A stretch of DNA of 38,520 nt from Pseudomonadota bacterium. Its GTDB lineage: Bacteria; Pseudomonadota; Alphaproteobacteria; Acetobacterales; Acetobacteraceae. Positions within the stretch are counted from its first letter, which is position 1. Every line of letters begins with the position of its first letter. A model generated the notes under the pieces. It saw only the letters and a program-made list of their open reading frames with translations. It was not told the DNA's origin and made no database searches. Shown here piece after piece: positions 1 to 38,520 of this stretch. Where the stretch lies: positions 1 through 38,520 of the forward strand of contig JAKBAV010000011.1 of assembly GCA_021826225.1 (NCBI GenBank), in the 5' to 3' direction. Both the position numbers and the translations under genes were made by a program.

Positions 1-1
1 T

Positions 2-673
2 GCCAGCATCGACACCACCGCCGCGCTGCTGGAGCAGGTCCGGCTCACCCAGCCGCATGCCACCGTCATCGTGGCATCGTCCGACAAGGCCTATGGCCAC
101 CAGCCCGTCCCTTTCCGCGAATCCAGGCCGCTGGAGCCGTTGCACCCGTATGAGATCGCCAAGGCCACCCAGGACCTGCTGGCGCAATCCTACGGCAAGC
201 TGTTCGGCCTCAATACCGGCATCACCCGCTGCGGCAATTTTTTTGGCGGCTATGACTTCGCCTTCGAACGCATCATCCCCCACACGATTTCGCGAGTGTT
301 GCGCGGCGAGGCCCCGGTGCTGCGCTCGGACGGTCAATTCACCCGCGACTTCCTGTATATTGAGGAGGCCGCCCGCGCGCATCTCCTCCTCGCGGAAAAG
401 CTCGCGGGCGACCCTTCTTTGCGCGGCGAGGCGTTCAATTTTTCGCATGGGGTGGAACTTACCATCCTGCGCCTGGTGCGGCAGATTATCGTGCTGATGG
501 GAAGCACGCTCGAACCGGTCATCGCCTCGACGGCAAAGGCCGAGATCGCGCATTTGCGGCTCGACTCGGCCAAGGCGGCGGCAAAACTTGAGTGGACACC
601 AGCTCTGGATTTTGCGGCGGGGCTCAGCCGCACCATCGCCTGGTACCGCGCGAATCAGGATCTATTCGCGTAG
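2..673 (+). CDS. NAD-dependent epimerase/dehydratase, 5' truncated by the window edge
   Basis: This is the C-terminal part of an extended short-chain dehydrogenase that acts on nucleotide sugars. The frame is open from base 2 to a TAG stop, giving 223 visible residues; the start and the N-terminal NAD-binding glycine motif lie outside the window. Visible marks are the strand-end motif SSDKAYG and the catalytic-type pair in HPYEIAK (YxxxK), followed by the substrate-side segments GNFFGGYDFAFERIIP and GQFTRDFLYIEEAARA, which are typical of sugar-nucleotide epimerases and dehydratases. The SDKAYG segment resembles CDP-glucose 4,6-dehydratase, but the exact substrate cannot be told from this part. 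The gene ends 5 bp before the convergent ubiA. Confidence 0.85.
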   Translation, partial: ASIDTTAALLEQVRLTQPHATVIVASSDKAYGHQPVPFRESRPLEPLHPYEIAKATQDLLAQSYGKLFGLNTGITRCGNFFGGYDFAFERIIPHTISRVLRGEAPVLRSDGQFTRDFLYIEEAARAHLLLAEKLAGDPSLRGEAFNFSHGVELTILRLVRQIIVLMGSTLEPVIASTAKAEIAHLRLDSAKAAAKLEWTPALDFAAGLSRTIAWYRANQDLFA

Positions 674-678
674 GTGGT

Positions 679-1578
679 TCAGAGTCGCCCCGCCAGGATC
701 GCCAGCGCCACCAGCAGCCCGACCTCACGGTTGAGCTTGAACAGGCTCAGGCACCGCGCCGGGTCATGGATATCCAGCCGGACGACCTGCCACAGCAGCA
801 GGCCAGCCGGGGCGAGTAGCAACCAGCAGGCCGAAGCGGGCAGCGCACTCATTCCCATGGCGGTGGCCAGCAGCAGCATGAACCCGCCATAACAGCCAGT
901 GAGCAGCAGCACGGTTTTCTCGCCGAACAGCCGCGCCGTCGATTTCACGCCGATCAGCGTGTCATCCTCGCGGTCCTGATGCGCGTAAATCGTATCATAG
1001 CCGAGAATCCACAGCACCGTGCCGGCATAAAGCGGCAAAGCCGGCCAGGCGAGATGCCCGGCGGCGGCGGCATAGCCCAGCGGCGCACCCCAGCCGAACA
1101 CGCAGCCGAGCACCGCCTGCGGCCACCACGTTACGCGTTTGGCCAGCGGATACAGCGCCACCAGCCCCAGCGACGCCACCCCCAGCCATTGCGCCGCGCG
1201 GTCCAGCAGCAGCAGCACCGCCAGGCCCACGAGACATAAGGCGGCCAGAAACACCATCGCCGCCCAGGGCTTGACCGCGCCCGAGGCCAGCGGCCGGCCC
1301 CGCGTGCGCTCCACCTGCGCATCGAGTTTCCGGTCCCACAGATCGTTCACCACACAGCCCGCCCCGCGCATCACCACGGACCCCAAGGCGAACAGCAGCG
1401 CCAGCCAGAGCCCGCGCCAGAAACCCGGCGCCACGAGGCAGATCGCCCATAGCCCGGGCAAAAACAGCAGCCAGGCGCCGATGGGCCGGTCCGCCCGCGC
1501 CAGCACGGCATAATCCTGTGCCGCGCGCGGCAGGCGTGCGACCCAACCGGCGCGGCGTATATCGGTGAATCCACTCAT
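679..1578 (-). CDS. ubiA: 4-hydroxybenzoate polyprenyltransferase UbiA
   Basis: This integral membrane prenyltransferase attaches the polyprenyl tail to 4-hydroxybenzoate, an early step of ubiquinone synthesis. It has 299 residues and about eight or nine hydrophobic segments. Both Asp-rich Mg-diphosphate motifs are present: NDLWDRKLD at residues 78-86 and DTIYAHQDREDD at 195-206. I chose the ATG at 1576-1578. A GTG at 1588-1590 would add four residues, but it abuts the Shine-Dalgarno-like GGGAGG with no spacing, whereas that site lies about 12 nt before the ATG. The gene is divergent from rsmE across a very short gap, so the two promoters must overlap each other's 5' regions. Confidence 0.93.
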   Translation of the reverse strand: MSGFTDIRRAGWVARLPRAAQDYAVLARADRPIGAWLLFLPGLWAICLVAPGFWRGLWLALLFALGSVVMRGAGCVVNDLWDRKLDAQVERTRGRPLASGAVKPWAAMVFLAALCLVGLAVLLLLDRAAQWLGVASLGLVALYPLAKRVTWWPQAVLGCVFGWGAPLGYAAAAGHLAWPALPLYAGTVLWILGYDTIYAHQDREDDTLIGVKSTARLFGEKTVLLLTGCYGGFMLLLATAMGMSALPASACWLLLAPAGLLLWQVVRLDIHDPARCLSLFKLNREVGLLVALAILAGRL

Positions 1579-1596
1579 GGTGCTATTCACCCTCCC

Positions 1597-2301
1597 ATGA
1601 GTACCGCGTCAATTCGCCTTTTCGTGCCGTCCACCCTCGCGGCAGGCGCCGAAATCGCCTTGTCCGAGGCGCAATCGCATTATCTCGCCAATGTCATGCG
1701 CGCCAAGCCGGGTGACGAATTACGCATCTTCGACGGCGCCAGCGGCGAGTGGCGCGCTGCCGTCACGGGAATTTCACGCAAATCGGTGGTTCTTACCGCC
1801 CGCGCCCAGACCCGCCCCCAGGCCCCGGAGCCGGATGCCTGGCTCTGCTTTGCTTTGCTCAAACGCGCCAAGACCGACATGGTGGTGGAGAAGGCGACCG
1901 AGCTTGGCGTGGCGGTCATCCAGCCTATCATTACCGCGCGCACGCAGGCCGACCATGTCAATCTCGACCGCCTGCGCGCCATCGCCATCGAGGCGGCGGA
2001 GCAATGCGAGCGCCTCGCCGTACCGGAAATCCGCGCGCCTTTGCCGCTGGCGAGGTTGATGGAAAACTGGCCGGACCGGCCGCTTTTCATCGCCGATGAA
2101 CGCCGCACCAGCGCCCTGCTCGCCCCCGCCTCCGGCCCCTGCGCGCTGATGACCGGCCCCGAGGGCGGCTTTACGGAGCCGGAACTTGAAGCTATCGGTC
2201 GCACACCCCAGGTGACCCGCGTGTCGCTTGGCGCCCGCATCCTGCGGGCCGAAACCGCCGCCATAGCCGGGCTGGCGCTGCTTCTGGCGGCGCAGCCCTG
2301 A
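1597..2301 (+). CDS. rsmE: 16S rRNA (uracil1498-N3)-methyltransferase RsmE
   Basis: This SPOUT-class methyltransferase modifies U1498 of 16S rRNA using SAM. It has 234 residues, the usual length. The N-terminal PUA-like part covers about residues 1-75. The knotted SAM-binding region shows EAAEQCER (132-139), TGPEGGF (186-192) and LGARILRAETA (211-221), which are the family hallmarks. The start ATG lies close to the divergent ubiA start, and I see no clear ribosome binding site, so the message may be leaderless or nearly so. It is followed after 14 bp by gshA, an arrangement I regard as common in alphaproteobacteria. Confidence 0.95.
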   Translation: MSTASIRLFVPSTLAAGAEIALSEAQSHYLANVMRAKPGDELRIFDGASGEWRAAVTGISRKSVVLTARAQTRPQAPEPDAWLCFALLKRAKTDMVVEKATELGVAVIQPIITARTQADHVNLDRLRAIAIEAAEQCERLAVPEIRAPLPLARLMENWPDRPLFIADERRTSALLAPASGPCALMTGPEGGFTEPELEAIGRTPQVTRVSLGARILRAETAAIAGLALLLAAQP

Positions 2302-2315
2302 ACAGGGAGTAAAAC

Positions 2316-3683
2316 GTGTCGAACCCGGGAGACGCCGATCAGCGGATCGTCGAGGACACGCGCGACCTTGCGGCCTATCTCGAATCCGGCAGCAAATCTC
2401 CCGCGGACTTCACCATCGGCACGGAGCACGAGGCCTTCGGCTTCCGCCTGAAGGGTTTCGCAGCACCCGCCTATGACGAGCCAGGCGGCATTGCCGCCCT
2501 GTTGCACGCGGTGCAGGCGCGCGAGGATTTTGCCCCGATCCTGGATAACGGCAACACCATCGGGCTGAAGCGCGGCGCCGCCTCGCTCTCGCTGGAGCCG
2601 GGCGGGCAGTTTGAATTATCCGGCGGCATGCTGGCCGATCTGCACGAGACCAAGGCGGAACTGGATGCACATATCGCGCGCATCCATGCGGTCGCCCCGG
2701 GGCTTGGGCTGGGCTTCGCGCCGCTCGGCTTCCATCCGCTGGCAACGCGCGATGCCATGCCGGTCATGCCCAAGGGCCGCTACAAGATCATGCGCGCCTA
2801 CATGCCTAAAGTCGGCACGCGCGGGCTGGACATGATGTTCCGCACCTGCACCGTGCAGGTCAATCTGGATTTTTCATCCGAGGCCGACATGGTGGCGAAG
2901 ATGCGCGTGGGCGCCGCGCTGCAGCCGCTGGCGACCGCCCTGTTCGCCAACTCGCCCTTCTACGAGGGCAAGCCCAACGGGCTGCTCTCCAACCGCGCGC
3001 AAGTGTGGCGTGACACCGATAATGCCCGCGCCGGCATTCCCGCCGCGATTTTCGAGCCGGGCTTCGGCTTCGAGGCCTATGCCGAATGGCTGCTCGACGT
3101 GCCGATGTACTTCGTCTACCGCGCCGGCGTGTATCACGATGTCGCCGGCGCCTCCTTCCGCGATTTCATGGCCGGGCGCCTCGCGGCCCTGCCTGGCGAA
3201 CGCGCGACCATCGGCGATTTCGCCGACCATGCCACCACCGCCTTCCCCGATGTGCGGCTTAAAAAATACATCGAAACCCGGGGTGCCGATTCCGGCCGTC
3301 CGGATATGATGCTGGCGCAATCGGCACTCTGGACCGGGCTGTTCTACGATGAGGCGGCGCTGGCGGCAGCCGCCGCGCTGATCAAGCCGCTCACCCATGC
3401 GGATATTCTGGCCTTGCGCGAGGCCGTGCCATGCAGCGGGATTAATACCCGCTTTGGTTCTGGAAGCTTGCGTGACCTGGCGGGCGAAGTCATCGGTATC
3501 GCAACGGATGGCCTGCGCAACCGCGCGCGCAAAAATCCGCGTGGCGAGGATGAGACGATGTATCTCGCACCGTTGCGGGACATCGCGGCGGGGGGGCCAA
3601 GCCAGGCCGAGCACTGGCTGGCACGCTACCATGGCGACTGGCGGGGCGATGCCTCGCGGATTTTCGCGGAAGCGGCTTTCTGA
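2316..3683 (+). CDS. gshA: Glutamate-cysteine ligase, plant/alphaproteobacterial type
   Basis: This enzyme makes gamma-glutamylcysteine from glutamate and cysteine with ATP, the first step of glutathione synthesis. It has 455 residues. Family signatures include FTIGTEHEAFGF near residue 32, the SLEPGGQFELSG segment near 92-103, PKGRYKIMRAYMPKVG near 151, and LDMMFRTCTVQVNLDF, which mark the plant-type family rather than the E. coli type. The start is GTG at 2316, supported by GGGAG at 2305-2309 with 6 nt spacing. It probably shares a transcript with rsmE. It ends 10 bp from the convergent ureG. Glutathione supply may also matter for the selenium and redox genes further along, but nothing in the sequence ties them together. 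Confidence 0.93.
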   Translation: MSNPGDADQRIVEDTRDLAAYLESGSKSPADFTIGTEHEAFGFRLKGFAAPAYDEPGGIAALLHAVQAREDFAPILDNGNTIGLKRGAASLSLEPGGQFELSGGMLADLHETKAELDAHIARIHAVAPGLGLGFAPLGFHPLATRDAMPVMPKGRYKIMRAYMPKVGTRGLDMMFRTCTVQVNLDFSSEADMVAKMRVGAALQPLATALFANSPFYEGKPNGLLSNRAQVWRDTDNARAGIPAAIFEPGFGFEAYAEWLLDVPMYFVYRAGVYHDVAGASFRDFMAGRLAALPGERATIGDFADHATTAFPDVRLKKYIETRGADSGRPDMMLAQSALWTGLFYDEAALAAAAALIKPLTHADILALREAVPCSGINTRFGSGSLRDLAGEVIGIATDGLRNRARKNPRGEDETMYLAPLRDIAAGGPSQAEHWLARYHGDWRGDASRIFAEAAF

Positions 3684-3693
3684 ACAGAGCCGG

Positions 3694-4311
3694 TCAGGAA
3701 ACCATCAGCCCGCCCGCCTTCGCGATAAACCCGGCGATCGCCTCCACACCCAGCCCCGCCTTTACCTGCGCGAACACGAATGGCCGCTCGCCGCGCATCC
3801 GCCGCGCATCACGGTCCATCACCTCCAGGCTCGCCCCGACGAGCGGCGCCAGATCGGTTTTGTTGATAACCAGAAGGTCGCTTTTTGTAATCCCGGGGCC
3901 ACCTTTGCGCGGGATTTTATCGCCGGCCGAAACATCGATTACATAGATCGTGATATCCGCCAGCTCCGGCGAGAATGTCGCGGCCAGATTATCCCCGCCG
4001 CTCTCGATCAGCAGCAGTTCGAGCTTGGGAAACAATCCGACCATCTGCGCCACCCCAGCCAGATTGATCGATGCGTCCTCGCGGATCGCCGTATGCGGGC
4101 AGCCGCCGGTTTCTATGCCGAGTATGCGCTCCGGCGCCAGGGAGCCGGCACGGGTGAGAAATTCCGCATCCTCCTTGGTGTAGATATCATTGGTGATCGC
4201 GGCGATCTCGATCTTGTCGCGGAACACCCGGCAGAGCGCATCCATCAGCGCCGTTTTGCCGCTGCCCACCGGGCCACCGATGCCTACCCGTAACGGTCCA
4301 TTCATGCTCAT
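3694..4311 (-). CDS. ureG: Urease accessory GTPase UreG
   Basis: UreG is the GTPase that drives nickel insertion into apo-urease together with UreD, UreF and UreE. It has 205 residues, a normal length. The P-loop is GPVGSGKT at residues 13-20. The metal-binding CPH motif lies in [15 protein letters not shown], followed by [17 protein letters not shown] and the guanine-specificity motif NKTD. The start ATG at 4309-4311 overlaps the ureF stop (ATGA); an in-frame ATG two codons later is the alternative. It is the last gene of the ureDABCEFG operon. Confidence 0.97.
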
Positions 4312-4913
4312 GTGCGGAACAACCTCGTATATTGTGTTTCATGTTGCTGCCCGGCGATATCCGCCGCCCAGCTCGCCGTGCCAAGCTCCAGCGATTCGCT
4401 CTGCGCCACCGTGGCACGAATGGCCGACTCCAGGGTTTTTTGCACGCGCAAGCCGGCCGATTGCCCGAGCGGAATCAGGCGCACCGCTGCCGAAATTTGC
4501 GCCGCCACACCCGCATGCAGATAGGCCAGCACGGTATCCGCCAGCGCCATGCCATGCGCGGCGGCAAGCCTGCCCGCCGCCACCGGGTAAGCGGCTTTCT
4601 CCGTGCCGCCCCAGGGACCGGCTGCGGCGGCAAACGCATCGCCCTGCGCGGATGTCTCCAACCGCCGTTCCGCACCAGGGCAAAGTACCAGCGCCAGCCT
4701 TGCAACATCCTCACCCTGATACGCCAGGCGCAGCAGCACCGCATCGCTCCACAGCGCGCCATGCGCCAGTGAATCCTCGATCCACAGGATCAACGCCGCC
4801 TCATCGTTGAGCCCCTGCTCCACAGCCCATTCCAGCCCGCCGGAATAGGCGAAGCCGCCTGTGGGAAAAGCCGGCGAGAACCAGGTGAGAAGGTGCAGCA
4901 GCGCCTCAGCCAT
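4308..4913 (-). CDS. ureF: Urease accessory protein UreF
   Basis: UreF is an all-helical scaffold that bridges UreD-urease and UreG during nickel-site assembly. It has 201 residues from the ATG at 4911-4913. The diagnostic N-terminal segment [16 protein letters not shown] lies at about residues 12-27. The frame stays open a further 28 codons upstream, but that stretch is the out-of-frame ureE 3' end and has no UreF similarity, so the internal ATG is preferred. The start lies inside the last codons of ureE (8 bp overlap), and the stop overlaps the ureG start, indicating translational coupling. Confidence 0.95.
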
Positions 4914-5340
4914 GGCTGTGATACGCCCCGCTTTCGGGATCGAACGGGGCTGCGCGCGCCACCGCCGTGCCACCGAGTTTGCGCACCATGTCAGCAATCA
5001 CATGATCATCAAGAATACGCAGGCAGCCGGGCAGAAACTGCACGGCGAGATGCCGGTTGCCGAGATGCCAGGCGAGCCGGATGAGCGCATCCACAGTGGG
5101 CGCGGTGACTTCCAGCAGCGCCTCATCCGCCGCGCGGACATGGACCAAACCACCATCTTCCAGCGCGAGCGCATCGCCACCTCGAATATGGATGGCCTCA
5201 GGTAGGTCCAACAGAATTTCTACCCCCTGATCGGAGATAAAGCGCAGCCGCCGTCGATACCGCCGGTCATAATCAAGCGTCACGCCATGCGCTGCATCAG
5301 CCCATTCGCCAGCTGCAACGATGCCCAAAGCGCGGATCAT
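4906..5340 (-). CDS. ureE: Urease accessory nickel metallochaperone UreE
   Basis: UreE delivers nickel to the UreG/UreF/UreD complex. From the ATG at 5338-5340 it has 144 residues, with an N-terminal peptide-binding domain and a C-terminal metal-binding domain. The conserved GNRH motif is at residues 94-97 and carries the interface nickel-ligand His. The C-terminus is only HSHG, so the long His-rich tail of some UreE proteins is missing and storage capacity should be low. An upstream in-frame start at 5373 would add 11 residues (beginning MGYGLFYLGG) without family similarity. The gene follows ureC after an AT-rich palindrome. Confidence 0.93.
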   Translation of the reverse strand: MIRALGIVAAGEWADAAHGVTLDYDRRYRRRLRFISDQGVEILLDLPEAIHIRGGDALALEDGGLVHVRAADEALLEVTAPTVDALIRLAWHLGNRHLAVQFLPGCLRILDDHVIADMVRKLGGTAVARAAPFDPESGAYHSHG

Positions 5341-5390
5341 CGTGCCGCCCAAGTAAAACAACCCGTACCCCATGTATCAGAAGTTTTTTG

Positions 5391-5412
5391 CTTCTTTTTT
5401 TTAAAAAAGAAG
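5391..5412. repeat. AT-rich perfect palindrome between ureC and ureE
   Basis: The two 10-base arms CTTCTTTTTT and AAAAAAGAAG flank a central TT, with further T-runs on both sides (5383-5388 and 5415-5422). It can form a weak A/U-rich hairpin on either strand. It lies inside the urease operon, in the 88 bp between ureC and ureE, so it could thin transcription toward the accessory genes or be a dispersed repeat. I remember similar elements from Acetobacteraceae genomes; that recollection is not testable here. Confidence 0.6.
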
Positions 5413-5428
5413 TGATTTTTTTGCATTC

Positions 5429-7135
5429 TCAAAACAGAAAATACCTCTGCGCCATCGGCAGCACCTCCGCCGGCTCGCAGACCAGCAACTCCCCATCAGC
5501 CCGCACCTCATAGGTCTCGGGGTCCACCTCGATATGCGGCGTGGCATCATTATGGATCATCGATTTTTTGCCGATGCCACCACGGGTGTTGCTCACCGCC
5601 GCGAGCGGCCTGGTGAGGCCGAGGCGCTGGCCGATGCCGTCATCCAACGCCGCCTGGCTGACGAAGAGCAATGATGATTCAATCAGCGCGCGGCCATAGG
5701 CACCGAACATCGGCCGGTAATGCACGGGCTGCGGCGTGGGGATGGAGGCATTGGCATCGCCCATCTGTGCCATCACGATCGAACCTGACTTCAGCACCAG
5801 ATCCGGCTTGACGCCGAAAAACGCCGGTGACCATAACACGAGGTCCGCCAGCTTACCCGCCGCGATGGAGCCGACATGCGCGGACAGACCCTGCGCGATG
5901 GCGGGGTTGATGGTGTATTTCGCGATATAGCGCTTGATGCGGGCGTTATCCGCGGTGCCATCCCCCGGCAGCGCGCCGCGTTGCAGCTTCATTTTATGCG
6001 CCGTCTGCCAGGTGCGGATGATGACCTCGCCGACGCGCCCCATGGCCTGGCTGTCGGATGAAAACATCGAGAGCGCGCCGAGATCGTGCAGAATATCCTC
6101 GGCCGCGATTGTTTCGCGCCGGATGCGCGACTCCGCAAACGCGATGTCTTCCGGGATTGATGCGTCAAGGTGATGGCACACCATCAGCATGTCGAGATGC
6201 TCGTCCAGCGTGTTTACCGTATAGGGCCGCGTCGGGTTGGTGGAACTCGGTAGCACGTTGGGCAGGCCAGCGACACGGATGATATCCGGCGCGTGACCAC
6301 CCCCGGCGCCCTCGGTATGAAAGGCGTGGATCGTGCGGCCCTTGAAAGCGGCAATGGTGTCCTCGACGAAACCGGATTCGTTCAGCGTGTCGGAATGCAG
6401 CATCACCTGAACATCGAAACGATCGGCCACCGAGAGGCAGCAATCGATGGCGGCAGGTGTGGTGCCCCAATCCTCATGCAATTTCAACGATGACGCCCCG
6501 GCGCGGATCATCTCCTCCAGCGCCGCCGGCTGGCTGGCATTGCCCTTGGCGGTGAAGGCTAGGTTCATGGGAAACGCCTCGGCCGCCTGGAGCATGCGCG
6601 CGAGGTGGAACGGCCCCGGCGTGCAGGTGGTGGCAAACGTGCCGGTGGCGGGGCCGGTGCCGCCGCCGGTCATGGTGGTTATACCGGAGGCCAGCGCCTC
6701 CTCGATCTGCTGCGGGCAGATGAAATGGATGTGCGAATCGATCCCGCCCGCCGTGAGTATCTTGCCCTCGCCGGCGATGATTTCCGTGCCGGGACCGATG
6801 ATGATATCCACGCCCGGCTGCACATCAGGGTTCCCAGCCTTGCCGATCTTGCTGATCCGTCCCGCAATAATCGAAACATCCGCCTTGACGATCCCCCAAT
6901 GGTCGATGATCAGCGCATTGGTGATCACGGTATCGGCGGCACCTTGCGCGTTGGTCATCTGCGATTGCCCCATGCCATCGCGGATCACCTTGCCGCCACC
7001 GAATTTCACCTCCTCGCCATAGGTGCAAAAATCCTGCTCCACCTCGGCGAACAGCTCCGTATCCGCTAGGCGCACGCGGTCTCCTTTGGTGGGGCCGAAC
7101 ATATCGGCATAGGCCGCGCGGCTCATCCGTGCCAT
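5429..7135 (-). CDS. ureC: Urease alpha subunit UreC
   Basis: This is the catalytic subunit of urease, which hydrolyses urea to ammonia and carbamate in the cytoplasm. It has 568 residues, one more than Klebsiella UreC. All active-site residues are visible with a +1 offset: nickel ligands H135 and H137 (SHIHF), carbamylated bridging K218 (SLKLHEDW), H247, H273 and D361 (SSDSQAMG), and the mobile flap C320-H321 (MVCHHLD). The ATG overlaps the ureB stop codon (TAATG). An alternative start three codons in is possible. Nothing suggests inactivation. Confidence 0.98.
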
Positions 7136-7443
7136 TATGCCACGCTCCCCATCACCAGCCCGCGAAACCCGTAAATTTTCCGCGCGCCGCGATAGGGCAC
7201 CAGCACCACCTCACGGCTCTGCCCAGGCTCGAAACGAATCGCCGTGCCCGCCGCGATATCCAGCCGCTGGCCGCGCGCCTCCACCCGGTCAAAATCCAGC
7301 GCCGCATTGGTTTCGGCAAAATGATAATGGCTGCCAACCTGGATCGGCCGGTCCCCGGTATTGGCAACAATCACCACGGTTTTCTCCAACCCGGCGTTCA
7401 GCTCAATGTCACCTTCCGGTGTAAAAACCTCCCCCGGGATCAT
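7135..7443 (-). CDS. ureB: Urease beta subunit UreB
   Basis: This is the structural beta subunit of the urease trimer unit. It has 102 residues, normal for the separate-subunit form of most bacteria. Family segments are MIPGEVF at the N-terminus, [19 protein letters not shown] at about residues 29-47, and [22 protein letters not shown]. The start overlaps the ureA stop by 4 bp (ATGA) and the stop overlaps the ureC start by one base, so the three structural genes are translationally coupled. Confidence 0.97.
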
Positions 7444-7742
7444 CGAATCGGCTCGTGTACGGTGACGAGTTTGGTACCATCCGGGAACGTCGCTTCCACC
7501 TGCACATCATGGATCATCTCAGCCACACCTTCCATCACCTGATCGCGCGTGATCACATGCGCCCCCGCCTCCATCAGCTCGGCCACACGCCGGCCGTCGC
7601 GCGCCCCTTCCACCACGAAATCAGAGATCAACGCCACCGCCTCGGGGTGGTTCAGCTTCACGCCGCGCTCCAGCCGTTTGCGCGCGACGATCGCCGCCAT
7701 GGCGATAAGAAGTTTGTCTTTTTCACGCGGCGTCAAATTCAT
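7440..7742 (-). CDS. ureA: Urease gamma subunit UreA
   Basis: This is the small structural gamma subunit of urease. It has 100 residues and begins [17 protein letters not shown], a near-invariant family opening; [20 protein letters not shown] follows at about residues 28-47. A strong GAGGGAG ribosome binding site lies just upstream of the ATG. It follows ureD after an 11 bp gap and overlaps ureB by 4 bp. Confidence 0.97.
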
Positions 7743-7753
7743 TTTTTACTCCC

Positions 7754-8575
7754 TCATCCCTGCCACACGCGCGGCAGCGGGCCGGTCCGAAGCACTGCCA
7801 GAGCACGCCCGACGAGCCGGCGCAGTTGCGCCGCATCCGGCGCCAACAGGCGCGCCAGCAACACCTCGCCGCTAAAACTCGCACCGGCATGCCCGCCCTC
7901 AAGGGCTGCCCGCACACCGTCAAGCCGTGCCGCCACGCCCGGCCCGGTGGCAAAAATGGAAGCCACCGCCCTGGCCCCCGCCGCCACGCCGGGCCGGTTG
8001 AGCAAAGCCGAGATATCGCCATCCATTCGCGAAACATCATGCCAGATCAACGTGCCCTCACGGCGCAGCGAAATGCTGTCACGCAGAAAACCCTGGTGCA
8101 AGCTCTCACCCATCGCCAGCCGGCCGAACACCAGGCTCTCAACCCCGAGAAACGCCGCGCCCTCGGCCAGCTCAACATCCAGCGTGCGATTCAGCGCGAA
8201 GCCATCGAACAAAATCGTCTCCTGCGGCAAATAATCCAGCCTGGCGTTAGCCCTCACCACCAGCCGCGTACGCACCCGCGCCGGTGCCTCCAGCGCGCGG
8301 TAAACCCGCTCCGCCGCCTGGGTGGTGAACGTGACCGCCGCACCTGGCGCCACTTCCAGCGCGGTATCCAGAATATCCCCACCGGCAATGCCGCCGGAGA
8401 TGTTCAGCGCCACCGCCTCCATCCCCTGTCCGCGCGGCAGCCGCGCCTTTAGGCAGCCTTCCTGGTAGAAACGCTCCAGCCGCGTCACACCGCCATCATG
8501 CTTGAACGCCAGATCCAGCCGCCCGCGCGCGCGTTGTGCTGGCGCGGTCATCTGCTGGGTGGCGATAAAATTCAT
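7754..8575 (-). CDS. ureD: Urease accessory protein UreD
   Basis: UreD (UreH) binds apo-urease first and channels nickel to its active site. It has 273 residues from the ATG at 8573-8575. Recognisable segments are GRLDLAFKHDGGVTRLERFYQEGCLKARLPRG near the N-terminus (spoken of here as a family block covering roughly residues 17-48), NISGGIAGGDIL, and FTTQAAERVYRA. The frame is open to 8971, but the upstream part is the antisense of the permease-kinase gene and is unlike UreD. An alternative start is the ATG eight codons downstream. It is the first gene of the urease operon and is divergent from the kinase gene across 108 bp. Confidence 0.9.
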   Translation of the reverse strand: MNFIATQQMTAPAQRARGRLDLAFKHDGGVTRLERFYQEGCLKARLPRGQGMEAVALNISGGIAGGDILDTALEVAPGAAVTFTTQAAERVYRALEAPARVRTRLVVRANARLDYLPQETILFDGFALNRTLDVELAEGAAFLGVESLVFGRLAMGESLHQGFLRDSISLRREGTLIWHDVSRMDGDISALLNRPGVAAGARAVASIFATGPGVAARLDGVRAALEGGHAGASFSGEVLLARLLAPDAAQLRRLVGRALAVLRTGPLPRVWQG

Positions 8576-8683
8576 GGCCGATGCTGGCGGCACAGCACTT
8601 TCGCCGTCAAGGGGGCAAATAACGCATGGCGGTGCAAAAATTAGCCCTTGACCCGGCAAATCCCCGCACCGGATAGATGAAGC
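8576..8683. promoter_or_regulatory. Divergent control region between ureD and the permease-kinase gene
   Basis: This 108 bp gap must hold the promoters of the urease operon (leftward) and the sensor-kinase operon (rightward), unless ureD starts elsewhere. A TTGACC at 8648-8653 resembles a -35 box, but its best -10 partner falls almost on the kinase start codon. CGGTGC near 8630 and GCACCG near 8667 form a spaced 6 bp inverted repeat that could be an operator. Assignments of individual sites are weak; the position is the main evidence. Confidence 0.4.
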
Positions 8684-11600
8684 ATGAATGTTCCGCAGCG
8701 CGTCATAAGGCAACGGCGCCAATACAACCAATGGGTCGGTAACCAGACGCTGGAGGATTTCGCCCTCCGCTTCACCGCCGCCCGTGCGCGGCGCGGGGCT
8801 TTTTCGGTCGGCAACACCGCCCTCGGCGCCGTCTCCTTTCTGGCTTGCGAGGCCATAGGCGGCTCCATCACGCTCAGCTTCGGCTTCGCCAACACCATGG
8901 CGGCCATCGCGGCCGCCGCCATCATCATGTTCCTGGTCGGCCTGCCCATCTGCGCCGCCGCCACCAGGCATGGGGTGGATGTAGACCTGCTCACCCGCGG
9001 CGCCGGCTTTGGCTATATCGGCTCCACCATCACCTCGCTGGTCTACGCCACCTTCACCTTCATTTTATTCGCCATCGAGGCCAGCATCATGTCGGCCGCC
9101 ATCGTGCAGGTGCTGCATCTGCCGTTCTGGCTGGCCAATGTTATTTCCGCCCTCGCGGTCGTGCCCATCGCGGCCCTTGGCATCAAGGCCATCAGCCGCA
9201 TGCAGTTGTTCAGCCAGCCCATCTGGCTTGCCCTGCAATTCGGCCCGCTGCTCTACCTCGCCGCCGAGAGGCTGCCGGATTTTTCCGCCTGGACGCAGTT
9301 CACGGGCAGTACAGGCGCCACGGGTATTTCGCTCCTACCCTTCGGCATGGCCACCTCCATATTATTGTCCCTGCTGCCGCAAATCGGCGAGCAGGTTGAT
9401 TACCTCCGCTTCCTGCCGCCGCGCGCGCAAACCCATGGGCTGAAATGGTGGGGCACCATGCTCTTCGCAGGCCCGGGCTGGGTAATCACCGGCAGCGCCA
9501 AGCTCGCCGCCGGTTCCTTCCTCACCTATCTGGCGGTGGAACGCGGCGCCGACTGGGATGCCGCCAGCCAGCCCGCCACCATGTTCCGCATCGCCTATAT
9601 GGAGGTGTTTCACAACGCCCCGCTGGCCTCAGCGCTCATGCTACTTTTCGTCGTCACCTGCCAGATGAAGATCAACACCACCAACGCCTATGCCGGCTCC
9701 ATCGCCTGGTCGAATTTTTTCTCCCGTCTCACCCACAGCCATCCCGGCCGCGTCGTCTGGGTGGGCTTCAACGTAGCGCTCGCCCTGCTGCTCATGGAGC
9801 TGGGCATTTTCCGCGTCATCCAAAATATTCTCGGCCTGTACGCCAATTTCGCCGTCGGCTGGATGGGCGCGCTCGCCGCCGACCTCGTCATCAACAAGCG
9901 CCTCGGCCTGAGCCCGCCCGGCATCGAGTTCAAACGCGCGCATCTGTATGACATCAACCCCGTCGGGCTCGGCGCCATGGGTATTTCCGTGCTCGTCTCC
10001 ACCCTCATGAGCTTTGGCGTATTTGGTCCGGTCTGCCGGGCTTTGGCGCCCTTCGCCGGGCTGCTCACCGCCTTCATCGCCGCCCCCGCCATCGCTTATC
10101 TCACCGGCGGAAAATATTATCTCGCGCGTAAGCCCGAACCTATTCCCGCGCAAAGGTGCATTGTCTGCGAGGGCGCGTTCGAGGCGCCGGACATGGCCGC
10201 CTGCCCGGCCTATGGCGGCGGCATCTGCTCGCTCTGCTGCACCCTGGAAGCCCGCTGCCGCGACATGTGCAAACCACGCGGCCGCGTCTCGGCGCAGGCG
10301 CAAGACCTGCTCTCGCCGCGCCTCGCGCGCTGGGCGAAACGCCATGTCGATGCCCGCATATTCCCCTTCCTGGCGCTGCTGCTGCTGTTCTCGGCGCTCA
10401 TCGCCGGGCTGCTCGGGCTGATCGGCTATGAGTACAACACCCTCGCCCCCGCCTCCGGGCCGATCGCCAGCAACACGCTGCTGGTCGTGTTCTTCCCGCT
10501 CTTCGTGCTGGCCGCCCTGGCCGCCTGGCTGCTCGTGCTTGCCCATGCCAGCCGCCGCGCCGCCGAGGCCGAGGCCGGGCAGCAGACCACCATGCTGCTC
10601 GACGAAATTGCCGCGCACCGGCGCACCGATACCGCGCTGCAAAAGGCCAAGGCCGCCGCCGAGAGCGCCAATACCGCGAAAAGCCGCTACATCGTCGGCG
10701 TGATCCATGAAATCCGCGCGCCGCTGAACGCCATTTTCGGCTATGCCCAGCTCCTGGAAGCCGGCGGCACATTGCGCCCGGAGGATGCCGTGCGCACCAT
10801 CCGCCGCTCGGCCGCGCATCTCTCCAACCTCGTCGATGGCCTGCTGGATATTTCGCAAATCGAAACCGGCTCCCTGCATCTGCATCGCGACCATGTGGAT
10901 TTCGCGGAATTCCTTGACCAGATCGCCGACATGTTCCGCCTCCAGGCCGCCGCCAAGGGCATTGAATTCCGCGACGAGCGCGGCGCCAACCTGCCGCCCT
11001 TCATCTACACGGATGAAAAGCGCCTGCGCCAGATCCTCATCAACCTGCTCTCCAATGCGATAAAATATACCGCCCATGGCAGCGCCACATTGCGCGTGCG
11101 CAAACGCGGCCAGGTGACGGAATTCGCCGTGCTCGATACCGGCCATGGCATCCGTCCCGAAGACCTCCAGAAAATCTTCGAACCCTTCGAGCGTGGCCAT
11201 CTGCCCGCCGCCAATGCCGTGCCCGGCACGGGGCTTGGCCTCACCATCTCGAAACTGCTGACCGAAATCCTCGGCGGCGAAATCGCGGTTGAAAGCACAC
11301 AGGGCGAGGGCAGCATTTTTCGTGTACGCCTGCTGCTTTCGCAAGCCCCGGAGATGGGGATAAAAATGCCGGCGCGGCGCATGACCGCCTATGCCGGACC
11401 GCGGCGCAAAATCCTCATCGCCGATGACGATGCCGACCAGATCCGCCTCGTCACGGAAGTGCTGCTCCCGCTCGGCTTCATCGTTCTGGCCGCCACCGAC
11501 GGCCTGGCCTGCCTTGCCATGGTGGAGGATGCCGCGCCAGATCTTGCGATTCTCGATATCGCCATGCCGGGAATGTCAGGCCTCGAAGTGGCGGCGGCGT

Positions 11601-12004
11601 TGCGCGCGCGCGGTGCCGCGTGCAGAATCCTCATGGTCTCCGGCAATCTGCACGATGCCGCGCCGTACGGCCCGGCGGATTATGACGGGTTTCTCGCCAA
11701 GCCGATCGATCTGCGCGCGCTGCTGGAGCGCATCGGCGCATTGCTGGCGCTCGACTGGGTGCAGGACAGCCCGGCGCCGCTGGCACCGCCCATAAACGCG
11801 CTGCCCACGGCCGGGCAGATTGCCGAATTGCTGCAATTGACGCGCATCGGCTACGTGCGCGGCATAGAGGCGAAGCTCGCCGAGCTGGAAACCGCAACGC
11901 CGGCCCTGGCCCCGTTCTGCCTGCAACTGCGCGGCTGGCTGCGCGGCTTCGAATTGCAGAAACTGAGCGCCTATCTCGAAGCCTTGCCGGAGCTGCAGGC
12001 ATGA
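8684..12004 (+). CDS. NCS1 permease - Cys cluster - hybrid histidine kinase fusion
   Basis: This 1106-residue membrane sensor is the likely input of a urea or nitrogen-compound response. Residues about 1-480 form a complete NCS1 (cytosine/purine/allantoin) permease with many hydrophobic helices and the motif TRGAGFGYIGS (104-114). Residues 492-529 hold eight cysteines (492, 495, 507, 515, 518, 519, 525, 529). Two more helices follow (about 558-582 and 597-620), then a helical linker. The kinase core has the phospho-accepting H675 (HEIRAPLN), N-box N787/N791, DTGHG at 818-822 and GTGLGL at 848-853. The receiver has acidic pocket D914-D916, phospho-acceptor D958, S986 and K1006. A helical tail (1035-1106) may be a divergent phosphotransfer domain, although I see no clear His there. 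The stop overlaps the next gene (ATGA). SLC5-fused CrbS/MxtR-type sensors paired with LuxR regulators are a known analogue. The ligand is inferred from the ure and urt neighbours. Confidence 0.9.
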   Translation: MNVPQRVIRQRRQYNQWVGNQTLEDFALRFTAARARRGAFSVGNTALGAVSFLACEAIGGSITLSFGFANTMAAIAAAAIIMFLVGLPICAAATRHGVDVDLLTRGAGFGYIGSTITSLVYATFTFILFAIEASIMSAAIVQVLHLPFWLANVISALAVVPIAALGIKAISRMQLFSQPIWLALQFGPLLYLAAERLPDFSAWTQFTGSTGATGISLLPFGMATSILLSLLPQIGEQVDYLRFLPPRAQTHGLKWWGTMLFAGPGWVITGSAKLAAGSFLTYLAVERGADWDAASQPATMFRIAYMEVFHNAPLASALMLLFVVTCQMKINTTNAYAGSIAWSNFFSRLTHSHPGRVVWVGFNVALALLLMELGIFRVIQNILGLYANFAVGWMGALAADLVINKRLGLSPPGIEFKRAHLYDINPVGLGAMGISVLVSTLMSFGVFGPVCRALAPFAGLLTAFIAAPAIAYLTGGKYYLARKPEPIPAQRCIVCEGAFEAPDMAACPAYGGGICSLCCTLEARCRDMCKPRGRVSAQAQDLLSPRLARWAKRHVDARIFPFLALLLLFSALIAGLLGLIGYEYNTLAPASGPIASNTLLVVFFPLFVLAALAAWLLVLAHASRRAAEAEAGQQTTMLLDEIAAHRRTDTALQKAKAAAESANTAKSRYIVGVIHEIRAPLNAIFGYAQLLEAGGTLRPEDAVRTIRRSAAHLSNLVDGLLDISQIETGSLHLHRDHVDFAEFLDQIADMFRLQAAAKGIEFRDERGANLPPFIYTDEKRLRQILINLLSNAIKYTAHGSATLRVRKRGQVTEFAVLDTGHGIRPEDLQKIFEPFERGHLPAANAVPGTGLGLTISKLLTEILGGEIAVESTQGEGSIFRVRLLLSQAPEMGIKMPARRMTAYAGPRRKILIADDDADQIRLVTEVLLPLGFIVLAATDGLACLAMVEDAAPDLAILDIAMPGMSGLEVAAALRARGAACRILMVSGNLHDAAPYGPADYDGFLAKPIDLRALLERIGALLALDWVQDSPAPLAPPINALPTAGQIAELLQLTRIGYVRGIEAKLAELETATPALAPFCLQLRGWLRGFELQKLSAYLEALPELQA

Positions 12005-12861
12005 GCCCGCGCGACATCGTTCTGGTGGTGGACGACACACCCGAGACCCTGGGCCTGCTGACCGATGCGCTGGAAGGTGCCGGGCTTACCGTGCTGGTGG
12101 CAACCGGCGGCGGCGCCGCACTGGCATTGCTGCAACATGTCAGCCCGGACCTGATCCTGCTCGATGCCATGATGCCGGAGATGGATGGTTTTGCCACCTG
12201 CCGCGCAATCAAGGCCGAGCCGGCTTTCGCGCATATTCCGGTCATTTTTATGACCGGCCTGTCGGATACCGCGCATGTGGTGCAGGGCCTGCAGGCCGGC
12301 GGGGTGGATTACGTGGCCAAGCCCGTGGTGGTGGATGAAATGCTGGCGCGCATCCGCGTGCACCTGGGCAACGCCCGCGCCGCGCTGCGCACGCGCGCCG
12401 CGCTGGATGCCGCGGGCGGCTTCCTGCTCGCGGCGGACGAAGCCGGCGCGCTGCTCTGGTGCACCCCACAGGCCGAGGCAAGGCTTGCCGCCGCCATTGC
12501 CGCATTTTCAATGCCTGGCTTCAAAATTCCAGAATCCCTGGTACTACGCCAGGGTGAACGCCAGCTCACTTTCTCCCCCATCGGCCGCATCGGCCCCGGC
12601 GAGAGATTATTTCGCTTCACCGAGACCGGCGGCGGCCAGGAAGAGAATTTTCTCCGCCAGAATTTCACCCTCAGCGCGCGCGAGGCCGAGGTGCTGCTAT
12701 GGATTGCCCGGGGCAAGCCCAACAAGGATATTTCCGATATTCTCGGCATCTCGCCGCGCACGGTGAACAAGCATCTCGAACAGGTATTTTCCAAGCTCGG
12801 AGTCGAAAACCGTGCCTCCGCCGCGGCGCTGGCGGTGGGGGCGCTGGCGAAACGCGGCTGA
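12001..12861 (+). CDS. LuxR/NarL-type response regulator, partner of the permease-kinase
   Basis: This 286-residue cytoplasmic regulator has a receiver domain (about 5-125) with acidic residues D11-D12, phospho-acceptor D55 (LILLDAMMPEMDG) and K107 (YVAKP). A variable middle follows, and a C-terminal LuxR HTH spans about 222-284 (LSAREAEVLLWIARG, then ISPRTVNKHLEQVFSKLGVENR). The start overlaps the kinase stop by 4 bp, so the pair is translationally coupled and almost certainly cognate. Its place between the ure and urt operons suggests it controls one or both. I could not define a binding site. Confidence 0.92.
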   Translation: MSPRDIVLVVDDTPETLGLLTDALEGAGLTVLVATGGGAALALLQHVSPDLILLDAMMPEMDGFATCRAIKAEPAFAHIPVIFMTGLSDTAHVVQGLQAGGVDYVAKPVVVDEMLARIRVHLGNARAALRTRAALDAAGGFLLAADEAGALLWCTPQAEARLAAAIAAFSMPGFKIPESLVLRQGERQLTFSPIGRIGPGERLFRFTETGGGQEENFLRQNFTLSAREAEVLLWIARGKPNKDISDILGISPRTVNKHLEQVFSKLGVENRASAAALAVGALAKRG

Positions 12862-12866
12862 AGCGC

Positions 12867-12932
12867 GCGTGGGGCTGGTGGGACGGCCATGCGCCAGAAA
12901 AAGCCGCGTGGGGTTGGTGGGGCGGCCATGCG
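12867..12932. repeat. Two 27-bp direct repeats at 39-bp period
   Basis: Copies at 12867-12893 and 12906-12932 differ at two positions and lie between the convergent response regulator and urtE. Each can fold with a short stem: CTGG/CCAG in copy 1 and TTGG/CCAA in copy 2, where one C-G pair becomes T-A. In the plus-strand frame the period is 13 codons, giving AWGWWDGHAPEKA then AWGWWGGHASNKS and a TAA stop, but no convincing start belongs to that frame. It could be a bidirectional terminator or a decayed repeat. Confidence 0.6.
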
Positions 12933-12943
12933 TCCAACAAGAG

Positions 12944-13657
12944 CTAAATATTCACCAGATGCGAAATATCGGCCGCCGTATCCACCGCCGTGCTGCCGGA
13001 ACGGATGATCTTCCCGCGCTGCATCACATGGTAATGGTCAGCAAAGGACCAGGCAAAATCCAGATACTGCTCGATGATGACGATGGTCACACCCAGCTCC
13101 TTACGGACCCGGCGCAATGCTTCCTCGATCTGCTGCACCACGCTCGGCTGTATCCCTTCCGTCGGCTCATCCAGGAGCAGCAGCTTGGGTTGCCCCGCCA
13201 GTGCCCGCCCGATGGCGAGCTGCTGCTGCTCGCCGCCCGAGAGCAGCCCGGCCTTGCGGTTGGCGATCTGCGTCAGTTTCGGAAACAGTTCGAAAATATG
13301 CGCGGCGATGCCGGACTCGGAAAGCCCCTTGCGGCCGCTCAGCGCCGCCAGGCCCACGGTTAAGTTCTCCATGACCGAAAGCTGCGGAAACACATGCCGC
13401 CCCTGCGGCACATAGCCGATGCCCGCGCGCGCCCGGCCATGCGCGGGCTTGGCCGAGACATCCTCGCCATCGAACATGATCTTGCCGCCGGTGAGTTTCT
13501 GCACGCCCGCGATCGTGTTCATCAGCGTGCTCTTGCCCACCCCGTTCCGCCCGATCAGCGCCACCGCGCCGCCGCGCTCGACCCCCATGCTCACATCCCA
13601 CAGCACCTTGCTCTGGCCATAGGCCGAGGAAACCGCCTGAACGTCCAGAAGCGTCAT
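12944..13657 (-). CDS. urtE: Urea ABC transporter ATP-binding protein UrtE
   Basis: This is one of the two ATPases of the high-affinity urea importer. It has 237 residues and resembles LivF. Visible motifs are Walker A GRNGVGKST (about 37-45), the Q-loop region YVPQGRHVFPQLSV, signature LSGGEQQQ, and Walker B LLLLDEPTEGIQ, where the EPTEGIQPS sequence is typical of UrtE. Its start overlaps urtD by 4 bp. It is the last gene of urtABCDE and converges on the response regulator. Confidence 0.95.
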   Translation of the reverse strand: MTLLDVQAVSSAYGQSKVLWDVSMGVERGGAVALIGRNGVGKSTLMNTIAGVQKLTGGKIMFDGEDVSAKPAHGRARAGIGYVPQGRHVFPQLSVMENLTVGLAALSGRKGLSESGIAAHIFELFPKLTQIANRKAGLLSGGEQQQLAIGRALAGQPKLLLLDEPTEGIQPSVVQQIEEALRRVRKELGVTIVIIEQYLDFAWSFADHYHVMQRGKIIRSGSTAVDTAADISHLVNI

Positions 13658-14409
13658 TCCTTGCCCCTTCCGAGATACACCGCCGCTACCTGCTCATCCG
13701 CGCGCACTTGTGCGACACTGCCTTCCTTGAGAATCTGGCCCTGATGCAGCACGGTGGTGTAGCCGTTCAGCGCCTCGACGAAGCTCATGTCATGGTCGAT
13801 CACCAGCACCGCATGGCGGCCGAGCAGCGAGAGGATCAGATCCGCCGTGCGCTGCGTGTCCTGCGGTCCCATGCCCGCCGTAGGCTCGTCGAGCAGCAGC
13901 AGGTCGGCATCGGTCGCCACCACCATGCCGATCTCGAGCCATTGCTTCTCGCCATGCGCGAGATCTGCGGCCATGATGCCGCGCCGGTCGGCAAGGCCGA
14001 TCTTCTCGAGAATCTCCTCGGCGCGCACAAGCTCATCGGCCGGGGTTACGGTTGTCAGCGTCCGCCACCAGGCGCGGTTCTTGCGCGCCGCCACCAGCAG
14101 ATTCTGCATCACGGTCAGTGTCGGTAGCACGCCAGGCGTTTGAAATTTGCGGCAGATGCCGCGCCGCACGATCTCCTGCTCCGCGAGTTGGGTGATATTC
14201 TCATCCTTGAACGTGATCCGCCCCGCGGTCGGGCGCACCCGGCCGATGATGGTATCGCACAGGGTTGACTTACCGGCGCCATTGGGGCCGATGAGGATCC
14301 GCAATGTCCCTGGCGTGAGCATCATGGAAACATCGGAGAGCGCCTTGAAGCCATCGAAATCGACGGTGACATTCTCCAGCATCAGCAAGGGCGCGGGGAT
14401 CGCGTTCAT
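13654..14409 (-). CDS. urtD: Urea ABC transporter ATP-binding protein UrtD
   Basis: This is the second ATPase of the urea importer, LivG-like, with 251 residues from the ATG at 14407-14409, which overlaps the urtC stop (ATGA). The frame extends 71 codons upstream, but that part is antisense to nothing conserved and lies inside urtC, so the overlap start is preferred. Motifs are Walker A GPNGAGKST, RKFQTPGVLPTLTVMQNL, the signature-like region LAHGEKQWLEIGM (typical of UrtD, which lacks the usual LSGG) and Walker B LLLLDEPTAGM. Confidence 0.95.
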   Translation of the reverse strand: MNAIPAPLLMLENVTVDFDGFKALSDVSMMLTPGTLRILIGPNGAGKSTLCDTIIGRVRPTAGRITFKDENITQLAEQEIVRRGICRKFQTPGVLPTLTVMQNLLVAARKNRAWWRTLTTVTPADELVRAEEILEKIGLADRRGIMAADLAHGEKQWLEIGMVVATDADLLLLDEPTAGMGPQDTQRTADLILSLLGRHAVLVIDHDMSFVEALNGYTTVLHQGQILKEGSVAQVRADEQVAAVYLGRGKE

Positions 14410-15479
14410 TCGGCGGTTTCCAGTTTGCGGCGCGTGAGCATGCGGCGGACCACGCGCTCCTCCGGTGAGCCGGGCCTGAACAATCCGGCGATACCGGCGG
14501 GCAGAAAGCTTACCGCCAGGATGAACAAGGCGCCAAGCCCGTAGAGCCAGAGCGAGGGCAGCGCCGAGCTGATCTGGTCCTTCGCGAAATTCACCAGCAG
14601 GGTTCCGGCAATCGCCCCCCACAGCACGTTACGCCCGCCGAGCGCCACCCACACCACCATCTCGATGGACGGCACCACGCCCACCAGCGCCGGCGAAACC
14701 ACCCCCGCATGCAGCGTGAACAAGGCCCCGCCAATGCCCGCCAGCACGCCCGCGATGGTGAAGGCGCCAACCTTGTACGGCAGCGGATTATGCCCGAGAA
14801 AACGCACCCGGTTCTCGCCATCGCGCGTCGCCCGCAGCATGATGCCCCAGCGCGTCGCGAGCAGCCAGCGCAAGGCAAAATAGCAGATTGTAACAAGCAC
14901 GAAGGTGATCCAGTAGATCACCCGCGCGGCGAAATTGCTGGTAATGTCGTAGCCGTCGAAGGTGGAATAATCGGTCAACCCGTTGAACCCGCCCGTATAG
15001 GCCTGCTGCGAGATCAGCAGCGTGCTGAAAGCCAGCGCCAGCGCCTGGGTGATGAGCGCGAAATACACGCCGCCTATGCGCCGGCGGAACACCAGCCACG
15101 AAAACGCCGCCGCGACGCTACCGGGTATCAGCACGATGCAGGCGAGCGAGAACCACGGGCTGGCGAAGGGATACCAGAAGGCCGGCAAGGCGGATACGCC
15201 GCTCCACACCATGAAATCCGGCATGTCGCCATTGGCGATGTTGAGCCCTTCGAGTTTCAGGTGCAGCGCCAGCGCGTAAGCGCCCAGGCCGAAGAACACG
15301 CCCTGGCCGAGCGAGAGTATCCCGCCCTCGCCCCAGATGAGCATGATGCCCATGGCGAGGATGGAGAGTGCGAGGAACCGGCCGAGGAGCGACAGCTCGT
15401 AGGCGTTGATGAGCAGCGGCGCGCACGCCCCGAACAGCAGCACCATGGCGGGCAGAATTTGTCTGGAGGAAATTTTCAT
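14406..15479 (-). CDS. urtC: Urea ABC transporter permease UrtC
   Basis: This is an inner-membrane permease subunit of the urea importer, LivM-like, with 357 residues and about nine or ten hydrophobic helices. Characteristic blocks are GEGGILSLGQGVFFGLGAYA near residue 50, the loop ITQALALAFSTLLISQQAYTGGFNGLTD, and RVRFLGHNPLPYKVGAFTIAGVLAGIGGAL (named here by its position near 220-250). It lies 1 bp after urtB and overlaps urtD by 4 bp. Confidence 0.93.
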   Translation of the reverse strand: MKISSRQILPAMVLLFGACAPLLINAYELSLLGRFLALSILAMGIMLIWGEGGILSLGQGVFFGLGAYALALHLKLEGLNIANGDMPDFMVWSGVSALPAFWYPFASPWFSLACIVLIPGSVAAAFSWLVFRRRIGGVYFALITQALALAFSTLLISQQAYTGGFNGLTDYSTFDGYDITSNFAARVIYWITFVLVTICYFALRWLLATRWGIMLRATRDGENRVRFLGHNPLPYKVGAFTIAGVLAGIGGALFTLHAGVVSPALVGVVPSIEMVVWVALGGRNVLWGAIAGTLLVNFAKDQISSALPSLWLYGLGALFILAVSFLPAGIAGLFRPGSPEERVVRRMLTRRKLETAE

Positions 15480-15480
15480 C

Positions 15481-16389
15481 TCAACCCTCCAGGGCGCGGG
15501 TGCGCACGGTTATCACGCCTTGCGGGCGGAATTGGATGAACACGATCACGAATACCAGCAGCAGCACCTGCGCCAGGCTGACATCGACGAATATCTCGAT
15601 CAGCGCTGTAAAAAGCCCGACGATGAGCGAAGCGATGGTGGTGCCGACCAGGCTGCCGAGCCCGCCGAGAATGACGACGAGAAAGGCCGGCACGATGTAG
15701 CTCTGCCCCACGGTCGGCGTTACCGGGCCGAGCAGCGCCAGAATAACCCCGGCCAGCCCCGCCACGCCCGTGCCCAGCGAGAACACCAGCAGGTCGACCA
15801 GCCGCGCATTCACCCCCATGGCCGCCGCCACCGGGCGGTCCTGGTTAACGGCGCGGACATAAAGCCCCAGCCGCGTCCTGTTCAGCAACAGCGCGATCGC
15901 CCCCAGCACGATGGCCGCGACAAGCAGAATGAAAATCCGCGTATCAGGCAAGGTGAGCCCGCCCAGCACGCCGGAAGAGATGGCAACCGTATGGTCAAGC
16001 CAGCCCGGCGCGATAACCTGCACGCCGATGGCGCCGAACAAATTGCGCGCCGCCTGCTGCAGAATGAGTGATACGCCCCAGGTCGCGAGCAGCGTATCCA
16101 GCGGCCGCGCCGAGAGGCGGTGGATGATGGTGAATTCCAGCACCGCCCCCAGCAGGGCCGCGCCGAGAAACGCCACCGGCAGTGCCACCAGCAGGCCAAG
16201 CGGCCCGGGCACCACCGCGAGGGTCATATACGCCAGATACCCGCCCAGCATCAGCATCTCGCCATGCGCCATGTTGATGACGCGCATCAGCCCGAAGCTG
16301 AGCGCCAGGCCAAGCGCCGCCAGCACGAACAGACTCGCCACGGAAACACCGTTGAAGACCTGGCCTAGGAGAAAAGCGGATTCCTGCAT
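15481..16389 (-). CDS. urtB: Urea ABC transporter permease UrtB
   Basis: This is the LivH-like permease partner of UrtC, with 302 residues and about eight membrane helices. It shows the family blocks FGLMRVINMAHGEMLMLGGY (about 33-52) and VILGGLGSLVGTTIASLIVG. Many proteobacterial UrtB proteins carry an extra N-terminal region and exceed 500 residues; this one is the short form. A GGGGG run lies just before the ATG. It is separated from urtA by a strong hairpin, and the stop is 1 bp from the urtC start. Confidence 0.93.
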   Translation of the reverse strand: MQESAFLLGQVFNGVSVASLFVLAALGLALSFGLMRVINMAHGEMLMLGGYLAYMTLAVVPGPLGLLVALPVAFLGAALLGAVLEFTIIHRLSARPLDTLLATWGVSLILQQAARNLFGAIGVQVIAPGWLDHTVAISSGVLGGLTLPDTRIFILLVAAIVLGAIALLLNRTRLGLYVRAVNQDRPVAAAMGVNARLVDLLVFSLGTGVAGLAGVILALLGPVTPTVGQSYIVPAFLVVILGGLGSLVGTTIASLIVGLFTALIEIFVDVSLAQVLLLVFVIVFIQFRPQGVITVRTRALEG

Positions 16390-16409
16390 GAGACCCCCAA
16401 AAAATCCGG

Positions 16410-16437
16410 GGGCGCCCTTTCTCGCAAAAGGGCGCCC
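16410..16437 (-). terminator. Hairpin between urtA and urtB
   Basis: An 11-bp perfect stem (GGGCGCCCTTT with AAAGGGCGCCC) closes a 6-nt loop. Read leftward it follows the urtA stop and is trailed by CCGGATTTTTT. This fits a partial terminator or mRNA-stabilising structure that keeps the binding-protein message more abundant than the permease and ATPase messages. A T-run also follows on the plus strand, so it could act both ways. Confidence 0.75.
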
Positions 16438-16442
16438 GTTTT

Positions 16443-17651
16443 TCAGAATGTGCTATGCGCCCCGCAGCTCTTGCCCGGGAAGGTCAGCGGATCATACGGC
16501 ACCGGCTCGATCGGGCCGGGGGAGGACCAGATGACCTTGAACTGCCCATCCGGCTGCAATTGGCCGATATAGCCGGTCTGCACCATCGACTGGTTCGGCG
16601 CGAACTTCACCTCACCCAGCGGGCTGTCCTGGAAGCCCAGCGCCACCGCGGCATTACGAACCGCTTTCGGATCGAACGTACCGGCCTTCTTCACTGCATC
16701 CGCCCATTCCATAACGTCAACGTAACCATGTACCATCGGGTCATCGACCACCGCGTTCGCGCCATATTTCACCTTATAGGCCGCAACGAACGCGGCATTG
16801 GCCGCACCGGGCAGGCTCTGGAAATAATTCCACGACGTATAGGAACCCGCCAGCAGGCTCGGCCCCATGGCCTGCGCCTCGGGCTCGGCAATCGAGAAGC
16901 TCATCACCGGCAGCTTGTCCGGTGTCATCCCGGCGGCGGCCATCTGTTTGAAGAACGAAACGTTGGAATCACCGTTCAGCGTGTTGATGATGATATCGGG
17001 CTTGGCCTGCTCGATCTCGGCCACGATGGAGGAGAAATCCGTGCCGCCCAGCGGCACGTATTCCTCGCCCGAGAGCGTCAGCCCGGCATGCGCGATGTGC
17101 TTTTTCAGAATCAGGTTGGCGGTGCGCGGATAAACGTAATCCGACCCGAGCAGGAAAATTTTCTTATATCCCTTCTGCTCAGCCCAGGTCAGCGCCGGCA
17201 GCGCCTGCTGGTTGGGCTGCGCGCCGGAATACATGATGTTGGGCGAACACTCATTGCCCTCAAACTGCACGGGGTACCACAGCAGCGAATGCAGGCGCTG
17301 GAACACCGGCAGCATCGCCTTGCGCGAGGAGGAGGTCCAACCGCCGAATACGGTCACCACCTTGTCTTCCTCGATCAGCTTGGTTGCCTTCTGCGCGAAG
17401 GTCGAAGGGTCCGATGCGCCATCCTCCACCACCGGCACGATTTTCTTGCCCAGCACGCCACCCTTGGCGTTGAGCTGGCTGATCGCCAGAAGCTCCGCAT
17501 CCTCCAACGGCACTTCCGAAATCGCCATGGTGCCACTCAGCGATTGCAGCACGCCAACCTTCACCGTGCCATCGGCCAGAGCCGGGCGCACCGCTCCCAG
17601 CATCGTGGTCGCCAGCAGCGCCGCCGCCAGTCCAAAATGTTTCAACGCCAT
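16443..17651 (-). CDS. urtA: Urea ABC transporter substrate-binding protein UrtA
   Basis: This periplasmic urea-binding protein belongs to the Leu/Ile/Val-type family and has 402 residues. It starts with a signal peptide (positive start MALKH, hydrophobic core, ALA cleavage box after about residue 26). UrtA-type blocks include VGVLQSLSGTMAISE, FGGWTSSSRKAMLPVF, LLWYPVQFEGNECSPNIMYS and GAQPNQQALPAL. The aromatic/EGNECSPN region separates UrtA from branched amino-acid binding proteins. GGGGAG lies 8 nt before the ATG. It is the first gene of the urt operon and is divergent from the acyl-CoA dehydrogenase across 217 bp, in which I could not identify a firm sigma-54 site. Confidence 0.96.
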   Translation of the reverse strand: MALKHFGLAAALLATTMLGAVRPALADGTVKVGVLQSLSGTMAISEVPLEDAELLAISQLNAKGGVLGKKIVPVVEDGASDPSTFAQKATKLIEEDKVVTVFGGWTSSSRKAMLPVFQRLHSLLWYPVQFEGNECSPNIMYSGAQPNQQALPALTWAEQKGYKKIFLLGSDYVYPRTANLILKKHIAHAGLTLSGEEYVPLGGTDFSSIVAEIEQAKPDIIINTLNGDSNVSFFKQMAAAGMTPDKLPVMSFSIAEPEAQAMGPSLLAGSYTSWNYFQSLPGAANAAFVAAYKVKYGANAVVDDPMVHGYVDVMEWADAVKKAGTFDPKAVRNAAVALGFQDSPLGEVKFAPNQSMVQTGYIGQLQPDGQFKVIWSSPGPIEPVPYDPLTFPGKSCGAHSTF

Positions 17652-17868
17652 CCCTCATTCTCCCCTATGCCGCGCGGCCCGTCGCCGCCGGTTCATGATG
17701 CGTTAAGCTAGGCCGGGCGTGCTGCGCCGCACCATGGGGTGTTTGACGTAGTGGGCGCGGCGCAATCGCCGCCGCGATACCTGCCATGGCGGTGATCCTA
17801 TCCGCCCTGTTTCACGTATTGTGCGGAAAATCCATGATCGCGAAATCAGGAATCCCAGGAGCCGCCCC

Positions 17869-20079
17869 ATGTTGTTAAGCCTGCCGGAAGACAGCCAGCC
17901 CGTTAAGGATATGTTCGAGCGCTTTTTCGCCGCGGAATCGCCCACCACCCGCGTGCGCGCCGCCGAGCCCCTGGGTTTCGATCCGGCATTATGGCGGGAT
18001 CTGGTCGCGCTGGACGCCCCCTTCATGCGCCTCTCGGCGGAAGCCGGCGGCGGCGGCATGAGCCTGTTCGACGCCACGGTGATGATGGAACAGGCCGGCC
18101 GCCGCCTGGCCGCCGCGCCGCTCGCCGAATCCCTCGTCGCCCTGCGCATCCTGGGCGAGGTTGGTGGCGAGGCCGCGCGCGAATGGATCGAGAAGCTGCG
18201 CGACGGCAAAACCATGCTCAGCTTGGCCTTGAAACCCGTGACGGACGGCAAGCCGCAACTGGTGCCCGGCGGCGCGGTGGCGCACGGAATTCTGGTGCTG
18301 GATGGCGAGCAGCTGTTCATCGAAACGCCCGAAACAGCACTCGATGCCCCGCTCACTCTGGGCGGCAACGCGCTCGGCACATTTAAGCCGGGGCAGGGCA
18401 AACGCATCCCGCTCGGCACCAATGCCGATGCCGCCGCCATCTACGCCGCCGGGATCGAGGAATGGAAGCTGCTCACCGCCGCCGCCCTTGGCGGGCTGGC
18501 GGATGAGGCTATTAAAATGGCCGCCGCCTACGCAACCGAGCGCGTCGCCTTCGGCCAGCCCATCGGCACCTATCAGGGTATCTCCCACCCGCTCGCCAAC
18601 GACATCATCGATGCCGACGGCATTAAATTGCTCCTCTGGCGTGCCCTGCGCGACCTCTCTGACGGTAAACCCGAAGCCGGCGCGGTTATTTCCGAAGTAT
18701 TCTGGTGGGCCGCGCGCACCGCCAACATCTCCGTGGCGCACGCCTTGCACACATTCGGCGGCTATGGGCTGACCAATGAATACGACATCCAGCTCTATCA
18801 CCGCCGCGCCAAATCCTGGGCCCAGGCCTATGGCAATCCGGAAGCCGAGCTGACCCGCGCCGGCCGCCGCCTGTACCAGAACGAGGCCGCCAGCCTGCCC
18901 GACCCGGGACTGGTCGAAATCGACTTCGCCGCGCCGGATACGAGTAACAACGCGCTGGCGGAAGAAACCCGCGCCGTGTTCGCCTCCGTTATCGACCCTG
19001 CACGCCACCGGCTCGGCGAACATAATTTCGAATCCTTCTCCTGGGATGTGCATCAGGCCTTGGGCAAAGCCGGGCTGCTGTTTCCGCAATGGCCGGTAAA
19101 ATGGGGCGGGCGCGATGCCGATGAGGAATCCGCCCGCGCCGCCAACGCCGTGTGGCACGAGGTCGGCTGGGCCGGCTCGCCGCGCGGCACCACCGGGCTG
19201 GCCGCCAACATGATCATGAAATTCGGCACACCGGCGCTGCAGGACGAAGTGCTCCTGTCCTTTGCCCAAGGGAAGGCCACCGTCTGCCTCGGCTATACCG
19301 AACCCTCCGGCGGCTCGGACGTGTTCGCCGCCAAAACCCGCGCCGTGCGCGACGGCGATGACTGGATCATCAACGGTCAGAAAATGTTCACCTCCGGCGC
19401 CGAATGGGCAAGCTATGTGCTCCTCCTCACCCGCACCAACCCGGACGTGCCCAAGCACAAAGGTCTCACTGTATTTCTGGTGCCGCTCAATCTCCCGGGC
19501 ATCGAAATCCACCCGGTCCACACCTTTATGGACGAGCGCACCAATGCCACCTTCTATGCTGACGTTCGGGTGCCGGACCGCTACCGCATCGGCGAGGTGG
19601 ATGGTGGCATAAAATGCATGTCCGCCTCGCTCTCCGAAGAACAGGGCGGCTCCACCTACCACTACCAGATTCACGAAATGCTGGATGCCATCACCTGCTG
19701 GGCGGCCACCGAGGAACGCGACGGCATGCCCTTCATGCAACATCCCGGCACGCTTACCAGCCTCGCCAAAGCTCACGCCGCCGCGCTCATCAGCGAGGGC
19801 CTGTGCGCCCGCGCGCTGTGGACGCGCATCGCCCGCGAGCCAGACCAGGTCTACGGCCCGGCCTCGAAAATCTTCTCAACCCAGGCCTTCATCGACTATT
19901 CCGCCGAACTCGTGGACCTCGCCGCGCCGCACTCGCTCATCCGCGGTAAAACCGGGCTTGGCGTGGTCGAAAAAGGCTACCGCCACTCCACCGCGACCTC
20001 GATCTATGCCGGCGCCTCTGAGGTGCTGCGCAGCATGATCGCGGAACGCCGGCTCGGCATGCCGCGAAGCCGGGCCTGA
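17869..20079 (+). CDS. Double-length acyl-CoA dehydrogenase (two fused ACAD units)
   Basis: This 736-residue protein contains two acyl-CoA dehydrogenase units in tandem. The first (about 1-345) has the C-terminal helical marks FGQPIGTYQGISHPLAND and FGGYGLTNEY, but its middle domain lacks the FAD-contacting TEPxxGSD strand motif. The second (about 361-736) is canonical, with TEPSGGSD at 477-484, an INGQKMFTSGAEWA strand, and YAGASEVLRSMIAERRLG near the end. This resembles alpha/beta heteromeric FadE pairs, with a degenerate and a catalytic half fused; double-length FadE34-type proteins are a known parallel. The ATG at 17869 has AGGAG about 8 nt upstream; an in-frame start at 17821 lacks support. 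It probably oxidises an unusual acyl-CoA; the substrate is unknown. Confidence 0.9.
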   Translation: MLLSLPEDSQPVKDMFERFFAAESPTTRVRAAEPLGFDPALWRDLVALDAPFMRLSAEAGGGGMSLFDATVMMEQAGRRLAAAPLAESLVALRILGEVGGEAAREWIEKLRDGKTMLSLALKPVTDGKPQLVPGGAVAHGILVLDGEQLFIETPETALDAPLTLGGNALGTFKPGQGKRIPLGTNADAAAIYAAGIEEWKLLTAAALGGLADEAIKMAAAYATERVAFGQPIGTYQGISHPLANDIIDADGIKLLLWRALRDLSDGKPEAGAVISEVFWWAARTANISVAHALHTFGGYGLTNEYDIQLYHRRAKSWAQAYGNPEAELTRAGRRLYQNEAASLPDPGLVEIDFAAPDTSNNALAEETRAVFASVIDPARHRLGEHNFESFSWDVHQALGKAGLLFPQWPVKWGGRDADEESARAANAVWHEVGWAGSPRGTTGLAANMIMKFGTPALQDEVLLSFAQGKATVCLGYTEPSGGSDVFAAKTRAVRDGDDWIINGQKMFTSGAEWASYVLLLTRTNPDVPKHKGLTVFLVPLNLPGIEIHPVHTFMDERTNATFYADVRVPDRYRIGEVDGGIKCMSASLSEEQGGSTYHYQIHEMLDAITCWAATEERDGMPFMQHPGTLTSLAKAHAAALISEGLCARALWTRIAREPDQVYGPASKIFSTQAFIDYSAELVDLAAPHSLIRGKTGLGVVEKGYRHSTATSIYAGASEVLRSMIAERRLGMPRSRA

Positions 20080-20084
20080 GGGCA

Positions 20085-20118
20085 GGAGAAGGCCAGAGGT
20101 TTGTCCCTGGCCTTCTCC
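20085..20118. terminator. Stem-loop between convergent ACAD and SDR genes
   Basis: A 12-bp perfect inverted repeat (GGAGAAGGCCAG with CTGGCCTTCTCC) has a 10-nt loop. It starts 5 bp after the dehydrogenase stop and ends 7 bp before the end of the SDR gene, so it can serve both convergent transcripts. No clear T-run follows on either strand. Confidence 0.65.
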
Positions 20119-20125
20119 CCCCGCT

Positions 20126-20878
20126 TCAATGCGAGGTATCCGAGGTCGGACGGATGGAAATCATATCGATATTGACGCGCTGCGGCTGGGCGGCAACAAA
20201 GACTATGGCGGCGGCCATCTCACTGGCGGAGACCGTGTTGCTTTCATTCGTGTGGGATTGCATGAAGCTGCGGAAATTCGGGTCGGTGACGTTATTGGCG
20301 ACTTCCGTTGCCGTGGCGCCCGGCATGAGTACGCAGACGCGGATACCATGCCCGCCGACTTCCTGGCGCATGGAGTCAGACATTGAATTGAGCGCGTGTT
20401 TGCTCGCGGCATAGGCGTTGAAGGGCGGGGCATTCTTGCGCCCGGCCTGTGATGAGATGTTGATGATGTCGCCATGGCCTTGCGCCTTCATGGGGCCGAT
20501 GGCGGCGCGGCAGGTATAGACCGTCCCCATCAGGTTCACATCCACCACGCGGCGGTATTCCTCAAGATTGGTATTCTCGATGCCGCCCGCCTGGATGATA
20601 CCGGCCGAATTGACGAGAATGTCGATCTTGCCGAAATGCGCCACGGTTTTTTCCACCGCCGCAGTGGCATCGGCCTCTATGGCGACATCGCCGGGCAGTG
20701 CCAGCGCGCGGACGCCAAGCGCCTCGATCGTCTTCACCAGGACTGCAAGCCTGTCCACACGCCGCGCGGAAATGGCGACATCCGCCCCCGCCTCGGCCAG
20801 GGCGATGGCGGCGGCCTCGCCGATGCCCGATGATGCGCCGGTGACAAGGGCCACGCGCCCGGCCAGTGATTTCGTCAT
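20126..20878 (-). CDS. Short-chain dehydrogenase/reductase (classical SDR)
   Basis: This is an NAD(P)-dependent oxidoreductase of 250 residues. It has the cofactor motif TGASSGIG at 13-20, the NSAG motif at 90-93, and catalytic S143, Y156 and K160 (YAASK). An Arg-Arg pair after the second strand (SARR, about 37-40) suggests NADP rather than NAD. GGGAGAG lies just upstream of the ATG. The substrate is unknown. It is convergent with the acyl-CoA dehydrogenase and divergent from selC, so its link with either is unproven. Confidence 0.92.
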   Translation of the reverse strand: MTKSLAGRVALVTGASSGIGEAAAIALAEAGADVAISARRVDRLAVLVKTIEALGVRALALPGDVAIEADATAAVEKTVAHFGKIDILVNSAGIIQAGGIENTNLEEYRRVVDVNLMGTVYTCRAAIGPMKAQGHGDIINISSQAGRKNAPPFNAYAASKHALNSMSDSMRQEVGGHGIRVCVLMPGATATEVANNVTDPNFRSFMQSHTNESNTVSASEMAAAIVFVAAQPQRVNIDMISIRPTSDTSH

Positions 20879-20949
20879 TTATTTACTCTCCCAATATCCG
20901 AATGAACTCGCCAATACACCATGCTTCGCCTATGCTGAACAGCACGCAT

Positions 20950-21042
20950 GGAAGCGATTGAAGTCTGGTGGCTTCCTTGGTCTTCAAAACCAATGGCCCG
21001 CGAATAGCGGGCGGTGGGTTCGATTCCCATCCGCTTCCGCCA
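20950..21042 (+). tRNA. selC: tRNA-Sec (anticodon UCA)
   Basis: This is the selenocysteine tRNA that reads UGA. It folds with an acceptor GGAAGCG/CGCTTCC, discriminator G and encoded CCA (21040-21042). The D arm has a 6-bp stem and 4-nt loop (20960-20975), the tRNA-Sec hallmark. The anticodon stem TTGGT/ACCAA carries TCA at 20984-20986. A long variable arm has a 6-bp stem (20996-21001 with 21007-21012), and the T loop is TTCGATT. The eighth acceptor pair would be A20957-C21031, a mismatch, while G21013-C21031 could make a sixth T-stem pair. The helix therefore reads as 7+6 rather than the usual bacterial 8+5, still 13 bp in total. Its 3' end is 5 bp from the stop codon of the selenoprotein gene. 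Confidence 0.96.
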
Positions 21043-21047
21043 CGCGC

Positions 21048-22778
21048 CTACCGCTTCCCGATACGCGCCGTCCAATCCGCCGGCAGCACGATCTTCTTGG
21101 CCGTGGGGAAGCCGAGATAGCCGTTCTGCGCGAAGGTATAGGCATTGGTGCGCAACGGATCGCCGGAGACCAGCACCATGAAATCCTGCTTGTCGAACAC
21201 GATCGGCACCATGCGCTCGGGATCGCCGCTTATGGCGAAATCCGTCGGCAATTTGCCGAGATTAACCTGGTGCGCAAGCGAGACGATGGGAAAATCCGCC
21301 CAGTTTTCCGTATAGGTTTCCACGCGCCGCGCCGTCATGCGGGCATGGTCATACAGATACTGCTTCACATCATCCTTGCTCCACCCCGCCTTGGCGATGA
21401 TGTCCGCTAGGATGGGCGTGAGCACCAGCGCCGGCCGCAACGTGCCATAGGTGATGCCGCCGACGGTGAAGATGATCTCCCAGCGCGTGCAGGAGGCCAC
21501 GGCATCCGCCAGATACGGCATGATCTCCTCCGGCGTGCTGCCGGTGACCGAGACGATGACATTGCCGCTGGTCATGCGCGAGATGCTCACGGTATTGTCG
21601 CCGGTTTTGAAGCCCATATCCTCGGCATTGGATGGCCAGCCCATGCCCGCCAGCGCATCCTCGTTTTCCGCCAGCACGACGCGGAAGGTATTGCCAAAGC
21701 ATCCCTTATCCGTTTTGTGGATGAGAAAGCCGCACATGTTGCGCAGGGCCAGCCGCCAGAACCGGCCGACCGCGGTATTCGGCTTAAAGCCGTCGCGCAG
21801 CACGCCCTGCTCGTAATTGAATTTCAGCTCCTTGATGATCGGCCCGTTGAGGATGATCAGCGTTTCCGCCCCCGGCGTATTGCCCGAATGCTCCACGCCG
21901 TAATTCGGATCGACCATGGCTTCCGCAAGGGCGATGAGGATGGGCATGTATTCCGGCCGGCAGCCGGACATCACCCCGTTCACCGCCACGGCCCAGATTG
22001 TCACCGCGCGGCTCGCCGGCAACACCACGCCGAGAATCTCATCCGGATCGCGATCGGTAAAGCTCAGAAAGGCTTCGATTTTCTCGACCGTGGGCGGGAC
22101 AATTGGCAGCCCGTCGCTCCACTCGCGTTCATAAAAATAATCATTCACCTCTTCAAACGTGCCGCTGAACACGATGTCATGTGCCGCCGGCTCGTCCTCG
22201 AACACCATCACATCGGGCTGCTCGGTCAAATTGGCGATGACCTGCGCCGCGGTCACCCGCACGACATTGGCGCGCACCTCCGCCTGGCTTTGCGCCCCAG
22301 GGTGGCCTGGCACCATGGCCAGCGGAATATTGGGCATGCCCAACCCGACAGACGTCGCCACGGCCTGGCCCATGAACCCTTCGCAGGTCAGGGATGAAGA
22401 AGGATAACCGGCTTTTTCACACGCTTCACTGGCCCGCAGCACGGCGGGCGTACAAGAGCCTCAACAAGCCATCCCGGAGATGGCGGCATCGACCCCGAGC
22501 TCTTTGAAACGCTGTGGCAGCGAGGCCAGCAGCTCTTTCTCATTCGTGGTATGGGTATTGCCGAACTCGCGCCAGCTGACGAATTTTACGTCCGGATAGG
22601 TTTTGCGGATTTCGCTCTCAAGCTCGGCAAAAACCTCATCGCCCTGGAACAGATAATCCCATAACTGGGCGATGGTCTTGCCGTTCAGCGTATCGAACCG
22701 CTTGGCCAAAGGCTGGATTTTCTGCCGCCGTTCGCCACTGGGCCAGACGACGTCGTAAATACCCATTTGCTCCGCCAT
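21048..22778 (-). CDS. UGSC-motif selenoprotein with in-frame UGA at 22461-22463
   Basis: This is one gene of 576 residues read through a UGA. Codons 1-105 end in SGMAC, the UGA is residue 106, and the frame continues GSCTPAVLRASEACEKAGYP, giving the motif C-U-G-S-C (U106, C109; a UxxC redox pair). UGSC-containing selenoproteins are a recognised but functionally uncharacterised family. The C-terminal part (from about 195) is long and globular and contains GTFEEVNDYFYEREWSDGLP and several conserved-looking Cys; I do not recognise its fold. A GGAGG site precedes the ATG at 22776-22778. Ordinary gene calling would give a 105-aa fragment and a separate ORF from a GTG at 22440-22442. A SECIS-like hairpin follows the UGA, and all Sec genes are nearby. 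The enzymatic role is unknown; a redox or reductase function is inferred from UxxC. Confidence 0.93.
22432..22449 (-). promoter_or_regulatory. Bacterial SECIS-like hairpin after the UGA
   Basis: In the mRNA, starting 11 nt after the UGA, GCCCGC pairs perfectly with GCGGGC around a 6-nt loop (CGUGCU) that carries a GU at positions 22-23 counted from the U of UGA. In E. coli fdhF the SelB-recognised loop G and U sit at positions 23-24, so size and spacing fit. I do not see the bulged U of the E. coli stem. The element lies within the coding sequence, as bacterial SECIS elements do. Confidence 0.75.
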
Positions 22779-22848
22779 ATAGGGCTCCTCCAGAAAAAAC
22801 TTGGCCAGTTAATACACCCGCGCCGGCGCGGGGCGCAAGATCAACACA

Positions 22849-22879
22849 TAGGGCGGAATGCGCTGCGCTTTCCGCCCTA
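22849..22879 (+). repeat. REP-like palindrome, copy 1
   Basis: The arms TAGGGCGGAA and TTCCGCCCTA flank an 11-base GCGCTGCGC-type centre. An imperfect copy lies in opposite orientation at 23336-23361, so the pair brackets the C39-like gene. The GGCGGAATGCGCTGCGCTTTCCGCC type is commonly seen as a dispersed extragenic palindrome. It lies in the promoter gap between the selenoprotein gene and the peptidase gene. Confidence 0.7.
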
Positions 22880-22927
22880 TACATGCTACTGATATTGCAC
22901 TCAGACTATTGAAATGGAGCATTTACC

Positions 22928-23299
22928 TTGAGGCTTATGAAGCAAAAAACTGCAACAGATTGCGGGGTGGCTTGTGTGGCGATGCTAGCTGGCGTCTCGT
23001 GGGCAAAGGCCAGAAATGCACTGAACTACGACAAGAAAGATACAAAATTTTGGACCAACAAAGACACCATGAGAGATGCTTTGCTGAGCCTCGGAGTGAT
23101 CACCGCTAAAGACCTCGTGGTTTGTAAGAACCCTCAGCGTCTCCAAAGGGATGCACTACTTCGAACCAATGTTCTGGCCAACGGAAATTGGCATTGGGCA
23201 GTGTGGGATGCTAAAAGGAAGACGCTGCTTGACCCGTATTACAAACGACCTCGTCCTCTCTCATGCCTCGTTGTGTTGAGGCGTAGAACTCCGAAATAA
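22928..23299 (+). CDS. Small C39-like (papain-fold) cysteine peptidase
   Basis: This 123-residue protein has the C39 signature TATDCGVACVAMLAGVSW with candidate nucleophile C12, H89 in NGNWHWAVWD and D102 in LLDPYY, a plausible Cys-His-Asp triad. It has no signal peptide, transporter domain or leader partner nearby. The TTG at 22928 is favoured because GGAG at 22916-22919 lies 8 nt before it; the ATG at 22937 is too close to its only candidate site. Base composition and codon use are clearly less GC-rich than the flanking genes, and inverted REP-like repeats bracket it. It is the only plus-strand gene within the selenium operon region, which suggests a later insertion. Its substrate is unknown. 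Confidence 0.8.
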   Translation: MRLMKQKTATDCGVACVAMLAGVSWAKARNALNYDKKDTKFWTNKDTMRDALLSLGVITAKDLVVCKNPQRLQRDALLRTNVLANGNWHWAVWDAKRKTLLDPYYKRPRPLSCLVVLRRRTPK

Positions 23300-23335
23300 G
23301 CCAAGGTTCCGACTTATAATAGCCACCAGAAAGCG

Positions 23336-23361
23336 TAGGGCGGAAAGCACAGCGCATTCCG
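23336..23361 (-). repeat. REP-like palindrome, copy 2 (inverted, imperfect)
   Basis: On the minus strand this matches copy 1 at 22849-22879 over most of its length (GGAATGCGCTGTGCTTTCCGCCCTA, given here only as the shared element), with one internal change and a decayed outer arm. It lies 36 bp after the peptidase gene, in opposite orientation to copy 1. I found no target-site duplication outside the pair. Confidence 0.65.
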
Positions 23362-23444
23362 GCAACTAAAAAATGCCGACATACCATCTGGCCCTAGAGA
23401 CGGCGCAAAAGGTGCTGAATGCACTTCGCTTCTCCGTCCACCCG

Positions 23445-24365
23445 CTACACACTCAAACGGTGAAACGCAGCCTCCGCCGCCGAAACCCCTTCCGCCATGG
23501 CCTGCAGAATATTCCCGCCATAGCCCTGCCGCACCGCGCCCGCGGCGAAAATCCGCTTATCCTTGGTCGCCAGCCCGGCATCTGTTCTCACATGGCCGGA
23601 TTCGGTCAGCAGCGCGCCTGGCAGAAACCCCGAATTGGGCACCACCCCGATGAACGGAAACAGCCCGGTGCATGCAATCTCGCTTGCCGCCCCGGTTTTC
23701 ACATGCCGCAACCGCACGCCGGACACACCCTGCTCGCCGAGAATCTCGGTAATCTCGCTATCCCACACAAATTCCACATTATCGCGCGAGGCGATCTTTT
23801 CCACATAATCGCGCTTGGCCTTCAGCGGCCCGCGGCATATCATGGTCACCTTGCGGCACAGTTTCGCCAGCACCAGTGCCTCTTCCACCGCCGCATCGCC
23901 ACTGCCGGTCACCACCACATCCTGGCCACGGAAAAACCCGCCATCGCAGGTCGCGCAGCGCGACACGCCGCGCCCGGCAAACTCCAGCTCCCCCGGCACG
24001 CCAAGCGGCTTCAGCGTGGCCCCCGAGGCGATGATGATCACTTCCGGCCGATACGCATGGCCTTCCGCATCGGTAATGCCAAGCACCGCGCCGGTCTCAA
24101 TCGTCGCAACGCTCGCCTCGATGATTCGCACCTGCGTCTTGCGCGCCTCCTCGACGAGATGAATGGCGAGGTCCTGGCCTGAGAAATGCCCCGGCACGCC
24201 GAGCCCATGCACCTCATCCACCGTCGCGACGAGGCCGCCGAACATGTAGCTGCCCTCGAACAGCGTCACCAGCCGGCCCAGCCGCGCTATATGGCAGGCC
24301 GCCGAAAGCCCGGCGAGCCCGCCGCCGATCACGGCGACCTCACAACTATTCCTAAGCGGCCTCAT
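23445..24365 (-). CDS. Thioredoxin reductase-like FAD/NAD(P) oxidoreductase
   Basis: This 306-residue flavoprotein has the layout of low-molecular-weight thioredoxin reductase. The FAD motif GGGLAG is at 14-19, the redox disulfide C137-A-T-C140 is followed by DGGFF, and a second nucleotide motif GSGDAAVEEA lies at 154-163. Three points differ from standard TrxB. The NADPH motif HRRxxxR is replaced by CRGPLKAKR. The C-terminal FAD-binding AAGD is AAGA (FAAGAVRQGYGG). The glutamine-rich dimer segment is changed. It is therefore probably a paralog with its own partner; the adjacent UxxC selenoprotein is the obvious candidate. GAGG lies upstream of the ATG. It follows the dioxygenase gene by 47 bp on the same strand. 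Confidence 0.9.
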   Translation of the reverse strand: MRPLRNSCEVAVIGGGLAGLSAACHIARLGRLVTLFEGSYMFGGLVATVDEVHGLGVPGHFSGQDLAIHLVEEARKTQVRIIEASVATIETGAVLGITDAEGHAYRPEVIIIASGATLKPLGVPGELEFAGRGVSRCATCDGGFFRGQDVVVTGSGDAAVEEALVLAKLCRKVTMICRGPLKAKRDYVEKIASRDNVEFVWDSEITEILGEQGVSGVRLRHVKTGAASEIACTGLFPFIGVVPNSGFLPGALLTESGHVRTDAGLATKDKRIFAAGAVRQGYGGNILQAMAEGVSAAEAAFHRLSV

Positions 24366-24412
24366 TCTGCCTCGCTCCGTCCGGAATGCCTGATTTCATT
24401 ACGGAAAACAGC

Positions 24413-25264
24413 TTAACTGGTCGCTTCAAGCCCCGCAATGGAGGTGCGGTGCATAGTGCGCCCGCTATCCGCCGGGTACGGGATCACGCGGTGCAGCGCG
24501 CCGCCATTATCCCAGATGGCGAGATCGCCTTCCTGCCATTCATGGCTGTAGCAGAATCGCGGCTGCGCGGCCCATTCCTGCAACCGCGCCAGCAGCGCGC
24601 GGCCCTCCGCCTTGCTCCAGCCTACAATATAATCCGCCGAATAGCCGATCATCAGCGATTTGCGGCCATTCTTGCGCGTCCATACCAGCGGCTGCTCATG
24701 CGCGGCGCCGCGCTTGAACGGCTCCAGATCTTCCGGTGCCGCCACCTCGCGCACCGCGGCGACAACGCTATGCATCACGCGCAGGCCCTCAAGTGCTTTT
24801 TTCTCGTCCTCGGGCAGCGCCTCATAGGCGGCATAGGTGTTGCAAAACTGCGTCTGCCCACCCTTGGGTGAGGTTTTCCGGCAGGACAGCACAGAGGCTT
24901 TCGGCACTGGCTGGTTTATGGTCGTGCCATCCATATGCCAGAAGAAGGTCCCGAGCACATATTCCGGCTCCGGATTTTTCTTCTTGTCCAACGTGATCTC
25001 GTACACGTCATTCGCCTTGCTACCGCCCGGCGCGGTATGGGTGAAGTTCACCAGCGCGCCCAGCGCGCCGGTAAAGGCGACCTGCTCCTCATCAGTGAGC
25101 TTCAGCCGGGGGAAAATCAGCGCGTCGTGCAGCTCCAGCAGCTCCATGATGCGCGCCGCCACCGCCGGCTCGCATAAAGCGGCGCGGTCGACATGCAGGA
25201 CGGCGCCGATCTCCGGCTTGATGACTTCGACCCTGATGGCGTCAACATTCATATCCATGGACAT
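24413..25264 (-). CDS. TauD/TfdA-family Fe(II)/2-oxoglutarate dioxygenase
   Basis: This 283-residue enzyme belongs to the taurine/2,4-D dioxygenase family, which couples 2-oxoglutarate decarboxylation to hydroxylation of a substrate. The iron facial triad is visible as H110 and D112 (FFWHMDGT) and H258 (NGGALHRV), and the 2-oxoglutarate Arg is R269 (SGRTMHRTSI). The start is either the ATG at 25262-25264 or the in-frame ATG two codons later, which has better spacing to AAAGGGGA. It lies between the tetR gene and the TrxR-like gene on one strand. In this family the substrates are often sulfonates, carboxylates or aryloxy acids; here the substrate is unknown. Confidence 0.93.
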   Translation of the reverse strand: MSMDMNVDAIRVEVIKPEIGAVLHVDRAALCEPAVAARIMELLELHDALIFPRLKLTDEEQVAFTGALGALVNFTHTAPGGSKANDVYEITLDKKKNPEPEYVLGTFFWHMDGTTINQPVPKASVLSCRKTSPKGGQTQFCNTYAAYEALPEDEKKALEGLRVMHSVVAAVREVAAPEDLEPFKRGAAHEQPLVWTRKNGRKSLMIGYSADYIVGWSKAEGRALLARLQEWAAQPRFCYSHEWQEGDLAIWDNGGALHRVIPYPADSGRTMHRTSIAGLEATS

Positions 25265-25426
25265 TCCCCTTTGCGATCAGTTTTTTGCTCCGCCGGCGTG
25301 AGCGCGGAAAACCCGCGCAAATGCCGCGTCCGGCCGGAGGCGCACGATGCTGAACACATCATTAGCATCAGCCCGCCGCAAGGTCAACCAAGCAATCGGG
25401 AGCCTCTGAAACGGGAATGGCGCTTG

Positions 25427-25454
25427 GATTGGATCGCTTAGATTAGATCGCTCA
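25427..25454. repeat. 14-bp tandem duplication across the tetR stop codon
   Basis: GATTGGATCGCTTA (25427-25440) is followed directly by GATTAGATCGCTCA (25441-25454), with two differences. The first unit contains the TAA stop of the TetR gene (read on the minus strand). The period is not a multiple of three, so a duplication here could have changed the C-terminus of the regulator slightly. Confidence 0.6.
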
Positions 25455-26031
25455 GGTTGGATAACGTCTTATCCACGATGGCGAGGGCCTCCCGGTGCCC
25501 ATCGGTCAGCCCCAGCGCCGCCTCCGACACGATCATGCGCGCCAGCGCCACCGCGATCATCACGATCCCGGCGGCCGAGCCGTCACCCCCGAAGCGCGCC
25601 GGCAGCAGGCGCGTCACCGCCGCGATCTGCATGGCGCGGAATTCCTGGGCGGACCGCACGATCTCGGCGCGGATCGGCTCGCGATGAATGGCAATCGAGG
25701 TCAGCTCGCTCGCCAGCGCCGCCCCGGAAGGGTCGCTGTTGAGTTCCCAGAGCGCGCGCAACGGCTCGGGCCCGGCCAGTGCCTCATCGAACCGTGCCAG
25801 GCGCCGCTCATTCACCCGCCGCACCACCGCCAGGATCAGGTCGTCCATGGTCCGGAAATAATAGTACAGCAATTGCGTCTTGAGTCCCGCCCTGGCCGCA
25901 ACCTGGCGGGCCGTCAGCTCCGGCATGCCCTCATCGCGCAGCACCTCCTCGGCGGCATCGATGAACCGCGTCCTCGTCTGCGAGCTTTCCAGTCCCAGCC
26001 TGCGCGGGGCCTGCGCCGTATCATTATCCAT
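25438..26031 (-). CDS. TetR-family transcriptional regulator of the selenium island
   Basis: This is a 197-residue one-component repressor. The N-terminal HTH covers about residues 20-65 (FIDAAEEVLRDEGMPELTAR, then AARAGLKTQLLYYYF). The C-terminal ligand domain is helical and unassigned. It starts 35 bp after the selB stop and ends 173 bp before the dioxygenase gene, all on the minus strand. It could control the dioxygenase/TrxR-like/UGSC genes, themselves downstream of selA and selB. No strong ribosome binding site precedes the ATG at 26029-26031. I did not find a clear operator. Confidence 0.92.
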   Translation of the reverse strand: MDNDTAQAPRRLGLESSQTRTRFIDAAEEVLRDEGMPELTARQVAARAGLKTQLLYYYFRTMDDLILAVVRRVNERRLARFDEALAGPEPLRALWELNSDPSGAALASELTSIAIHREPIRAEIVRSAQEFRAMQIAAVTRLLPARFGGDGSAAGIVMIAVALARMIVSEAALGLTDGHREALAIVDKTLSNLSDLI

Positions 26032-26066
26032 GCAACACCGGGGGGTGAGAGTATCTCAGCAATTTC

Positions 26067-27959
26067 TTACACATTCGGCGCGGGCGATGAAAGCACGGCG
26101 GCGCCGCGCAGCCGCCGGTCGTTGATCCGCCGCGTAAAGCGGATTGTGTCCAGATGATCGAGCAGCGGCATGGTGTATTTGCGCGAGATGCCGAGCGCCG
26201 CGCCGATATCCGTCGCCAGCAGCCCCGACGAGCTTTCCAGCAGGGGCGCCAGGCGCCGCATGGCGTCCTCGACCGCCTCCTGGTGGAACAGGATTTCCCG
26301 GTCCTTGGCGCGATCGACCGCGCGGATCACCACCCCCTCGCGCAGCAGCCGGTCCACCGCCCGCTTCGCCGCCCGGCTGGTGACGATGGTTTTCGGGTCG
26401 GGCGGGGATAATGCCGCGCCGCGCAACAGCGCCTCGATCCGTGCCGCCAGCGCCGCCTCGTCCCGCGCGGCTTCCAGCGCCTCATCCGGCCGGGGCAGCA
26501 CGAGCTGGGCGCCGTGCCGGGCAATCGCCTGACGCGCCAGAAGCACGGCTATGGCCTCATCGAGCACCGCGGCACTGGTCTCCGGCAGGGCAGCCAGCAG
26601 CTTGCCGGGCGCCAGCCCCTCGCGCCGCGCCGCCAGCACCGCGATAATGCGCGCGCAAACCGCCTCGAAGGCTGCCAGCGCCACCACCAGCCCGGCGCGG
26701 CCCGTATGCACGGGCTGCGCCGCGAGCAGCGTGCCGACATGCCCCGGCGCCAGGGCGGATAGCCGCGACAGGGCCTGCAGACTGGTGCCCGCCGCCCCCT
26801 GCCCCGCAAGCTCGGCTGCCACCAGCGCCGCCCCCTCCAGCCGCGCCAGCATCGCCAGCCGCGCCAGCGCGGGTGCCGCGTGCCGGCGCTGGCGCCGCTG
26901 CACCGGCTCCAGAATCATGCCGCCGGCCACGGTGCGGGCCGGCGAGACGAGCCGCAGCACCACATGCGCGCGCGCCGCGCAGGCCACCGGCGCGGCGAAA
27001 TGCAACTGCGCGAAGCCGCTCTCGCCGGGCTCCAGCACATCGCGGTCCAGCAGGCGCAGCCGGATGTCGGACTCCGCCGTGCCGAACAAGGCGCGCAGCA
27101 CCATGCCGTTTTTCAGCGCTGGCGCGCCCGCCACCGCGCGCAGGGTCACGGTCAGCCAGTCCGATGGCACCAGCATGCCAGGTGCTGCCAGCACCATGCC
27201 CCGGCCAAGCCCGGCAATCTCGACATCGCGCAAATTCAACGCCACGCGCTGGCCGGGCGCGGCCGAGGCCACCCCCGCGCCATGGCTCTGCACCCCGCGC
27301 ACCCGCACGGTCGCGCGCGCCGGGAACAGCTCCAGCGCATCGCCCGCCGCCACCGCCGCGCCGCGTAGCGTGCCTGTTACCACCGGGCCGTGCCCGGCCA
27401 CCGCAAAGGCCCGGTCCACCGGCAGCATGGCAAAGCCATGCTGCTCCGCCGGCCCCGCTTCCAGACCCAGCAGCACCTGCCGCAAGGCCGTAATGCCCGT
27501 ATCGCGCGGCACCGAGGTCAGCACCGGCGGCGGCAGTTCGAACCCCGCCTGCATCAGCAGCCGCACCCCCGCCGCCGCCGCCGCCGCGGCCTGTTCTGGG
27601 CTCACCAGATCAGCCTTGCTCACCGCCAGCACGGCGCGGCGCAGCCCGAGCAGCCCGGCAATTTCGACATGCTCGATGGTCTGCGGCTTGATGCCCTCAT
27701 TGGCCGCCAGCACCAGCAGCACAGCGCCAATCCCGGTCGCCCCCGCAATCATGGTGCGGATAAAGCGCTCATGCCCCGGCATGTCGATCAGATCCACTTG
27801 CCGGGCCGCCGCCTGCAGCCGGGCGAAACCCAGGGCAATGGAAATACCGCGCGCCTTCTCCTCGGCCAGCCGGTCGGTCTCCTCGCCGGTCAGCGCCCGC
27901 ACCAGCGCCGTCTTGCCATGGTCGACATGGCCGATCACGCCGACCACCAGAGCGCTCAT
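26067..27959 (-). CDS. selB: Selenocysteine-specific elongation factor SelB
   Basis: SelB brings Sec-tRNA to UGA codons marked by a SECIS hairpin. It has 630 residues from the ATG at 27957-27959, which overlaps the selA stop (ATGA); E. coli SelB has 614. The GTPase domain shows GHVDHGKT at 10-17, the switch RGISIALGFARL, DMPGHERF from 59, and SKAD at 114-117 (SelB proteins use xKAD rather than NKxD). EF-Tu-like beta domains follow to about residue 380. The winged-helix domains end with RKYTMPLLDHLDTIRFTRR, the mRNA-binding terminal domain. Gene order selA-selB matches most selenium-using proteobacteria. Confidence 0.97.
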   Translation of the reverse strand: MSALVVGVIGHVDHGKTALVRALTGEETDRLAEEKARGISIALGFARLQAAARQVDLIDMPGHERFIRTMIAGATGIGAVLLVLAANEGIKPQTIEHVEIAGLLGLRRAVLAVSKADLVSPEQAAAAAAAGVRLLMQAGFELPPPVLTSVPRDTGITALRQVLLGLEAGPAEQHGFAMLPVDRAFAVAGHGPVVTGTLRGAAVAAGDALELFPARATVRVRGVQSHGAGVASAAPGQRVALNLRDVEIAGLGRGMVLAAPGMLVPSDWLTVTLRAVAGAPALKNGMVLRALFGTAESDIRLRLLDRDVLEPGESGFAQLHFAAPVACAARAHVVLRLVSPARTVAGGMILEPVQRRQRRHAAPALARLAMLARLEGAALVAAELAGQGAAGTSLQALSRLSALAPGHVGTLLAAQPVHTGRAGLVVALAAFEAVCARIIAVLAARREGLAPGKLLAALPETSAAVLDEAIAVLLARQAIARHGAQLVLPRPDEALEAARDEAALAARIEALLRGAALSPPDPKTIVTSRAAKRAVDRLLREGVVIRAVDRAKDREILFHQEAVEDAMRRLAPLLESSSGLLATDIGAALGISRKYTMPLLDHLDTIRFTRRINDRRLRGAAVLSSPAPNV

Positions 27960-29332
27960 GGCACGGCCAGTACCGCCGCATGCCATGCCGCCGCCAGAAG
28001 CGGTATTTCGGCATCGGTGACGGCCAGCATGTCAAGCAGCAACCGGCCCTCGCTGAGGCGCCCCACCACCGCCGGGCGATGTGCCCGCAAGGCCGCCGCC
28101 GCCGCTTCGGCGCCCATGGCCGGCAGCAGCGCCACGGCCCAGCTCTCTATCCGCGCCTCGGGCAGCGCGCCGCCACCAGCAAAGCCCGCGCTGTGTTCCA
28201 GCACCCCCTGGCCGAGCCGTTCCAGCAAAGCCTCGGCCCGGCGCCGCAATACGGCACCATTCTGCCGCAGCATCGCATGAACCGGCACGCAGAGCGGAAA
28301 ATCGCGGTGCAGCCTCAACGTGGCTTCGAGCGCCGCCAGGGTCATTTTATCGAGCCGCACGGCACGCAGCAGCGGGTGGGTGCGCAGCCGGTCCATGGCC
28401 GCCGGCTGGCCGAGCAGCAGCCCGGCCTGCGGTCCGCCAAGCAGCTTGTCGCCGCTGCACGTTACCATATCCGCCCCCGCCGCCAGCGCCTGGGCCAAGG
28501 TCGGCTCCGCGCTGCCCGGCGTTTCATGCAGCAGGCCGCTGCCGAGATCGGCCACCACCAGCAGGTTGCGCTCCCGCGCCAGCGCGGCAAGCTCGGCTAT
28601 GCCGGTTTCCGCCGTAAAGCCGATCATCCGGAAATTGCTCTGATGCACCTTCAGCAACACCTTGGTTTCCGGCGTGATGGCGGCGCGGTAATCCGCCAGC
28701 CGCGTCTTGTTCGTCGCCCCCACCTCGACGAGCCGCGCCCCGCCCTGGCGGATGACATCCGGCACACGGAATCCGCCACCGATTTCCACCAGCTCGCCGC
28801 GCGAGACGATCACCTCGCCACCGCCGGCCAGCGCGCTCAAGGCCAGCAGGATGGCCGCCGCGCCATTATTCACCGCCAGTGCCGCCGCCGCCCCGGTGAG
28901 ATCGCGCAATAGCGGCTCCAGCGCCGCGCCGCGCGCGCCGCGCCTGCCGGAGGCAAAGTCGAATTCCAGGTTGCAATAGCCCGCCGCCACCTCCGCCACC
29001 GCCGCCACCGCCTCCGCCGCCAGCGGGGCACGGCCGAGATTGGTGTGCAGCACGATGCCGGTGGCGTTGATCACGCGGCGCAGGCCGGGGCACCGCCGCG
29101 CCGCGAGGCTTGCGCCGGCCGCTTCCAGCACGGCCTCCAGCCCGGGTATTTCAGTCAAGCCGCCACTGCCGATTTGTTCACGTAAGGTGGCAATATGCTC
29201 CCGCAATGCATTGACAACAGAAGATCGGCCATACAGCTCGCACAAAGCCGCCGCCGCCGGCAGCTCGAAAAACCTCTGCACCTGCGGCAGGTTGCGGCGG
29301 GCAGCGGCGCCCTCTTGTCTCTGGGTTGCCAA
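27956..29332 (-). CDS. selA: L-seryl-tRNA(Sec) selenium transferase SelA
   Basis: SelA converts Ser-tRNA(Sec) to Sec-tRNA(Sec) with selenophosphate as donor. It is PLP-dependent and has 458 residues. The PLP lysine is K296 in CSGDKLLGGPQAG (K295 in E. coli). Other blocks are VINATGIVLHTNLGRAPL and ELVEIGGGFRVPDVI. The start appears to be TTG at 29330-29332, with GGGGAT about 9 nt upstream. The first in-frame ATG lies too deep in the conserved core to be the start. It is divergent from selD and overlaps selB by 4 bp. Confidence 0.97.
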   Translation of the reverse strand: MATQRQEGAAARRNLPQVQRFFELPAAAALCELYGRSSVVNALREHIATLREQIGSGGLTEIPGLEAVLEAAGASLAARRCPGLRRVINATGIVLHTNLGRAPLAAEAVAAVAEVAAGYCNLEFDFASGRRGARGAALEPLLRDLTGAAAALAVNNGAAAILLALSALAGGGEVIVSRGELVEIGGGFRVPDVIRQGGARLVEVGATNKTRLADYRAAITPETKVLLKVHQSNFRMIGFTAETGIAELAALARERNLLVVADLGSGLLHETPGSAEPTLAQALAAGADMVTCSGDKLLGGPQAGLLLGQPAAMDRLRTHPLLRAVRLDKMTLAALEATLRLHRDFPLCVPVHAMLRQNGAVLRRRAEALLERLGQGVLEHSAGFAGGGALPEARIESWAVALLPAMGAEAAAAALRAHRPAVVGRLSEGRLLLDMLAVTDAEIPLLAAAWHAAVLAVP

Positions 29333-29423
29333 TGTTTCTTATCCCCAGCTTTGAATAAAGCCCCTGCAAACGCATGCTAACAGAGTGTACAGCGGCGAGA
29401 AATATTTGCAAAACGGAGGCAGC
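29333..29423. promoter_or_regulatory. Divergent promoter region selA-selB / selD
   Basis: These 91 bp separate the selA start (minus) from the selD start (plus) and must drive both arms of the selenium machinery. It is more AT-rich than its surroundings and contains TGCTAACAGAGTGTAC-type sequence, but I cannot fix -35/-10 boxes with confidence. A CGGAGG ribosome binding site for selD lies at 29413-29418. Confidence 0.5.
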
Positions 29424-30482
29424 ATGAGCGAGCAGACACCAAAACTCACGGCGCTGGCGCATGGCGGCGGCTGCGGCTGCAAGCTCTCGCCGGGCGTGCT
29501 GCGTGAACTGCTCGCGGATATGCCGGGATTCGGCCCCTTCCCCGATCTGCTGGTCGGCATTGAGACCGGGGATGACGCCGCCGTGTACCGCATCAACGGC
29601 AGCCAGGCCGTGGTGGCGACCACCGATTTCTTCATGCCCATCGTCGATGATCCGTTCGATTTCGGGCGCATCGCCGCGGCCAACGCGCTCTCGGATGTCT
29701 ATGCCATGGGCGGACGGCCGATTCTGGCACTCGCCATACTCGGCATGCCGCTCGGCAAGCTCAGCGCGGACGCCGTGCGCGCCATATTGCAAGGCGGTGC
29801 CACGATATGCGCGCAAGCGGGCATCCCCGTGGCGGGCGGCCATTCCATCGATGCGCCGGAGCCGATCTACGGCCTGGCGGTGATCGGGCTGGTCAACCCG
29901 GACCGGATCCTGCGCAATACCGGCGCGCGGGCCGGCGATGTTCTGATTTTGACCAAGGGGCTCGGCATCGGCGTGATCAGTGCGGCGCTGAAGGCGGGCC
30001 AGCTCCCGCCGGCGCAGGAGCGGGCGGTCTATGCCACGCTCGTGGCCTCTGCCACGCAGCTGAACGCGGTGGGGCATGATCTGGCCGGCATGGCGCAGGT
30101 CCACGCGGTCACGGATGTCACCGGCTTCGGCCTGCTCGGCCATGGGCTGGAAATCTGCCGGGGCTCGGGGCTTGCCGCACATATCAACTACGCCGCAGTG
30201 CCGCTGCTGGCGGGGGTGGGAGCGCTCGCGCCAACCTACCGCACCGGCGCCGCGGTGCGAAACTGGGCCAGCTACGGCCATGAGGTCAGCCTCGAATCCG
30301 GCATCGCGGATTGGCAGCGCGATGTACTGGCCGACCCGCAGACCAGCGGCGGCCTGCTGCTGGCGGTGGCACCGGAAGGCGCGGAAGCGGTGCTGGCCTG
30401 TCTGCGCGAAGCCGGATTCGGCCTTGCCGCGGCCATCGGCGGGATGACGGCGGGGCCGCCCAAAATCAGCGTTACGGCCTGA
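29424..30482 (+). CDS. selD: Selenophosphate synthetase SelD (Cys form)
   Basis: SelD makes selenophosphate from selenide and ATP, the selenium donor for SelA. It has 352 residues from the ATG at 29424, preceded by CGGAGG; an in-frame upstream start at 29385 lacks a site. The active-site pair is C17 and K20 in [10 protein letters not shown], the same numbering as E. coli, so it is a Cys enzyme and does not need Sec for its own synthesis. Further blocks are [42 protein letters not shown] (about residues 71-103) and [13 protein letters not shown]. It abuts the convergent esterase gene with no gap. Confidence 0.97.
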
Positions 30483-31400
30483 CTATATCAGGCGCGCCTT
30501 GAGCCAGGCACCGCAGCACTTGATCGCGCTGCGCCCCATCGGCGCCGGGAAGGACAGAAACCCATGGATGGCACCCTCGTAATCAACGGGCTCGACCGGC
30601 ACGCCCTCCACCGCGAGCCGCCGGGCATAGGCCAGGCCCTGATCGCGCAGCGGATCGTATTCGGCGGTCAGGACCATGGCCGGCGGCAGACCGGCCAGGC
30701 TGGGCGCCCGCAGCGGTGAGATATGAGGATCGTACGGATCGCTCTGCCCGACATAGCTCGTATGATAGAATGCCAGATCGTCCTGGCTCATGTAGAATCC
30801 CTCCCCGGTTCGCGCCATCGAGCCCTCCGGCGCGGCGGCCAGATCGGTCCCCGGATAGATGAGCAGCTGCGCCACGGGTTGCGGCCCGGCTTTGTCACGC
30901 AGGGCGAGCGCCACCACGGCGGCGAGGTTGCCGCCGGCGCTGTCTCCCGCCACCGCGAAGCGGGACGCATCGGCGCCGATTTCCGCCGCATGCGCCAACG
31001 CCCAGCCCGTCGCCGCCAGGCAATCATCAAGCGCCGCCGGGAAAGGATGCGCCGGGGCCAGCCGGTAGCCGACGGACAGCACCACGCAATCCGCCGCCAA
31101 AGCGAGCCGGCGCGCCAGATCATCATGCGTGTTCAAATCCCCGGAGATAAAACCGCCGCCATGGAAAAACATCACGAGAGGCAGCGTCCGGTCCGGATGC
31201 GGGGAATAGAGGCGCACCGGCAAGGGGCCGTGCGGCGTGGCCAGCGCGCGGTCCTCGACATGCGCCACCGGGATGGGCGGCATGGCCGGCATTGGCGGCA
31301 TGTCCTCCGGCTTCATCCGGCCCTCGGCCAGCGCCCGGCCCATGGCAACGGCGCCGGGCAGATGCGGCAGGATCATCGCGAATTGCGGGTCTACAGGCAT
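30483..31400 (-). CDS. Alpha/beta hydrolase, hormone-sensitive-lipase-like esterase
   Basis: This 305-residue cytoplasmic esterase belongs to the HSL (bacterial type IV) family. The oxyanion-hole motif HGGG is at 80-83, the nucleophile is S154 in GDSAGGN, the acid is D249 in EYDPLRD, and the His is H279 in AIHGF. The N-terminal cap helix region has a Met/Pro-rich stretch at 34-46. It follows lysR by 33 bp on the same strand, and GGGGAT lies upstream of its ATG, so the two are likely co-transcribed. The ester substrate is unknown; the nearby CoA-transferase and FAH genes suggest a carbon-catabolic role. Confidence 0.93.
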   Translation of the reverse strand: MPVDPQFAMILPHLPGAVAMGRALAEGRMKPEDMPPMPAMPPIPVAHVEDRALATPHGPLPVRLYSPHPDRTLPLVMFFHGGGFISGDLNTHDDLARRLALAADCVVLSVGYRLAPAHPFPAALDDCLAATGWALAHAAEIGADASRFAVAGDSAGGNLAAVVALALRDKAGPQPVAQLLIYPGTDLAAAPEGSMARTGEGFYMSQDDLAFYHTSYVGQSDPYDPHISPLRAPSLAGLPPAMVLTAEYDPLRDQGLAYARRLAVEGVPVEPVDYEGAIHGFLSFPAPMGRSAIKCCGAWLKARLI

Positions 31401-31433
31401 GCGGCTATCCCCATCTTTTTCAACCCTCTTATT

Positions 31434-32387
31434 TTAACCGGAGGCCAGAACCCCTGGGTGCAAAACCGGCAAGGCCGGGGCAATTTCCTCCGCCCCCTCG
31501 CGATGCCGTAACATTTCGACCAGCAGCGCGAAAGCCGGAGAGGCCTGGCGGCGGCTGGGATAATATAGATGATAGCCGGGCCAGGGCTGGCACCACTCCT
31601 CCAGCACGGCAACCAGCCGGCCATCGGTGAGATAGGGCCGCGCCATATCCTCCGGTATGAAGGCAAGTCCGAATCCGGCGAGTGCTGCGTTCCGCGCGTC
31701 GAAAATACTGTTGAACACGAGCTGGCCGTCAACCCGCACCTTCAATGGCTGGCCGTTCTGCTCGAACTCCCAGGCATAGAGCCCGCCATGGGTCGGCAGG
31801 CGCAGGTTGATGCAGTTATGGCCGACCAGCTCGCGCGGGGTGAGCGGCACCGTCCGCCCGACGAAATAATCCGGGCTGCCAACCACGAGGAAGCGCAGAT
31901 CGGGGCCGATGCGCACCGCGACCATATCCTTCGCCACCTGTTCGCCCAGGCGCACCCCGGCATCGTAACGCTGCGCGACGATATCGGTGAGCCCGTATTC
32001 CAGCGCTATTTCAACCTTGATATCGGGATATTCCGGCAGGAAACCGGCCAGCTTCGGCCATAGCACGGTCTGCGCCGCATGGTCGCCGGTGGTGATGCGG
32101 ATATTGCCGGAGAGCTTGCCGCGCAAGGCGCTGAGCGCCTGCAGCTCGGCGGCGATTTCCTCCAGCCGCGGCGCCACGATCTGCAGCAGGCGCGCCCCGG
32201 CCTCGGTGGTGGCGACGCTGCGCGTGGTCCGCATCAGCAGCCGCAGACCCAGCCGCTCCTCCAACTGGCGGATGGTATGGCTGAGCGCCGATTGCGAGAG
32301 CCCCAGCCGCGCCGCCGCCCGGGTAAAACTGCGATCCGTCGCAACCGCTATGAATGCATAAAGGTCGTTTATGTTTTTATCTTGCAT
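31434..32387 (-). CDS. LysR-family transcriptional regulator
   Basis: This 317-residue regulator has an N-terminal winged HTH (about 5-65; FTRAAARLGLSQSALSHTIR) with the long linker helix, and a periplasmic-binding-protein-like effector domain (about 90-300). The HTH-proximal segment RLLMRTTRSVATTEAG is typical of the large AaeR/DmlR-like group. It lies between the CoA-transferase gene (132 bp upstream) and the esterase gene (33 bp downstream), all on one strand. The AT-rich 32388-32519 gap should contain its promoter. Confidence 0.94.
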   Translation of the reverse strand: MQDKNINDLYAFIAVATDRSFTRAAARLGLSQSALSHTIRQLEERLGLRLLMRTTRSVATTEAGARLLQIVAPRLEEIAAELQALSALRGKLSGNIRITTGDHAAQTVLWPKLAGFLPEYPDIKVEIALEYGLTDIVAQRYDAGVRLGEQVAKDMVAVRIGPDLRFLVVGSPDYFVGRTVPLTPRELVGHNCINLRLPTHGGLYAWEFEQNGQPLKVRVDGQLVFNSIFDARNAALAGFGLAFIPEDMARPYLTDGRLVAVLEEWCQPWPGYHLYYPSRRQASPAFALLVEMLRHREGAEEIAPALPVLHPGVLASG

Positions 32388-32519
32388 TGATAGATTTCTC
32401 TTACGAATTAAATGATCGTTTTATATGCGCCTACCTCATATGTTATTTATGTTGACGAATGCCATGGCTGTGCTGCGCGTAACGGGCGGGTCAGCAATGA
32501 CGCAATTGGCGCAGGTGGC

Positions 32520-33734
32520 TTACTGCACGACGGCGCCGCGCCGCAGGCGGGCGATATCGGCCGCCTCAAAGCCCAGCTCTTCGAGAATTTCATCGGTATG
32601 TTCGCCGAGATGCGGGGCGCGGCGCGGGTCGAGGGGCGCGAACTGGCCCCCGAAGCCGACCGGTCCGGAAACGATTTTGACGCGTGTGCCATCTTCCACC
32701 TCGACCTCGAAAATCTGGCCGTTGGCGAGGGCCTGCGGATCGCTGGCGACCTCATGGATGGTTTTGACCAGTTCCCAGGGCGCGTCCCAGGCTTCAAAAA
32801 TCGGCTGCCAGTGCGACCACGGCCTGGCGCCGATCGCCGCACCGAACGCGGTGACGATTTCGCCGCCGAACTCGGTGCGGCCGGCGACATCGGCGAAGCG
32901 CGGGTCTGCCAGGAGGTGCTCCACCCCCAGCATGCGGCAGAGCGGCGGCCAGTAGCGCTCGGGATCGAGCAGCATGAGCTGGATGTAGCGGCCATCCTGG
33001 GTGCGGTAGGCGCTGGTCATGGGGAAGCGGGCGGCGGCCGTGGTGGCGGCGAGCTGCGCGGCGGATTGCGTCTGGCTCTGCGTGATATCAGCTGAGAGTA
33101 TCCACATGGCGGAGGCGAGCAGGGAAATATCGACGACGGAGGGCTCCCCGGTTTGCGCCCGCTTGAACAGGGCGCCGGCCATGCCGTAGGCGACGGCGAC
33201 GGCGGAGGCATGGTCGCCCAAGGCGGCGCGCGGGCGCAAAGGTTCGTCATAGCCTGGCGGGCGCAGGGCCAAAGCAAAGCCGCCGCGCGCCCAGAAGGCC
33301 GAGGCATCGTAGCCGGCCTTGTCGGCTTCCTTGCCTTTGAAGCCGGTGCCATTGCCGCGCACGTAGATGAGCTTCGGGTTGCGCGCGCGCAGATCCTCGA
33401 CATCGAGCTTCAGGGCGGCGATGGCCTTGGGACGCAGGCTGGTCAGGAACACGTCGGCGGTTTCGATGAGTTTCAGGAAAATTTCGCGGCCCTCGGCGGA
33501 TTTGAGGTCGAGGCTGATGCTCTTTTTGCCGCGATTATTCAGCTCCATGGAGAGATTGGCGGATTTGGTGATGCGGCCATCGGCGATTTTAAGGGTGCGG
33601 TAGGGATCGCCGCCGCCGGGCAGCTCGACATGGATGATTTCGGCGCCCTGGTCAGCGAGCAATGCCCCCGCCGCCGGCACGAAGACAAACTGGGCCAGTT
33701 CCACGACCCTCACACCGGCAAACGTACCCTGCAT
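32520..33734 (-). CDS. Class III CoA-transferase (CaiB/BaiF family)
   Basis: This enzyme moves CoA between a donor acyl-CoA and a free acid. It has 404 residues from the ATG at 33732-33734, which has a GGGGGAG site 6 nt before it; the open frame to 33785 adds 17 residues with no such site. Catalytic D174 lies in ALGDHASA, and other blocks are RVVELAQFVFVPAAGALLAD (7-26), NLSMELNNRGKKSISLDL (60-77) and the NGTGFKGKEADKAGYD substrate region. The start lies 47 bp from the palindrome at 33781, and the gene is divergent from a KstR2-like regulator. It probably activates the acid intermediate of the cluster's pathway. Confidence 0.94.
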   Translation of the reverse strand: MQGTFAGVRVVELAQFVFVPAAGALLADQGAEIIHVELPGGGDPYRTLKIADGRITKSANLSMELNNRGKKSISLDLKSAEGREIFLKLIETADVFLTSLRPKAIAALKLDVEDLRARNPKLIYVRGNGTGFKGKEADKAGYDASAFWARGGFALALRPPGYDEPLRPRAALGDHASAVAVAYGMAGALFKRAQTGEPSVVDISLLASAMWILSADITQSQTQSAAQLAATTAAARFPMTSAYRTQDGRYIQLMLLDPERYWPPLCRMLGVEHLLADPRFADVAGRTEFGGEIVTAFGAAIGARPWSHWQPIFEAWDAPWELVKTIHEVASDPQALANGQIFEVEVEDGTRVKIVSGPVGFGGQFAPLDPRRAPHLGEHTDEILEELGFEAADIARLRRGAVVQ

Positions 33735-33780
33735 TTTCGGCTCCCCCTGATGACAGCGCTTTTCGCTCGTAACATATTTT

Positions 33781-33794
33781 AGCAAGCGCTTGCT
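33781..33794. promoter_or_regulatory. 14-bp perfect palindrome, candidate KstR2-like operator 1
   Basis: AGCAAGCGCTTGCT is its own reverse complement. It fits the AnCAAGnnCTTGnT pattern reported for KstR2 in mycobacteria. It lies 47 bp upstream of the CoA-transferase start and about 133 bp upstream of the divergent TetR gene. A second site with 12 of 14 bases conserved is at 35634-35647. No other instance is evident in the window. Confidence 0.75.
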
Positions 33795-33927
33795 TGTTAC
33801 CTTGGGAATCGGGTAGGGTCAAGCTGCGGCATGGCGTTCCGGCTGAATCGCGCGGAGTATCTCGCAACCAGACGAAGGGCTTGCTAGACGAATAAGCGCA
33901 ACCGGCCCGGTGGCATTAACGAAGAGG

Positions 33928-34689
33928 ATGGATGTGACCGTACCGATAAACGCCAAGCCGGACTGCGAACCCGCCAACGGCGCCAAGGCCCGGCCCGGCT
34001 TGGCGCGGCCAGCCCCCGTGAAAGCCGGTATGGCGGACCGCCGGCGCCACATCCTGGACGCGGCGACAAACCGTTTTGCCGAACATGGTTTCGAGGCGAC
34101 CACCGTGCGGCAGATCGCCGATGATGTGAATATTCTGTCGGGCAGCCTGTACCACCATTTCGCCAGCAAGGAGGCGATGCTGCACGAGATCGTGCGCGAG
34201 ACCGTGGAGAAGATGAGCGCCAATGTCGTGCGCATCTCCAAGGCGCCGGTGGACGCCGAAGCGCGGCTGACCGCGCTCATTCTGCTCGAACTGGGCGAAA
34301 TGACGCGCAACCAGCAGGTCCATGCGATCCTCTCGAACGACCGCAAGTTTTTCCGCGTGCGGGAGGAGTTTTCTTATGTCGTAAAGGCCAAGCGGGAAGC
34401 GTATCATGCCTGGTGCGCGACCCTGCAGGATGGCATCGATGCGAAACTATTCAAGTCCAGCCTCGATTTTTATCTGACCATCAGCACCATCATCCGCATG
34501 CTCAACGCGGCGGCTGACTGGTACAAGAACGAAGAGGCGTATATGGCCAGGCCGCTCGGGGCGTATACGCTGGATGGGGTGATCGATTTTCATCTGGAGT
34601 TTGTGTTGAGCGCGGTGCGCGCGCCGGGGCGGACATCGGCGCCGATTCCGCGCGCCGCCTGCGAGGCGCTGGCGAAGTTCGTGGCCTGA
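33928..34689 (+). CDS. TetR-family regulator, KstR2-like
   Basis: This 253-residue regulator has an N-terminal disordered stretch and an HTH at about residues 40-85. The HTH reads FAEHGFEATTVRQIADD, then NILSGSLYHHFASKEAM, and closely resembles my recollection of mycobacterial KstR2. The C-terminal domain is helical. Its start is uncertain: GTG 33910, ATG 33928 and GTG 33934 are in frame, and AGAGG at 33923-33927 best fits GTG 33934. Family KstR2 proteins repress steroid-ring CoA catabolism in response to a CoA ester; a CoA-ester ligand is a reasonable inference here, but no steroid genes are present in the window. Confidence 0.88.
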   Translation: MDVTVPINAKPDCEPANGAKARPGLARPAPVKAGMADRRRHILDAATNRFAEHGFEATTVRQIADDVNILSGSLYHHFASKEAMLHEIVRETVEKMSANVVRISKAPVDAEARLTALILLELGEMTRNQQVHAILSNDRKFFRVREEFSYVVKAKREAYHAWCATLQDGIDAKLFKSSLDFYLTISTIIRMLNAAADWYKNEEAYMARPLGAYTLDGVIDFHLEFVLSAVRAPGRTSAPIPRAACEALAKFVA

Positions 34690-34695
34690 CCTTAA

Positions 34696-35541
34696 CTACC
34701 GCGCATCCGGCGAAACCGTCACCGCCACGTCCATGCGGCCGATGCCGGGGATTTCGATGGTCATGACATCGCCGGGGACGACCGGGCCGACATCCGCGGC
34801 GCCAGAGAAGATGACATCGCCGGGATAGAGCGTCATGGCGCTGGAGGCGAAGGCGACGAGCTGCGCCGGGCTGCCGGTAAGGTCGGCGAATTTGCGCGTC
34901 CCGCGGAGTTCCCCATTCACCCGGAACGCGTAGCCGAGCGCCGAAGGGTCGGGGATTTCATCGGCCGTGACCAGGCAGGGGCCGAGCGTGCCGTAAGTGT
35001 CGAAGGATTTGCAGAAGCTGTAGAATTCCTTCTCCTCCTTCATCGTCATATCGAGTGCGCAGGTATAGCCGGCGACATGGTCAAGCGCCTCGGCTTCCGT
35101 AACATTGGTGCATTGCCGGCCAATGACGATGGCGAGCTCGGGCTCGTGCAATGTGGTGCGGTCCGTCCAGCGGATCCGCACGCCGTCGCTCTCGCCGGCG
35201 GCGGCGCTGGTCATCTTGAACAGAAAGCCCATCATGCCGAGCGGGGCGCCGTGATGCTTCCAGTTGCCGACGCCGCAGATGAACTTGCCGGGATTGGCAA
35301 CCGGGGAGAGCAGGTTGACCCTTTCCCGCGCGATGGGCGTGACGGTGGCGGCGAGAGCCTGTATTTGCGGGCGGAGCTCGGCGAAATGGGCGAAAAAATG
35401 GTCGCCTTGCGGGAGCGGCCAGCGCAAGGGCGGCAGGCTATCGGCCACGGTGGTGACATCGCGGATGCCGTCCTCGCCCATAACGCCCAGGCGCGGTTGC
35501 TGCCCCGCGTCAGTCTTCAACGTGAACCGGCATAGCCGCAT
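34696..35541 (-). CDS. Fumarylacetoacetate hydrolase-family protein
   Basis: This 281-residue protein has an N-terminal region (1-75) and an FAH catalytic fold. Metal-binding residues are E133 and E135 in LHEPELAIVIG and D164 in CALDMTMKE, with the catalytic-type H-rich WKHHG upstream. Family members hydrolyse or decarboxylate acylpyruvates or hydrate dienoates in aromatic catabolism. GGGAGG precedes the ATG at 35539-35541; the frame is open far upstream to 36180 but that part is unlike the family. The palindrome at 35634 lies 93 bp upstream. It ends 6 bp from the convergent TetR gene. Confidence 0.93.
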   Translation of the reverse strand: MRLCRFTLKTDAGQQPRLGVMGEDGIRDVTTVADSLPPLRWPLPQGDHFFAHFAELRPQIQALAATVTPIARERVNLLSPVANPGKFICGVGNWKHHGAPLGMMGFLFKMTSAAAGESDGVRIRWTDRTTLHEPELAIVIGRQCTNVTEAEALDHVAGYTCALDMTMKEEKEFYSFCKSFDTYGTLGPCLVTADEIPDPSALGYAFRVNGELRGTRKFADLTGSPAQLVAFASSAMTLYPGDVIFSGAADVGPVVPGDVMTIEIPGIGRMDVAVTVSPDAR

Positions 35542-35633
35542 GTTTCTGGTTCCTCCCGGCGCGGGTTTTTCACCTCCGGCGTTGCCGGGGCAGTTGGTTG
35601 ATATGGTGCAACCTATACCGGCGCCGCTATTGT

Positions 35634-35647
35634 AGCAAGCGCTTGGT
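35634..35647. promoter_or_regulatory. Candidate KstR2-like operator 2
   Basis: AGCAAGCGCTTGGT shares 13 of 14 bases with the perfect palindrome at 33781-33794 and breaks symmetry only near the end. It lies in the 255 bp divergent gap between the FAH gene (minus) and the SnoaL-like gene (plus), 93 and 149 bp from their starts, so one bound regulator could control both directions. Confidence 0.7.
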
Positions 35648-35796
35648 CTACCGTGGCGGATGGCCCTGGCGGCGATTGACAGAGGGGATGATGCCTTCCT
35701 AGGTTTGGCGCGTGCGCCGCGCCGCACCGGGATTACCGCACTGAAACGCGCCAAAACGGCTTCTCTCGAAGCCCCATAACAAGAGGAATAAGCAAG

Positions 35797-36258
35797 ATGG
35801 ATGAGATTGCGCGGCTGCTGGCTTGCGAGGATATCCGGGCGGTGAAGGCGCGGTATTTTCGCGGCGTGGATACGGCGGATAGCGAGCTGGTGCGGGGCAT
35901 TCTGGCCGAGGATTGCGTGCTGGATTATCGCGGCTGCTGCACCGATCCGGCAACAAAACGGGATTTTTTCCCGGCCATGAATATCGTGATGCGCGGCAGT
36001 GCCGGCTGGTCCTCCACGGGGCTGCGGGCAATGGGGATCGTGAGCGTGCACCACAGCCATAATGGCGAGATCGAGGTGAGCAGCGCCACCATGGCGCACG
36101 CCATCTGGTCGATGACCGACCGGCTGTTCATGCCGCCGGGCAAGGATTACGCGGTGATGACCGGCTATGGCTATTACCACGAAACCTATGAGAAGATCGG
36201 CGGCGCCTGGAAGGTGAAGACGTTACGAATCGAGCGGCTTCGCGTCGAAGCGCAGTGA
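35797..36258 (+). CDS. SnoaL/NTF2-like protein
   Basis: This 153-residue protein has the small cone-shaped SnoaL/NTF2 fold signature: an N-terminal helix with IRAVKARYFRGVDTADSELV, then beta strands including YAVMTGYGYYHETYEKIGGAWKVKT near the end (about residues 117-141). Members are cyclases, isomerases, dehydratases or non-enzymatic binding proteins. The AGAGGA site precedes the ATG. It is followed by the DUF1330 gene, and its promoter gap holds the second palindrome. Confidence 0.88.
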   Translation: MDEIARLLACEDIRAVKARYFRGVDTADSELVRGILAEDCVLDYRGCCTDPATKRDFFPAMNIVMRGSAGWSSTGLRAMGIVSVHHSHNGEIEVSSATMAHAIWSMTDRLFMPPGKDYAVMTGYGYYHETYEKIGGAWKVKTLRIERLRVEAQ

Positions 36259-36287
36259 AGGACAGAAAGTTAGCGAGGGAGCAAAAC

Positions 36288-36590
36288 ATGCCAGCCTATA
36301 TGATCGCGACACGAATGGGGCCCGTGCGCGATACCGCCGCCATGGCCGAGTACAGCCGGTTGAACCGGGAACATGCGGGAGAATTCCGCTCACGCTATAA
36401 TCTGACACCGCTGGTGGTGTATGGCGCGCTGGAGGCCGCGGAGGGGCCGGCGCCGGATGGCATGATCATCCTGCAATTCCCCACCATGGCGGACGCCAAA
36501 GCCTGGTATGACAGCCCGGCCTACCAGGCGGCGCTGCCGCACCGGCTGAAGGGCGCCGATTATACCGTGGTTTTTGTCGAGGGGCTGTAA
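36288..36590 (+). CDS. DUF1330-family protein
   Basis: This 100-residue alpha-beta-barrel dimeric-type protein begins MPAYMIATRMGPV and contains EGPAPDGMIILQFPTMADAK and AWYDSPAYQAALPHR, the DUF1330 core blocks. GAGGGAG lies 6 nt upstream of the ATG at 36288; an upstream in-frame start at 36255 overlaps the previous gene's end and lacks similarity. It is probably co-transcribed with the SnoaL-like gene. The function of the family is not established. Confidence 0.9.
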   Translation: MPAYMIATRMGPVRDTAAMAEYSRLNREHAGEFRSRYNLTPLVVYGALEAAEGPAPDGMIILQFPTMADAKAWYDSPAYQAALPHRLKGADYTVVFVEGL

Positions 36591-36638
36591 CAGCCACACC
36601 GCCACCCGGCTGGTTTCTGGGCTGCTGACTATAACATG

Positions 36639-36675
36639 CAGGCAAATTTCGCATTTTTCACGCGAGGTTTGCCTG
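36639..36675 (+). terminator. Hairpin after the DUF1330 gene
   Basis: CAGGCAAA (36639-36646) pairs with TTTGCCTG (36668-36675) and an inner CGC/GCG can extend the stem. It is followed by TTTATGTGTTTATTG, AT-rich but not a clean T-run. It lies about 49 bp past the DUF1330 stop, the likely end of that transcript. The remainder of the gap to purU holds no further feature I can support. Confidence 0.55.
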
Positions 36676-36887
36676 TTTATGTGTTTATTGAGTGGCATTA
36701 TTGTTTCTTATTGATTAAAAGACCGCGAGGCGCATTGCCGCGCCCTGAACCGGGATTGAGAGGGTGCCGCGCATGATGCGACACTCCCCCCGGCGGGACG
36801 GCACGCGACTAAATGGATACGAGATTGACGGCGGCACGGCGCCCGCTTTTATGGCCGCCGCAACGAGATTTTCAGGAAATTGACGCG

Positions 36888-37748
36888 ATGTCCAAAGCCC
36901 AGCATGTTTTAACCCTCTCCTGCCGTAACCGGCCCGGTATCGTTGCCGCCGTCTCGACCTATCTGTTCCAGCATGGCGCCGATATTCGCGAGGCGCAGCA
37001 ATTCGATGATGCCGAGAGCGGGAATTTTTTCGCACGCCTGGCATTTGACCTGGTGGGCGGCACCGGCATCACGAAGCTGCGGGAGGGGTTTGCCGCTCTG
37101 GCCGAGGAGTTCGGCCTGACCTGGAAAATTTCCGACCATGCGGTGCCGCGCCGGGTGCTGCTGCTGGTCTCGAAATTCGACCATTGCCTCGCGGATCTGC
37201 TGTATCGCTGGCGCATTGGCGAGCTGGAGATGACGCCGACCGGCATTGTGTCCAACCACGGCATCGAGGCCTATGCCGGGCTGGATTTCGGCGGGCTGCC
37301 ATTTCATCATCTGCCCATAACCCGCGACACCAAGATGGAGCAGGAAGGGCAGATCTGGGCGCTGGTGAAGGAGACAAAATCCGAACTCGTGGTGCTGGCG
37401 CGGTACATGCAGGTGCTTTCCGATGCGCTGGCGCAGAAACTCTCCGGCCGCTGCATCAATATTCATCATTCGTTTCTGCCCGGCTTCAAAGGTGCCAAGC
37501 CCTATCATCAGGCGCATATGCGCGGCGTGAAACTCATCGGCGCGACGGCGCATTATGTGACCGCGGATCTGGATGAAGGGCCGATCATCGAGCAGGATGT
37601 CGAGCGCATCAGCCATGGCGACACGCCCGATGACCTCGTGCGCAAGGGGCGGGATATCGAGCGGCGCGTGCTGGCGCGGGCGGTGCGCTACCATCTGGAG
37701 GACCGCGTGATTCTGAACGGCAAAAAAACGGTGGTGTTCGCGAGCTGA
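36888..37748 (+). CDS. purU: Formyltetrahydrofolate deformylase PurU
   Basis: PurU hydrolyses 10-formyl-THF to formate and THF, balancing one-carbon folate pools. It has 286 residues from the ATG at 36888 (AGGA about 10 nt upstream). The N-terminal ACT-type regulatory domain covers about 1-85 ([18 protein letters not shown]). The C-terminal formyltransferase-like hydrolase domain shows VSNHGIE, the catalytic [17 protein letters not shown] (190-206) and D229 in [10 protein letters not shown]. An extension to 36813 is open but unlike the family. Confidence 0.96.
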
Positions 37749-37772
37749 AATGACCCACAAAAATCCTTGAAA

Positions 37773-37792
37773 CACGCGGAAACTTCCGCGTG
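37773..37792. terminator. Hairpin after purU
   Basis: CACGCGGA and TCCGCGTG form an 8-bp stem with an AACT loop. It begins about 25 bp past the purU stop and is not followed by a T-run on the plus strand, so terminator activity is uncertain. Confidence 0.5.
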
Positions 37793-37856
37793 GGGCAGGC
37801 GTTGACCCTTGCGCGGGTGCGTTTCATGCGCCGGCCAGTCTCGATTGGGAAATCGC

Positions 37857-38520
37857 ATGTCTCCTGCCCGCACACCGCCCTCGCCTGCGGTTAATGGCCA
37901 TGAACGGCACATCAAATCGCTTGACGGCCTGCGCGGCGTGTCGGCTCTGCTGGTGCTGTTTCATCATGTCCTGCTGACGCAGCCGGATTTTGGCAGGTTC
38001 GAGTGGAATTCGGCCCATACCAGGGCGCATGGGCTGTTTGAATGGCTGATGTTCGACACGCCTTTTCGCATTTTATGGGCCGGGCAGGACCGCGCCATAT
38101 TGTTTTTCGTGCTGAGCGGGTTCGTGCTCAGCCTGCCCTGGCTGCATGGCCGGCCGCGAACCTATGGCCGGTTCCTGCTCAACCGCTTCTGCCGGCTGTA
38201 TCCGCCTTACCTCATCGTGATGCTCATCGCCGCCATCGGCGTGATACTGATCGGTGGCCGGCATATTCCGGGCGCCAGCGTGTGGTTCAACCAGCTGGGC
38301 TGGTCACGGCCGCTCTCCTGGCGCGCGGTGCCGAGCGCGGTGTTCCTGCTCAATAACGGGTCGAGCAACTGGCTTGATGAGTCGGTCTGGTCACTGATCT
38401 GGGAGGCCCGGGTGGTCGTGATTTTCCCGTTTCTCATCTGGGTGATCACGCGCTGGAAGAACCCCGGCATCGCCGTGATTCTGCTCGGGCTGGCTTCGTT
38501 GCATCCTCTCATCATGCTGC
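37857..38520 (+). CDS. Acyltransferase-3 family membrane protein, 3' truncated by the window edge
   Basis: The frame opens with the ATG at 37857-37859 and runs without a stop to the end of the window, giving 221 visible residues. The N-terminal family blocks are clear: IKSLDGLRGVSALLVLFHHV (about 19-38), AILFFVLSGFVLSLPWL, and NRFCRLYPPYLIVMLIAAI. Members transfer acyl groups to surface glycans or other periplasmic acceptors, and have about ten membrane helices, of which about five are in view. No strong ribosome binding site precedes the ATG. The acceptor is unknown. Confidence 0.88.
   Translation, partial: MSPARTPPSPAVNGHERHIKSLDGLRGVSALLVLFHHVLLTQPDFGRFEWNSAHTRAHGLFEWLMFDTPFRILWAGQDRAILFFVLSGFVLSLPWLHGRPRTYGRFLLNRFCRLYPPYLIVMLIAAIGVILIGGRHIPGASVWFNQLGWSRPLSWRAVPSAVFLLNNGSSNWLDESVWSLIWEARVVVIFPFLIWVITRWKNPGIAVILLGLASLHPLIML

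Follow-up and report, generated by a model that had tools for sequence, protein, structure and literature searches.

The window, the whole 38,520-nt stretch of DNA that was analyzed, almost certainly encodes a selenoprotein of the UGSC family in which a UGSC domain and a large C-terminal partner domain share one chain. Leaving aside exactly which bond is cleaved, we read the locus as a two-part selenoreductase that would be supplied with electrons by a thioredoxin reductase (TrxR)-like flavoprotein, and we give this reading as a whole a probability of about 0.6. UGSC is a family already known, in print since 2008. Added to it here are the regularity of the partner domain, a probable remote link to PrdB/GrdB, a TrxR-like neighbor, and the co-occurrence and decay of the gene with SelA.

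Gene organization

The selenoprotein gene is on the minus strand (21048..22778). Its open reading frame starts with an ATG at 22778 and reaches a TGA (22463-22461) after 105 codons; past this TGA the frame stays open for 470 more codons, up to a TAG at 21048-21050. The predicted product has 576 amino acids, with UGA read as selenocysteine (Sec) at residue 106 (22461..22463, minus strand), a codon identified by the exchange of TGA and Cys across loci in the alignment. The protein sequence across the junction is A-C-U-G-S-C-T, which agrees with the C-U-G-S-C without frame change read in the preliminary description. The TGA and the final TAG are the only stops in this sense frame, against 19 and 15 in the two remaining sense frames. 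By sequence reading, a Shine-Dalgarno-like GGAGGAG (22785..22791, minus strand) is located 6 nt 5' of the ATG. The UGSC domain covers residues 9-185 (22224..22754, minus strand; PF24696), and the partner domain, as delimited by a 16-sequence alignment, covers residues about 195-576 (21051..22196, minus strand).

The Sec machinery is complete in the window. It consists of selA (27956..29332, minus strand; TIGR00474, 489 bits against a cut-off of 268), selB (26067..27986, minus strand; TIGR00475, 266.9 bits against a cut-off of 242), selD (29385..30482, plus strand; NF002098, 481 bits against a cut-off of 299), and a tRNA-Sec gene with anticodon UCA (20950..21042, plus strand; ARAGORN and Rfam RF01852, 78.5 bits). 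The translation of selD indicates the Cys form. The selA, selB, and selD genes are 3-8 kb upstream of the selenoprotein gene, with selD divergent. The tRNA-Sec gene lies 5 bp beyond the stop of the selenoprotein gene, the position originally given for it; that it is on the opposite strand and converges with the selenoprotein gene had gone unmentioned. Three further genes are on the same strand as the selenoprotein gene: a TrxR-like flavoprotein with CATC at residues 137-140 (23445..24365, minus strand; PF07992 and TIGR01292), a TauD/TfdA-family dioxygenase (24413..25264, minus strand; PF02668), and a TetR-family regulator (25438..26031, minus strand; PF00440).

Evidence for selenocysteine at residue 106

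There is very little doubt that residue 106 is Sec and that the gene encodes one selenoprotein. Genome contigs were scanned for relatives using peptide patterns chosen outside the Sec position, and all seven relatives found (46-86% identity) carry TGA at the aligned codon. Two of the seven belong to the window's own genus, and the set includes Proteobacteria, Novosphingobium, Gammaproteobacteria, two Candidatus Binatia, and one Desulfurellaceae MAG. Over 26 related loci, the codon in the Sec column is UGA in 14 (G000, G429, L002, L005, L003 from Novosphingobium sp. MW5, L004, L006-L008, two loci in G139, G311, L018 from Acidovorax, and L028 from Paracoccus), Cys (TGC/TGT) in 10 (G143, G277, L019-L025, and L027 from Roseovarius sp. 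THAF8), and Met in two fused relatives on Sporomusa and Vibrio plasmids (L026 and L029). L005 is the G434 locus (100% identical over 17,707 bases) and L002 is the G430 locus, and each was counted once. With Met in this column, some proteins of the wider group have no means of Sec/Cys chemistry.

The preliminary description asked whether homologs align Cys or UGA at residue 106, and both are found. UGSC or CGSC is present in 11 of 11 aligned family members, with Sec in four and Cys in seven at one column, and Cys109 is invariant among them; one of the 10 Cys loci reads CSTC. In six comparisons (five of the seven close relatives plus G429), ratios of non-synonymous to synonymous change (dN/dS) are about 0.1-0.4 upstream as well as downstream of the UGA; the upstream synonymous distance is saturated in the comparison with L004. 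Non-synonymous/synonymous distances between the window and L005 are 0.12/1.0 upstream of the UGA and 0.10/0.78 downstream. By this measure, purifying selection acts both before and after the UGA. SelA is present in all 11 UGA-type genomes tested, including the seven outside the window's genus, and not in two Cys-type genomes (one of them, G143, has only a match at 1e-5).

Public annotations truncate relatives at the UGA (Acidovorax and Paracoccus plasmids), as would be expected of a pseudogene or of two gene fragments, with this codon a plain stop or a sequencing error. That explanation is scarcely credible against a UGA conserved in every relative from the contig scan, low dN/dS downstream of it, the existence of Cys homologs, and Sec machinery adjoining the gene. 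The earlier proposal that a UGSC-family selenoprotein had been split into two open reading frames is upheld by the PF24696 score, by Sec and Cys sharing a column, and by the co-occurrence of SelA.

Bacterial SECIS-like hairpins

A hairpin of SECIS size had been described 3' of the UGA, and it is present (22432..22449, minus strand), with a 6-bp stem (GCCCGC/GCGGGC), a CGUGCU loop, and its center 20.5 nt after the UGA. On its own, this hairpin stands out only modestly from shuffled sequences (rank p = 0.024), and simple folding of the 45-nt segment 3' of the UGA gives no more stability than shuffles have (z about 0). Single-locus significance is also weak over the UGA loci (p 0.01-0.18). The hairpin is convincing because all 14 UGA loci share its distance: in 14 of the 14 scored, a helix of 6-8 bp is centered 20.5-21 nt after the UGA. 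Two unrelated stem sequences occur at this distance, GCCCGC/GCGGGC in the fused clade and the TCGTGGA/TCCACGA kind at the other UGA loci. The TCGTGGA/TCCACGA stem has one compensated pair, which is G-C in L018, L028, and L035 and C-G in L030 and L031. Hairpins at the Cys loci (n = 10) are mostly weaker or otherwise placed; the energy of the best hairpin is 0 to -9.0 kcal/mol at Cys loci and -6.3 to -15.3 kcal/mol at UGA loci, and these ranges overlap. An exception is the Cys locus L020, which has a hairpin at 20 nt with p 0.024, equal to the rank of the window.

The UGSC domain and its probable remote relatives

UGSC proteins are among the commonest selenoproteins in the GOS aquatic metagenomes, with 255 sequences in 37 samples (PMC2398784). 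The window protein scores 96.6 bits with the UGSC family model (PF24696; cut-off 25), and the same model matches eight of eight members of alignment A1, which includes the window protein. The equivalog cut-off of NF041046 (UGSC_fam) was missed, at 39.6 against 125 bits. One candidate family genome, G054, was dropped when its match (E 8e-4) was not repeated by PF24696 or by the partner profile A4. A search of viral contigs found no relatives. The plasmid records examined were 12 of 24 from one listing and seven of 24 from another.

Both structure models and their Foldseek runs were built on seven close relatives only. In the structure prediction (m390f82ca5bd6), the UGSC domain has pLDDT blocks of 42-89, and residues 105-110 are under 50. 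The modeled domain alternates strands and helices, and Sec106 is placed between strand 98-104 and helix 110-122, with Cys109 at +3. The full-length model, from an 8-row alignment, has a mean pLDDT of 53.9, and flavodoxin-like domains are among its best Foldseek matches, none of them at E <= 0.001. This UGSC domain model of moderate confidence looks flavodoxin-like. When sequences of solved structures were searched, the full protein had no match at E <= 1, and profile A1 had a sole match (8gql, E 0.54).

The profile comparisons suggest probable remote homology between the UGSC domain and PrdB/GrdB, the Sec-containing subunit of D-proline and glycine reductase. The comparison set contained nine sequences, of which five are PrdB from Bacillota and four are GrdB-like (from Haematobacter and Roseomonas plasmids and two genomes of the window's class). 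Using hhalign, 20 UGSC domains matched the nine sequences with a probability of 91.8 (E 7.5e-7), and the 11-row alignment A3, which overlaps the set of 20, matched them with a probability of 88.4 (E 2.8e-6), over an aligned core of only about 50-85 columns. In these alignments, the UGSC Sec is paired with that of the UGTC motif in PrdB. Probabilities against PrdB alone are 86.5 (20-set) and 85.2 (11-set), and they fall to 62 and 42 against the four GrdB-like sequences alone.

Controls for the UGSC domain gave low hhalign probabilities: 0.1-0.2 for the partner domain, 0.4-0.5 for TrxR, 0.2 for PrdA, and 13 and 1.2 for Asp/Glu racemases (3.7 and 0.9 without the wrong-frame rows L060 and L062). 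The corresponding controls for GrdB/PrdB were 1.4 for TrxR and 6.4 for racemases (1.9 without wrong-frame rows). HMM searches started from either side, UGSC or GrdB/PrdB, match the other, with best E values of 1e-6 and 4e-6 in very small sets. Pfam hmmscan found no GRDB domain (PF07355) in eight members at E up to 10, under HMMER filters that drop most weak matches. Because PF07355 misses the family, we do not file UGSC as a member of GrdB/PrdB. In G139 and G311, two UGSC members contain UxxCxxC, a motif given for GrdB (PMC13188914).

The C-terminal partner domain

The C-terminal part is, to judge by the genomes that carry it, a regular partner of UGSC proteins, either fused or encoded by a neighboring gene, and not a stray domain. 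It is very likely that the two form a two-part unit. PF24696 and A4, a profile built from 16 C-terminal sequences, each match five of the same 398 genomes of the phylum, and the five are identical. Such an overlap is expected by chance about once in 8e10, by hand arithmetic that assumes independent genomes. The domains are fused in G000 and encoded by adjacent genes in the other four genomes. Every UGSC locus in the five genomes is adjoined by a partner gene or domain, and G139 has a third partner gene next to its second UGSC/partner pair. Plasmids carry both forms: fused pairs are found in Variovorax boronicumulans, Acidovorax, and Neorhizobium, and split pairs in four haloarchaea, Roseovarius, Paracoccus, and Variovorax SRS16.

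Nine partner residues are invariant in the 16 sequences (D222, G223, P229, T230, C273, P275, G312, R339, and E371 in window numbering). Residues 195-576 have no match in Pfam and no convincing match among PDB sequences. The model of the partner domain has a pLDDT of 56.5, with no Foldseek match at E <= 0.001, and because of these two results we claim no fold for it. The preliminary description had recognized no fold in this part of the protein, and after the Pfam, PDB-sequence, and Foldseek searches this is still true. The partner domain was also considered as a PrdA-like pyruvoyl-forming subunit; this candidate was rejected, as the hhalign probability was 0.1, with no similarity to PrdA.

Distribution and decay of the Sec cassette

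In Alphaproteobacteria, Betaproteobacteria, and Pseudomonadales, the selA-selB-selC operon is described as adjoining fdhA, the sole selenoprotein (PMC1794560). Of 38 genomes in the window's genus, four carry a full-length UGSC gene (G000, G429, G430, and G434), each copy with one TGA, and SelA (E < 1e-190) is present in exactly those four. Three other genomes of the genus match the SelA query only at E 7e-5 to 9e-4, with about 100-150 residues aligned, and these matches were taken for other PLP enzymes. Gene order in G429 and G434 is selA-selB-TetR-TauD-TrxR-UGSC-SDR, with tRNA-Sec. G430 has TauD-TrxR-UGSC-SDR and tRNA-Sec on a short contig and its SelA match on a separate one.

Genome G435, which is 95% complete, appears to be a case of natural decay. 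By tblastn, its corresponding locus has SDR, TauD, TetR, and alpha/beta-hydrolase genes near full length. The selA, selB, and selD genes are missing from this 8-kb stretch, TrxR is a 61-residue remnant, and the UGSC gene stops near residue 116 and is followed by an apparent tRNA-Sec remnant. ARAGORN found no tRNA-Sec in the 8 kb of the locus, and SelA is absent genome-wide. As far as its sequence can be read, G435 has lost the Sec machinery, the selenoprotein, and the TrxR-like gene, in one or several steps.

Other arrangements of the cassette occur outside the genus. In G311, which belongs to another family, selA, selB, tRNA-Sec, the partner, and UGSC are within 6 kb in a different order, and on a Paracoccus plasmid selA and selB are on either side of the UGSC/partner pair. 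Other selenoproteins in the genome were searched for as PF00384 and PF07355 types. G000 has three matches to molybdopterin oxidoreductase (PF00384), none with an in-frame stop, and the search found none with such a stop in nine of the 10 other UGA-type UGSC genomes, several of which are incomplete; the tenth, G444, has one with an in-frame TGA. A selenoprotein other than fdhA can thus adjoin a compact Sec-decoding cassette.

Candidate electron donor and neighboring genes

A TrxR-like gene is found near 10 of 23 loci, counting the window's genus once. The search used tblastn with cut-offs of 1e-5 and 1e-6 in flanks of 5-9 kb. The 10 are the window's genus, L003, L004, the second locus of G139, G143, L020, L021, L022, L024, and L027. 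No TrxR-like gene was found in the 5-9 kb flanks of the other 13 (L006, L007, L008, the first locus of G139, G277, G311, L018, L019, L023, L025, L026, L028, and L029). The TrxR-like protein of the window scores 224 bits with TIGR01292, and because this is under the equivalog cut-off of 343 we classify it by sequence as a divergent relative of thioredoxin reductase, although it has kept CATC. The copies at L024 and L027 exceed the 343-bit cut-off.

Neighbors outside this core are mainly metabolic and vary by locus. They include the TauD dioxygenase in the window; P450, SDRs, and aminotransferases at L003; amidase and CoA transferases at L006; and tripartite tricarboxylate transporter (TTT) proteins, PEP-mutase family proteins, and malonyl-CoA enzymes, among others, at plasmid loci. 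Because the neighbors are mostly metabolic and variable, the UGSC system is probably a reductase for small catabolic substrates that probably differ between members.

The adjacent TrxR-like gene and the UxxC motif would also suit a general thiol/selenol oxidoreductase that repairs or protects proteins through a thioredoxin-like fold, as suggested for UGSC in the 2008 GOS paper (PMC2398784), with the C-terminal domain used for docking. We consider this unlikely. The model alternates strands and helices and has flavodoxin-like Foldseek matches (none at E <= 0.001), profile similarity points to GrdB/PrdB, and the partner is large, with nine invariant residues that include R339 and E371. Also against it are the neighbors, which are mostly metabolic and varied (amidase, CoA transferases, P450, dioxygenase, and TTT transporter proteins).

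A selenium-dependent enzyme acting on organometals or metalloids, in the manner of the SAO organometallic system, is far less probable. Residues 105-106 (C-U) of the window's fused clade would make a soft-metal ligand pair, and a CU motif is listed for SaoL (PMC13188914). In this clade C precedes Sec/Cys, but other family members have D, A, H, N, or M at that position, and the annotated or Pfam-scanned neighbors include one zinc ABC transporter binding protein and no mercury- or arsenic-resistance gene.

Proposed function

Of the parts of the selenoreductase reading, supply of the reductase by TrxR is reasonably likely. Electrons from NAD(P)H would pass to the TrxR-like flavoprotein, through its CATC, and from there to the Sec106/Cys109 pair, either directly or via thioredoxin. 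The reduced selenolate would then attack a small substrate held by the partner domain. The invariant Cys273, Arg339, and Glu371 are candidate residues for binding the substrate or for resolving a selenium intermediate. The likeliest chemistry would be reductive cleavage of a carbon-heteroatom bond in a catabolic substrate, proposed because the UGSC domain appears remotely homologous to PrdB/GrdB; we put forward cleavage of the PrdB/GrdB type only tentatively.

More speculatively still, Sec-dependent reductases may have a third branch, next to glycine and D-proline reductase, in which UGSC is the catalytic subunit. It would have its own, previously unassigned partner and often its own TrxR, and would serve to break down a class of substrates for which a need for selenium is not yet known. 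This branch would occur largely in aerobic hosts. Such a protein could also be the chief reason that a genome retains a self-sufficient selA-selB-selD-tRNA-Sec cassette, the two being gained and lost together. The locus offers several handles on UGSC through its regular partner, a possible electron donor, a probable distant kinship with reductases whose chemistry is known, and the decayed locus of G435. These handles are absent from the UGSC passages of three earlier papers (PMC2398784, PMC13188914, PMC9312934), in which UGSC and proline reductase are separate families and no function is stated for UGSC.

Comparison with known systems

The window protein has the UGSC motif, the Sec/Cys exchange, and the domain length in common with the UGSC family (PF24696; NF041046; PMC2398784, PMC13188914). 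It differs in scoring under the NF041046 equivalog cut-off and in bearing the partner domain on one chain. A UGSC protein fused to a C-terminal domain named Unknown_1 was reported in 2008 (PMC2398784, Fig. S1A); by its description in the text, which comes with no gene context, that architecture is the one found here, and Unknown_1 may be the C-terminal domain of the window protein.

Compact Sec-decoding genes next to the selenoprotein that they serve are common to the window and to the selA-selB-selC/fdhA operons as described in PMC1794560. Unlike in those operons, a UGSC selenoprotein fills the place of fdhA at this locus. As in PrdB/GrdB, Sec follows a strand and precedes a helix, with Cys at +3 (UGSC here and UGTC in PrdB). 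Unlike the PrdB/GrdB systems, the UGSC domain of the window has a partner that is not PrdA-like.

Further sequence elements in the window

Inverted repeats of 26 nt at positions 22854-22879 and 23336-23361 of the window are 96% complementary and enclose a small forward-strand ORF (22928-23299), whose translation starts MKQKTATDCGVACVAMLAG and whose product, we presume, resembles a C39/BtrH-type peptidase. The segment 22854-23361, which separates the selenoprotein gene from the thioredoxin-reductase-like (TrxR) gene, may be a small mobile element. The window also contains a 5_ureB_sRNA match in Rfam (6697-6983, forward strand, 90.3 bits), and a Peripla_BP_5 protein gene with further ABC transporter genes (12944-17651), which we take to resemble urea-type urtABCDE.

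Sec cassettes and UGSC genes in other genomes

Coordinates in this section refer to the respective locus or contig, not to the window. A Sec cassette in decay was seen in a genome of the same genus (G435:C128, 1016-1660). Its UGSC gene is truncated near residue 116 and continues into a tRNA-Sec-like remnant, TrxR is a 61-residue remnant, and the locus lacks selA, selB, and selD; the flanking genes are almost full length. A rearranged, separate Sec cassette occurs in another family of the class (G311:C31, 5024-10695), with UGSC, partner, tRNA-Sec, selB, and selA all inside 6 kb. In G444, a genome with a UGA-type UGSC gene, a molybdopterin oxidoreductase gene (C65:20943-22391) has one in-frame TGA and lies approximately 4 kb from selA; it likely encodes a second selenoprotein.

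The Cys-type UGSC gene of G277 (C6, approximately 12789-13246) has an in-frame TGA past a conserved Phe, and its frame is also broken in the N-terminal part. This genome lacks SelA. The interrupted frame probably reflects pseudogenization or misassembly.

Fused relatives on plasmids of Sporomusa termitida (8323-10047) and Vibrio europaeus (8686-10371) carry GDMGTS or ADMGTS in a UGSC-like domain, with neither Cys nor Sec at the catalytic place, and aconitase X and DUF126 genes are close by. These two may represent a non-redox branch.

Public annotation splits the selenoprotein of Paracoccus ferrooxidans pFER4 (8387-8956) at the UGA into two small hypothetical proteins, and ends that of an Acidovorax sp. 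T1 plasmid (8640-8930) at the UGA as a 96-aa hypothetical protein. Close to the Acidovorax gene is a SAM riboswitch (13548-13652) with an ABC transporter substrate-binding gene downstream. The UGSC-partner fusion of Neorhizobium galegae pNgVX (8932-10600), in which CSTC replaces the CGSC motif, is annotated as two overlapping hypothetical proteins.
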